DNA of 64,000 nucleotides, from contig NW_024882037.1 in assembly GCF_019059575.1 (NCBI RefSeq), positions 372,001 to 436,000 of the forward strand. Direction: 5' to 3'. Origin of the DNA: Amphibalanus amphitrite (lineage: Eukaryota; Arthropoda; Thecostraca; Balanomorpha; Balanidae). Position numbers and translations under genes: made by a program. This document shows, piece by piece, positions 1-64,000 of this stretch; the first letter of the stretch is position 1, and each line of letters starts with the position of its first letter. The notes under the pieces are model-generated. The model made no database searches and was not told the DNA's origin. It worked only from the letters and a program-made list of their open reading frames with translations.

Positions 1-85
1 ACTAAAGCCAGGTCAATAACACTCAGACTGCCCATACCCCAATTTAAAGTTCCCACATGCCCCTCTGAACATCATCACCCATCAC

Positions 86-2181
86 CCAGGCCGAGGTTCG
101 GGTCCGTACCGAGGTCGATGAGCAGCAGCAGCTTGTCTCGCACCAGCTGCACCGCGAACAGGTCCCCCTGCGCGCCGCGGCTGTACATGAGCACGCCGTC
201 AGCGCGGTCGGTGCGGAACCGAAACTGGATCGAGTCGCGGTACGAGTGCACCTGATGACGCGACAGGTCCTTCTCCACGAACGCCTCACCGGTGAAGTAC
301 ATGGTGGTGGCCGCTGCGGCAGGAGTGGGGTCAATGACGTCAGTGGAGAAGATAACTGACTGCACTGACGCAGAAATAGGGCAGTTTTTTTCTTAACTAC
401 TCAATAAGGAAGAAAAAAAATCAACACCAACAAGCTCCATCATAAATCCTTGACGCAAAACACAATACCTACGTTGATAATCACTCGTGTATTATGGCTC
501 TGTAGTCTGTATTATGACTCGTCCCATCTTTTGCAATCACTCACTGAACGTGCACCCGTAGAGTTCCATTCGCAGCGACATGCGCTCGTTCCAGCGTGTG
601 GGCCGTATTCGGATGTACTGGGCCACCACGGGCACCTCGAGCCGGTTCGAGACCACTGAGTTGTCGTTCGTGTTGGCTTGGAACCCCTGCGGCGGCGCGA
701 CGGGGCGGATACGGCGGTCAGCGAGCGGCGGGAGCACGGACCGTTCAGCCGCCAGGGGCCGAAGGGGGCAACACATAATGAGCAAAGAGTAAGTTGTAAT
801 CAATTAGCACAAATGAGGAGGCAAAACAAATTTTCAAAAAAAAAAAAAAAACATCACTTATGACTAACATCAAAAGCTAGGTTCCAAGAAGTGTCAATTG
901 AATGACAAAAAGCGCAAACCATGGCTGGGACACACACTGACGAAGACACAGGGTCGCACGGCTGTGGGACGGACAGGGCTAGCGATAAAGCATGCACGGC
1001 GTGCATATACGACACCATCAACGCTGGCTCGAACCAAAGGCATACAATCACAACGCCAGTCCCACGAGCCTCACAACACAAGCGCTGAGGTCGAGCTCAC
1101 TCAGCAGCGAACCAAGCAATCCTCGATAAACCACAAAAAAGAAACGATGAGAAGTCGCAGCAATAACAAAAACGCGAAGTTCACCCCACTACAGACGAGG
1201 CAGGCCGGACCAGCCTGCTGTGCGGACGGAAAAAAATGCTGACTGGATCGGTAGAATAACGTTAGCAAAGCGTTTCACAGGGTGAGCCTATGTAAGCAAA
1301 AACACTCAGCTTGGATGAGAACAAGGGATGTGGCACAGTCATTCGGCTTCATCTACTTGCTCTAGCTGAATAAGTTTGGCATGAAACTGAAGAGCTGCGG
1401 GCAAACCACATTAGCTCCATCAGACAGTCTAGCTGTTTCCGGGCGTCTACCGATCTGAGCGAAAAAAAGCTGGAAAATAAACAGAATTGCGCCAAACAGC
1501 CAGAACTGGACAACACCGAACCAACGGACAGTAGCATGCCGTGGGAGACCAACTGAACGCACCGATCATACGGGAGGCGGCTCCGTCCTGGACCCGCCGC
1601 AGCCTACCGCCGCTGAGAAGGGAGGCTGGTCAATGGTGCGGACTGGGCCAGTGTCGTCAGCAGCTCTGCACAGTCCATCACCGGTGCAGTGACTCGGTAC
1701 CACCCCTGTACCGGTACAGCGGTACGACACAGCACGGTACACACTGTCGGCCGGGGTAGATCGGCACGGGAATATACTTCTTTATAACGGACATGACTGG
1801 GCACTGCCGCTGACACACTACCTACGATACATGCTGAGTTGCCAGAGATCTGGGACGTTCCGTCTCCAGCTGGTCAGCAGTTCAGTACCCGGCAGGTGAA
1901 CAACTAAATCAACAAACCTGACGCTCTGTACTCCTGACATCCATTTCTTAAGTCCCCTATAACAAACGACCCCCGTTCTCTCACCCAGGCGCCGCCGTGC
2001 GGGCCGCGGTAGTCCATGAAGTCCCGGCCGTTGAAGCCGTACTGAAGACTGTACTGGCGCACGAACTCGCGCGAGTGGCGGCGCCCCTGCGTGGCCACTC
2101 GCGTGATCCGGTACACCTCCCCCAGGTCGACCGTGATGCTCTGGCCGACATTGGAGAAACGCGCCGTCCATGCGCTGTCGC
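86..2181 (-). CDS. Nrx-IV: Neurexin-IV / CNTNAP (Caspr)-like protein, three internal exons (partial)
   Basis: Three exons on the minus strand join in phase: 2181..1973 (about), 686..545 and 313..86. The first two form most of an F5/8 type C (discoidin) domain: VDLGEVYRITRVATQGR, then QYIRIRPTRW and the closing RMELYGC. The third opens a laminin-G domain (MYFTGEAF, DSIQFRFRTDRADGVLMYS, GAQGDLFAVQL, LLLLIDLG). Discoidin followed directly by laminin G is the start of Neurexin-IV/CNTNAP proteins. These are single-pass adhesion molecules of septate junctions and axo-glial contacts. Splice sites are CAG acceptors at 2183/2182, 688/687 and 315/314 and donors GTGAGA, GTGAGT and GTGATG. The last donor could instead be GTACGG at 109. 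The signal peptide and remaining domains were not found; the 5' part should lie above 2181 and the 3' part before position 1. Homology is judged by eye against CNTNAP family sequences. Confidence 0.75.
687..1972 (-). other. intron of the Neurexin-IV-like gene
   Basis: The interval between the two discoidin exons has no convincing coding segment. It holds a poly-A/T run at 836-851 and no repeat I can define. Long reading frames here lack family signatures or splice-site support. Confidence 0.5.
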
Positions 2182-2199
2182 CTGATGGGAGACAAGGCC

Positions 2200-2375
2200 C
2201 GGGGGCAGAGGGTCAGTTCGAGTCTCGGGGGGGGGGGGGGGCTCTGCCGGGGGAGATACGGCCGGGGGCGGAAGGTCATTTCCGGTCTCCTGGGGGGGGG
2301 GGGGGGCACGGCGGACAGTTAGTTCGAGTTTCCTTGGGGGAGACATGACCGGGAGTGAAGGGTCAGTACGGGCCA
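2200..2375. repeat. imperfect G-rich tandem repeat, unit about 65 bp
   Basis: Two and a half imperfect copies contain a gggggag-acaaggccggggg-agggtcagttcgagt-like unit, each with a run of 13 to 16 G residues (about 2226-2241 and 2292-2306). It lies in the putative upstream intron or flank of the Neurexin-IV-like gene. The poly-G runs could form G-quadruplexes on this strand. Confidence 0.6.
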
Positions 2376-5300
2376 GCACTTGAGACTGGTCAAGACACGA
2401 ACGGTAGTTACATAAGACAAACATTACAGCTCACCCGACAGGCATGTTAACATGAAATGCATGGCATTCGTCAATCGTCTAGAAATTAACATACATGGGC
2501 TGCTAGTTGGAAAAGTAGAATCAAATGCCAAACCCGGCAATAAAAGGCCTCATGGAGCAATCTTGAGAAGCGGCACAGTACTACCGTGAGTTAAGCGCGG
2601 TACACGGGGCCGGGAGCGGGCCGTTTGGAACCGACGGTGAACGGTCATGCCGCGTAGCCCTGCCGTGCCGCCCATACGGTAACACATGCTGATCTGTTGC
2701 CGTTGTCGGTCACATCACGACCAACAACTCTGCTAGCGTGACAAACGGCGCAGTTTCAGCGGAAGCACAATATCCCCATAGCTATACCATGATCTCTTCA
2801 TTCAGCATGGCATATCAAGGGTTCATCCGGCTTTGCCGGACGGCTGTGCTTCCGGCGCGTTCGGACAGCCCGTGCGGCACTGAACGGCGAGTCAATCCAT
2901 CCAACGCTATGATACGAGTCGTACAGTAGGTCTACAAAATCAGTCCTCTCCGTATGCGGGCAGGCGGCGCCCGAGTAGCGCTCAGGCGCTAACTGCCCAC
3001 TGGTGACCTGCATACGACGGGGACTTATTTTGTAGGCCTACTGTACACTGTCAGCCAATCAGTCCCGTGGTAAGGTATAGCCGCAGTCGGTCAGCCAATT
3101 CGACGGAAGGTCATGTAGTCAGTCAGTCAGTCAATTTCGCAGTGTATTATAGTGTCAGACAGTCTATAACCCCGCCACAGCCAGTCAGTCAGTATACGAC
3201 ACTCACTGGTCGGGTAATAGCCTCTCTCAGCCCCTACCCCTATCCCACGCAGTTCGTTCTCCCCTCTCTACCCTCCCGGCACAACAATCGAAGCACCCCC
3301 CTCCCGCGGTGCGTGTGGGGTGCGGGGCAATTTGTCGCCACGTGTTTCCGGTCTACCGGAGCAGGGAGCCGGTTCGAGCCGGCGTTCGGACGCGAGCGAC
3401 CTGTCGTGCCGGCGGCGAGAGCTGGTGTTCGCTGGGCTGTGGATGATGTGACCTGGGGCCTGCAACAGTCGGGGTTCAGTGTGACTTGTGCAGGGCTAAT
3501 CTACGTGATCTGTATCCAGATCCGGAGTGTCCTTCTACCGTTGATGACCCGCCACGATCCACCATGGTTCCATGAGATACAACACCTGGCACCCCTAAGG
3601 CCTCTCTCGTCCCTGCCTTCCGTCGGGTCGGTTCAGTCACCAGACAGTGCTGTGGTCTACCTCATCCTCTCTGATCCAACAACCGTTTTGATCAGCCGCC
3701 TCCCCTCCCCACTGGCTGACCGCAGCGCCAGTCCGTTCGGCCGTATCTCCTCAGTCCCACCGACAGACCCCAACCGTGACCACGGCGCTGAGACGGTACG
3801 GGCGAGGGGCTCGCTCGCGGGCCTCACCGCGGCCAGACCGCGGCCGGTGGAAACATGCAACTGCGCGGGCTTCAGTGCACAGTCGCGGATCCGGCCACAT
3901 AGTTTACGTGCGATGCAAATGCTTATGTAATGAGAAAATTCTTGCAATAAAAATATTCTCAGTGTCAGCTAGATCTGTAATGCTCAGCATTTCTCACGCA
4001 TCATGACTTACATACTTTGGTTGCTTTTATACACTCGTCTGTAAATATCGCCTTCTGCCAATAATGGGACCCGATAAAAGAGAAATTCCAAAGAGGAGCA
4101 GTATCAATGCAAACTCACCATAAGGCGCGAAGTCGTATTCATTATTATGCAGAGCCAACTCGAGCAGAATCTGTGTACCTGCGGAGGCCAATGTGCATTA
4201 CGTAGTTCGCTAGGGCCGGTCCTGCGCAGGGCCTTATGAGTCTCCCGCGGCGCGTGCGTCAGTGTTTGAATGACAGGTGAACGACGCAGGCATCACTGGC
4301 GTGGCGGCGCGCCGTATATGGTCAGTGCTGAGTCACCCGGCAGAGTACCGCCGAGCGCCGGCCGGGCGGCGGTGACGGCCCACCGCGCACCTCCGTCCGT
4401 CGGTTCCTGTCGAGACGGCGGCGGCGGCGGCGGCGGCGGCAGGGCACTGGCCTACCGCTCCGACCACGGGGACCTGGCCTCCATCCTCACACGGCTGGCC
4501 GGCATACCTGTACATTTGACTTTCAGATTGCGAGCAGCTAGCGAACGCTCGCCGCATGTGTAGTCTGATTTCAAACAAAAACCGGTTCCTTCGCGAAGGC
4601 AGAGTACAAGGGCGGTTTGACCGTGCGCTCCAGAAGGAAATTGTCCTCTGACGATACGATAGAAAGATTGATACCATAACTTACCTACATTACGTAAGCA
4701 ATAGTGAGGAAGATCGTCTGCGAGCCCACCTGACAGGCTTGAGCAGCAGTTTCCTTTAAATACACGATGGACATAGTCCAAATACGTCGCTTCTGATTTG
4801 AATGAATAATCGTATCACAACGAAGCGATTCAACAATTTTGACTATACTATTTATTTTCAGATCGGAATACCCATAGGTACTCATAGATGCATCGGCAGG
4901 CCCCCTTCTATGATTCCTGCCGCGGTTTGGACATTAACACCATGGTCAGTAACCGCCGGAAGTCCGGAAACGAGATTACCGACTAGAAGTGAACCAAACC
5001 ACAAATGATCATTGGCCGTTACATAACAATAAAGTAAACTGAGTCATTCTTGATACAACTGCTGAGGAGCATGCCAACCGCACACAATCGTGCCTTAGCG
5101 GATTCACTTTGCCCCCAGGCCTGATCATCGACACACCATAAACACACAGCCCACAGGGCAGTCGCCCTACTACCCAGGATGCGGGCTCCACGCAGAAGAG
5201 GACAGCCGTCAGTGCAGCGTCTGTGTGGAGTAAGCTTCGAGTCGCAGTGGACGAATTCTCCACCAAGGTCTGAGGTTCATGTCCTCACTGAACAGTGAAC

Positions 5301-5465
5301 ACCCTGTTACTGCGTCCTGTCACATGGTTTGAGCACCTTTCTGTGATTGTTCCAAAAACCCATAGCATATCAAAACCCCCTAGACATTGAGTTAAAGTGT
5401 CCCTGCGGGAGACTATCTGTTTTCTAAGCCATTGCCTTTCCAGCATCCTGTCGGCGGGCGGTCCG
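2376..5465. other. non-coding stretch with a CpG-rich block
   Basis: I see no supportable exon here. There are short CAGT-type runs at about 3116-3192, and a GC- and CpG-rich block at about 4200-4500 with a (CGG)n run near 4419-4441. That block could be a CpG-island-like promoter, but no first exon with a signal peptide is readable on either strand. The 287-residue plus-strand frame at 3067-3930 has a simple, biased composition and no domain. Confidence 0.4.
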
Positions 5466-6326
5466 TCAGAGTCCGTCGTCCCTCTCCTCCGCGGCCAAGT
5501 AGCGCTCCCAGTCGGCCGGGTCCTCGGGGCTGAGGTACCCGACACTGTCCAGCAGCTGGTCGGCTGTCAGCAGCTCGAAGGAGGGCGGCGGCCCGGCGCC
5601 CGACCCCGCCGCCCGCGCAGCCACCGCCACCACGTGCTCGGCGTCCAGGCGACTCTCCTCGAACCGGTAGCGCGTCTCCAGCGCGCCGTCCACGTGCAGG
5701 GCGGTGCCGGTCACCGCGCCGGCGGCCGGCAGCTCGGCCGGCCGGCACGTGAAGCTGGCACGCTGCAGACTGAACCCGATGCCGACACCCTCGGCCTTGA
5801 CGAAGCTCTCCTTGAGCGCCCAGCAGCGATGGAAGCGCGCCAGCTGCTGCCGTTCCGTGCCCGGGCCGCAAATGAACGCCCACTCGGCCGGCGTGAACTG
5901 GCGCCGCATCGTGGCGAAGAACTGGGCGGGCGGCGGCGCGCCGGGCCGACGCACCGCGCGCGCCACATCGCAGCCGAGCGCCGCGTCCGCGCCGGCGGCC
6001 GGCTCGGCGGCCAGCACCGTGAACCGGCCCTGGTGGGAGACGTTGAACACGAGGCCACCGCCGTCTCCGCCGCCGGCCGCCGCCAGAAACGGCTTGCCCT
6101 TGTCGGTGCGCTGCAGCCGCAGCTGGCTCCACGGCAGCCCGGTATGGCGGCTCAGCAGCCGACGCAGCATCAGCCGACCGGCCAGCGAGGCGCGCGCGTC
6201 GCCGCGGAAGTGGAAGCGCCCGATGCGCTCCCTCTCCTCCGGTTGGACAGCGCGCATGGCGGCTGACCACTCGGCGCGGCCCGGCGCCCACGCAGCCACG
6301 TTGAACGCCCAGCGCACAGCGCCCAT
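5466..6326 (-). CDS. AASDHPPT: L-aminoadipate-semialdehyde dehydrogenase phosphopantetheinyl transferase
   Basis: A single uninterrupted frame of 286 residues. The family enzyme moves 4'-phosphopantetheine from CoA to a serine of acyl-carrier domains in cytosolic fatty acid synthase, mitochondrial ACP and the lysine pathway. Visible signatures are GAVRWAFNVAAW at the N-terminus, PEERERIGRFHF, the basic stretch LQRTDKGKPF, FNVSHQG, the metal-binding GCDVAR (family GxD) and WALKESFVKAEGVGIGF, the WxxKES core motif with catalytic Glu and Lys. The human enzyme is 309 residues, so this copy is essentially full length. I chose the Met at 6326 because GAVRWAF aligns with the human start region. An in-frame upstream Met at 6362 only adds residues from a (GGAC)n run. 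No intron is present. Confidence 0.93.
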   Translation of the reverse strand: MGAVRWAFNVAAWAPGRAEWSAAMRAVQPEERERIGRFHFRGDARASLAGRLMLRRLLSRHTGLPWSQLRLQRTDKGKPFLAAAGGGDGGGLVFNVSHQGRFTVLAAEPAAGADAALGCDVARAVRRPGAPPPAQFFATMRRQFTPAEWAFICGPGTERQQLARFHRCWALKESFVKAEGVGIGFSLQRASFTCRPAELPAAGAVTGTALHVDGALETRYRFEESRLDAEHVVAVAARAAGSGAGPPPSFELLTADQLLDSVGYLSPEDPADWERYLAAEERDDGL

Positions 6327-6333
6327 ATCGCCG

Positions 6334-6374
6334 TCCGACCGTCCGTCCGTCCGTCCGTCCACCCGTCCGTCTGT
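6334..6374. repeat. (CCGT)n microsatellite at the AASDHPPT start
   Basis: Tandem CCGT units with small interruptions lie immediately upstream of the chosen AASDHPPT start codon. The tract is translatable in frame from the Met at 6362, so unit-number changes could alter an N-terminal extension if that Met were used. Confidence 0.7.
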
Positions 6375-6418
6375 CGTCCGCTCCTCAGAGCGTTGTCACG
6401 TGCACCGACCAAATGCAG

Positions 6419-7165
6419 TCAACGTCGGCCGGCCGGGAGCGCGCCCTCTGAAACGAAGAGGCACGCGTCCCAGCCAGCGCCACCACAGAAGCCAGTTGAC
6501 CAGTTGAAGGGAAATAGTCTAGCAATGCGAGCAGTGTGAAAAGACCAGAAAAACACTGTGATTGGGCATTTCAGCTCAATCCCAACTATTGCTGGATTTT
6601 AAATGTGGTTGTTAGTGCAGAAACATCACCTTTTGTTTTTCATTTCATCACAATTTACAAATAATCTATGAATAATTATCAAAAGGTTAGAAAATCTATG
6701 AACGGGCAGGAAGGTACTTACCAAAAAGCCTTGCTTCTTTGGCTTCCTTTCCAGACAGAGATGATGTAGCAACTATTTCAGAGCCCTCCATCAAAGGATT
6801 GTCACACCATGCTGCAAAAAAACAACACAAACACATAAATGCTCAGGAAGCTGTGACAGGCGCACATATAAAAGGCTGAGTAGATGAAGATGTAGATTGC
6901 AAGGTGCCTATGCATGGATAAAATGCATATATTTCTAGTAAGAAGTGAAGGAATATGAAACAAATTCAGATACAGAGTACTTAACCAACTAAACTGAGAT
7001 TTACAACATTTGCTTGATAAAGCCAGGAATGAAGGCCTTTTAATGAGCTTTCATATAAAGCACTGGATATAAATTATGCAATATAACAAGCTAAATTCAT
7101 AGGTACTTACTTGAATGTATAGGTTGAAAGAAAGCACAAAAAACAGCCAAAAGAAGCAGCTTCAT
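6419..7165 (-). CDS. short gene for a probable secreted protein of unknown family
   Basis: Two exons are well supported. Exon 1 (7165..7111) starts with ATG and encodes MKLLLLAVFCAFFQPIHS, a clear signal peptide, and ends at donor GTAAGT in phase 1. Exon 2 (6811..6722) follows a pyrimidine-rich TTTTTTTGCAG acceptor and reads on as TWCDNPLMEGSEIVATSS and SLSGKEAKEARLFG, ending at donor GTAAGT, again phase 1. A possible last exon (6591..6419) has a CACTAAC branch-like motif and CAG acceptor, and stays open for 57 codons to a TGA. It runs into the GC-rich region upstream of AASDHPPT, so it is tentative. I do not recognise the family and assign no function beyond probable entry into the secretory pathway. 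The gene is in tandem with AASDHPPT on the same strand. Confidence 0.5.
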
Positions 7166-7315
7166 TATGCTTTGTAGGAATACCTAACTCTTATCTCTTC
7201 TGTATGATTACCAGCAAATAGCAGAAATGTGTAAAAGGTAAAAATAAATAACCTGTGGAAGAACAGATGCAGCACATAAATGCAACATCATAAATGACAC
7301 AAATTTCACATCAAG

Positions 7316-7319
<4 letters not shown>

Positions 7320-7373
<54 letters not shown>
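7320..7373. repeat. (TA)n microsatellite
   Basis: About 27 uninterrupted TA units in AT-rich DNA just upstream of the small secreted-protein gene. It can extrude as a cruciform and is likely to vary in length. Confidence 0.95.
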
Positions 7374-7378
<5 letters not shown>

Positions 7379-8603
7379 CTGCAAGTTTGTATTAAAAAAT
7401 AAAATAATTGTGTTAAAACTATGCATTTACTTTTACAACTTCATCACAAGACCAGACAAATACTAAGCATTAGATGGTTAACACCCACAGGGCAGGGCAC
7501 ACAAACTCACACAAGGCTTTCAATAACACCAATTAGGTACCTATTGGTCCTTCAACACTTGACATTGGTAAAAATATCCAAGGAAAATCTTTAAATATAC
7601 ATTTTCCGTTTAAATCCAGGCACTCCTCAAAACAACGCAGTGTGCCCATTTCTACATACATATGTGAAGCTACTTATGTAAGACCTAGTAACACCTGGCT
7701 GGTGTTTCACCTAAGATGACAGCACACATGGCTATTCGGGTTTCCATGGAAGCATCGACAAGCCCATAGCTCCAACACTACCACAAGTATGATGTCAGCT
7801 CTCGAAACGCACTGTCAGTGGCTGGCAGCGTGGTGGTGAAACATCTGCCCTGATCTGAATCAAAGATATAGGGACTGGATGGTGGGAACAGCATAAGCTC
7901 TTTGTGTTTAAATGAACAAGTTACCACAGAAAAAACATCCTAAAATTGCTATACAAATTCAAGTAGCATATTAAATTGAAGAGTGACTATACTCTGTTCC
8001 ATAGCAAGCTTGCGGTCGGATTTCCTTCGGCATTTTGCTCCTCAGTTCAATATTTTGCGTCTTTGAATGTAAGAGATGCATATACAGAAATCACGCACTG
8101 CCTTCAGCAAGCCTTGCTGAGCAAGGCACTTCGGCTGCAAGCTTGGAAGGAAACAGAGTATAGTGAGTGCATTGGGCAGGAAGGTAGGGTAGGTACTTAT
8201 AACGACCAAATTATGAGGGAAGGCCAAAGGAGCATTTAACCAAATTCTGAGGGAAGACCGAAGGAGCATTTAAAAATAAGACAGTGGACTGAAGAGCAGG
8301 CCCAGACCACTGTGAGACCGAATGTGAACGCGTTAATCCATTACAAGCATTCCTTTCCACTAAAAATTTACTGCTTAGCTTACCTAACTACTCGTTGCAG
8401 ACACCGCCCATCCCATCACAGCAATCCCCCACACCGTGGGAATCTCCGGAATTTCCGCGGAAATCTCCACCGAGCGGCGTATATTTGAACCAAGGCTATA
8501 TAAACCATTTGAACAAATAGGGCTGTTCAGAAACTCTGATCTCAAAAGCTCATTGCATTATATTTGCAAGTTACCTGGCAACCTGCTGGAAAAGAAACCG
8601 ATG
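7374..8603. other. non-coding AT-rich stretch
   Basis: No exon with family signatures or paired splice sites is visible. A short direct repeat of the kind ACCAAATT-TGAGGGA-GRCC-AAGGAGCATTTA occurs at about 8206-8239 and 8240-8273. Confidence 0.4.
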
Positions 8604-9253
8604 ATGTCCGTCAATCTGGCAGCAGATTCAGAAATCTGCCAGCTCTTCTTCGCGCTTCGCTGCTTGGCTGCAGATTCCCGCGCCCCGTTGGTCAATTCCC
8701 GGACCTTAGTGAGTGTGTACTGTGTAGGAAGGGTGTTAAGGTCCCCTAGGGATTTTCAAAATTCAAACGGTGTTAGAAATAAATACTATGTGGCCAAATT
8801 TCATTAACCTAGGTGCAACCCATGATGTTGCAGGTCAGGTCAAACGTCGCATTTTAAACCGTTAACAAGCCTTCCAAGAAATGTTTTATAACATCGAGCA
8901 AAGGCCAAGATTCCTACAGATAGCAAAACATCGCTAGATCTTAGAATATTGTTTGTTTTAGGTATATGGTGCTCCACGGCGCAAATTATGGTATCGGTCC
9001 CAATATGCAATCCGCTGCCGTTAGAAGCATATTCTGCTACGACGCCGGTGAATTTCTGAATCTGCCGGTGGAAGACATTCGGCGAATTCGCTGCCAGAGG
9101 GGCGCATAATGTTCCGCCAGACCGAATACCACTGCCAGCACGGTCATAGATATTAGATACTACGCACCGTTGTTTTGATGTCGGCGGACCGTGCCAGCCT
9201 GACTGCCAGCAGCACATTCGTAAATATCAATCTGCTACTAGATTGACGGACAT
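8604..9253. mobile_element. non-autonomous terminal-inverted-repeat element (650 bp)
   Basis: The left end (8604-8628) reads ATGTCCGTCAATCTGGCAGC and continues AGATT. The right end (9229-9253), on the other strand, reads ATGTCCGTCAATCTAGTAGC and continues AGATT. That is 22 of 25 positions matching. CTGCCAG/CTGGCAG motifs recur inside. No transposase frame is visible. I found no clear target-site duplication, so the superfamily is not assigned and the outer boundary may be a few bases off. Confidence 0.65.
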
Positions 9254-9719
9254 AAAACAGGAACTTGAAGTTCGTCGATTTCGGCGCGCCTGGCGCGCAT
9301 TTTCAAGAAACTCTCATGGCGGCAAGTTGAAGTTTTTAATGAGATCTGAATGACATGTGGAGTTTTGCCTTCAATTTGGAGTGATTTAATAATTTTTGAA
9401 CAATGCTTCAGGTTTTATGTCATCGCGGCACCCGAAGATTAATGTTTGATGGCGTATGCCGAACCTTTCCACTAACTGGCAGATCAAGAAACCCCAAATC
9501 TGGGGGGGGGGGGGTATCCGGCATAGGTACCCGAAAAAGAAGCCCTCCAAATTAATTTCGATTCCTATTGCACTTTTCTACTGATTGAATCAAACTTTCA
9601 GATAAAAGTTGTTAAATCTTTATCTTGCATTACAGAATCACAACTTTTCGTTGATTTCCGGCGATGCAGGCAGAGGGGGCATTGCCTCGAATAGCCCTGG
9701 CGCTCTGTGGCGCTCCCAC

Positions 9720-10241
9720 CAGACTGGTTTTTGATTCACCTTTTTGGATCGATTCAATCATTGATTCATTTGATTTTTGTTTGATTCAATCACCGTTTGA
9801 CTCCTTCAAAAAATTTGGTGAATCGATTCCTTTTGATTCAGAGAATCAAAAATCAATAAAAGGAATGATTCATGTTTGATTCAGCCAATTTTTTTTTTTG
9901 AATGATTCTTTTTTGATTCAATTAATAAAATAAAATATACAAAATATCAGGGATTAGGGATAGTATTGTATTTGTTGTGTTCTTTTTGTTGTCATGTACC
10001 TAATTGCAGTAGTGTTAGTGTTTGTTGATAATGAACAATGTTTGTTCATTTCAATTTTTTAAGTTCATGAATCATTAATTTTTTTATTCAATCAATCCTG
10101 ATTCCCAATGCGTTTGATTCAGTAATGGCTTGTGAATCAAACAATCCCAATTCTGACAGTGAATCAAACCTTTTTGATTCAACAAATTTTGTTTGATTCA
10201 ATCCAATCAATTCAATCACAGATGAATCAAACGCCAGTCTG
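9720..10241. mobile_element. hAT-type miniature inverted-repeat element with 8-bp target duplication
   Basis: Ends are CAGACTGGTTTTTGATTCA (left) and CAGACTGGCGTTTGATTCA (right end, reverse strand). The flanks are GCTCCCAC (9712-9719) and GCTCCCAT (10242-10249), seven of eight identical. An 8-bp duplication with ends starting CAG is the hAT pattern. The 522-bp interior is AT-rich and filled with TTTGATTCA / TGAATCAAA motifs in both orientations. No transposase frame is present. Confidence 0.85.
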
Positions 10242-10249
10242 GCTCCCAT

Positions 10250-13869
<3,620 letters not shown>

Positions 13870-16270
13870 AGACGGCGTGTGTGGGCGCCGTTTGTGAGCT
13901 CCTGACGGGTCAAGTGGACCGGTGAGAGACCCGGGCGGTACGGCAGGGGAGGGACGCTCATTGGCCGGGCTCTCTCTGCAGTCCGTGTCCCGCAGTGTCG
14001 TCCCCTGCGGCGGTGTGACCGCCACTGTACACTGCCATCCATCTCTCCGGTGACAGCCGGGCCGCGGGGTGGCCAGTGACAGATGACAGGATAGTGGGCA
14101 GATGCCACGCGCGCCTTACCCGCCCTCCCAGATAACTATGTGGCGACGGGAGACAGATTTGAGTTCCGAGACACCCGCCGCGAAGATCTCTCGACCAGCC
14201 GATGCGGAGGTCTGCGAGCTCACCACCGGGTTACTGCCGGGGACTGGGTTTGCCGGTGTTTGTGAGGTGTTCAAGATTGATGTTTTCTTTGACGCGGGGC
14301 CGAAATACCAGCTCAGCAGCCGGCTATGAACTTCTGACGGTAAAGTATTCCCGGGAGGCTGTGTAAGACTGCCTTATGCTCCAATCAGCTCACAAGGCAG
14401 TTGCCATTTGATGCTGCTGAGGGTGACATGTCCTCTCACGGCCACCGACCACGATAAAACCTAAGCCATTCCAAGTGCCTGAAGAAGAATGTTTTCTTTG
14501 TGAGTGTTTGGGCAAAACCATTTGGGAGAAGAGTGTTGTGATTTTCGACGTTTTTACGTGTTATGGTTTCCACACGTCTCATCAACTCTTCCATACGATG
14601 TTGACCTTGCCAATATACTTTTTATGTCTTGATGATTTGACCCCTTCTCGAGTTAGACGAACCGCTTCAAACGGCACACCTGTAAGCTGTGACGCTGCCT
14701 CGTCTCTGACCGTGCGTTGTACGGCGTCGAACGGCGTTAGTCCATGGACGGGATCCTGCGAACGGCGCAACTTAGTACACACCCTGGTAAGTGGCCAGTC
14801 TGGGCGACTCAGAGTCCTTAAACGTTGTAAAAGTTACAGGGTACTACTCAATGGGATTACCACTTACACGTTACACACTAACTCCTCAGTGGGCTGACAC
14901 TCCGCATTGCGCCACTCGGGACGGGCCGCCATGGACGGGCGCCCTCCCCTCCCCGGCCCTGGGCGAGTTGTCAGTCCGGGGCCGGGCTCTGGACGGGCTG
15001 TCGGCGGTGGCTGGCGGCCAGCTGGGTCAGATGTGGCTGGCAGGGGCGACCCTCTCCTCCGCCAGCCAGGCGCCGAGGGTCACTGAATCTCCAGGACAGC
15101 GCGACCCGCGCACCGGCTCGACGCTGCTGACCTACGGACCCTGGGGCACCACTGAAACGGCATACGGCAAACGAGCGTCTACAAACTAACCCCTTATCGA
15201 TTTCAAACAAGCTATCGTTTTTTATAGAAATGTTTACAGTTATTTAGAAGAACAGTTCGAGAGATGTGTCGTCAGTCCTGTATTAGGCTTATCTTTACTT
15301 TCCCATCTTTTTTTTTTCTTTAGTTGAACTACGTCTCGAGGGACCCATCGCCCTATCACTGTGTGACAAAGTAGCGCGATGAGCCGTTAAGAGGTCCGCT
15401 GAAGTTTGGCGATAGACGGCGTGTCCACTGTCCTGGAGCCGTCACTCACAGCTGTCCGTGAAATGACTCCGTCGGCGACCTCCGATTGGCGACACGCGGA
15501 TTCCGCTGTCAGCGCGCGGCGGCCGGCCCTCCCCGTGACGGGCGGATGGACTCCGGGCGGGCGCGGCGGCGGTGCTCTCGGGCTGATGTCACCCCGACGC
15601 CCAGATCAAAGCGCGGCCTCCGCCGACTCGGCCGGTGGCCCGTGGCAGCGGCTGCTCGGCGCCGAACAAAACATGCCCGCACCTGTTGCACTGCGCTTGT
15701 CGGCGGCCGGCAATACGACCCGAGTTTTGGCAACACGTCGAGTGAGTGTCGGGTAAGTGTTTACAGAACCTTTGCTTTACAACCGTTTACTTAACCCCTC
15801 ATGTGTAACCTGCACCTCTTCTCAATGAATGGGCGGATACTGCTAAAATGAATTAATCCAACCCACTTATCGCGGGTAATGACCACTCTATTCTGGATGA
15901 TCCATCAATATCTCAACGCTCTCTGCTCGGCCTTCCCTGGATAAACAGCGCGTCGAAGCCTCACTGGCAAGCGACTGGATTCTCATCTCCAGAAAGGCAA
16001 CACAAAAATACCCGTGGGCCATGGCGCCGACGCCGCCAAAGGGTGTCGCGTTTCTGCGGTGACGCGTCGGCCGGCGCCGCGGCAGCAAACGACTGGAATC
16101 GCGGCGCGTCGGTCCCGGCGGCGCGGCCGGACGGAAATAGCAGCGCGCGCGGTGTCACGGCGTGTCGCAGCGCCGGCCGACGGCTGTCCGTCGGGCCGCA
16201 GTCGCCGCCGCCGCCCGGACCCGACCGCCCGCCCGCACCTGCCGCCGACCCGCACACTCAGACAACAACC
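13870..16270. other. region between Cdk2 and troponin C
   Basis: It contains the Cdk2 3' untranslated region and, toward 15400-16270, GC-rich DNA that probably includes the troponin C promoter and 5' untranslated sequence. No further gene is supportable. Several GC-rich frames (for example 14791-15189 and 15406-15756) lack domains and conserved splice joins. Confidence 0.4.
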
Positions 16271-18085
16271 ATGTCGGACGAGGATGAGAAGTTCTCGGTG
16301 AGTTGCTGACCGCTGGAGCCGTGCCGCTTCGCAGCGAACGCCGGCAATCGTTAAAACATGATTAACTTTGCTATGCCTGTCTGCATGTGTAGCATCAAAG
16401 GAACAGCGAACGTTGTATTTGCTGCTGTTTGGTTAGGAACTCAATAGCCACCCCTAACCCCACCCCGGTCCGGCTGCTCGCAGGAAGAGACCGGCCTGGA
16501 GAAGGAGCAGATTGTAGTGCTGCGCCGCGCCTTCGAGAGCTTCGACAAGGATAAGCAGGGCTTCATCACGGCCGTCACCGTCGGCGACATCCTGCGCATG
16601 ATGGGCATCAAGGTCTCCTCGTCCTCACTCAAAGCCATCATCGAGGAAATCGACGAGGACGGTACGGAACAGAAGCCGATTCATGCATTAGCAATAGCAC
16701 CGCGGTTGATAATAATCCACAGCTAAAAATCGAGTATCAACTGATCGTTCTTTGTTTTGTTTTGTTTTGTTTTGTTTTTCAATTTTCATCATGGAAACAG
16801 GAAAATGATGGTGAGCAGGAACGAAGCAACGCTGAATAGCATTTCCTGAATAAATAAATCTGCTTGTTTACATAGTAACACGGCAATGGCGTATTTTGAA
16901 AGACGGATAAGAGATGAAAGACACTTGGTTCTCAGGTTCGGGAGAGATCGAGTTCCCAGAGTTCCTGCAGCTGTCGGCCAAGTTCCTCATTGAAGAGGAC
17001 GAGGAGGCAATGCTCAAGGAGCTCAAGGAGGCCTTCCGTCTGTACGACAAGGAAGGTGAGTCCGCCACTGTCGGCAGTCAGACGTCTGCACAGCCGTAGG
17101 ATAACCTGGGCCACAGCACAGAGCGGCAATCTGCAGTTATATCGTCTGATATTTAGCCCACCATCAATATCATGACCATCCGGGAACGAATGTCTTTCCA
17201 AACACTCCTCTTAAAGTTTTACGACTGCTGATTATCACCTCTCTGAGTTCATCGGGTCTCGAGAGGTCCTCTCGAGCTAGGAGTGTCACACCCCTTCGTC
17301 CGCTGACCGGTCACCCCTGTGCGTCCCAGGAAACGGCTACATCACCACTCAGACTCTGAAGGAGATCCTGCACGAGCTCGACCCGCGGCTCACCGAGGAG
17401 GAGCTCGTCGGCATCATCGAGGAGATCGACGAGGACGGCTCGGGCACCGTCGACTTCGACGGTGAGTGGCCGGGGAGGAGTCGGGTGCCGGCCGACAGCC
17501 GGGGTCGGGTTTCAGGCGGACAGGAGCGGCGGCGGAGCTGGCCGTCCGCCCGGCGCCCTCAGCCCGGCGCGTATTTATAGAGAGATGTCCTGCGATCAGC
17601 GTCCCATCAGACCCTGGCTCCAGAGCGGTGACTCACTGCAGGTGGGGCGGGAGGGAGACCACGACCAGAGCTGGGGCAGCCGCCGCGCAGCCGCTGGCTG
17701 GATTTCTTCAGTAAGATGGGGGTTGTGAGGGCACGAGGCGGCTCCTTTAGTCGTAAGTGGTGCTCAAAACCCTTACCGCCACCTAATACACACCACCACG
17801 CTTTAATCATATTAACATCTTCGCTGAGTGTATTTACTCTGCAGAGTGTATTCTCCGTATGAAGCGAGACTTGTTTCGCCTATTATGTTCAGTTGGACAT
17901 GCCACTGTTGTTCACTTTATTCTGGATGCGTTTGAGTTGACTTCTGCACCTGGTTTGATTTGCGTCTGTTTTCGGTTGCCGTTTTATTTCACTCTTTGAT
18001 TCGCTGTCTGCCGGAGCCGGTCACCCGACGGTGTGTGCCCGTGTGTGGTGTCTCTGCAGAGTTCCTCGAGATGATGACCGGCTAG
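16271..18085 (+). CDS. TpnC: troponin C, isoform with proximal last exon
   Basis: Exons 16271-16297, 16484-16661, 16936-17055, 17330-17461 and 18060-18085 give 160 residues. Troponin C is the calcium sensor of the thin filament in muscle. Four EF-hands are readable. Loop 1 ([12 protein letters not shown]) and loop 3 ([12 protein letters not shown]) lack the acidic residue at position 12 and are probably non-binding. Loop 2 ([12 protein letters not shown]) and loop 4 ([12 protein letters not shown]) are canonical. This two-site pattern is typical of arthropod troponin C, as are the linker [10 protein letters not shown] and [16 protein letters not shown]. All junctions keep phase. The final exon encodes only EFLEMMTG and a stop. 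Its first two bases complete the codon for the loop-4 position-12 Glu, so the last calcium ligand depends on this splice. Confidence 0.93.
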
Positions 18086-19116
18086 AGGGGAGTGCGCGCG
18101 CGCGCACCCGCGGCTGCGTGCCGCCGGTCGCCCGTCCGGCCACGGTAACCGTCCGTCCGTCCCGTCCGTAGCGCCGCAGCCGTCCGGCGTGCCCTGCCGT
18201 AGCCGTGTGCAGCGCTAGCCGTGCTCAGTGTTTGTCGCCTTCCGGCCGTCCAGTCGTGTGCTGGTGTGTGTATGTCGTGTGATCGGAGGAGGCGCCCTCG
18301 TCCCTCCGTCCTGACCCGTGTCAGGGCGCCGACCTGGCGGTGACCGAGACTGGAGCAGCGGCCGTCCCCAGGTCGCTCCCGCTCTGTCGACTGGCCGGGA
18401 ACGGGAACGGGCAGCGAGCTCAAGTGACTACCGACAACCGAGTGTCGACTAACCAGCCTCCTACTCATTTTTCGCCGCGCCTTCGCTACGTATTTTTCCG
18501 TTTGCTTGTTTCGTTTGGTTGTGGAGCATGGTCTGTAGCCGTTCACGAGCCGTCCTACCAGAGGCTGAGGTACGGACAGCCGCCCGGTCGTTCTCCCGTG
18601 TCGCAGCGTCTGTCTCACCCTCTTACTGGCAGGTGGTGAGGGATTTGCACAGTGTTCTGCTGCCGACGGCGGCCCTTGTCAACGAGTGCTGTAGACGTGT
18701 CCCTTGTCAGAATCCTGTATAAACGTGTTCGCTACGCATACATAATTAGCTTGTTTAGTATGTCGTTGAGGGTAGTTCCTCATCCATCTTTTTGTGATGA
18801 AGACAGGAATTTAGCAACTCGTCAACGTTTACATTTCCACCAAATTTACAAAGAGTAGAATTGTGCGTATTCATAATATTTGGGAAAACGTGTCAGCCTT
18901 AACTTCATTCTGATTGTCAAACTTTATATCCAGAAAGTACCTGCTATTATCCTTGGTGGCTATGTCTAATCTCGGCCTGGAGATTGCCGTGTTCGCCGTC
19001 ACCGTACAGCCGTCCGAACGGTTGCGGCCAGCGACGGCGCCGTACCACCTACTCATCAGTCATCACAACCCCGTGCCCCAGCAGGCAACTGACCTGAGCG
19101 CCCCCCTCTCCGGCAG
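18086..19116 (+). other. 3' untranslated region / intron between alternative troponin C ends
   Basis: This segment is 3' untranslated sequence for the proximal isoform and intron for the distal one. It has a (CCGT)-like run at about 18150-18170 and no other supportable coding exon. Confidence 0.5.
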
Positions 19117-19142
19117 AGTTTATGGCCATGATGACGGGCTGA
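19117..19142 (+). CDS. TpnC: alternative distal last exon of troponin C
   Basis: A second 26-base terminal exon follows a CTCTCCGGCAG acceptor. It accepts the same phase-1 donor at 17462 and encodes EFMAMMTG and a TGA stop. It therefore replaces EFLEMMTG of the proximal exon (18060-18085) with two changed residues (L to M, E to A) in the C-terminal helix. Both exons have identical length and phase, and both restore the loop-4 Glu. Mutually exclusive use with different 3' untranslated regions and poly(A) sites is the simplest reading. Transcript data are needed to show that both are used. Confidence 0.8.
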
Positions 19143-20211
19143 GCGGCTCCGGTAAGGTCTGGCAGCGACTCCTTCTCACACTCACTCTCTCTCTCACGCG
19201 CCACGCCTCTCTCTGGCTCCATCTCTCCGTCTCGTTTTGCCTCTCCCTGGTGTCCGCGGCTCCCGCTCTCCCCGAACTCACCCGGCCGGCCGCGGCGCTC
19301 CGGCCAGCGCGCCTCTGCCCGGCCATCTGCTCTGCCCAGCTCTGCACAGCCCGGCCATCTGCTCTGCCCAGCTCTGCACAGCCCGCCTCGACTCCGCGCG
19401 CTCTCCGCTCTGCTGGCGACTCTGCTCTGCTGAGGACTCTGCTATGTGCAATGTGTACTCCGCGACGCGCTGCTTACAGCTCGGTATATTTTCTGTCTGG
19501 CTCGGTTTCGCCCTGGCCTTCCCGGTCCCCCGGCCGCTGCCGGAGGCCGGCGCAGCCCGCACATCAGTCGACATCAACGCTCCTATCGCTCGCTGCGCTA
19601 CCTCGACTCGCCTTCGCTTGCGTGCTTATCAGATCTCATTTGTTTTGTTTTGTTCTCACGATGTCGACTCTTCATTCTTTCGTTGCCAATGCTGTCCCTT
19701 TCCCTTTTCTTGAGAACACATTAAGTATTATATTTTACAAGCATAACCCATTGTTTCCAAAACAATGCTACCATGTAGTCGTCCATGGCCCTCATAGAGG
19801 CCGATCCATGTTTCCATAATTTTTTCTTCTTCTGCGCCTTGCCATTTTTACCATAGTGCATTGTTGACGTGCATTGTTAAACCTGACGGCATTGTCCGTG
19901 TCATTATGCTTGTCGAAAAGGGTGCAACGGTACGCCGTTATAGGGAAGCAATACACGAGACCACAACGAAACGCCTCTCTCTCTCTCTCTCTCTCTCTCC
20001 ATCTCTCTCCGTCTCTCTCCGTCTCTCTCCCTCGAGCCAAGGTTGCGCACACGCGCAGGTTGCATACTCACTGCTCAGATATTTTCCGTATGTTGCGGTG
20101 TGGCCAATTATGATTCTGCTTACTAAATTGTCGTATAATAACGACACCAAGTGCCACGATACTTTTCACTTAGGAGCGCAGTTGTCCGCTCAGCACTGGA
20201 TGCGCCGAACG
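19143..20211. other. downstream region of troponin C with short repeats
   Basis: It contains two direct copies of a 36-bp unit of the CCGGCCATCTGCTCTGCCCA type (about 19318-19388) and a (CT)n/(TCTC)-rich tract at 19975-20030. The 301-residue frame overlapping here (18914-19819) is compositionally biased and contains no domain. Confidence 0.4.
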
Positions 20212-20227
20212 AGGCAAGCCTCAGGCG

Positions 20228-21124
20228 GTGTCAGATCGACAAGAGGCTCGGCGCCAGATCAGAGTGGACGACCCGGCCTCCAAGGAGCGGTGGATAGCGG
20301 CGAAGAGGAGAGCTGCCGACGTCGAGAGGAGAGCGACCCAGGCACTCTTCAGGACCTTCGTGGAGGACAACCTCAACCAGCCAGCCAGCCTGGGAAGGGT
20401 CACGAAGATCCTGAAGAAGTGGGAGGGAGCTGGAGACGAGCATCAGCCTGGACAGGCGATGAGAACGGGAGGCCGCCTTCTAGTCACTGACCGCGAGAAG
20501 GCGCAGGCGTTCTGCGCGACCTACGCACACGTCTCGCGCCAAGTAAGGTCAGCCAAGGTGGACCGAGCCTGCAAGAGGAGACTGCAAGAGCTCCGGACCC
20601 CACGCTGTCTCGCCTGCGAGAACCGTCGCACCGGCTGCTGCTCGGAGTTCACCGAGGACGAGCTCGTCCAACAGCTCCGTCACCTTCAGCAGAAGAAGGC
20701 ACCCGGCCCGGACGGCGTCTCCAACGAACACCTCCAGCACCTGGGACCGATCGCCCGCCGCGCGCTGCTCGAGCTCATCAACGCCTCCTGGATGGAGGGA
20801 GCGGTCCCGCGCGAATGGCGCCGAGCTCGCATCGTCCCCATCCCGAAGGCCGGGAAGGACAGGCGGGATGTTGGCAGCTACCGCCCGATCGCCCTCACGA
20901 GCCACCTCAGCAAGCTCGTCGAGAGGCTGGTCCTGGGACGGCTGCGCCACATCGTGGAACGCGACCGGCTGGTCCCCGCCGAGCAAGTGGGGTTCCGCGC
21001 TGGACGGTCAGTGGAGGACAGCATCGGACGCCTGGTCCAACAAGTACAGGACGGCTGGAACCTCCCCAAGTCCCGCAGCAAGCGCGTGGCCGACGGCACC
21101 ACCGCACAGAAATACGTCCTCCTG
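20228..21124 (+). pseudogene. retrotransposon ORF2, N-terminal fragment (RT fingers)
   Basis: The open frame runs about 299 codons into the insertion at 21125. It includes the typical RT entry motifs KKAPGPDGVSNEHL, WRRARIVPIPKAGKD, SYRPIALTSHLSKLVERLV and QVGFRAGRSVEDSI. The next expected motif with the first catalytic Asp is separated onto the other side of the insertion. The frame continues in phase into the right fragment if the inserted element and one copy of its duplication are ignored, so the ORF was intact when it was hit. Confidence 0.9.
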
Positions 21125-22136
21125 GGTTCTGCGACACCTGAGCGAGCGGCATTTCAGCGAACGACATTTGAGCGAAGCCTTTTCAGCGATTATCAATTTA
21201 AGCGATTGACTTTTTCAGCGATTGTCAAGTAGGCGAATTCAATCACAGCGATTATTAACTTAAGCGAGGACCAGAATCAGCGAAACCAGATTGAGCGAAT
21301 ATATGGAGGTCAATGGGGGACCAATTGAGCGAATACAGTTACAGCGAAACCGAACGCGACGGAAGTCAATTATTTGCTACTTTCCGGGAATTCTTGCCCT
21401 TGGAATACCCGCTTAGTATGTGTTATGCTTCAAGCTGCGCGCGACAAATTAAAAATTTGTTTTTAAGCTTGGAAACCACAAAAATATCTGGCCTCATTCT
21501 GCAACTTTGATCTGGAGATGTGGTACGTGAGAGATAGGACGACGGAAGGAATGCCAAGGACCAATAATAAACTCGAGGGATGGCACGGTCTATGTTTCAG
21601 GGACCTCACCCAAATATCTGAAAATTCGTACGTTGCTTGGGGAAAGAACAAATTTTTACGACATGGGACTGATCCAAATTCAAGCGGGGGAATTTCGCGA
21701 AAAACAGCACAAGCAATGTGAATCACTGGACAAACGTTTGGTCACCATTATTGGCAAACAGCAGGGGGGTGAAATCGAACCGCTGGATTTTTTTTAGAAG
21801 TGTGGCATTAAATTTGGAGCTTAATGTCTGAACTTTGAATGTGACATCCGCCATTCAGTTCCGGAGATAACCATGAAAAGTTCCGGAAACATTCGTTGGA
21901 CGTGTGCTCGCAAAAAAAAAACACCGTTACGCGACGATGAAGTGTTTCGCTGAAATGACAGTCGCTCAAACTGTAGTCGACGAAATAGATGTCGCTGAAA
22001 CATAGCTTTCGCTTAAATTGATAATCGCTATATTTGATAGTCGCTCAATTTGATATTCGCTAAGTTGCCAGTCGCTGAAAATGGTTCGCTCAAATGACGT
22101 TCGCTCAAATGACACTCGCTAAAGTCGCTCGCACCG
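21125..22136. mobile_element. foldback-like element with arms made of ~16-bp TCGCT repeats
   Basis: Inserted in the retrotransposon ORF with a perfect 9-bp duplication GTCCTCCTG (21116-21124 and 22137-22145). Each arm is about 200 bp. The right arm is a run of some 12 units that begin TCGCT and repeat every 14-17 bases (for example TCGCTCAAATGACGT). The left arm is the inverse, with AGCGA units. The outermost ends are only loosely alike. The middle (about 21350-21920) is unique AT-rich DNA without a transposase frame. A 9-bp duplication with repeat-built inverted arms fits Drosophila FB-type or Mutator-type non-autonomous elements. Confidence 0.85.
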
Positions 22137-24191
22137 GTCCTCCTGGCCTTCGACTTTGCGCGAGCCTATGACACCGTGGATCATCGCCTGCTGAGAGTCC
22201 GCCTGATGGAGATGGGGGTACCCAGGTGCCTCTACAACTGGACGTGGCAGTTCCTGCGCGACCGCCGAGCGACGGTGGAGTACCAGAGCGCCACCAGCGG
22301 CGAGCGGGTGTTCAGGGCGGGCCTGCCTCAGGGCAGCGTCCTGTCCCCGGCCCTGTTTTTGTTGTGGGCCGCCCCACTCGCCGCGGAACTGCAGAGAGTC
22401 CCAGGCACCACGGCGTTCCTCTACGCGGACGACACAGCCGCCCTCTGCGCCGGTAACGACATTCAGGTCGCCCGGCAACGAGCGCAGCAGGCTGCGGACA
22501 CCCTCGCGCAGTGGGCCCAAGCCAACAAGATGACGGTGGCCGGCCAGAAGACACAGGCTCTAGTCCTGTCCCAGTGGCCCCGTGATGCGGCTAACTGCTC
22601 CGTGAAGGTGGCAGGGGAAACCGTAACCGCGGGAGATCAGCTGAAGCTGCTGGGAGTCACCCTGGACCGGCTACTTCACTTCAGCCCCCACTGCCGCAGC
22701 CTGAGACAGAGAGTCCGCCCAAGGACTGCCCATCTGAGGAAGCTGACCGGTCGGGAATGGGGCCTCCAAGAGCAGCAGCTCCGCGTCGTAGCCTCCGGCT
22801 ACGTTCGAGGAGCCCTCGAACACGCCGCAGCAGCGTGGCTCCCGGCAACATCGCCAACCCACCTCGGTCTCCTAGAGGTGGAGATGCGCGCGGCCGCCAG
22901 AGTGGTGACCGGATGCCCCCGGTCCACCCCGGCACATGGCCTGATGGCGGAGGCGGGACTCGCCCCGGTGGCTGAGCGCCGCACGGCCTTAGCGGCGCGT
23001 CTGCTGGCCAAGGCGCGCGCCCTGCCGGAGGACGACCCGCTCCGTGCCGTCGCGGACCGAGAGGTTCGATCCCGCCTCAGCACAGTGACCGGCTGGCGTG
23101 GAGTCGGCGAGGAGGCCTGGAGGGAGGCGGGCATCACACCGCCGATCTCGATCGAGCCTCTACTCCCCCGACCAGCCGCGCCATGGGAGCCGCCCCCACC
23201 AGTCAGCTTCTGCCTCGACGTCGGTGCTGCACTACCACCGTCAGCAACCGACGAACAACGAAGAGACGCCGCGTCACACCACCTTGCGGGTCTCCCACAA
23301 TGTGCCACGTGGGTCTGGACAGACGGTTCCGCCACGGAGGGGGTCACAAACGGAGGCGCCGGCGCCCTCATCGTGTGGCCGGACGACGAGACGGCGGAGA
23401 TCCGCACACCGGCCGGCCGCATCTGCTCCAGCTACCGGGCCGAGATGGTCGCCCTGCGGGCGGCTCTCAACCACCTGCTGGAACACCCCGCGCATACGGA
23501 AGACCCCGTCGTCATATGCACGGACTCCCAGTCCGCACTAGCGGCGCTCCGAGAGGGGCCAGCGGCCCAGAGCTCCCCGCTCGGCTCCGAGATATGGGAC
23601 GCCCTACGCCGGCTGACGACGGGTGGCCGCAGAATCCACCTCCAGTGGGTGCCATCCCACTGCGGCCTCGGCGGCAACGAGGAAGCCGATCGACTCGCGG
23701 GAGAGGCCGGCGCCCTCGACCAGGAGGACACCATGGTGGACGTCCGCACCATCCACCGCGCCGCAGCCAGGTCAGCGCGCGCCCGTACTGCCCAGGCCTG
23801 GCCGGCCGGGTGGTACAGAGACCTGATGGGCGGCCGACTCCCACCACCAGTATCGGGTGAGGACCGGTCGACCGCGGTGGATATCCACCAACTGAGAGCA
23901 GGCCACTGGTCCAGCTCCAACCAGTGGCGTCACAGAGTCGGGCTGGCGCCCTCCCGGCAGTGCGAGCAGTGTCCGGACCACAGCTGCCCTGCGGCCCGCT
24001 GCTTAGTATGCCGGGAGGAGGCAGACACCCCAAGGCACGTCCTGCTGCGCTGCCCGGCTCTAATCACTACAAGATTCAGACTGCTGGGATCCATACACCC
24101 CAGAGAGGAGGACGTCCGGAGCAGCGACATCATGGCGGCCATAGTGACCGCGTACAGGTCGCTCCTGAGCCGGACGGCTACGTCCCGCTAA
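22137..24191 (+). pseudogene. retrotransposon ORF2, C-terminal fragment (RT palm, RNase H, zinc knuckle)
   Basis: The frame resumes with VLLAFDFARAYDTVDH, carrying the first catalytic Asp. It continues through GLPQGSVLSPALF, the YADD active site (FLYADDTAALCA) and an RNase H domain (WVWTDGSATEG with Asp, YRAEMVALRAAL with Glu, ICTDSQSALAAL with Asp, VPSHCGLGGNEEAD with His and Asp). It ends with a C-x2-C-type cluster CEQCPDHSCPAARCLVC before RHVLLRCP. All RT and RNase H catalytic residues are present. The stop is TAA at 24189-24191. Function is lost in this copy only through the truncation and the insertion. Confidence 0.92.
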
Positions 24192-24237
24192 GGGACGGAG
24201 GGAAATACAACAACAACAACAACAACAGGCAAGCCTC

Positions 24238-25224
24238 CGACCGACTCACTGATGACTGATAGTTCACTTCAGTTCTCACACATAAACGCCGGAGAAAGCA
24301 GAGATAAAAAACTATATTAGCTCGACAGTCCTACGAAAAGCGTGAGTGCTGTAGTGGCGTGATTGAGCCACTTCTTAAGTAAATACTGTCCTGCTAACCC
24401 GTAACAAGCACATCCACATAATATGCCTTCCCTTTAACAAGCGTCATGCAAAGGCACCTCTTTAGAAACATCGTAACATTATCTGCTTTAAGCTTAATAA
24501 AACAAGCTTCAGTTTGATTTGGTCCGTTAACAAGCAACATCAACAAGGAGCAGGCGTCGGTTTCAAAAACCATTACCCTGCGCACCGGAGGCGGAATATT
24601 GCCCTATCAATATCGCACAAATACTGAAGGCAGCCTCAACAACGTATTACACCAATAAATTAAATAATGTGTCCTGCAGTCGCTCGTTGAAGCTGTCAAA
24701 AGCAGCCAATTCGTTATTGCGTTACTGTTCCCATAAACCAGCCGTGGGTGGCCTAACTGCTGTGTCGACGATCCAGCACAGTGAGTCACAGCGCTGGTCA
24801 CACGCCCCGTCAACATCTACGGCTGCCGTCCGTTCCAGCAAAACGGCGCCTCGGTAACTAAGCTCAGGGTGCACGGTGCCCGGTACCGACCGGATACGGA
24901 GCGGCGGACGTCCCGGCCTTTTACCGACCGCGGAACAACGGGTGCCCGGTGCCCAGCTGAGAGCAGTGCTTTGTGCAGGGTGTCAGACCAAACTGGCCGC
25001 CGCTAGTAAGTAGACACTGGCTAAAACACCGCGTCGAGAAAACACCGCACAGCACGCACCAAACCCTAGTCCAAAATCACCCGAGATCACCTCGGCATGA
25101 AACATTGCCCTTCAAACACTCCCACTACTTTACCCCCAAAACCCCTAAACTGGTCCCCACCGCGATAAAGCTGGCCGAGCGGCGGCCGTTCTAGACGGTA
25201 CGTCACCCCGGCGGCCCGCACAGA
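24238..25224. other. non-coding stretch downstream of the retrotransposon
   Basis: Nothing supportable on either strand; it lies beyond the 3' end of XYLB. Confidence 0.4.
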
Positions 25225-25537
25225 CGACTGACCGGTGACCTGTGCAGCTCCGGTGACCGCTGACCGGTGACCTGTGCAGCTCCGGTGGCCGCTGACCGGT
25301 GACCTGTGCAGCTCCGGTGGCCGCTGACCGGTGACCTGTGCAGCTCCGGTGGCCGCTGACCGGTGACCTGTGCAGCTCCAGTGGCCGCTGACCGGTGACC
25401 TGTGCAGCTCCAGTGGCCGCTGACCGGTGCAGCTCCAGTGGTCGCTGACCGCTGACCGCTGACCGGTGACCTGTGCAGCTCCAGTGACCGCTGATCGGTG
25501 ACCTGTGCAGCTCCGGTGACCGCTGACCGCTGACCGG
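25225..25537. repeat. 32-bp minisatellite abutting the XYLB stop codon
   Basis: About ten copies of a unit like ACCGGTGACCTGTGCAGCTC plus CGGTGGCCGCTG, with a few shortened copies near 25425-25460 and 25515-25537. It ends directly at the XYLB stop (25538-25540), so the repeat forms the start of the XYLB 3' untranslated region. Confidence 0.9.
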
Positions 25538-30832
<5,295 letters not shown>

Positions 30833-32566
30833 CTCACCAGAATCAGCTGTCTACAGTGTAACACAGGCAGGCACATGGTAAACATTAGACAAAGTACATG
30901 TGGACTGACAATAGATGATGGGTATTCATAATTCAGGAGAGAGGAATGAAAGGTTAAAAAAAACAAATGATAATTTTGAGTTTTGACAAAAATACTAGTA
31001 AGTCTGTACTATTGGTTTTGATTAAGTCTGCTGACTGCTCACATATTTTTTTAAGGCCCCAGTGGTGCTGTTGGCTCACTCATTGTCCCACGGTACCGGA
31101 AGTTCCAGGTTTGATCCTCAGTTCTGTCTGCTCCACATGCATCATGCATCACCAGGAGTGGAGTAGGCTCCCACACTAGCCATAGCCCAGGGGAATGGGG
31201 AAGGACAATAGAAGGGAGCTCTCCTGTCAATAAGACAATATACCTCTTGGTAGCCTCTTGGAGGGAAGATTGAGATGAATAAAAAAGGCACAATTCTTAT
31301 TTTCCTTACCTGTGCATACTTCTGTGGAGCCATGAACATATTGCATGGACCAATGTGGGCCAATACATAGGCAGGTACTGAATTACAGTGCTGGTGCACT
31401 GTGCAGCACTGCCACTGCTAGAGATGTTTAAGTATGCATACAAAAATTCAGAGAAAAAATCTTGCAATTTTTGGAGCAGCATTTCAAAATAACACTTATT
31501 TTGCACTTAGCAGCAGGTAGGTATATGTAGCTTTATGTTACTAAAGTAGCTACCTATGTCCTACGCAGTACCTGTCCTACGCGACCATCAATTAACCAGT
31601 GATTTTCTATACAGGGCAAAAAGTAAAGAGCAATGGGGGTGCCAGAAAACACATCAACTGCAAGAAAATTGATATTTTTTGTAATAACCCTGATCCTGTA
31701 AAAAATCACCCTGTACACTGACACACATGGCAGACTGGCTAATTCTTGCAAATTACTTACATCCATTTTGACACACCATCAGCTGAATCAGAATGCTAAT
31801 TGGTTGAATCTTAAGTAGCCCAACAATCTCAATTTGGTCAATGAATCGACTAGGTATCGGTGATCACCGATACCTATGTTTTAGGGCCTTGGTGATCACC
31901 GACACCGTTCCTTGGAGACAAAATCTTTCGCCTCCGACCCTCAAAGGAGTACGGCTTCCAGTTCCACTTGCTTCTTAATATAATGTAGCTGAAAGACCCT
32001 ATACAAAGAGGCCAGGGACTGGTTCAAAAAGTAGCACTGAAATGATTATTTATCCTGGGTCAGATTGAGATAATGCAATCGCTCACCATACAGCCATGAT
32101 ACAGCCGCCAACATGCAGAGCTGAGTCAATAAACAAGAAGGCGTGACCTTCATGTAAGACATGTTCAGAATATCCTGTGAGCGTTGTGTTTATGCTCAAT
32201 AATTTGCAGTTGAGCCCGCTATGGTTCAGTGTATCCTGCGTACACTACCTGCTGATGATATTTTTGAACAAGTAATTAGAACATAAAAATGGTGTAGCTG
32301 AGACAAAACCAAAAAAGCTGTCAACCACTAAATAGAAATAGTCACGAAATAACTGTTTTGATATTGGAGTGAACTATTTTATATTTTAAATGTATTGTAA
32401 CACACAATGTAATGTTCATGACATATTGAAAGGTCATGTGAGAAAACAGTTGTTTTGTGAATGATAAAGGAATGTTTGACCGAAAAATAAGCTGGAACTT
32501 AGAAAAGCATTATTCGGTTTCATCGTTTAGCTGGGGACAATTTCGGCGCAGCAGAACAAGTAGGGG
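30833..32566. other. intergenic region upstream of XYLB with a SINE-like segment
   Basis: No host exon is supportable. At about 31058-31120 there is a tRNA-like A box/B box pair (TGGCTCACTCATTG and CAGGTTTGATCC) suggesting an old tRNA-derived SINE. A perfect 26-bp palindrome lies at 31851-31876, centred on TGATCA, with a partial copy at 31891-31908. Confidence 0.4.
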
Positions 32567-33849
32567 GAGAGCACGACGTTCATAAAGTTGGCTTCAAATT
32601 CGGATTCGGATTCCAGCACCACATTCGTGGAAAAAATGACAAAAACGGACCCCTTAGAATCAATTTAAATTAACAGGGTAGATAGAGCAGGACATGCTCA
32701 TTATGAAAATAAATCACCTAGGCTTGGCACCCCCTAAGAACTGAGGAATCTTAGGTCAAAGTTCAAGGTCATTCTCGGCGGACCCTTTGGATTCTCGTAA
32801 AAATTGGTACAACTATAGTCCATGAAGAGCTGATTTCAAAAATATCAGTTTCTTACTTTGGCAAGCAGCACGAACTGATATATAGTAGGTCAAAGGTCAG
32901 AATCAAGGTCACGTATGTGTAATACAGGAAGTGGAAGTGACCACGTGGCCAGGTGAGAAAGGAGTACCCCTTAGATTTCAATAACTTTTTGCTCAATGAT
33001 GCAACCAATGTTGGAGATGCTACTGCTGGTTTTTCTTGTTTTGGCAAGGTCAAACTACGGAGAAATGACGGGTCAAAGGTCAAGGTCATTTTTAGCGGAC
33101 CCTTTCGATTCACATATAAATTTTTATCCCAGTACAATTTTAAATGCTGGTTATTATTCTGCGTATTGTTAGGCTTGGCAGGTCTTAAATTATTTTAAAA
33201 TATTTAAATAATTTTACCTTTAATTCATCTATCCCAACATGGCTACCGTGCGAGCACCTATCAAAACCTTGATGAAAATAACAAACCGAAAATCTGAGAA
33301 ACGCGATTTGACCTTGGACTGCCCCGTGCAAGTGCACCGGCCTTAGGGGTGCTGAAGAACTTGATTTGGTAGGTATAGTGTGTTTTGGTGTGGGTTATTG
33401 TAATTTTAATGTATTGCACGTTGCCTGAATTGCGACACAACTTACAAAATTGAAATAGCAGTCGTAAGTAGTGTCAGTGTCGCAAGTTGACCTTGCCTTG
33501 GGGTATACCGAATAGGTCACAGGTCATTCGGGTCATTGCCTCAAAATTTACGTGGTACGTGTAAAATTCTTTGAACTTGAGATCCTGAAAATTTTGTTGC
33601 AGCCCGTTGATGCTAATGCAAGTTATAGAGCTTGAATTGACAGGTCGTCTATGAGGCCTCCATCCATGCCAGCGAGGCAGCAAGAGTGTTGAAAATGGTC
33701 CATAATATGCTATTTCACATTTATTGGGGTATTCAGGAATTGGAAGTAGCCTAACACCATTCCAGCAACTACTGGCGAATCCAGAAAGGCGGTCTTTGAC
33801 GTTGCAAGGGTCATCCCCCCAAAATTCTCCCGATTCCAAAAACTTGTCC

Positions 33850-36800
33850 CAGATGACCCCCATGACCTCCAACGAGCTCTGCGATGACCCCAAGTTGACC
33901 TTTTTGACCTGACATGTCCCAGATGACCTCCGTGACCTCCAGTTAAGCTCTGATAACTCTAAGCTGACCTCTGTGACCTGGCATGTCCCAGATGACCTCC
34001 ATCAGAGCTCTGTGATGACCCCAAGTTGACCTCTGTGACTTGACGTGTCCCATATGACCTCTGTGACCTCAAGTGACCTCTCTGATGACTCCAAGCTGAT
34101 CTATGTGACCTGGCATGTCCCAGATGACCTCCAATTGAGGTCTCTGATAACCCCAATCTGACCTCTGTGACCTGACATGTCCCATATGACCTCTGTGACC
34201 TCTAAGTGACCTCCCTCATGACCCCAAGTTGACCTGTGTGACATGACGTGTCCCATATGACCTCTGCGACCTCTAAGTGATCTCTCTGATTACCCCAAGC
34301 TGACCTCTGTGACCTGACGTGTATCATATGACCTCTGTAACCTCTATGTGACCTCTATGCTGATCCCAAGTTGACCTCTGTGAGCTGATGTGTCCCAGAT
34401 GACCCCCATGATCTCCATCAGAGCTCTGTGATGACCCCAAGTTGACCTCTGTGACTTGACGTGTCCCACATGACCTCTGTGACCTCAAGTGACCTCTCTG
34501 ATGACTCCAAGCTGATCTATGTGACCTGACATGTCCCAGATGACCTCCAATTGAGGTCTCTGATAACCCCAAGCTGACCTCTGTGACCTGACATGTTCCA
34601 TATGACCTCTGTGACCTCTAAGTGACCTCCCTCATGACCCCAAGTTGACCTGTGTGACATGACGTGTCCCATATGACCTCTGCGACCTCTAAGTGATCTC
34701 TCTGATTACCCCAAGCTGACCTCTGTGACCTGACGTGTCCAAGATGACCCCCATGACCTTCAATCGAGCTCTGTTATGACCCAGGTTGACCTCTGTGACT
34801 TGACATGTCCCAGATGACCTCCGTAACCTCCAATTGGGCTCTTTGATGACCCCAAGCTGACCTTTGTGACCTGACGTGTCCCAGATGACCCTCAATTGAG
34901 CTCTGTGATGACCCCAAGTTGACCTCTGTGACTTGACGTGTCCCATATGACCTCTGTGACATCAAGTGACCTCTCTGATGACTCCAAGCTGATCTCTGTG
35001 ACCTGACATGTCCCAGATGACCTCCAATTGAGCTCTCTGATAACCCCAAGCTGACCTCTCTGACCTGACATGTCCCATATGACCTCTGTGACCTCTAAGT
35101 GACCTCCCTCATAACCCCAAGTTGACCTGTGTGACCTGACGTGTCCCAGATGACCTCCGTGACCTCCAATTGAACTCTGATGACTCCAAGCTGACCTCTG
35201 TGACCTGATATGTCCCAGATGACCTCCAATTGAGCTCTTTGATGATCCTAAGCTGACCTCTGTGACCTAACGTGTCCCAAATGACCCTCAGTTGAGCTCT
35301 GTGATGACCCCAAGTTGACCTCTGTGGCTTGACGTGTCCCATATGACCTCTGTGACATCAAGTGACCTCTCTGATGACTGCAAGCTGATCTCTGTGACCT
35401 GACATGTCCCAGATGACCTCCAATTGAGCTCTCTGATAACCCCAAGCTGACCTCTGTGACCTGATATGTCCCATATGACCTCTGTGACCTTTCAGTGACC
35501 TCCCTCATGACCCCAAGTTGACCTGTGTGACCTGACGTGTCCCAGATGACCTCCGTGACCTCCAATTGAGCTCTGATGACTCCAAGCTGATCTCTGTGAC
35601 CTGATATGTCTTATATGACCTCTGTGACCTCAAGTGACCTCTCTGATGACTCCAAGCTGATCTCTGTGACCTGACATGTCCCAGATGACCTCCAATTGAT
35701 GTATCTGATAGCCCCAAGCTGACCTCTGTGTTCTGACATGTCCCATATGACCTCTGTGACCTCTAAGTGACCTCCCCCATGACCCCAAGTTGACCTGTGT
35801 GACCTGACGTGTCCCATATGACCTCTGCGACCTCTAAGTGATCTCTCTGATTACCCCAAGCTGACCTCTGTGACATGACGTGTCCAAGATGACCCCCATG
35901 ACCTTCAATCGAGCTCTGTGATGACCCAAGTTGACCTCTGTGACTTGACATGTCCCAGATGACCTCCGTAACCTCCAATTGGGCTCTTTGATGACCCCAA
36001 GCTGACCTCTGTGACCTGACGTGTCCCAGAAGGGCCCCAATTGAGCTCTGCGATGACCATAAGTTGACCTTTGTGACCTGACGTGTCCCATATGACCTCT
36101 GTGACCTCTAAATGACCTCTCTGATGACCCCAAGCTGACCTCTGTGACCTGACGTGTCCCAGATGACCCCCATGACCTTCAATCGAGCTCTGTGATGACC
36201 CAAGTTGACCTTTGTGACTTGACGTGTCCCAGATGACTTCCGTAACCTCCAATTGAGCTCTTTGATGATCTCAAGCTGACCTCTGTGACCTGACGTGTCC
36301 CAGAAGACCCCCAATTGAGCGCTGTGATGACCATAAGTTGACCTCTGTGACCTGACGTGCCCCCAAGTTGCCCTTTGTGACCGACGTGTCTCAGATGACC
36401 CCCATGACCTTCAATCGAGCTCTATGATGACCCCAACTTGACATCTGTGACCTGACGTGTCCCATATGACCTCTGTAGCCTCTACGTGACCTCTCTGATG
36501 ACCCCTAAGCTGACCTCTGTGAGCTGACGTGTCCCAGATGACCCCCATGATCTCCAACAGAGCTCTGTGATGACCCCAAGTTGACCTCTGTTACCTGACG
36601 TGTCCCTGAAGACCTCCGTGACCTTCAATTGAGCTCTCTCATTACTCCGAGGTGACCTCTGTGACCTGACGTGTCCCAGATGAACTCCAATTGAGCTCTC
36701 TGCTAACCCCAAGTTGACCTCTGTGACCTGACGTGTCCCAGATGACCCTCAATTGAGCTCTGTGAAGACCCTAAGTTGACCTCTGTGACCTGACCTGCCC

Positions 36801-36985
36801 CCAAGTTGCCCTTTGTGACCGACGTGTCTCAGATTGCCTCCGTGGTCTCCAATTGAGTTCTGTGATGACCCCAAGTTGACCTGTGTGACTTAGCGTGTCC
36901 CGCATGACCTCTGTGACCTCTAAGTGACCTCTCTGATGACTCCAAGTTGACCTTTGGGACCTGACGTGTTCCAGATGACCCCCAT
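33850..36985. repeat. TGACCT-rich minisatellite, left arm
   Basis: About 3.1 kb of irregular higher-order repeats. The core is like GACCTCTGTGACCTGACGTG, TCCCAGATGACC, TCCAATTGAGCTCTGATGAC and CCCAAGCT, in variable order. TGACCT recurs throughout, often as TGACCTCTGTGACCT. Long minus-strand frames here are only translations of the repeat. Confidence 0.95.
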
Positions 36986-36986
36986 G

Positions 36987-37078
<92 letters not shown>

Positions 37079-37084
37079 TCTCTT
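36986..37084. repeat. (CT)n microsatellite, left arm
   Basis: About 99 bases of CT repeats with a few TTT interruptions, mirrored by (GA)n at 40269-40341 in the right arm. Confidence 0.95.
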
Positions 37085-37178
37085 CACGTGCCGGTGTCGT
37101 GGATCCTATAGGCAAGTTTTGTACATACCAATGTTGATCCCCAGTCTCTGACCGGACATGTATTTTCCTTCCCGCAGG

Positions 37179-37296
37179 ATGCCGGCGGCGGCGACGACAG
37201 TGTGCCGGCGCACATCTCTATGGAGGTGGACACGGCGACCCGTGGGCGACCGCCGCTGCCGCGGTTTGCTACAGGTGGCCATGGCCACTAATCTGT
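37179..37296 (+). pseudogene. exon-like GC-rich end of the arm
   Basis: After a TTCCTTCCCGCAG acceptor the plus strand reads DAGGGDDSVPAHISMEVDTA and then TRGRPPLPRFATGGHGH before a stop. The same segment occurs inverted at 40058-40175 with a 2-base deletion and acceptor CTTAG. Its composition resembles the host exons and not the AT-rich arm. Captured host sequence is likely; the source gene is not recognised. Confidence 0.4.
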
Positions 37297-37384
37297 CACG
37301 AACTTCTGACAGTGAACGCCAGTCGGTTCTCGGATGTGAGGACGCGCCCGTCGAATAAAGTGACGGAGATGCACCGTGTGACAG

Positions 37385-37781
37385 TGTGCGTTTTCCGGGC
37401 GAGTTCGTTGCGCTGTGTGCCGGTCGTGCGCGGGACTGGTACCACCCGTCGTTCCACCAGTTCTCAGTGCTCCAGCGCGCCGTGCGCGATCTCAGTGCCG
37501 CCGCCGAGGAGAATGTGTGCCGCGAGCTGCCGCCCGAGGACCTGCCGGCGCTGACCCGGCTGGAGCCGCTGGCTGACGGCGCGCTGTCGCTTCGTCCTCC
37601 GACCCTGCGCCGGCCGCGCCGGGAGGCCGAACTGCTGACCCAGCTGCAGCAGCTGGCGGTGGCCCTGGACGGCGCCTGCCCCCTGGTGTTGGATGGCAGC
37701 TGCGGGAGCCACGTGACGCCGTCTGCGCTTTTGGCGCCAGGAGAGCTTGACGCTGCTGCGAGCACTACAGGGCTACTAGCG
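37385..37781 (+). pseudogene. exon-like open segment in the element centre, family unknown
   Basis: An open segment of about 132 codons between a GTGTGACAG acceptor and a GTACGT donor. Readable text includes FPGEFVALCAGRARDWYHPS, LQRAVRDLSAAAEENVCREL and AELLTQLQQLAVALDGACP. It is GC-rich with host-like codon use. I do not recognise the family. It may belong to the same captured gene as the SAM exon downstream. Confidence 0.45.
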
Positions 37782-38028
37782 GTACGTCACGTGCTGCTAG
37801 TTTTCTAGAGACGGATGTTTGCTGATATTAGGCTGTTAAGACTGAGCCGTGATGCTGTGGCCGGTGGGAGTGCCGGCGCCGGTCGTGGTGCACCCGACGC
37901 CCGGCGCTCCGCTTCGCGCTGCTACCACACAGGTAGGGTTCGGCACACCGACTCCCGATGGCTACGTGGACAGTGAAAATATTGCAATGTTATGGTACAG
38001 GTAGAGTGACCGTTCCGTTCTTTGTCAG

Positions 38029-38176
38029 GTCTCTGAATGGAGCTGCGTTCCGGTGGGCGGCTGGCTGCGCTCTCTCGGTCTGGCCCAGTACGCCGTCGCG
38101 TTCGTCGCCCGCTCTGTGGATGGCGCCCGGCTTCTGGGGCTCACCGAACAGGCTATGGAAGACGAGCCCGACGTCG
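38029..38176 (+). pseudogene. captured SAM-domain exon
   Basis: A 148-base exon between TTTGTCAG and GTGAGA, phase 0 to 1. It reads GGWLRSLGLAQYAVAFVARS then VDGARLLGLTEQAMEDEPDV, a clear SAM (sterile alpha motif) core with the Trp-Leu, Leu-Gln-Tyr, Val-Asp-Gly and Leu-Leu-x-Leu-Thr landmarks. SAM domains mediate protein oligomerisation. The segment at 39181-39337 accepts its phase and could be the last exon of the same gene. The source gene is not identified. Confidence 0.65.
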
Positions 38177-38353
38177 GTGAGAGATTCACATTGCTAGCTG
38201 AGAAGGTGGATGTGACTCGAATTATTCAGTTCATAGCCTGATTTATCTACCTTAATCTATTTATATGAATTGTATTGCCACCATTAACCTGACTCCTGAC
38301 TCGTGATTGTGGTTGCCTCAGTTGTAGGCCTTAAGTGCACCGCATTTTGACAG

Positions 38354-38716
38354 GTCTCGACGTGGCGACCTCGAAGCCAGCGTGTTGGGTCTCGGCTTCC
38401 CGCCACTCACCGGCGGACCTTTCCGCTTCGTGGACCGCATCGGTCCCGCACAGCTAGTCAAGGACATGGAGCGCTTCGCCGTCGTCAGTGGCGTCGGCTT
38501 CGAGCCGTGCCTGACCGTGCACTACCAGGCCGCTAGCGGCACCAAGTTCTGTTCGGCCGGGCCTCGTGTAATGCCCACATGTGATGACCGAGTGTATACG
38601 CATCTGAAGCCGCTCCGCGTGTGTGCCAGCGCTGGGCGTGTTCAGTTTCAAAGTAAATATAGAACCCTGGTGATCAAGCTACAGTTTTTGACGGGAAATA
38701 GAGTGAGGTCATTTTG
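38354..38716 (+). pseudogene. HADHA: captured C-terminal exon of mitochondrial trifunctional enzyme alpha (HADHA)
   Basis: After a TTTTGACAG acceptor the frame reads VLGLGFPPLTGGPFRFVDRI, then PAQLVKDMERFAVVSGVGFE and PCLTVHYQ. This aligns with the end of HADHA (family text GLGFPPxxGGPFRFVD, then a Phe-x-Pro-Cys near the C-terminus). The family normally stops soon after a Lys-Phe pair. Here the frame runs on past TKFCS for more than 40 codons to 38716, so the normal stop is lost. It sits alone between exon-like segments of a SAM-domain gene, so it is a fragment, not a working gene. Confidence 0.75.
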
Positions 38717-39180
38717 AAAGCGATCAGACGGTAGCGCCGCCGTTCTTTGGCACGCCTTAGCATGCATATGTGCTACACTAAAAGTTTAGGCTCGTGTCTT
38801 TCAAGGTCAGCAGGGTGAGGGCACCAGGTGCTTCAAGTGGCCTCGTCTCAGGTAGAGTTCTAATACTCGTTCTAATACTACCAAGTACCAACACACGTAT
38901 CTAGTCAAGGAGCTGAGTTGAAATCGAGGGGATGGGGGGCTGTTCAGCCCCTTCACTGGGGGGTTCACGGTTCAGCCCCTCCCCCATCAGGCGCGAAAAT
39001 CTAGGAGCCCCAGCGTGGAGTGAGATAACCTTTTCGACGGCATGTGATCGGGTATTGCATCGAATGACACTGGGCGATTGAAAGATGTTTCAGCTCGCTT
39101 GTCAAGGCAAACATTTATTCACAACGAAAACAGACATAGGCACATGTGGATTGCTAATGGATAATGGATAATGGCAGCAG

Positions 39181-39337
39181 GTAACACCCAGGTCGTGCGC
39201 CGTCTGCTGGAGAGCCAGCGGCTGGTGCGTCCTGAGCGGGGTCGCCACAGACGCCGCTCGTCACCCAGAAGCCGGAGACCGGCGGACCGGCCGGGACGCC
39301 TAACGACAGACACAACGACCGCTCATGGCGCTATGTA
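39181..39337 (+). pseudogene. possible terminal exon with Arg-rich tail
   Basis: After ATGGCAGCAG the phase-1 frame reads NTQVVRRLLESQRLVRPERG, then an Arg/Ser-rich stretch, to a TAG at 39335-39337. It can follow the SAM exon in phase. The assignment to the same gene is inference only. Confidence 0.35.
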
Positions 39338-40268
39338 GCGGGCTACCAGTGAGAGGTCACGGAAAGGTCAGCTCATAATGTGCGCGGCGTGACATACAGT
39401 GTTAATGTCATCCCGCGGTCGCCGGACAGTGAAAAATTGGACAATGACATTTCGCCGTCAAGACGAGCTCTACTGTCTACAAGACACAAGTAGTCTACAT
39501 ACTGTCTGCTACCGAAACTACTGTCGAGCTTCTTACTGTTAGTAAGAAATTACACAGGTCTAGATGCAATTCCAGCGATGAACTTCGGTAGTGCATGGCT
39601 TTGCAATTTCAATCACAAGATATTCTTGTTCATCGTATTATCGGCATGGTACTCGCTCGTTATCACGCTTGCGTGGGCATACGGTAGCTCAAGGAAAATA
39701 TGGATAATCGTAGAAGCCGGTATCAAGGGAATCCAGTGAGCACGAACACGCAGTACACGTGGGTGCTTTCTAGTTTCCTGGACGGTCACGCTTAGTGTAG
39801 CTAGCTCGGCCTTAAAAGATCATCACGGACACGGGGCTACGCGGCATTATATACCACCAGCAGACAGGATTTGATCTCCAGCAGACAAGCTTCTATCCGT
39901 GCCCCGCGCCGTCTCTCAACAATCGTCCACAGCCGCGGCTCCTGTGCACTGAGACGCTGTCACGACCGCGTCGTATTGCGACTGGAAGCAAGCCCACTGC
40001 CCGGTCTCTGCCGCGTCTCCCCGGCGGTTGGGACCTGTGCCGGGGGCGCCTCCTCCAACAGATTAGTGGCCATGGCCACCTGTAGCAAACCGCGGCAGCG
40101 GCGGTCGCCCACGGGTCGCCGTCCACCTCCATAGAGATGTGCGCCGGCGCACTGTCGTCGCCGCCGCCGGCATCCTAAGGGAAGGAAAAATACATGTCCG
40201 GTCAGAGACTTGGGATCAACACTGGTATGTACAAAATTTGCCTATAGGATCCGCGACACCGGCACGTG

Positions 40269-40341
<73 letters not shown>
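40269..40341. repeat. (GA)n microsatellite, right arm
   Basis: About 70 bases of GA repeats facing the (CT)n of the left arm. Confidence 0.95.
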
Positions 40342-40343
<2 letters not shown>

Positions 40344-43118
40344 GGGGGTCATCTGGGACGCGTCAGGTCACAAAGGTCAACTTGGAGTCATCAGAGAGGT
40401 CACTTAGAGGTCACAGAGGTCATATGGGACACGCCAAGTCACAGAGGTCAACTTGGGGTCATCACAGAACTCGATTGGAGACACGGAGGCAATCTGAGAC
40501 ACGTCGGTCACAAAGGGCAACTTGGGGGCACGTCAGGTCACAGAGGTCAACTTAGGGTCATCACAGAGCTCAATTAAGGGTCATCTGGGACACGTCAGGT
40601 CACAGAGGTCAACTTGGGGTTAGCGGAGAGCTCAATTGGAGTTCATCTGGGACATGTCAGGTCACAGAGGTCAGCTTGGAGTCATCAGAGCTCAAATAAA
40701 GGTCACGGAGGTCATCAGGGACACGTCAGGTAACAGAGGTCAACTTGGGGTCATCACAGAGCTCTGTTGGAGATCATGAGGGTCATCTGGGACACGTCAG
40801 CTCACAGAGGTCAGCTTGGGGGTCATCAGAGAGGTCACGTAGAGGTTACAGAGGTCATATGGGACACGTCAGGTCACAGATGTCAAGTTGGGGTCACCAT
40901 AGAGCTCGATTGAAGGTCATGGGGGTCATCTGAGACACGTCGGTCACAATGGCAATTTGGGGGCACGTCAGGACACAGGGGTCAACTTATAGTCATCACA
41001 GAGCTCAATTGGGGGTCTTCTGGGACACGTCAGGTCACAGAGGTCAGCTTGGGATCATCAAAGAGCTCAATTGGAGGTTACGGAAGTCATCTGGGACACA
41101 TCAAGTGACAGAGGTCAACTTCGGTCATCACAGAGCTTGATTGAAGGTCATGGGGGTCACCTGGGACACGTCAGGTCACAGAGGTCAGCTTGGGGTCATC
41201 AGAGAAGTCACTTAGAGGTCACAGAGGTCATATGGGACACGTCAGGTCACATAGGTCAGCTTCGAGTTATCATAGAGCTGGATTGAAGGTCATGGGGGTC
41301 ATCTTGGACACGTCAGGTCACAGAGGTCAACTTGGAGTCATCAGAGAAGTCACTTAGAGGTCACAGAGGTCATATGGGACATGTCAGGTCACAGACGTCA
41401 ACTTTAGGTTATCAGAGAGCTCACTTGGAGGTCATCTGGGACACCTAAGGTCACAGAGGTCAGATTGGAGTCATCAGAGAGCTCAATTGGAGGTCACTGA
41501 GGTCATCTGGGACACGTCAGGTAACCAAGGTCAACTTGGGGTCATCACAGAGCTCTGTTGGAGATCATGGGGGTCATCTGGGACACGTCAGCTCACAGAG
41601 GTCAGCTTAGGGGTCATCAGAGAGGTCACGTAGAGGCTACAGAGGTCATATGGGACACGTCAGGTCACAGATGTCAAGTTGGGGTCATCATAGAGCTCGA
41701 TTGAAGGTCATGGGGGTCATCTGAGACACGTCGGTCACAAAGGGCAACTTGGGGGGCACGTCAGGTCACAGAGGTCAACTTATGGTCATCACAGCGCTCA
41801 ATTGGGGGTCTTCTGGGACACGTCAGGTCACAGAGGTCAGCTTGGGATCATCAAAGAGCTCAATTGGAGGTTACGGAAGTCATCTGGGACACGTCAATTC
41901 ACAAAGGTCAACTTTGGTCATCACAGAGCTGGATTGAAGGTCATGGTGGTCATCTGGGACACGCCAGGTCACAGAGGTCAGCTTGGGGTCATCAGAGAGG
42001 TCATTTAGAGGTCACAGAGGTCATATGGGACACGACAGGTCACAAAGGTCAACATATGGTCATCGCAGAGCTCAATTGGGGCCCTTCTGGGACACGTCAG
42101 GTCACAGAGGTCAGCTTGGGGTCATCAAAGAGCCCAATTGGAGGTTACGGAGGTCATCTGGGACATGTCAAGTCACAGAGGTCAACTTGGGTCATCACAG
42201 AGCTCGATTGAAGGTCATGGGGGTCATCTTGGACACGTCAGGTCACAGAGGTCAGCTTGGGGTAATCAGAGAGATCACTTAGAGGTCGCAGAGGTCATAT
42301 GGGACACGTCAGGTCAAACAGGTCAACTTGGGGTCATGAGGGAGGTCACTTAGAGGTCACAGAGGTCATATGGGACACGTCAAGTCACAGAGGTCAACTT
42401 GGGGTCATCACAGAGCTCAACTGAGGGTCATCTGGGACACGTCAGGTCACAGAGGTCAGCTTAGGATCATCAAAGAGCTCAATTGGAGGTCATCTGGGAC
42501 ATATCAGGTCACAGAGGTCAGCTTGGAGTCATCAGAGCTCAATTGGAGGTCACGGAGGTCATCTGGGACACGTCAGGTCACAGAGGTCAGCTTAAGGTCA
42601 TCAGAGAGGTCACTTAGAGGTCGCAGAGGTCATATGGGACACGGCAGGTCACAGAGATCAAATTGGGGGTCATCAGTGAACTCAATTGGAGGTCATCTGG
42701 GACATATCAGGTCACAGAGATCAGCTTGGAGTCATCAGAGCTCAATTGGAGGTCACGGAGGTCATCTGGGACACGTCAGGTCATACAGGTCAACTTGGGG
42801 TCATGAGGGAGGTCACTTAAAGGTCACAGAGGCAATATGGGACATGTCAGGTCACAGAGGTCAGCTTGGAGTCATCAGAGAGGTCACTTGAGGTCACAGA
42901 GGTCATATGGGACACGTCAAGTCACAGAGGTCAACTTGGGGTCATCACAGAGCTCTGATGGAGGTCATCTGGGACATGCCAGGTCACAGAGGTCAGCTTA
43001 GAGTTATCAGAGCTAAACTGGAGGTCACGGAGGTCATCTGGGACATGTCAGGTCAAAAAGGTCAACTTGGGGTCATCGCAGAGCTCGTTGGAGGTCATGG
43101 GGGTCATCTGGGACACGT
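40342..43118. repeat. AGGTCA-rich minisatellite, right arm
   Basis: About 2.8 kb of the same minisatellite as the left arm on the opposite strand. A frequent unit contains CACGTCAGGTCACAGAGGTC followed by AACTTGGGGTCATCA. It contains dozens of AGGTCACAGAGGTCA direct repeats. Confidence 0.95.
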
Positions 43119-43827
43119 TTTTGGAATCAGGAGAATTTTGGGGGGATGACCCTTGCAACGTCCAAGACCGCCTTTCTGGATTCGCCAGTAGTTGCTGGAA
43201 TGGTGTTAGGCTACTTCCAATTCCTGAATACCCCAATAAATGTGAAATAGCATATTATAGACCATTTTCAACACTCTTGCTGCCTCGCTGGCATGGATGG
43301 AGGCCTCATAGACGACCTGTCAGTTCAAGCTCTATAACTTGCATTAGCATCAACGGGCTGCAACAAAATTTTCAGGATCTCAAGTTCAAACAATTTTACA
43401 CGTACCACGTAAATTTTGAGGCAATGACCCGAATGACCTGTGACCTATTCGGTATACCCCAAGGCAAGGTCAACTTGCGGTATTAGTACCCAGTAAACAT
43501 GCCGACGTCGGCCCGACGTCGGCCGACGTCGGGGTGACGTCGGCAACTCGGCATCGGCATGCCGACGTCGGCCCGACGTCGGTCCAACCTCGGCACGACG
43601 TCGGCTGGATGTCGGATATGCCCGCATGTTCCGACGTCCAGCCGAGGTCCAGCCGACGTCGGGCCGACGTCGGACCGAGATCAATTGCTGAGGTCCAGCC
43701 GACGTCGGGCCGACGTCGGGGCGACGTCGGACCGACATCGGCCGCTGTTTTGACCGTTAAAATAATATAAAATACATGTTTCATGTTTCATAAAGAGCTT
43801 CTGTATTCAAAATATCCTCAAGAAACT

Positions 43828-44285
43828 CAAATCTTCCTCCACGCCGCAACCCCCTGATCCGGACTGGACGGGAAACTTTATCCCAGTTGGGATTGCCCGT
43901 AAGCCGAGCTCGCCCGTATCCGGGTGCGGTGAGTGCTTGGGGGCTGCTCGGCCTATCCTTTGGTCAGGCTCAGCCCCGGCAACTCACCAGGGCCGGGCCC
44001 AGTTCATATAGAAAGGCCAGTCGGCAAGTGTCACTTTGCCAAAGTGCCACTTATCAAAGGGACACTTTGGGAAACGTTGGTGCAGGTGTGTAAGAGTGGC
44101 TATATGAATCCATTGCGGGGTCGCCCTTTCCAATAAGTGTCACGTAACAGCAATGGGACCAAGGACTCTATATGAACTGGACCCAGGGTGCTCACCAAGA
44201 AGACCAATGTCTCCATCCTATCATCCTTCCGGCTCTGAAATGGTCTTGCCAGACCGAAAGGGCATAACCCAACAAAACAAACTAA
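43828..44285 (+). repeat. dispersed ~300-bp repeat, copy A (interrupted)
   Basis: Starts near CTTCCTCCACGCCGCAACCC and ends near CCGAAAGGGCATAACCCAAC with an AAAACAAAC tail. It is split by a small inverted-repeat element at about 43995-44195. Sister copies lie at about 48185-48457 (+) and 54170-54480 (-). The A-rich CAAAA-type tail suggests a retroposed, SINE-like family. Confidence 0.8.
43995..44193. mobile_element. small inverted-repeat element inside dispersed repeat copy A
   Basis: Ends CCCAGTTCATATAGAAAGGC and, on the reverse strand, TCCAGTTCATATAGAGTCCT. Comparison with the two uninterrupted sister copies shows the repeat continues on both sides. The target duplication is uncertain (perhaps CCAGGG). 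Confidence 0.6.
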
Positions 44286-44296
44286 ATTCGCTATCT

Positions 44297-44369
44297 GGCT
44301 GCGTGGTGTAGTGGTTAGCGCACTAACCTCGCGTTCAAATGACACGTGGTTCGAATCCCATCGCCGGCT
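44297..44369 (+). repeat. tRNA-like head of a SINE (not a functional tRNA)
   Basis: A box TGGTGTAGTGGTTAGCGC and B box GGTTCGAATCCC are spaced as in a tRNA gene, but the acceptor and T stems pair poorly. A second B-box-bearing partial copy (GGCTCGAATCCCGCC) follows at about 44417-44440. Both continue into the same tail, TTTTGGCGYGTTGTCCCARTAAACATG, ending at the GACGTCGG motif, so this is a tandem SINE-like arrangement. Confidence 0.65.
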
Positions 44370-44761
44370 GATGCTTTTGGCGTGTTGTCCCAGTAAACAT
44401 GCCGACGTCGGCGACTGGGGGGCTCGAATCCCGCCGCCGGTTGATATTTTTGGCGCGTTGTCCCAATAAACATGCCGACGTCGGCCCCGTCGGTCCAACG
44501 ACAAACGATCTCGTCAACCTCGGCAAACGACCTCGGCCCGACGTCGGCTCGACGTCGGCTGGACTTCGGCTGGACGTCGGAACATGCGGGCATATCCGAC
44601 GTCCAGCCGATGTCGGGCCGAGGTTGAACCGACGTTGGGCCGACATCGGGCCGAGCCTCGGCCCGACGTCGGGCCGACGTCGGCATGTTTACTGGGTATA
44701 TATTAGGTCCGAGTGGACAATTGTGACGCTGTTGATACAAATATGTAACAGCAAAAATTTT

Positions 44762-44905
44762 AGGTTTTAGGTTAGGTTAGGTTGTAGGTTTGTAGGTTTT
44801 AGGTTTTAGGTTGTAGGTTTGTAGGTTAGGTTAGGTTAGGTTGTAGGTTTGTAGGTTGTAGGTTGGTAGGTTGTAGGTAAGTAGGTAAGGTTAGGTCAGG
44901 TTTGA
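44762..44905. repeat. interstitial TTAGG-like telomeric repeat tract
   Basis: About 140 bases of TTAGG and TAGGTT/TGTAGGTT variants, including runs such as TTAGGTTAGGTTAGG. TTAGG is the common arthropod telomere unit. The tract is degenerate and internal to a nested transposon. Confidence 0.8.
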
Positions 44906-45823
44906 TTATGTTTTTCTTTTATTTCCAGGACATATAAGTATCATTTTTGGATTCAGGATGTCAAATAATGTAAGAATATGAAAACTTTATCTTTTAACAG
45001 TCACTCGGACTTAATGTATACTTTTACCCAACTTGCGACACTGACACTACTTACGACTGCTATTTCAATTTTGTAAGTTGTGTCGCAAATCAGGCAACGT
45101 GCAATACATTAAAATTACAATAACCCACACCAAAACACACTATACCTACCAAATCAAGTTCTTCAGCACCCCTAAGGCCAGTGCACTGGCACGGGGCACG
45201 TCCAAGGTCAAATCGCGTTTCTCAGATTTTCGGTTTGTTATTTTCATCAAGGTTTTGATAGGTGCTCGCACGGTAGCCATGTTGGGATAGGTGAATTAAA
45301 GGTTAAATTATTTAAATATTTTAAAATAATTTAAGACCTGCCAAGCCTAACAATACGCAGAATAATAACCAGCATTTAAAATTGTACTGGGATAAAAATT
45401 TATATGTGAATCGAAAGGGTCCGCTAAAAATGACCTTGACCTTTGACCCGTCATTTCTCCGTAGTTTGACCTTGCCAAAACAAGAAAAACCAGCAGTAGT
45501 ATCTCCAACATTGGTTGCATCATTGAGCAAAAAATTATTGAAATCTAAGGGGTCCTCCTTTCTCACCTGGCCACGTGGTCACTTCCACTTCTTGTATTAC
45601 ACATACGTGACCTTGATTCTGACCTTTGACCTACTATATATCAGTTTGTGCTGCTTGCCAAAGTAAGAAACTGATATTTTTGAAATCAGCTCTTCATGGA
45701 CTATAGTTGTACCAATTTTTACGAGAATCCAAAGGGTCCGCCGAGAATGACCTTGAACTTTGACCTAAGATTCCTCAGTTCTTAGGGGGTGCCAAGCCTA
45801 GGTGATTTATTTTCATATATCGG

Positions 45824-47185
45824 GGTTACATGAGCACAGTAAATACGTATTTAGCCGCTAATTCGAATTAGGAACGCATTACCGACTCATGTAGCCACCT
45901 GCTAGTACGAATCGGCGATCCGATCCGCGGTTACATGAGCAAAGCAAATACGTATCACGATCGGATTCACCGCTAATGCGAATCAGGAGCGTACTACCGA
46001 CTCATGTATCCACCTGCTAATACGAATCGGCGGTCCGAACAAAATCCGCTGGGAAAGAGGCTTAGAAGCGAATAGGACCAAGATACGTATTACAGGAACT
46101 ATTTCTTCGCAAAAAGAAACATTAAAATGCAAAATAATAGGTATTTTTTTCATTTTCTTCTTTTGAAATAATATTTAAAAAATATTTCGGTATTTCGTCA
46201 AGCTTTCAACAATAAATATAATGAAAACCAAATAGTAAGTATCCACATAATTTCAGTTGAAACATTTTTCTGACAGCACTACAGACGAATCAAGAGAGGC
46301 AATTGCCCAATGAGTCAAAGCAAGACAACTTTATGTTCAACTTTTTTTTGTTAAGTTAATTGAGAATGTTTTGAGCAGATTAAATGCAAAAAAGACATAA
46401 GATAATTAATTTTTAATTTAGTCACCTCTATTGCTACGGAAGTGCGCCACATTTGTATGCTATTCCGTTTGTAATGCGCATCGGGCCGAGAGCCAAACTA
46501 GATCCGTTTGACGTCACTGATACGAATTTGCTCATGTAGTCGGTGCACTGAATGCGTTCTTGGGGAGCTGATCCGAATTAGCGTAGTGCGTATTTGGAAC
46601 GGCTCGCTCATGTAACCGAAACGTCCGAGGAACATGATTCGGGCCGTATTTCACAAGAACTATTCTTTGCTGACTGGAAGCGTCAAAATGCAAAATACTA
46701 AGCATTTTTTTTTATTGGCTGCCTCGTAGAAAATAGCAAAAAAATGTTGGTATTTTGGTTTAGTCTTTGCATGTGAAATAAAATGAATGAAATATTTTGA
46801 TAGATAATTTTTCTGACCACCCTGCTGTCGCTGCATGGCGAATCAGTGCACAGTGACTTAAAACAAGAAAACTTTGTTTTCATTTTTTGATTTCATGCTA
46901 ATTTTAAATGTTTTCGAGCCTATCAATTGATATAAGTATTTAAAATTTAGTTCAGTCGTCCCGGTAAATGCCGCAACTGCGCCATGACTGTACGCTAATC
47001 CTATTCCGTTTGTGATGCGAATTATCGGCCGTCGAGGAGTCAGCCCGGGTGAGCCAAACAAGATCCGTTTGACGTAGATAAAACGAATTAGTATCATGTA
47101 ACCGGTGCCGTAGATACGTTTGTGGGGAGCTGATGCGCATTAGCGTAGTGCGTATTTGGAACGGATCGCTCATGTAACCCCGGTA
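45824..47185. mobile_element. nested TIR element with internally duplicated body
   Basis: Ends are CGGGGTTACATGAGC (left) and the inverse GCTCATGTAACCCCG (right). The left arm of the giant element shows the uninterrupted target. The duplication is short and AT-only (TA-like), so the superfamily is unclear. The body appears doubled. A ~120-bp block with TTACATGAGC-AAATACGTAT occurs twice at the left. A block with GGGGAGCTGATGCGCATTAG-like sequence occurs twice at the right. No transposase frame is visible. Confidence 0.75.
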
Positions 47186-47783
47186 ATTATGAGCATGTCC
47201 TGCTCTATCTACCCTGTTAATTTAAATTGATTCTGAGGGGTCCGTTTTTGTCATTTTTTCCACGAATATGGTGCTGGAATCCGAATCCGAATTTGAAGCC
47301 AACTTTATGAACGTGAGAGCACGGGCAAGAGATATAGGGCCTTGGGCAAGAGCACGGGGGAGAAGAGAGGTATGTCGTGTCGATTCTAATTATTTTTGTT
47401 TCATAGCCCTGATGCAGTTTTGTTATTGCGAAAGTTAAGAAATATTATATTGATATAGTTGTAAAACCAAGAATTGCAAGTATCTCTGCAGGGTTTCAAT
47501 TCAATTCATTTGCACTGGGAGTTCAAGTTAAAATCTCCCAGTGCATAATGTGCATAATCTCCCATATAAATGAAAAGCAGAATGTGGTCGTGGATGGTTT
47601 TGGTTAATTTCTTCAATTATTTGTGAATGTCAATTTGTATGTTGATTCTTATTCAAGCTGATCTAAGCATGTAATTTTATTTATTTCATTTCCAGAGAGC
47701 CATTGCACCAGTCTGTTCATCTTAACACACTGATGAGGTTCCCCTTGAGGTGGTTGCTGTTTTTTGCTGTGGTCCGCAGAGGC

Positions 47784-48775
47784 GGCTGACATCTCAAACA
47801 GCAACTCAGAAAACATGGATTTGGAAAAAGCAACAAAAAACAGCAACTCGCTCAAAACAGCAGCCGCGCTTAGAGCGACCTTTTAGAATAGCGACTCACA
47901 TTTTTGAGCGCTTGAAAGGACAATCGGTAAAATCTTGATCTGTAATACCTAGAGCGACTTCAGAGGAACAGCGAAGCGACTTTTCTAGGCTATGGTGATT
48001 GGAGAAGCAAAAATCGAAGATTTCTTACGAAGCATAATAATATTTTTATATAAAATGTGCTTGTTTTGCATCATTGTTTATGTACTAAAAAATCAGTTTG
48101 GAGTCCATATCAAACTAAATTTCCTAACATCCTACTTGCAGGTTCGTTTCACTGTTCCATCATTTCCATCCTCACTTCTCAGGGCTCAGGACATTCAAGT
48201 CCTTCTCCTCCGACCTCCACACCTCAGCCCCATGTTCCGGGCTGGATGGGCAGCTTTATCCCATGCGGAAATGCCTGTAAGTGTGCGCCCGATGAGTGCT
48301 TCGGGGGACTGGTGAGTGGTCGGTCTGTCCTCTGGACGGGCCCAGCCCCGCCAACTCACCAGTGTGCTGGCCCAGGCCAATGTCTCCTCCTAATTCCTAT
48401 CATCCTTCCGGCCCTGAAATGGCTCATCAGATCGAAAGGGCCTAACCCAGCAAAACTGGTTCGTTTCAACTCAGTCGTTAATTCGTTTCGATGATGATAA
48501 GTGGTTTTTCGTTGACGTCGTTGATCGGGACAAATTGATTGCTAAGTTTCCTCCGATTGCGCTGGGATATCTGAGAATGTCAAGATGTTGATGTCCTTGC
48601 TTTTCCAATCCCCATCAGCTTAGAATAGTCTGTTACTCTGAAGCTGCTGTATTACGGATCGCCGTTTTAGAATTGCTCAAGCGTGATAGTCGCTCTTCTA
48701 GAGGTCGCTCAAAAAGTGATCGCTGTTTTTCTGTCGCTGTTTTTAAGTCGCTGTTTTCTGAGTCGCTGTTTGACA
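47784..48775. mobile_element. second foldback-like element with TCGCT-repeat arms
   Basis: Flanked by the perfect 9-bp repeat CGCAGAGGC (47775-47783 and 48776-48784). The right arm (about 48675-48775) is a run of 14-15-bp units beginning TCGCT, such as TCGCTGTTTTTCTG and TCGCTGTTTTCTGAG. The left arm (47784-47980) is the degenerate inverse with AACAGCAACTC and GAGCGAC units. It shares its design but not its exact unit with the element at 21125-22136. It contains dispersed-repeat copy B. It lies in the 5' flank or first intron of INPP5E. Confidence 0.8.
48185..48457 (+). repeat. dispersed ~300-bp repeat, copy B
   Basis: Shares GGCTGGATGGGCAGCTTTAT-like, TGGGCCCAGCCCCGCCAACTC-like and AATGTCTCCTCC...ATCATCCTTCCGG segments with copies A and C. 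Ends CCTAACCCAGCAAAAC. Confidence 0.75.
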
Positions 48776-48784
48776 CGCAGAGGC

Positions 48785-49192
48785 ACCCCAAGTCTGCAAA
48801 GCATGGCAAGCTAGACAATTTTTTTTTTTTAGGTTTGTATTGTAGTCAGGCAGCAACTGCAGATTTTGCATGGAGTGGTGCAGGCTGTGGGGTGATTTGG
48901 TTTTTACAGCATTGGCTGGTACCACCATGTGAAACTGCTCTGTTGGCTTACCAATTTCTGAAATTAGGTGCCTACATGATATTAACACTGTATGTGCTTC
49001 CAATTCTCTTTTTCTTTACATTTATGAATGGAAATGAAATTCCAGCAGCATATCATGGCGACACTGTTACTTCCAATGTAAACTAGTTTACATCATTTTG
49101 TTATTTATCTGTGAGACCATTGATAAAGTGTTTCATTGTAGGTATCAAATATAAGTGTATGTTCTTCATTGGCCTTTTTCTTGTATTTACAG
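48785..49192 (+). other. upstream intron or 5' flank of INPP5E
   Basis: AT-rich, ending in the acceptor TGTATTTACAG at 49182-49192. An upstream untranslated exon is implied but not located. Confidence 0.4.
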
Positions 49193-49225
49193 ATACCACT
49201 AGATATTATATCATCCGGTCTAGAG

Positions 49226-52200
49226 ATGTCCAAGCGAAAATCCTTGGCACGATTAGCACTTGAAAGGTCCCAGTGCAGCCAAGAAGCCGCAGAAGAGCCC
49301 CTGCACCGCTCGTCGTCAAACGCCCGGCCGCTGAGCCAGCTGGCTGTGGTCGAGGGTGTGCGGGGAGACAGCGGCGCTGAACGGGCCGCCGATCGGCAGC
49401 CGCTGCCACCCTCCGGCGCCAGCAATGGAGCGGCGCCGCAGCGGCACCTCGCAGTCATCCGGCGGCGGCCGGCCAGGAGCAGTGGGGAACAACGCATACA
49501 GCCGGGTCCCGCAGCTGCGGCGGCCACCCACAACAGCCGGCACTCCTACCCGTCCGCAGCGGGCCAGCACAGTCACAGCCGAGTGGGGCCTCCTGCCGGC
49601 GACAGTCGACCTCAGAGGCCGGCCAGGGAGCGTCTGCAGCGGTCGGCGGCGGAGCGGAGTCCGCTGGTGGACGTCGGCAGTCCGCCGTCGGCCGTCGGCA
49701 GTCCGCCGGTGGCCGTCGGCAGTCCGCCGGCGCTGTCGCTCAGTCCGCCCGTGGACTCGGACGGGCCCGCCGCGCCGTGCGCCGAGAACGGTCGGCCGTG
49801 CGTCTCGCCGTCGGCGAGCAGCGGCTCGTCGGCCGGCAGCGGCGACGGCAGCCAGTCGGGTCTGCTCACTGCACGCGCCATGCACCATGCACACTCGACC
49901 AACGACCTGCAGGGCCGGCCGGCGGACAGCAGTCCCGGCCCGGCCTGTTGCGAGCCCATGAACGCCGGACACAGAGCCAGGTGGGTGAACTGCGTCGGGC
50001 TGCCGGCCGCAGACAGTTCTTTGTGTCGAGTATAAATACGTAAGTGAAGAATTGAGCTACAAAGCGATTTGTCGCAGTATCGGCCGAGCTCGTGGTTGAT
50101 CGATGATTATGTCGTTAGATGAATGCATCGTTTTTATGACTTAGGAGGTTTTGTGTTCTATTTTAAAATTTTGTTGAGCTGTCACTGACCTTAATGTTTT
50201 TATTATGCGGTCATATCAAATACGATTAGTTAGCTTTCTCTCCCCTTCATCATTTCTCGTCAAACACCGCTCTAAAGATGTGTTCTGTTGGTTGGCGCTG
50301 GTTCTCGCGGTGACGCCTCTCCGTTTGTGTCAGGTCGTTCCCGACCGGGCTGGCGGGCAGCGTGGAGACGCTGAGCAGCTGCTCGGAGCCGTCTGCCGGC
50401 AGTCCGCTCAGCGGCATCACCGTTCAAAAGGCCCGCAGCAGGTGGGTGCCGCGCACACCGCCGCACGCTGTCACCAATGCGAGTGAGCGGTAATCTCAGA
50501 GCGGATGGCCCGACGGAAGGAGTTGTAAGATGGTTTCTGAGATTGTCATCGAAAACTGCTCCATTCGTTCGTTTCGTTCGTTCGCTCGTTTGATCTTTCG
50601 TCGAACCGTTCGTTCGTCTGTGCGGGTTCTCTTTCGTTCATTTTCATAATTATATCCATGGCACCAAAACTCATGAGTTTTGAAAATACCTACGCGTTAC
50701 ACAGCTGTTTGAATTTACATTTACATGTTATTTACTGCAGCCGCTGACTTGTCCTTGACATGTGCTGACGGCGACAGGGGCTACCTGGTGAACCAGACGG
50801 GCAGCGCGCTGCTGCTCTCTGCCGAGGAGCTGGACGCCAGCCTGCCACAGAGACAGCTGCACGTGCTGGTCGGCACGTGGAACATGAACGCCAAGGTCAG
50901 TCGAGAGAAATAGAGCCCTTAATGACGGAGCTCTGGTCTGAATTGAAGCTGGTGTTGTGTCTGCTGCCACGCAGATCCAATATCTAACGTATATTGATGG
51001 CATTGTGCTGCAGACTGCAGAAGTTGAACGTTGTTTTGCATTGAATGTGGTGCTCCATTCTCAACATAACCGGTTAGTGTGCAGTGTCGTCGCCTGGTCG
51101 ATGAGCTCTGGGACCCTCGTTTATTTTGTTTGTGTACTCGGGGGCTGTTTCCATTGTGCCGAATGGACTTCTGGCCTTATTTTTCCACACCGCAACCGCA
51201 GCTGGGGAATCGAACAAACACTCGCTGAGTCTGCGGTGTGCGGTGGACGATCGATAGACGCATATGGTCGACGGCGATCACGCTGCATATTGCAGACTGC
51301 ATAGTCGGTGACGCTTTGTATGCAAATTGCAAACCTGTGTGTGATTGAAGCTCAGTCGATTGGCCTTGACCGGCTTGACTAGACGTTGTCCATCCTCATA
51401 GTTTCTCCTTCTTTGTCCGCTACCATATTTGCATCTGTACTTGTGAGACCGTCCGTCTGGCTGTCCTTACATCCGGCTGTCTGTTCGTCCGTCCGTCCAA
51501 CCGTCAATGGGTCTGTCCATTCATCCGTCCATCTGTTCCTCCGCCGATCAGAAAGTTTTGGTTACTGACCGAAAACCTGGGGGTACGGACACCGAGCTTT
51601 GGACTTTCGGCCGGCCGGTTGGTCGGCCGCCTATCCTCCATGTCGTCAGTCGCCCGTGACACAGCGTCCTCGACCCCCGTCAGGAGCCGCCGGCTTCTCT
51701 GGACGACCTGGTGCTGCCCGACTCGCTGGCGTTCGTGCCCGACCTGGTGGCACTGGGCACGCAGGAGTCGCACGCCGACCACCGCGGCCTGCTGGTGAGG
51801 CTGCAGTCCACGCTCGGCCCCAGCCACGTGCTCTTCCACTCGGCATCGCTGGGGACGCTGCACATCTGCGTCTTCATCCGGCGCGACCTCGTCTGGTACT
51901 GCTCAGGTGGGAGATTTGACTGAGTCCATCAGTGACGTGACTGGGGAGAATATGTGATTGAGGCTATCGGAGTCGTGTACATTTTTCAAGACTTAAACTT
52001 TTGCTATGAAACGATAAGCGCACTCGAAGGTGCATTTAGACGAAGAACGTGATTCCTTTTTATATTAATGTGTTGATCAATGTAATGTATTTCTTATAGC
52101 TACGAGCCATGCCGGTTACTTTTATTTGCTCCGTTTAACAGGCACTATTATCAGTTTATCTTCCCCGGCATCAACCGTCAACCGGCTGTACCTCTGAACC

Positions 52201-54850
52201 AAATGATGACCTTTGCCTCTCTGTAGTTCCAGAAGAGGCGAGCTACAGCATACGGCAGCCTACGGCCATCAAGACAAAAGGATGCGTCGCCGTCGGGTTC
52301 CAGTTTTTCGGTGAGTTGTTTACAGAACAGTGCTTTGTGTAACATAATGACATGCTGGGTCACGTACCTCTACGTATTTCAAAATTGTTTTAGAGGTCTA
52401 CATATGGGTGATAACTTTGTTTCGTAACTAAACAATTGAATATCACATCTATGTATCTTCTGTCCCCTTTTCTCCGTGTGTGGGTTTATGACCTGTGCTC
52501 ACCACCACGTCCCTACGCCGCTGCCTCGGTATGTGACCGCCGACCCCTCCGGCGCCCGCAGGGACCACCTTCCTACTGCTCACCTGCCACCTGACTGCCC
52601 ACCTGGAGAAGCAGAACCAGCGGATAGACGACGTGCGCCGCATCTGCGCCGCGCTCGACCTGCCCCAGGCCATCCCCAGCCGCAGCAGCAGCAGAGGTGG
52701 GCACCGGCGGGCCGCCACCGGCTGTAGGGATACGACAGGCCGTACTGGGGGCAGTAGCGGGTAGGACTGCATTTTTGATATTGCGAAGTCTTTTTATATG
52801 CGCGTTAAAAGTTTTTCGAAGGTCATATTTCCCGTAGCGCTTGCATAGCACAGCTAGCTTCAACGTCACATTTATCGACGCAAATCCAGTTCAGTGCTTC
52901 TTCATTCATAAATCTAACCGACCATGGGTCATAACCTATGCCCCTCGTCCCCCGTCTTCCCACAGACGTGACGGAGCGGTACGACAACGTATTCTGGTTC
53001 GGCGACCTCAACTTCCGCCTGCACCAGAGCCGGCCGCGCGTCATCGACACCATCGTCGAGAGCTCCAGCACAATCCTGCTCCGCGAGCGAACCATGTCCG
53101 AGGCGTGTATGCGCAGTCTGCTCGAGTGGGACCAGCTCAACCACGCCAAACACAAAGGTGCGCACTCGCCGTGGTGAGGGAGGATGGGATTTGATCTGGG
53201 AAGTCTCTCCGATCGGGGAGCACACTCCGAGCAAAGGCCGAAGTGTCTTGTTTGATGGGAAGTCTAATTTTACTCTGGAGTCGTCTAGATTGTGAAGGAA
53301 AAATAATGCCGTCATCGTTAACCCAAATTATGGCTGGTAGTGATCTATCTTATAGTATCATCTTTTATCGCCGGAATCTGATATTCGTATTGAGTGACGC
53401 CGCCCCCCGGTCGACAGGTCGGGCTTTCGAGGGCTTCAACGAAGGCGACATCTCGTTCCTGCCCACCTACAAGTACGACCCGGGAACGAACACGTTCGAC
53501 ACGTCACACAAGCAACGCATCCCCGCCTACACGGACCGGATCCTGTTCAAAAGCCGGCGCGACGGCGTGCGGTGAGCACAATACCGGTCACGGCGGTAGA
53601 TGGGATGTCACAATAGTGAACGGCCGTTTGGGTTGTGTGAGAGCTAGGGATCGCCAGTGGGCTCTGCTGAATATGTGTGATAGAAGACAGCTTCTTTGAT
53701 GACTGGTAACATAACCAGGCTTCCCGCTGCTATACTATTCCCGCTGCAGCCTATGCTATACCCCGCCGCACTGTGTTAGTTTTGCACTATTTCAAGCACG
53801 AGGTGTCCCCTCACCGTTCATTCACATCGATTTTTCAGTTGAATCAGGCTCTAACCTCCCTTCTTGTCCCGTTTCACAGGTGCATCAAGTACGATTCTGT
53901 TCAGCCGTTCAGTACGTCGGATCACAAGCCTGTGTGGGGGCTGTACCAGTGTCGGATACGGCCTAGTCTCGACAGGTGAGACAGATGATAGGACAAATTG
54001 AAGGTATTGAGAGATTACAAACCCGTCTGGTGGCTGTACCAGTGTCGGATACGGCCTAGCCTCTAGAGGTGAAGCAGTACGTGAGGAAGGACGAGAGATT
54101 AGATTAAACATGAACCAGTCTGGGGACTGTACTGTCCAGTGCTGTCAGTACTGAATGCTGTTTGGGCAAGTTTTTTTTTGTTTTTTGTTTTGTTTTGTTG
54201 GGTTAGGCCCTTTCGGTCCAATTAAGACCATTTCAGAGCCGGGAGGATAATAGGATATAGGGGGAGACATTGGTCTGGGCAGGCACCCTAGTGAGTCGCC
54301 GGGGCTGAGCCCATCCAGAGGACAGGCCACCCAGTCCCAAGGCACTCACTGCACCCGGCTACGGGGTGCGCTCCCTCGGGAGCAGCGGTGCCGCTCCAAG
54401 GGAGCAGCCCGCATGAGATAAAGTTGCCTGTCCAGCCCGGAGGGGGGTTGCGGCGTGGAGGAGAAGGATTTCAGTATCCTGAGGATAGAAGCACGGAACG
54501 GAGGTGTGTTCGGGCAAGGGGAAGAGAGGGTGTTTCAGGTGTGTGAGGCTAGTGTGTGTAGTAAAGTGACAATTACTGTCATTTCGACGACTCTGGGTTA
54601 CATCGAGGGCGTTCGTCGCTTTCAAGTATGTGTTAACGTACCCTGGACGTGAGCTGGTGCTATTTTAGTGTCTGTTAATGTCAGAGCCACATCCTGAGTG
54701 TCACACCTCTGTCCCGCCCCGGTGTGCCGCAGCATACCGCTGGCGGCCGGCCAGTTTAACCGGGCCGTGTTCCTGGAGGGACTGCGGCGCCGGGCGCGCC
54801 ACCTGCCGGCCAGACGGGTCTCTGACGGACGGCCGTGCAGCGTCCAGTAG
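49226..54850 (+). CDS. INPP5E: inositol polyphosphate 5-phosphatase E (type IV, ciliary)
   Basis: Ten exons join in phase: 49226-49980, 50334-50441, 50778-50895, 51684-51906, 52227-52310, 52562-52696, 52966-53157, 53418-53571, 53880-53975 and 54733-54850. The product is 660 residues (human 644). The enzyme removes the 5-phosphate of PI(4,5)P2 and PI(3,4,5)P3 in the primary cilium membrane. The first ~285 residues are Pro/Ser-rich and probably disordered. The catalytic domain shows VGTWNMN (~320), [41 protein letters not shown] (~484), PAYTDRILF (~573) and [11 protein letters not shown] (~604). The C-terminus has FNRAVFL, matching the ciliary targeting FDRELYL of the human protein. It ends CSVQ, a CaaX box for farnesylation. 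I chose the Met at 49226 within exon 49193-49980; an in-frame Met at 49169 lies before the acceptor and would not be in the mRNA. Confidence 0.94.
54010..54075 (+). pseudogene. INPP5E: duplicated fragment of INPP5E exon 9 in intron 9
   Basis: This segment repeats the end of exon 9 (GGCTGTACCAGTGTCGGATA, then CGGCCTAG). It reads [16 protein letters not shown] before a TAG, and its donor GTGAGA has become GTGAAG. It looks like a decayed tandem duplicate of about 70 bp and not a usable exon. Confidence 0.8.
54170..54480 (-). repeat. dispersed ~300-bp repeat, copy C
   Basis: Inverted relative to copies A and B and the best preserved. On the minus strand it runs from CCTTCTCCTCCACGCCGCAA to GACCGAAAGGGCCTAACCCA, then a tail of (CAAAA)n and poly-A. 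It sits in INPP5E intron 9. Confidence 0.85.
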
Positions 54851-55206
54851 CAGAGAACGGTGCCCAGTAGCGGCGACACACCTGCCATCTGCCGACCGAA
54901 CGGAGCAGCGAGCAACCGCACAACGCCCGACCTCCAGCTAAGTGACTTTGAATAGGTGGTTATTTGTATTGATGCGGCAAGGGAGGGGCTAGAATCGCGC
55001 GAGTGAGTGCAAGACCGCGGTTTCTTCGCGGTTTCTTCGCGATCTTGCTGGTCGGTGAATGATGATCTAGTCATGTCTAGTCATTTTATATGTGTGTGTA
55101 ACTGCATTGTTGAGCCTTTTCAGCTAAAGTCAGTACAAATCCGTCACGCACGCTAGTCATCCCTGATCCCTAGTCAGAATGGGAGCTGAGTTAAACTCGG
55201 CTTGAC
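54851..55206 (+). other. INPP5E 3' flank
   Basis: Probable 3' untranslated sequence; a short direct repeat GGTTTCTTCGC occurs at 55018-55039. No other feature seen. Confidence 0.4.
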
Positions 55207-55208
55207 TA

Positions 55209-56008
55209 CAGGGTGATTTTTTTTAACTGTTAAAAAGTAAACGTCAATGGTGGTCCCTAAATCGAAAAATCTTGTGCAAAAAAGCAATGCACGTGATAGA
55301 TAAATCTGGGACATTTTGCATGGTGTCATGATTTGTCCCTTTTAACCGAAGGCCTCGGCCCCAATGGGGCCTGAAAATGTCCCACCAATCGGGTACGCAT
55401 GGTCCACCGCCGTTCAGTAAGGAACGACACAAAACGATGATTTTGAAGCATTGAGGCAGTTCGAAGCATACGATCATCAAGGAAATGCCTCAGAAAGACG
55501 TTAAATAATGCACGAACAAGCTTGTAGTCATGAATAACCTTCAAACGGTCCATCTGGCGTATCTGCAGCCTCTGAAGAATCAGTCTTCAGGGAGAAACAA
55601 AAACAGCGAATCAGACACCACCAGGGCCGCCAGTAGCAGAATCCTCGACCTGCCCTTTCTAGACTTCTAGTTTTTGGACCCAGGTATGGCAGATATAACA
55701 AGAAAACATTGGAAATATCAGGCAGAGCTGAAAATGGGTGATAGGAGCCTTTTCAGTCCGCCTAATGAGCATGGGAGTCCATGGTGCTGTTCAACACGTG
55801 CTCAGGCGGGCTAATTCGTATTGGTGAGAGAGGGGGTAACTTCAAGCACAAGTAAAATACACGATGGGCGTTCCTTCACATCGTGTCTGCATGAAATCAA
55901 AATGTCCCAGAATGCTCGTCATGCTGGTATATAATTTTCCAATACATATTTGCATTTTAGCGCCGTTAAACCTCATTACTTTTTAACAAGTAAAAAAAAT
56001 CACCCTTG
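55209..56008. mobile_element. mariner-like (TA-flanked) inverted-repeat element, 800 bp
   Basis: Flanked by TA (55207-55208 and 56009-56010). Ends read CAGGGTGATTTTTTTTAACT (left) and, on the reverse strand, CAAGGGTGATTTTTTTTACT (right), both going on to GTTAAAAAGTAA-like sequence. TA duplication plus CAGGGTG-type ends fit the Tc1/mariner superfamily. The short minus-strand frames (for example 55326-55553) show no confident DDE motif, so the element is non-autonomous or badly decayed. Confidence 0.85.
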
Positions 56009-56010
56009 TA

Positions 56011-57594
56011 TATTCGTGACTCATTAGTCTCAATAGTACTATGGGAATCTCAATGCCTCTGTGGGCTCCGTTACGTAACCGACTGATCTGAAGAAATTTT
56101 TGCACAATGTGTTAGTGCCTAGAGGGACGTCCCGTTTGCTGCTGTCCGCAGCAGTCATCCATACACACATTTGCGCCCTCTGCGACCGGGGGAATAACCG
56201 CTAAAACGGCATTTGAATCTCGGTGACCAATGATCTGTTATTTTGTTAGTGATGCTTACCAATGCTTGATGAAAGCACAAACAGCTTGAAGCGCCCCCAG
56301 TATTGTGCTGGATTGTTTTTGCGTATTCCTCCCTTCGTTTGTTACCGAAGTGTTGCACTATGACGTATTAGCTCACTGAGACACGGAATAGCTCCTTAGC
56401 TCACTGAGCGGCTGTGTTAGCTCACTGTCCATTTGAACGTGTAGCTCACGGAGCTTAGTCTTGTATGGTTTCTAGGGTTAGTGCCGTTAGTGGGTCCCGC
56501 TCAGCGTGGCCAGTGTCCAGTGATATAGCTAGTTGTGACGCAGTGACTGGACCCTCTGCCGGATGTATGGCTCACCGCTGATGTATATGGCTCACTGCCG
56601 GGGTTTACAGCTCAATGCTGACGTCTGTAGCTCACTGCTGACGGACCTAACTCTCTGTGCCGCGCGGTATTGTTCACGGGGACACCAATAAGTCTCACGA
56701 CGCGGCGATAAGCTGACGACTCGGTCTGACCTGTGACCGGCGCTCTGTGTCGGCGAGTCAGACATTAAGCACGCGGTGTCGGCGGGTCTGTGAGTGCCTG
56801 TGGTCTCCGTCACCACTTCTCTGCCTACCTCCCTCTCCGTCCAGTGCTGCTGACCGTCCGTCCGTCCGTATTCCCCCTTCCGTCCCCCGTCGACCGGCCG
56901 GTCCGCTGTGGCCTTCTTGTACCAGATCTGATCTGTGTGTGAGAGCGGTGTTGAAGTCTCGCTGGAGTCCGATCCGGTGAGGGCGCTGACAGCACTCTCG
57001 GTTCGCTGGGTCGGATAGTGGGCCCGTGCGGGTTGTAGACCGCGGAAATGTGTCGGACGAGGGCGATGACTGAAGATATAGGCGAATTGAGTCGTTTGAG
57101 GCGGTGAATGGAGGGGCGAACTTATACTGGTGCTGCAATACAATGTATGTCTGGTGGATGATGGTGTGAGTTATCCCAAAAAGCGAGGGTAGAGTGTGTT
57201 GTAATTACTTAAAGAATGCTGCATTTAGTAATAACTGCATCAGAGGAACATCCTACTTTGTTGTCATAAAATAATGATTGCATTACGGAAACGTTTGTCC
57301 CACCTTCAACGATTATTTTGTGTATTTCTATTTCCTACAAAATGTGAAAATAGTTTGTCACATGCAAGGGCATATTCACAGTGTATGTCGCAACACGTTT
57401 CCATCATCAATGGCAAGCTCTTGACAAGCTTATGCATTATGAAACTTTCCTAGCCTAGATGACTGCTGACTGCTGAGTAAAAATGCATATAAAAGCGATA
57501 TAAATACTGGTCCACATGTTACCGAAAGATGGCAGTTTTTGCTCCATCCCACTGGTCACTGGCCGGTAGAGCGATTTCGCAGTCCGTATACAGT
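56011..57594. other. intergenic region between INPP5E and Gsx
   Basis: A degenerate series of TAGCTCACTG / GGCTCACTGC motifs occurs at about 56369-56645. A (CCGT)n run lies near 56856-56870. No exon is supportable; the convergent 3' ends of INPP5E and Gsx flank it. Confidence 0.4.
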
Positions 57595-60500
57595 TTACTG
57601 GTTTGCGCTGACCGCCGCGTTGGCTGCCTCCTCTGAGGCACCGGTGACGCTGCCACTCACGGGCGGAGTGGTACGCTCGCGATCACTGTGCACGTTGGGG
57701 CCTCGTTGGTTGCTGAGGAGGGCCTGGGTTCGGAGGACGGGCACGTCCCCCTCTCTCGGCGGCGTCGGAGTCTCCCGCGCGGTGCTGCCACCTACGTGGA
57801 GATCGTGCGCTGATCGCGTAGCGCTGAGATCCGGAGACGCTATCGTGCCGCCACCTACCAGCTCTCTGGAGCCGCCCTCCGTCAGAAGGGCCGAGCTGTC
57901 CGCTCGCCACTCGGTTCCACTGATCCTGCGTCTCTCGGCCTCCAGCGGCGGACACAGCGACAACACCGGTCTGAAGGCGGGCTGCGCTCGTGGCGCGTGC
58001 TGGGAGCACGGGCAGCGATTGCCGCCGCCACCAACCACGTCCTCCTTTTTGTGCTTGACGCGCCGGTTCTGGAACCAGATTTTGACCTGTTTCTCGGAGA
58101 GGCTGAGGTAGGAGGCGATCTCGATGCGCCTGAGCCGCGACAGGTACATGTTGGCACTGAACTCGCGCTCCAGCTGCAGCAGCTGGTGGCTGGTGAACGC
58201 CGTTCGGATCCGCTTGGAGGAGCCGCCGTCGTCGGGGCTGTCGGCCGACTCCGCTGAAACGCAGAGGGGACGTGTGAGGACAGCGGGAGACAGCGACACA
58301 GCGGGGAATGGGAACACCGACAGCACGGAAAGGCAAGCAACGACACAGCCCGACAAAGGCGGACAGCTTCACAGCAGGGAAAGACGAGCATCGACAACAT
58401 GGCAAGGCGGATAACGAGTCCACAGCAGTGAAAGGTGAGCGGCGACAACATGGAAAAATAACGACACAGCAGGGAAAGGCGAACACCGGCAGGGAACCAC
58501 CAACCACAGGCAAGATGTAGTGAAGGACGAGAAAAAACACAATGGCAAGAAGCAACAAACAGTGCAATAATATCGAATGGGCGATAGTGAAGCGTGCAAC
58601 TTCAGGAACGCCAGGGCAGCTCTCGGTACATTGATATTTTTTTTAACATTGACGCATGTTTCTGGGCAGAGCTTACAGTGCGTTGAACTTCATAAATAAT
58701 AATTCATCAGGCGTAGGGCGTTGCGCTGCACTCTGAAGTTTATCCAATATTAGACGAAACATTTTACATAAGCACCTCCATATAGCACATAGGCGTGCGA
58801 TATGCGACGTGGTTGTTTTCGCCAGAATTAGATCGCGGTATAAAAGGAAATGAAAAGTTGGAATTAATGTAATATATCAGCTCAGTCTCAAGTCAACGGC
58901 TTTGTAAAAAAAAAACAATGTTTTCCACAGTTCACAGTTGAGAGCGAAACGGCGAGGTGCGTCACTATGCAGAAATTAAAGAAGCTAGTAAAACCGGCTA
59001 GATTAAATCTAGATCTATCATATTTATAGCTACACATATACCACACCCACATCATTATGCGAGACATTCGAATTTAAGTCATATATGATAACCCGAATTA
59101 CAACCACCGCTGATTGCCTGCTCATCCTATCCTGCTAATTCCCTGAGGGGATATCACCGGCGGCTCACCGCGGGCCCTGGTGACGATCCCGCCCGCTGAG
59201 CCCGAGCAAACAGAGCGCCATTGTGCGGGTCCGGGGCGCGCCGCTTTCATACTGTCTTAAATCCAGTTACATCCCAATCACTGTGGCTATGGCCCGGGGA
59301 GGGGAGGGCAGATCAGAGGGCGGCGCCGGCCATTGAGGCATGGCCCGCCGCCCGGTCGGCACACAGAAGCCCCGCGCTCAGCAAACCCAGAGCTGCCCGG
59401 CCGCAACGGAACACACCGCAAGCGCACGCGAGCGCACGCACCTACTAATGGCATTAACTGAGAAACCGGACTGAAAGTGGGGCGGTAACAGAAGCCGCGC
59501 CATTCATAGGTGTATTTAACGGTAACGGGTTCACGGGATTAGGTATAACATTGGGTTATAAAAGAAACGACATGTAACAGCGTAGGGGAAGCGGGGAGAA
59601 GTGGGACGTTGTTTGCAGGTTAACTTTTAAAATAGGTTAAAATGGTTGAGCTTCTGTCAAAATATGAGCATTTCCTTGAAATGCCAATAAGTAGGTAATA
59701 GGTGAGCCTAGTGGCAATTGAGAAATATATGGGGGTGATGGGTTTCAGGGAGAGGCAAACGATTTAGCTAAATACCTAAGTTAAAAAGGACACTCACGAA
59801 GTTGAACGCCGTTCGTCCAACTCATTGCTCTAAACTGGCAATCGCCGATCGATCGTCAGAACTTTGCCATCACACGCGCCGGAGCGAATAAAACACGACT
59901 TTTACTAATACCAACTGAGTCTGCTGCTTTGTTGTTCTTACAAGCCGAGCCAAGCGCACTCAACACGCACGGGTGTCGTTTTGCTAGGCCTGGTAGGGCT
60001 CGAGCCCTACCAATATTTATTTGGGCCCTACCTACCAACGTTCCCTGAACCCTGCCAACCTTCTTGTCAGCTATCACTGGATTCAAAATGAAAATAGAGC
60101 AAGTGCAATACGCATCAATGATGCTTCTTGCACGGCAAGCACATGTATAGCTAAAAGTGAGGTGTCTTAGTTTTTATTTCTTGACTGTTTTGTTAAGTCT
60201 TTAATGATGACGGTTAATTTGGTATCGACAAAGGTAGGTAGGAGAGAGTGGGGCAAAGCAGCCATCCTAACGCTTCTTACGATGCCGGCTCTTGATTTTT
60301 AAACTTGGATAGATTATTTTTATACCAATGTGATTCCTACTAAATTGCCTTGTATTTCGGCTGCGTTCCATTTCCAAAGGCGTTCGCATATGTATGGGGG
60401 ATATTGGCAAAACTTTAAATCTATGCATTTTTGGCCACTTTGCCCCATACCCAGGGGCAAAGCTTTCATCGGCGACTTCTAAAACACCGTTATGAGAAAC

Positions 60501-61406
60501 AGAACAGGTGGCTCATGTACGACTAGGGTCAGGGGCGCGGGAACTACTTTCAGACTGGGGGGGGGGGGGGGGCACACCGTAATACCTAAATATCAACCTA
60601 GGGTATCCCCAAATCTAATTTTCTCACCGGTTTTAGGCCACTTATTTTTCATCCCTTGGCTTTTCCACAAAAAAAACATTTGCAAAAAAGTGCGGCATAC
60701 CGTTTCAAAGTTGTGAGGGCACCGGATACGACACGATCCCAGAGTTGGGGGGGGGGGGGGAGCTGCCCCCGCTGCCCCCCGGTTCCCGCGCCTATGACTA
60801 GGGTATTTGATGCCCGAGCATAGTTACCGTCCGAGACAAAAATTTTCCAGCTCACCTGTTAGTGGACAAAAAGCATTAAAATTGGCAAAAGACATCTACG
60901 ATAACCACACAATGCATGAACGAGAACGCTTAAATAGCTCTCCTACAGCTCTGTCAAAAGCTTCAGTAGGTACATACCATGATGCATCCGCACGAATTTT
61001 ATTTAAATGTAAGCGTGTGCACAGTTGCTGATACTGCAGAGCTGCGGCTGCACTGACCTTTGATGTCGACGGCCGGCGATGTCGGCTTGCTGACCACCAG
61101 CTGGGCGGGGTAGCGGACGGCGGCGGCGGCGGAGCAGGTCACGGCCGGGGTCAGCGGGGTCACGGCCGGGGTCAGAGGTCGCGCCAGCTGCACACACATC
61201 GGACACGGGTAGAACGGGCCGAACGCCGAGTGGGTGCAGTACAGCGGCGGCAGCGGCGGCCGGGCCAGCGGCGGAGGGGGTGCGAACCCGACCGGAGAGC
61301 CCTTGCTCACATACTGGGTCACGGGGCTGCGACTGTCGTATCCGGACACGACCGACTTTCGGTCGTCGCGGCCGATGAGGGCTTCCACGGAGAAGGAGCG
61401 CGACAT
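57595..61406 (-). CDS. ind: GS homeobox protein (Gsx / intermediate neuroblasts defective), ParaHox gene
   Basis: Two exons, 61406..61058 and 58253..57595, join at a phase-1 junction and give 335 residues. The N-terminus [12 protein letters not shown] is the conserved Gsx start, a SNAG-like repressor motif. A Cys-containing patch [11 protein letters not shown] resembles that of vertebrate Gsx. The homeodomain (about residues 129-188) begins [20 protein letters not shown]. It includes [20 protein letters not shown] and ends [18 protein letters not shown], the Gsx class. The protein is a nuclear transcription factor that patterns the intermediate column of the neuroectoderm. The C-terminal ~145 residues are low-complexity. 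Splice sites are donor GTCAGT and acceptor TTTCAG. Upstream in-frame Met codons reach 61805, but the MSRSF match fixes the start. Confidence 0.95.
58254..61057 (-). other. single intron of Gsx/ind
   Basis: A 2.8-kb intron without coding exons. It contains repeated ACAGCRGGGAAAGGCGARCA-like short units at about 58280-58500 and the hAT-type element at 60530-60796. Confidence 0.6.
60530..60796. mobile_element. hAT-type miniature element (267 bp) with 8-bp duplication
   Basis: Perfect ACTAGGGT duplications at 60522-60529 and 60797-60804. Ends are CAGGGGCGCGGGAACT and, on the reverse strand, CATAGGCGCGGGAACC. Poly-G tracts lie near both ends (60558-60573 and 60748-60760). Inserted in the Gsx intron. 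Confidence 0.88.
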
Positions 61407-62445
61407 GTGGGCGGTGGGGGCGCGGGGCACTGGCGCGGGGCGGGCGGCACTGGGCGCCCCCGCTCCCCGTGGCTCGGCCGCCGCCTGTGGCTCCTCCCTT
61501 GGACACGCCCCCATGACGGCGGCCGCCGGCGCCGGCACGGTGCGACCAATTAGCGCCGCCGCAGGAAGTGGCCTTTGTCCTCTGCCGCACTCCTCCCGAT
61601 GGGCGTAATTAGCGCAACAAAAATGTCTGCTGCGATCGTCCAGCCGTAGCCATATGGCGGATTTTAACGCCAGCAACATGACACTATTTAGAACGTCAAC
61701 TAAAAACGATTCCATGTCACTTAGATTTATTTCGTGACAGATTTGCGGGGCAGTAGGAACACGCCACCAGGGGCGTGCTAGATAAAATCGGCATGCAAAA
61801 ACCATTTAGATGGATTACCGTCACGCCAAATCACCACAATACTACGCTCAAATCCATAGATAAGTTTTTAACAAATTACGCGGCCAGCATGAGCAGCATC
61901 TTGCCGTAATGAACAACAACTGGGCATTGTTTCTATATAGCAGCCCATCCAGGAAAATGCCTATATGCGTTACATATCGCCTTATATCGATAATCGAACT
62001 TATCATCCTCCGTGACCTTCCATCATTTTGTAATACATACATTCCGAATACTTCAGTCAAATATGCTGCTATCGTACAGCAAATTGGAGGATAAACATAA
62101 CATTGTAACAACTGAGTATGGCTAACATGGGGTAAAACGCGCTCCTTACAATTTACTTGAGCGGGAAACGAAGCCTAAAAAATAAAAATACGATGACATG
62201 CGATGAGGCAGGAGTTTCAAAGAATAGTAGTTCATTCCAAGCTCTTATAAAAAAAAAGTACTCTGCACAATGTACGCACAAGGCTCTGGGCGTTTTCACA
62301 GTTAAGTCGGCTTTCCGTCCAATAATGTTTCCTATCGATTCTTGATCAACTTGCGAGTCGAGCGATGGAGCTTTAATGAACCTTATTGTTTGAAACTGAG
62401 CCATTACTTATTTACCAGGTAAATCGTCCGAGAGATAGAAAACGC

Positions 62446-62452
<7 letters not shown>
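61407..62452 (-). promoter_or_regulatory. upstream region of Gsx/ind
   Basis: The 5' untranslated region and promoter of Gsx must begin here. The first ~200 bp are GC-rich and the rest AT-rich. No TATA box or specific sites can be assigned with confidence. Confidence 0.35.

Positions 62453-62522
<70 letters not shown>
62452..62522. repeat. (GA)n microsatellite upstream of Gsx
   Basis: About 35 GA units. GA tracts of this kind can bind GAGA-type factors, but that is inference. Confidence 0.95.
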
Positions 62523-62526
<4 letters not shown>

Positions 62527-62975
62527 GTCATTATAGACGATGTTTAAGAAAACGACATAAGTCACTTTTGATAGGAGAAAGCTGGATCTAAGGGGACTAA
62601 AGAAACCATGGGCCCATGGCATGTGTATATACATACGTAGGTGGTACAGGCTGCAGCGCAACATTGAGGAATCATTAATTGAGTGAATAACTGCGTATTA
62701 TGCACGGTAAAGCTGTTTCCATTCTTAGGTATATGTACATATGAACGTATGTACATACATGCCTGTTGAAGATACGTCTTCAAAAATGTATGCACGGGTA
62801 CTCGTGGTTGTGTCGGTTCAGCACTGCTCCGTAGTGGCTGGCCGCCGCAGAGGCGCCGCGCCGTATGGGTAGACTGTGCCGCACGGCGCCACGGCCGCGC
62901 GGCACAGCATCAAATGTGCTGCACTGGACGCAACGGGAGCTCCAATAACAGTGAGTAAGAAAATCGGATGCATGG

Positions 62976-63083
62976 CTCCACTGGCGGATCCAGGGGGGGG
63001 GGGGGGGGCGGCAGGGGCTTAAGCCCCCCATTCGAAACTCGACAGGGGCGGCAATATAAATTAGCCCCCCCCCCCAAATGCAC
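62976..63083. repeat. end of a hAT-like element with poly-G/poly-C
   Basis: CACTGGCGGATCCAGGGGGG followed by a G run, then a C run at 63065-63077. The CACTGGCGGATCCAGG start is like the ends of common hAT miniature elements. The partner end is not identified. Confidence 0.4.
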
Positions 63084-63231
63084 CGGGATTGGTTATTAAA
63101 ATGATTCCAGCCTTCGATAATGATGTTCCTTTAGAAACTCCTTTCCGCTGTTAAGTTGGTAACGATTTGGCAGTTATTCAGGGATGGAAAAGTGGCGCCC
63201 AACTGACTTTCAGCGTCGGAGATTTATCCTA

Positions 63232-63260
63232 GGTAAACTTTTTTTGGGACACCCTGTAGG
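63232..63260 (-). repeat. mariner-type terminal repeat, single end
   Basis: On the minus strand the sequence reads TACAGGGTGTCCCAAAAAAA followed by GTTTACC, a typical mariner end with its TA. No matching opposite end was found nearby, so this may be a fragment. Confidence 0.5.
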
Positions 63261-64000
63261 TACAATTGTGACAGATTGCAGGTGTAAAACGACCATCGAC
63301 GCAAATACTTACTGGCAGTAAAATTGGAAGTGGGAAATAGCTCTTAATAAAAGGGAATGAGAGTGCAAAGTAATTTTCATTTGGATGTCGGTTCGCGCCC
63401 CAAATCGACAAATATTGGGATACTGGCCTGCTGTGACCTGAGGCCTGTTTCACTAAAAACTTGTATTTACAAGTGTTTGTAGTTTACAATTCATAAGTAT
63501 TTTTACCAACTACGTAAAAACCGATTTCACTAAGCTTCATCGCCAGTGGCACCTCCGATAAGAAAATGTTTGCAAATAAACTTGTAAACAGTAAAATTGT
63601 TTTTAATCAAGAATTATAGCATGTTAAAGATATTGCTTCTTTGTGTCAAATATTGTCTAGTATTCATGTCAAAAGCTGCCTAATTAAATTATAAATAATG
63701 ATGCTGTTGGAAAAAGATATAAATGATAATTCACAGCAAGATTCACAGTGTCTTATTATTGTAAGAAAATAACACGCAAAACATTTATCAGCAGAAGACT
63801 GTTGAATGCAATTATGGCGCGCGAATGACAAAACTTGACGATATTTTAATACCGATTATTTTGCATCTTAGGGTGCGTGCTAAGTAAAAATTGAGCATGA
63901 AACGACTCAACAAAGCATAGTTGTTCTAAATATATGACTGTTTTGCATTATTGCACAAAAAGTACCAAAATTCCGAACGTCAGGACCACTGGAATTTCAG
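63261..64000. other. AT-rich non-coding end of the window
   Basis: No gene or complete element. A GGCCTGTTTCACTAAAAACT stretch at about 63442 resembles the end of an interspersed repeat that may continue past the window. Confidence 0.35.

Follow-up and report, generated by a model that had tools for sequence, protein, structure and literature searches.

A multicopy family of giant foldback-ended DNA transposons with a predicted transposase-bearing form

In all likelihood, a 14.7-kb block in the window (the whole 64,000-nucleotide stretch of Amphibalanus amphitrite DNA analysed here) belongs to a multicopy family of giant foldback-ended DNA transposons that move by cut and paste; it would be non-autonomous, moved by the transposase of longer members. 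This transposase would bind the long arms, excise the whole unit and cut the target in a staggered manner, and the cut would then be filled in to give the 9-bp duplication.

Results

Boundaries and arms of the window copy

The original prediction described inverted ends of near-identical sequence, arms of about 4.7 kb and a perfect 9-bp duplication directly outside them. The duplication and the ends are as described: on the + strand of the window GAGAGCACG occurs only at 32567 and 47315, and on the − strand it was absent from the whole window (Table 1). At one given position, nine bases would agree by chance with a probability of ~4e-6 if all bases are equally frequent. Both arms start with ACGTTCATAAAGTTGGCTTC, which the window contains once per strand, at 32576 (+) and with the outer end of the − copy at 47314. 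By BLAST the outer arms match in three pieces (124/126, 778/789 and 414/420) with a 9-base overlap, the last running 56 bases into the minisatellite. A single alignment that excludes the minisatellite and two insertions has 1249 identical bases among 1266, 17 differences and 13 gap columns. The predicted arm length applies to the unbroken left arm; the right arm is its counterpart plus the two insertions at 45818-47188 and 43480-45028, and therefore spans 7.26 kb.

Table 1. Features of the window copy (positions in the window)
Feature	Position	Strand	Remark
9-bp target site duplication GAGAGCACG, left copy	32567-32575	+	exact match
Left arm	32576-37296	+	4.7 kb, one piece
Left arm, outer non-minisatellite part	32576-33844	+	
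Left arm minisatellite	33845-36990	+	71-bp period
Left arm (TC)n microsatellite	36987-37083	+	
Exon-like module, left copy	37084-37296	+	loop junction at TGT, 37294-37296
Loop with host gene fragments	37297-40057	+	transposase half absent
Fragment of presumed host gene	37323-37726	+	88% identical to G000:C414:255100-257100 (475-aa open frame)
SAM-domain exon (38029-38184) and intron-like bases after it	38026-38224	+	84% to a stretch of G000:C41:858600-859800
Fragment like C-terminus of trifunctional enzyme alpha (HADHA)	38364-38555	+	between two SAM-gene pieces
Putative second exon, SAM gene fragment	39177-39302	+	place seen in family; splice signs by eye
Right arm	40058-47314	−	broken by two later insertions
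Exon-like module, right copy	40058-40266	−	taken as original copy
Right arm minisatellite	40346-43118	−	71-bp period
Insertion, itself composite	43480-45028		8-9 bp duplication (C)AACTTGCG, read by eye
MITE-like insertion	45818-47188		ends CGGGGTTACATGAGC, read by eye
9-bp target site duplication GAGAGCACG, right copy	47315-47323	+	exact match

The left arm keeps the empty sites of both right-arm insertions. Another copy of the family (C607) is inserted into a member of the same MITE-like family as the insertion at 45818-47188, and its paralogous empty site lies within the window's nested insertion. TTAGG-like repeats are present at 44758-44902. A sister locus (C251) was considered as the empty site of the window copy and rejected: the element is absent there, but ~1.8 kb of other sequence is present. 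The prediction that the element moved recently is borne out for the family, whose empty sites reach 100% identity. For the window copy itself the evidence is softer: C251 falls short of a clean empty site, and two nested insertions have already accumulated in the copy.

A transposase-like frame in longer members

Transposase DNA is present in three of the 11 copies read, in open frames of 1227, 1450 and 1394 aa; the window copy lacks it, as expected from the prediction that its transposase comes from elsewhere. The frames encode an Ulp1-type protease together with a DDE-type core that bears a weak resemblance to MULE transposases. D229, D301, C344, H347 and E507 are invariant in eight relatives and in the query protein, that of C417. 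The C..H between the second D and the E is a mark of the DDE triad of the MULE superfamily. The distance from the first to the second D is ~72, and that from the second D to the E is ~206 in one relative, C53. Pfam MULE (PF10551) matches were obtained for three of the eight relatives (best 1.3e-4, 22.7 bits against a cut-off of 27.6), and none in the 909 aa scanned of the 1227-aa C417 protein. The search for an autonomous MULE relative yielded three copies with an intact frame; the MULE matches, all in the relatives, stay below the Pfam cut-off. Peptidase C48 was matched at 2.3e-7, and at 2.8e-11 in C53. By eye, the C-terminal domain of the C53 type retains H, D, Q and C, and the C417 type has N instead of D. 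Neither FLYWCH nor a PHD finger was found in Pfam scans of the cores of the eight relatives (E up to 10) and of 909 aa of C417 (E up to 1), which lie outside the repeat-rich N-terminus. A C-x4-C..H pattern is visible by eye only. The single PDB match to the DDE core profile (E 0.34) was discarded as chance, and a search of viral contigs with the relatives' alignment gave 19 pattern matches and no relatives. For the three frames dN/dS is 0.18-0.32, resting on 4 to 14 substitutions per pair. In C53 element ends could be matched at 1211357/1236095, and no 9-bp repeat was recognised at these ends.

Judged from its sequence, the intact gene of the larger relatives is a predicted transposase that probably moves the family. 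A different enzyme could be the mover and the frame mere cargo, given that the MULE match is under threshold and that eight of 11 copies are without the frame. We consider this improbable in view of the DDE-type residues invariant in nine proteins, the three close full-length genome matches of the core, all inside the element, and a 59%-identical relative that sits between arms of the same design. We infer that the DDE/Ulp1 frame is the transposase and that movement is by cut and paste.

Copies, empty sites and insertion as one unit

In the 807.55-Mb genome 19 copies with paired ends were found; units of the family are 13-32 kb long. Fourteen copies have perfect 9-bp target duplications, all different. 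The duplication is imperfect in C209 (8/9), exact over 8 bp in C23 and over 7 bp in C1494, and absent from the outer ends of C1784 (1/9) and C336 (2/9). Using the joined flanks of six copies, we found uninterrupted empty sites for four, with 96-100% identity: C961 (C78, 100% over 267 bp), C1471 (C2088 and C978, 100% over 253 bp), C417 (C1054, 98% over 214 bp) and C370 (C446, 96% over 296 bp). For C493, 40 of 512 candidates were scored and gave no empty site; C1084 has a left flank that is itself repetitive. The matching untouched sites show that copies whose present length is 17 to 32 kb each entered as a complete unit. The prediction that the block moved as a single unit is upheld at the level of the family; the empty-site check succeeded for four of six copies, and for the window copy it met the unclean C251 locus.

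Two separate inverted elements, each arm being mobile alone, would be compatible with C614, which has one end only among the matches listed. This explanation is very improbable: it is the outer ends that carry the duplications, the four empty sites pass directly from one flank into the other with neither arms nor loop, and the loop is common to all ten other copies read (C1084 with only ~1.0 of 1.8 kb), which contradicts the view of the arms as independent elements ending in the centre. Assemblies are known to go wrong at long inverted arms of near-identical sequence, but a false inverted join that doubled one stretch can practically be dismissed, as the outer arms differ at 17 aligned bases, the two insertions occur in one arm only, other contigs hold 18 further paired copies, of which 13 have perfect duplications of their own, and the empty sites are uninterrupted.

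Arm likeness and origin of the window copy

In nine of 11 copies the two arms are closer to each other than to any other copy, and in eight they are sisters (supports 0.49 to 1.00, the value for C417 being only 0.49); the left arms of C1471 and C961 are closer to another copy than to their own right arm. The likeness within nine of 11 copies suggests that arms are homogenised within copies, presumably by gap repair or template switching between them. The window copy descends from a longer member by deletion. The exon-like module is single in the three transposase-bearing copies and occurs twice, inverted, in the window copy; long arms with the inner microsatellite and this module are found in the window copy and four others. 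Such arms could have arisen in one copying event by which the other arm, copied in inverted orientation, took the place of the transposase half, with a junction at the 3-bp TGT common to both templates.

Each of the 11 fully read copies carries the 71-bp-period minisatellite. That of the window copy is rich in AGGTCA, with 130 sites in the left arm against 13.8 expected; the outer part of this arm has 12 against 0.59. The minisatellite portions of the two arms align at 74-88% in many registers. In the 59%-identical relative the unit shares the 71-bp period and the motif but otherwise differs; taken as a whole, the two units show no significant similarity (a score as high as that observed was obtained in 43 of 200 shuffles). 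The chance of a shared 10-mer is ~1% by arithmetic, the 10-letter motif having been chosen after both units were seen. Two 4-kb stretches of a 47% relative (C82), one on each side of the core at a distance of ~3 to 7 kb, contain four AGGTCA sites, no 71-bp array and no inverted match, and the arm design is therefore not established clade-wide. We regard the AGGTCA-rich repeats as putative docking sites of the transposase.

Host gene fragments in the loop

At 37735 the loop lacks ~1.05 kb found in six of ten other copies; two more have 412-414 bp of this stretch. The fragments apparently derive from three host genes. By sequence likeness the candidate parents are C414 (84-88% DNA), which we take as a host gene, C41 (84% DNA), the HADHA-like C297 (73% protein) and C156 (68% protein), and these may be the actual parents. 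In the other loop frames SAM was the only Pfam match above cut-off. When the cargo exon is compared with the C414 frame, dN/dS is 0.38-0.60; pairing the window copy with other copies gives 0.49-0.69, and pairs drawn from C417, C961 and C370 give 0.80, 1.63 or an undefined value. A stop interrupts the exon in five copies. We read the cargo as probable passengers.

Discussion

These observations can be combined into one possible, though rather doubtful, reading. Arms with a 71-bp pitch and AGGTCA/GTGACCTGAC would be docking arrays whose period and motif are kept in two families, and a large transposase complex would move units of 13-32 kb. The arms would be kept alike by copying each other, and a single event of this copying would suffice to turn an autonomous copy into a dependant with long arms. 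By removing SUMO or a related tag, the Ulp1-type protease would spare the complex from host control. If the docking-array reading is true, a Mutator-type enzyme moves units far beyond its usual size; a 2026 arthropod MULE survey recorded no element longer than 10 kb (PMC13359780). The genome combines inserted units of now 17 to 32 kb, clean empty sites and intact long frames, and it also offers derivatives whose deletion junction can be read, as well as cargo from host genes. To our knowledge, foldback elements are mostly known as relics without transposase. With this family, the movement of such long units, the role of long repetitive arms, and the origin and lasting likeness of foldback arms become testable questions.

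Comparison with known systems

Polinton/Maverick elements have short target duplications of other length, which the 9-bp duplications do not fit. A NOF-like protein in the loop is a feature of Foldback elements. The class is further characterised by long composite inverted arms, with an outer unique part and then tandem repeats, around a loop, and this architecture is found here. Polinton/Maverick elements encode a family B DNA polymerase (PMC6431247, as cited); no DNA polymerase was found in the two long-copy proteins scanned.

Drosophila FB4 and Ssk-FB4 share with our element repeat-bearing long arms, a captured host gene, a moved copy without its own transposase, and target duplications (9-10 bp in FB4; perfect 9 bp in 14 of 19 copies here); the Ssk-FB4 system has been called Pack-MULE (PMC8277862). 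Likewise, host fragments lie here between terminal inverted repeats and have candidate parents in the genome, as in Pack-MULE / Pack-TIR elements. FB4 arms measure ~0.7 kb (PMC8277862), in contrast to the 4.7-kb left arm with its kilobase minisatellite; moreover, intact-frame copies exist here, and the cargo comes from apparently three genes. Tm1, a Mutator/Foldback element of root-knot nematodes judged inactive, also has arms of composite build in which the number of repeats varies, duplications of 9 bp, a type that encodes the transposase alongside deletion derivatives, and a host-like motif. Its transposase is of the Phantom kind, with 496 aa and an incomplete FLYWCH (PMC3169594), unlike the 1227-1450 aa with Ulp1-type protease here. 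FLYWCH is typical, not universal, of Phantom, and was not matched in the parts scanned.

The arthropod MULEs surveyed in 4268 genomes share the DDE core and terminal inverted repeats. The first-to-second D distance of ~72 falls within the 60-76 of most clades, and the second D to E distance in C53 (~206) exceeds the 120-135 of most clades, with 214 in one. They differ in length (1.4-10.0 kb against 13-32 kb), inverted repeats (13-1193 bp, up to 1527 in one table row, against 4.7 kb) and transposase size (up to 1136 aa against 1450 aa) (PMC13359780). Rehavkus likewise has 9-bp duplications, a minisatellite adjoining the terminal inverted repeat, and arthropod hosts, but its minisatellite is one-sided, whereas ours occupies both arms, and its transposase has a PHD finger, which was not found in the parts scanned here (PMC6446971). 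Galileo also has long, internally repetitive arms, which hold several transposase binding sites, but uses a P-element-type transposase with a THAP domain (PMC3688188). Duplications of 8-11 bp and long terminal inverted repeats define the MULE superfamily (PMC6446971); the family has both, and the DDE triad with C..H occurs in the eight relatives and C417. The element works like a Mutator/Foldback Pack element, and its size, its arms and its protease fusion set it apart from the systems compared here.

Structure and Distribution of the Element

As originally predicted, the window copy is a foldback element with GAGAGCACG at both ends and inverted arms; an uninterrupted length of about 4.7 kb applies to the left arm only. 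GAGAGCACG occurs twice in the whole window, and is absent from the minus strand. Both occurrences abut the element ends, which read identically inward for the first 46 bp before the first mismatch. In the outer parts of the two arms, 1249 of the 1266 bases aligned are identical, with 13 gap columns set aside. Two insertions interrupt the right arm, and the corresponding empty sites are preserved in the left arm. A sister locus on contig C251 (C-numbers denote contigs of the same genome, G000, and the element copies on them) is 92% identical to the left flank and 85–96% identical to the right flank. This locus lacks the element; where the insertion would lie, it carries some 1.8 kb of different sequence, and GAGAGCACG is present once within the 8.5 kb compared. 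It shows the absence of the element, but is no clean empty site.

Coordinates of the element and of other features in the window and elsewhere in the genome
Feature	Location	Remarks
Window copy	32576-47314	
Target duplication GAGAGCACG	32567 and 47315	plus strand
Left arm	32576-37296	
Exon-like module	37084-37296	inner end of left arm
Junction	37294-37296	TGT
Loop	37297-40057	
Composite insertion in right arm	43480-45028	8-9 bp duplication, palindromic GCCGACGTCGG arrays, TTAGG-like array; SINE of tRNA-derived look (by eye)
Small foldback-like element	21125-22130	about 1 kb; TCGCT-type tandem repeats in arms; splits the next frame
Non-LTR-like reverse transcriptase frame	20174-24191	
Third foldback-like structure	47745-48775	TCGCTGTTTTTAAG repeats in arms
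Repeat within third structure	~48214-48456	also at 43836-44281 and 54189-54487
Homeodomain frame	57595-58368	minus strand; Pfam 1.3e-21; Gsx/ind-like by eye
Sister locus	G000:C251:749000-757500	
Cluster of transposase-core pieces	G000:C433:10999-48635	many decayed pieces, mostly 53-86% identical, many with stops
Cluster of transposase-core pieces	G000:C122:1009305-1049716	as for C433
2549-aa frame	G000:C1891:61764-66455	first 149 residues of core matched three times

Searching the genome of the window (807.55 Mb, 2644 contigs) with the start of the arm (241 bp of the left end), as proposed with the original prediction, returned at least 45 matches, a lower bound from the best 40 of 71 candidates scored. 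At least 19 inverted end pairs on one contig, including the window copy, span 13.05 to 31.9 kb; we used the full sequences of ten other copies and, for the last eight, their end pairs. Perfect 9-bp duplications, no two the same, flank 14 of the 19. The duplication of C209 has eight of nine letters alike, C23 and C1494 have exact duplications of 8 and 7 bp, the latter offset, and none was found at the ends of C1784 and C336. For C23, C1494, C1588 and C900, the duplications were read off the ends by eye, in the last two cases because their right end has G for A and lies outside the exact end pattern used for the others. The HADHA-like fragment of the loop was found at 22 places on 21 contigs (94–100% identity), two of which (C323 and C628) are absent from the list of end matches.

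The prediction that the block moved as one unit gains support from empty sites. For six copies, we compared the joined flanks plus one duplication against the rest of the assembly, and found uninterrupted flanks for four: C961 (C78, 267 bp, 100%; also C550, 97%), C1471 (C2088 and C978, 253 bp, 100%), C417 (C1054, 214 bp, 98%) and C370 (C446, 296 bp, 96%). The matched sites may be alleles or copies of the flanks. The present lengths of the four copies, which include nested insertions of later date, range from 17.4 to 31.9 kb. No empty site for C493 appeared among the best 40 of 512 candidates, and C1084 has a high-copy repeat as its left flank. C607 inserted within a member of a MITE-like family; another member, nested in the right arm of the window copy, has the C607 target place with a single nine-mer (seven of nine letters alike).

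A Candidate Transposase

Three copies (C417, C961 and C370) have in common 6.3 to 7 kb that is absent from the other eight of the 11 copies read. In it lie open frames of 1227 aa (C417), 1450 aa (C961) and 1394 aa (C370). The frame begins with a repeat-rich N-terminal part, continues with a core that has D, D, C..H and E, followed by another repeat region, and ends in a C-terminal domain. Pfam matches this domain to Peptidase C48 (Ulp1; 4.7e-6 in the frame scan, 2.3e-7 when excised). The same domain in C53, a 59%-identical relative, scores 2.8e-11, and its best solved relative is SENP1 (1.4e-7). Where the C53 type and SENP1 have D, inspection by eye shows N in the C417 type.

The core has at least 83 matches in the genome (best 79 of 157 candidates scored). 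At least 11 are relatives of 59 to 34% identity over nearly the whole core and stop-free within it; their open frames range from 1092 to 2549 aa. Many of the remaining matches are fragments containing stops. The DDE residues are invariant in the query and eight relatives, three of which match the Pfam MULE domain (best E 1.3e-4, 22.7 bits, under the cut-off of 27.6). MULE kinship of this putative transposase is likely, though we do not regard it as proven. The three frames are few changes apart (dN/dS 0.18–0.32). Comparison with C53 (dS 1.75, dN 0.30) speaks for longer-term selection on the protein.

Arm Repeats

Arrays with a 71-bp period are present in all 11 copies. C53 is also flanked by inverted arrays (47.8 and 59.2 units of 71 bp), plus a 660-bp GA tract. 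The consensus units of the window copy and C53 have no significant overall similarity, as 43 of 200 shuffles reach the observed score. The motif GTGACCTGAC, chosen after inspecting both units, was counted 21 and 18 times in the two arrays of the window copy and 24 and 52 times in the C53 arrays; both loops and the remaining 49 kb of the window lack it. AGGTCA is found 12 times versus 0.59 expected under a first-order model in the outer 1269 bases of the left arm, 130 versus 13.8 in the left array, and 4 versus 1.15 in the loop. Its density in C53 is 19–30 per kb inside the arrays and 0–1 per kb across most of the loop. Sampling 8 kb of the 47%-identical relative C82 gave no array and no enrichment of the motif. 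AGGTCA is also the nuclear receptor half-site, so the repeats may have some connection to host hormone receptors. We prefer the reading that the AGGTCA-rich arms may serve as docking sites for the transposase, by analogy with Galileo (PMC3688188).

Probable Arm Homogenisation and Proposed Origin of the Long-Armed Form

Using a 788-bp arm segment from 11 copies, we found that the two arms of a copy group as sisters in eight (supports from 0.49 for C417 to 1.00), the exceptions being C961, C1471 and C1494. Identity within a copy (98.2–99.7%) exceeds that to the arm of any other copy in nine of 11 (not C961 and C1471); several of these margins are below 1%. C370 is the strong case (own arms 98.6%, nearest other copy 91.3%), and C1084 resembles it (99.4 versus 95.8). 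We infer that the arms of a copy have been homogenised, so arm divergence would be no safe measure of age.

The exon-like module occurs once in the transposase-bearing copies, and twice, inverted, in the window copy, C1494, C1471, C1084 and C209; the latter four align with the window copy across the junction. C1784, C607 and C493 contain one module and no transposase. Judging from the right arm (CTAATCTGTTGGAGG), C417 (GGTGTGTCACGAAC) and the window copy (CTAATCTGTCACGAAC), the junction is a switch inside a TGT common to both templates. In the simplest reading, repair would have copied the other arm inward, including microsatellite and module, with loss of the transposase half. Such copying would explain the odd module order remarked upon in the original prediction.

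Cargo

One loop piece matches a 475-aa frame at C414 (84–88% DNA identity), which has no Pfam match and is presumably a host gene. Also in the loop is a SAM exon together with intron-like bases, matching C41 at 84%. Between the SAM pieces lies one resembling the HADHA C-terminus, for which C297 (73%) and C156 (68%) are candidate host loci. The same pieces are found in the transposase-bearing copies. At C469, C596, C973 and C751, SAM and HADHA pieces lie about 200 bases apart (76–77% identity), perhaps representing a sister family of greater age that carries the same chimera. The ratios of changes, and stops in the cargo of five copies, suggest that these pieces are passengers.

Comparison with Known Elements

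No description of such a family appeared among the matches listed from mostly non-subscription literature; by their titles, the four papers combining Mutator-like, Ulp1, transposase and MULE all concern plants. For MULEs, a survey published in 2026 and covering 4268 arthropod genomes gives 1.4–10.0 kb (PMC13359780), and a review states that DNA transposition falls markedly beyond about 6 kb of cargo (PMC6431247). The nearest precedent for a foldback carrying a host gene is Ssk-FB4 of Drosophila (PMC8277862); among Mutator/Foldback families that have a transposase, it is Tm1 (PMC3169594).
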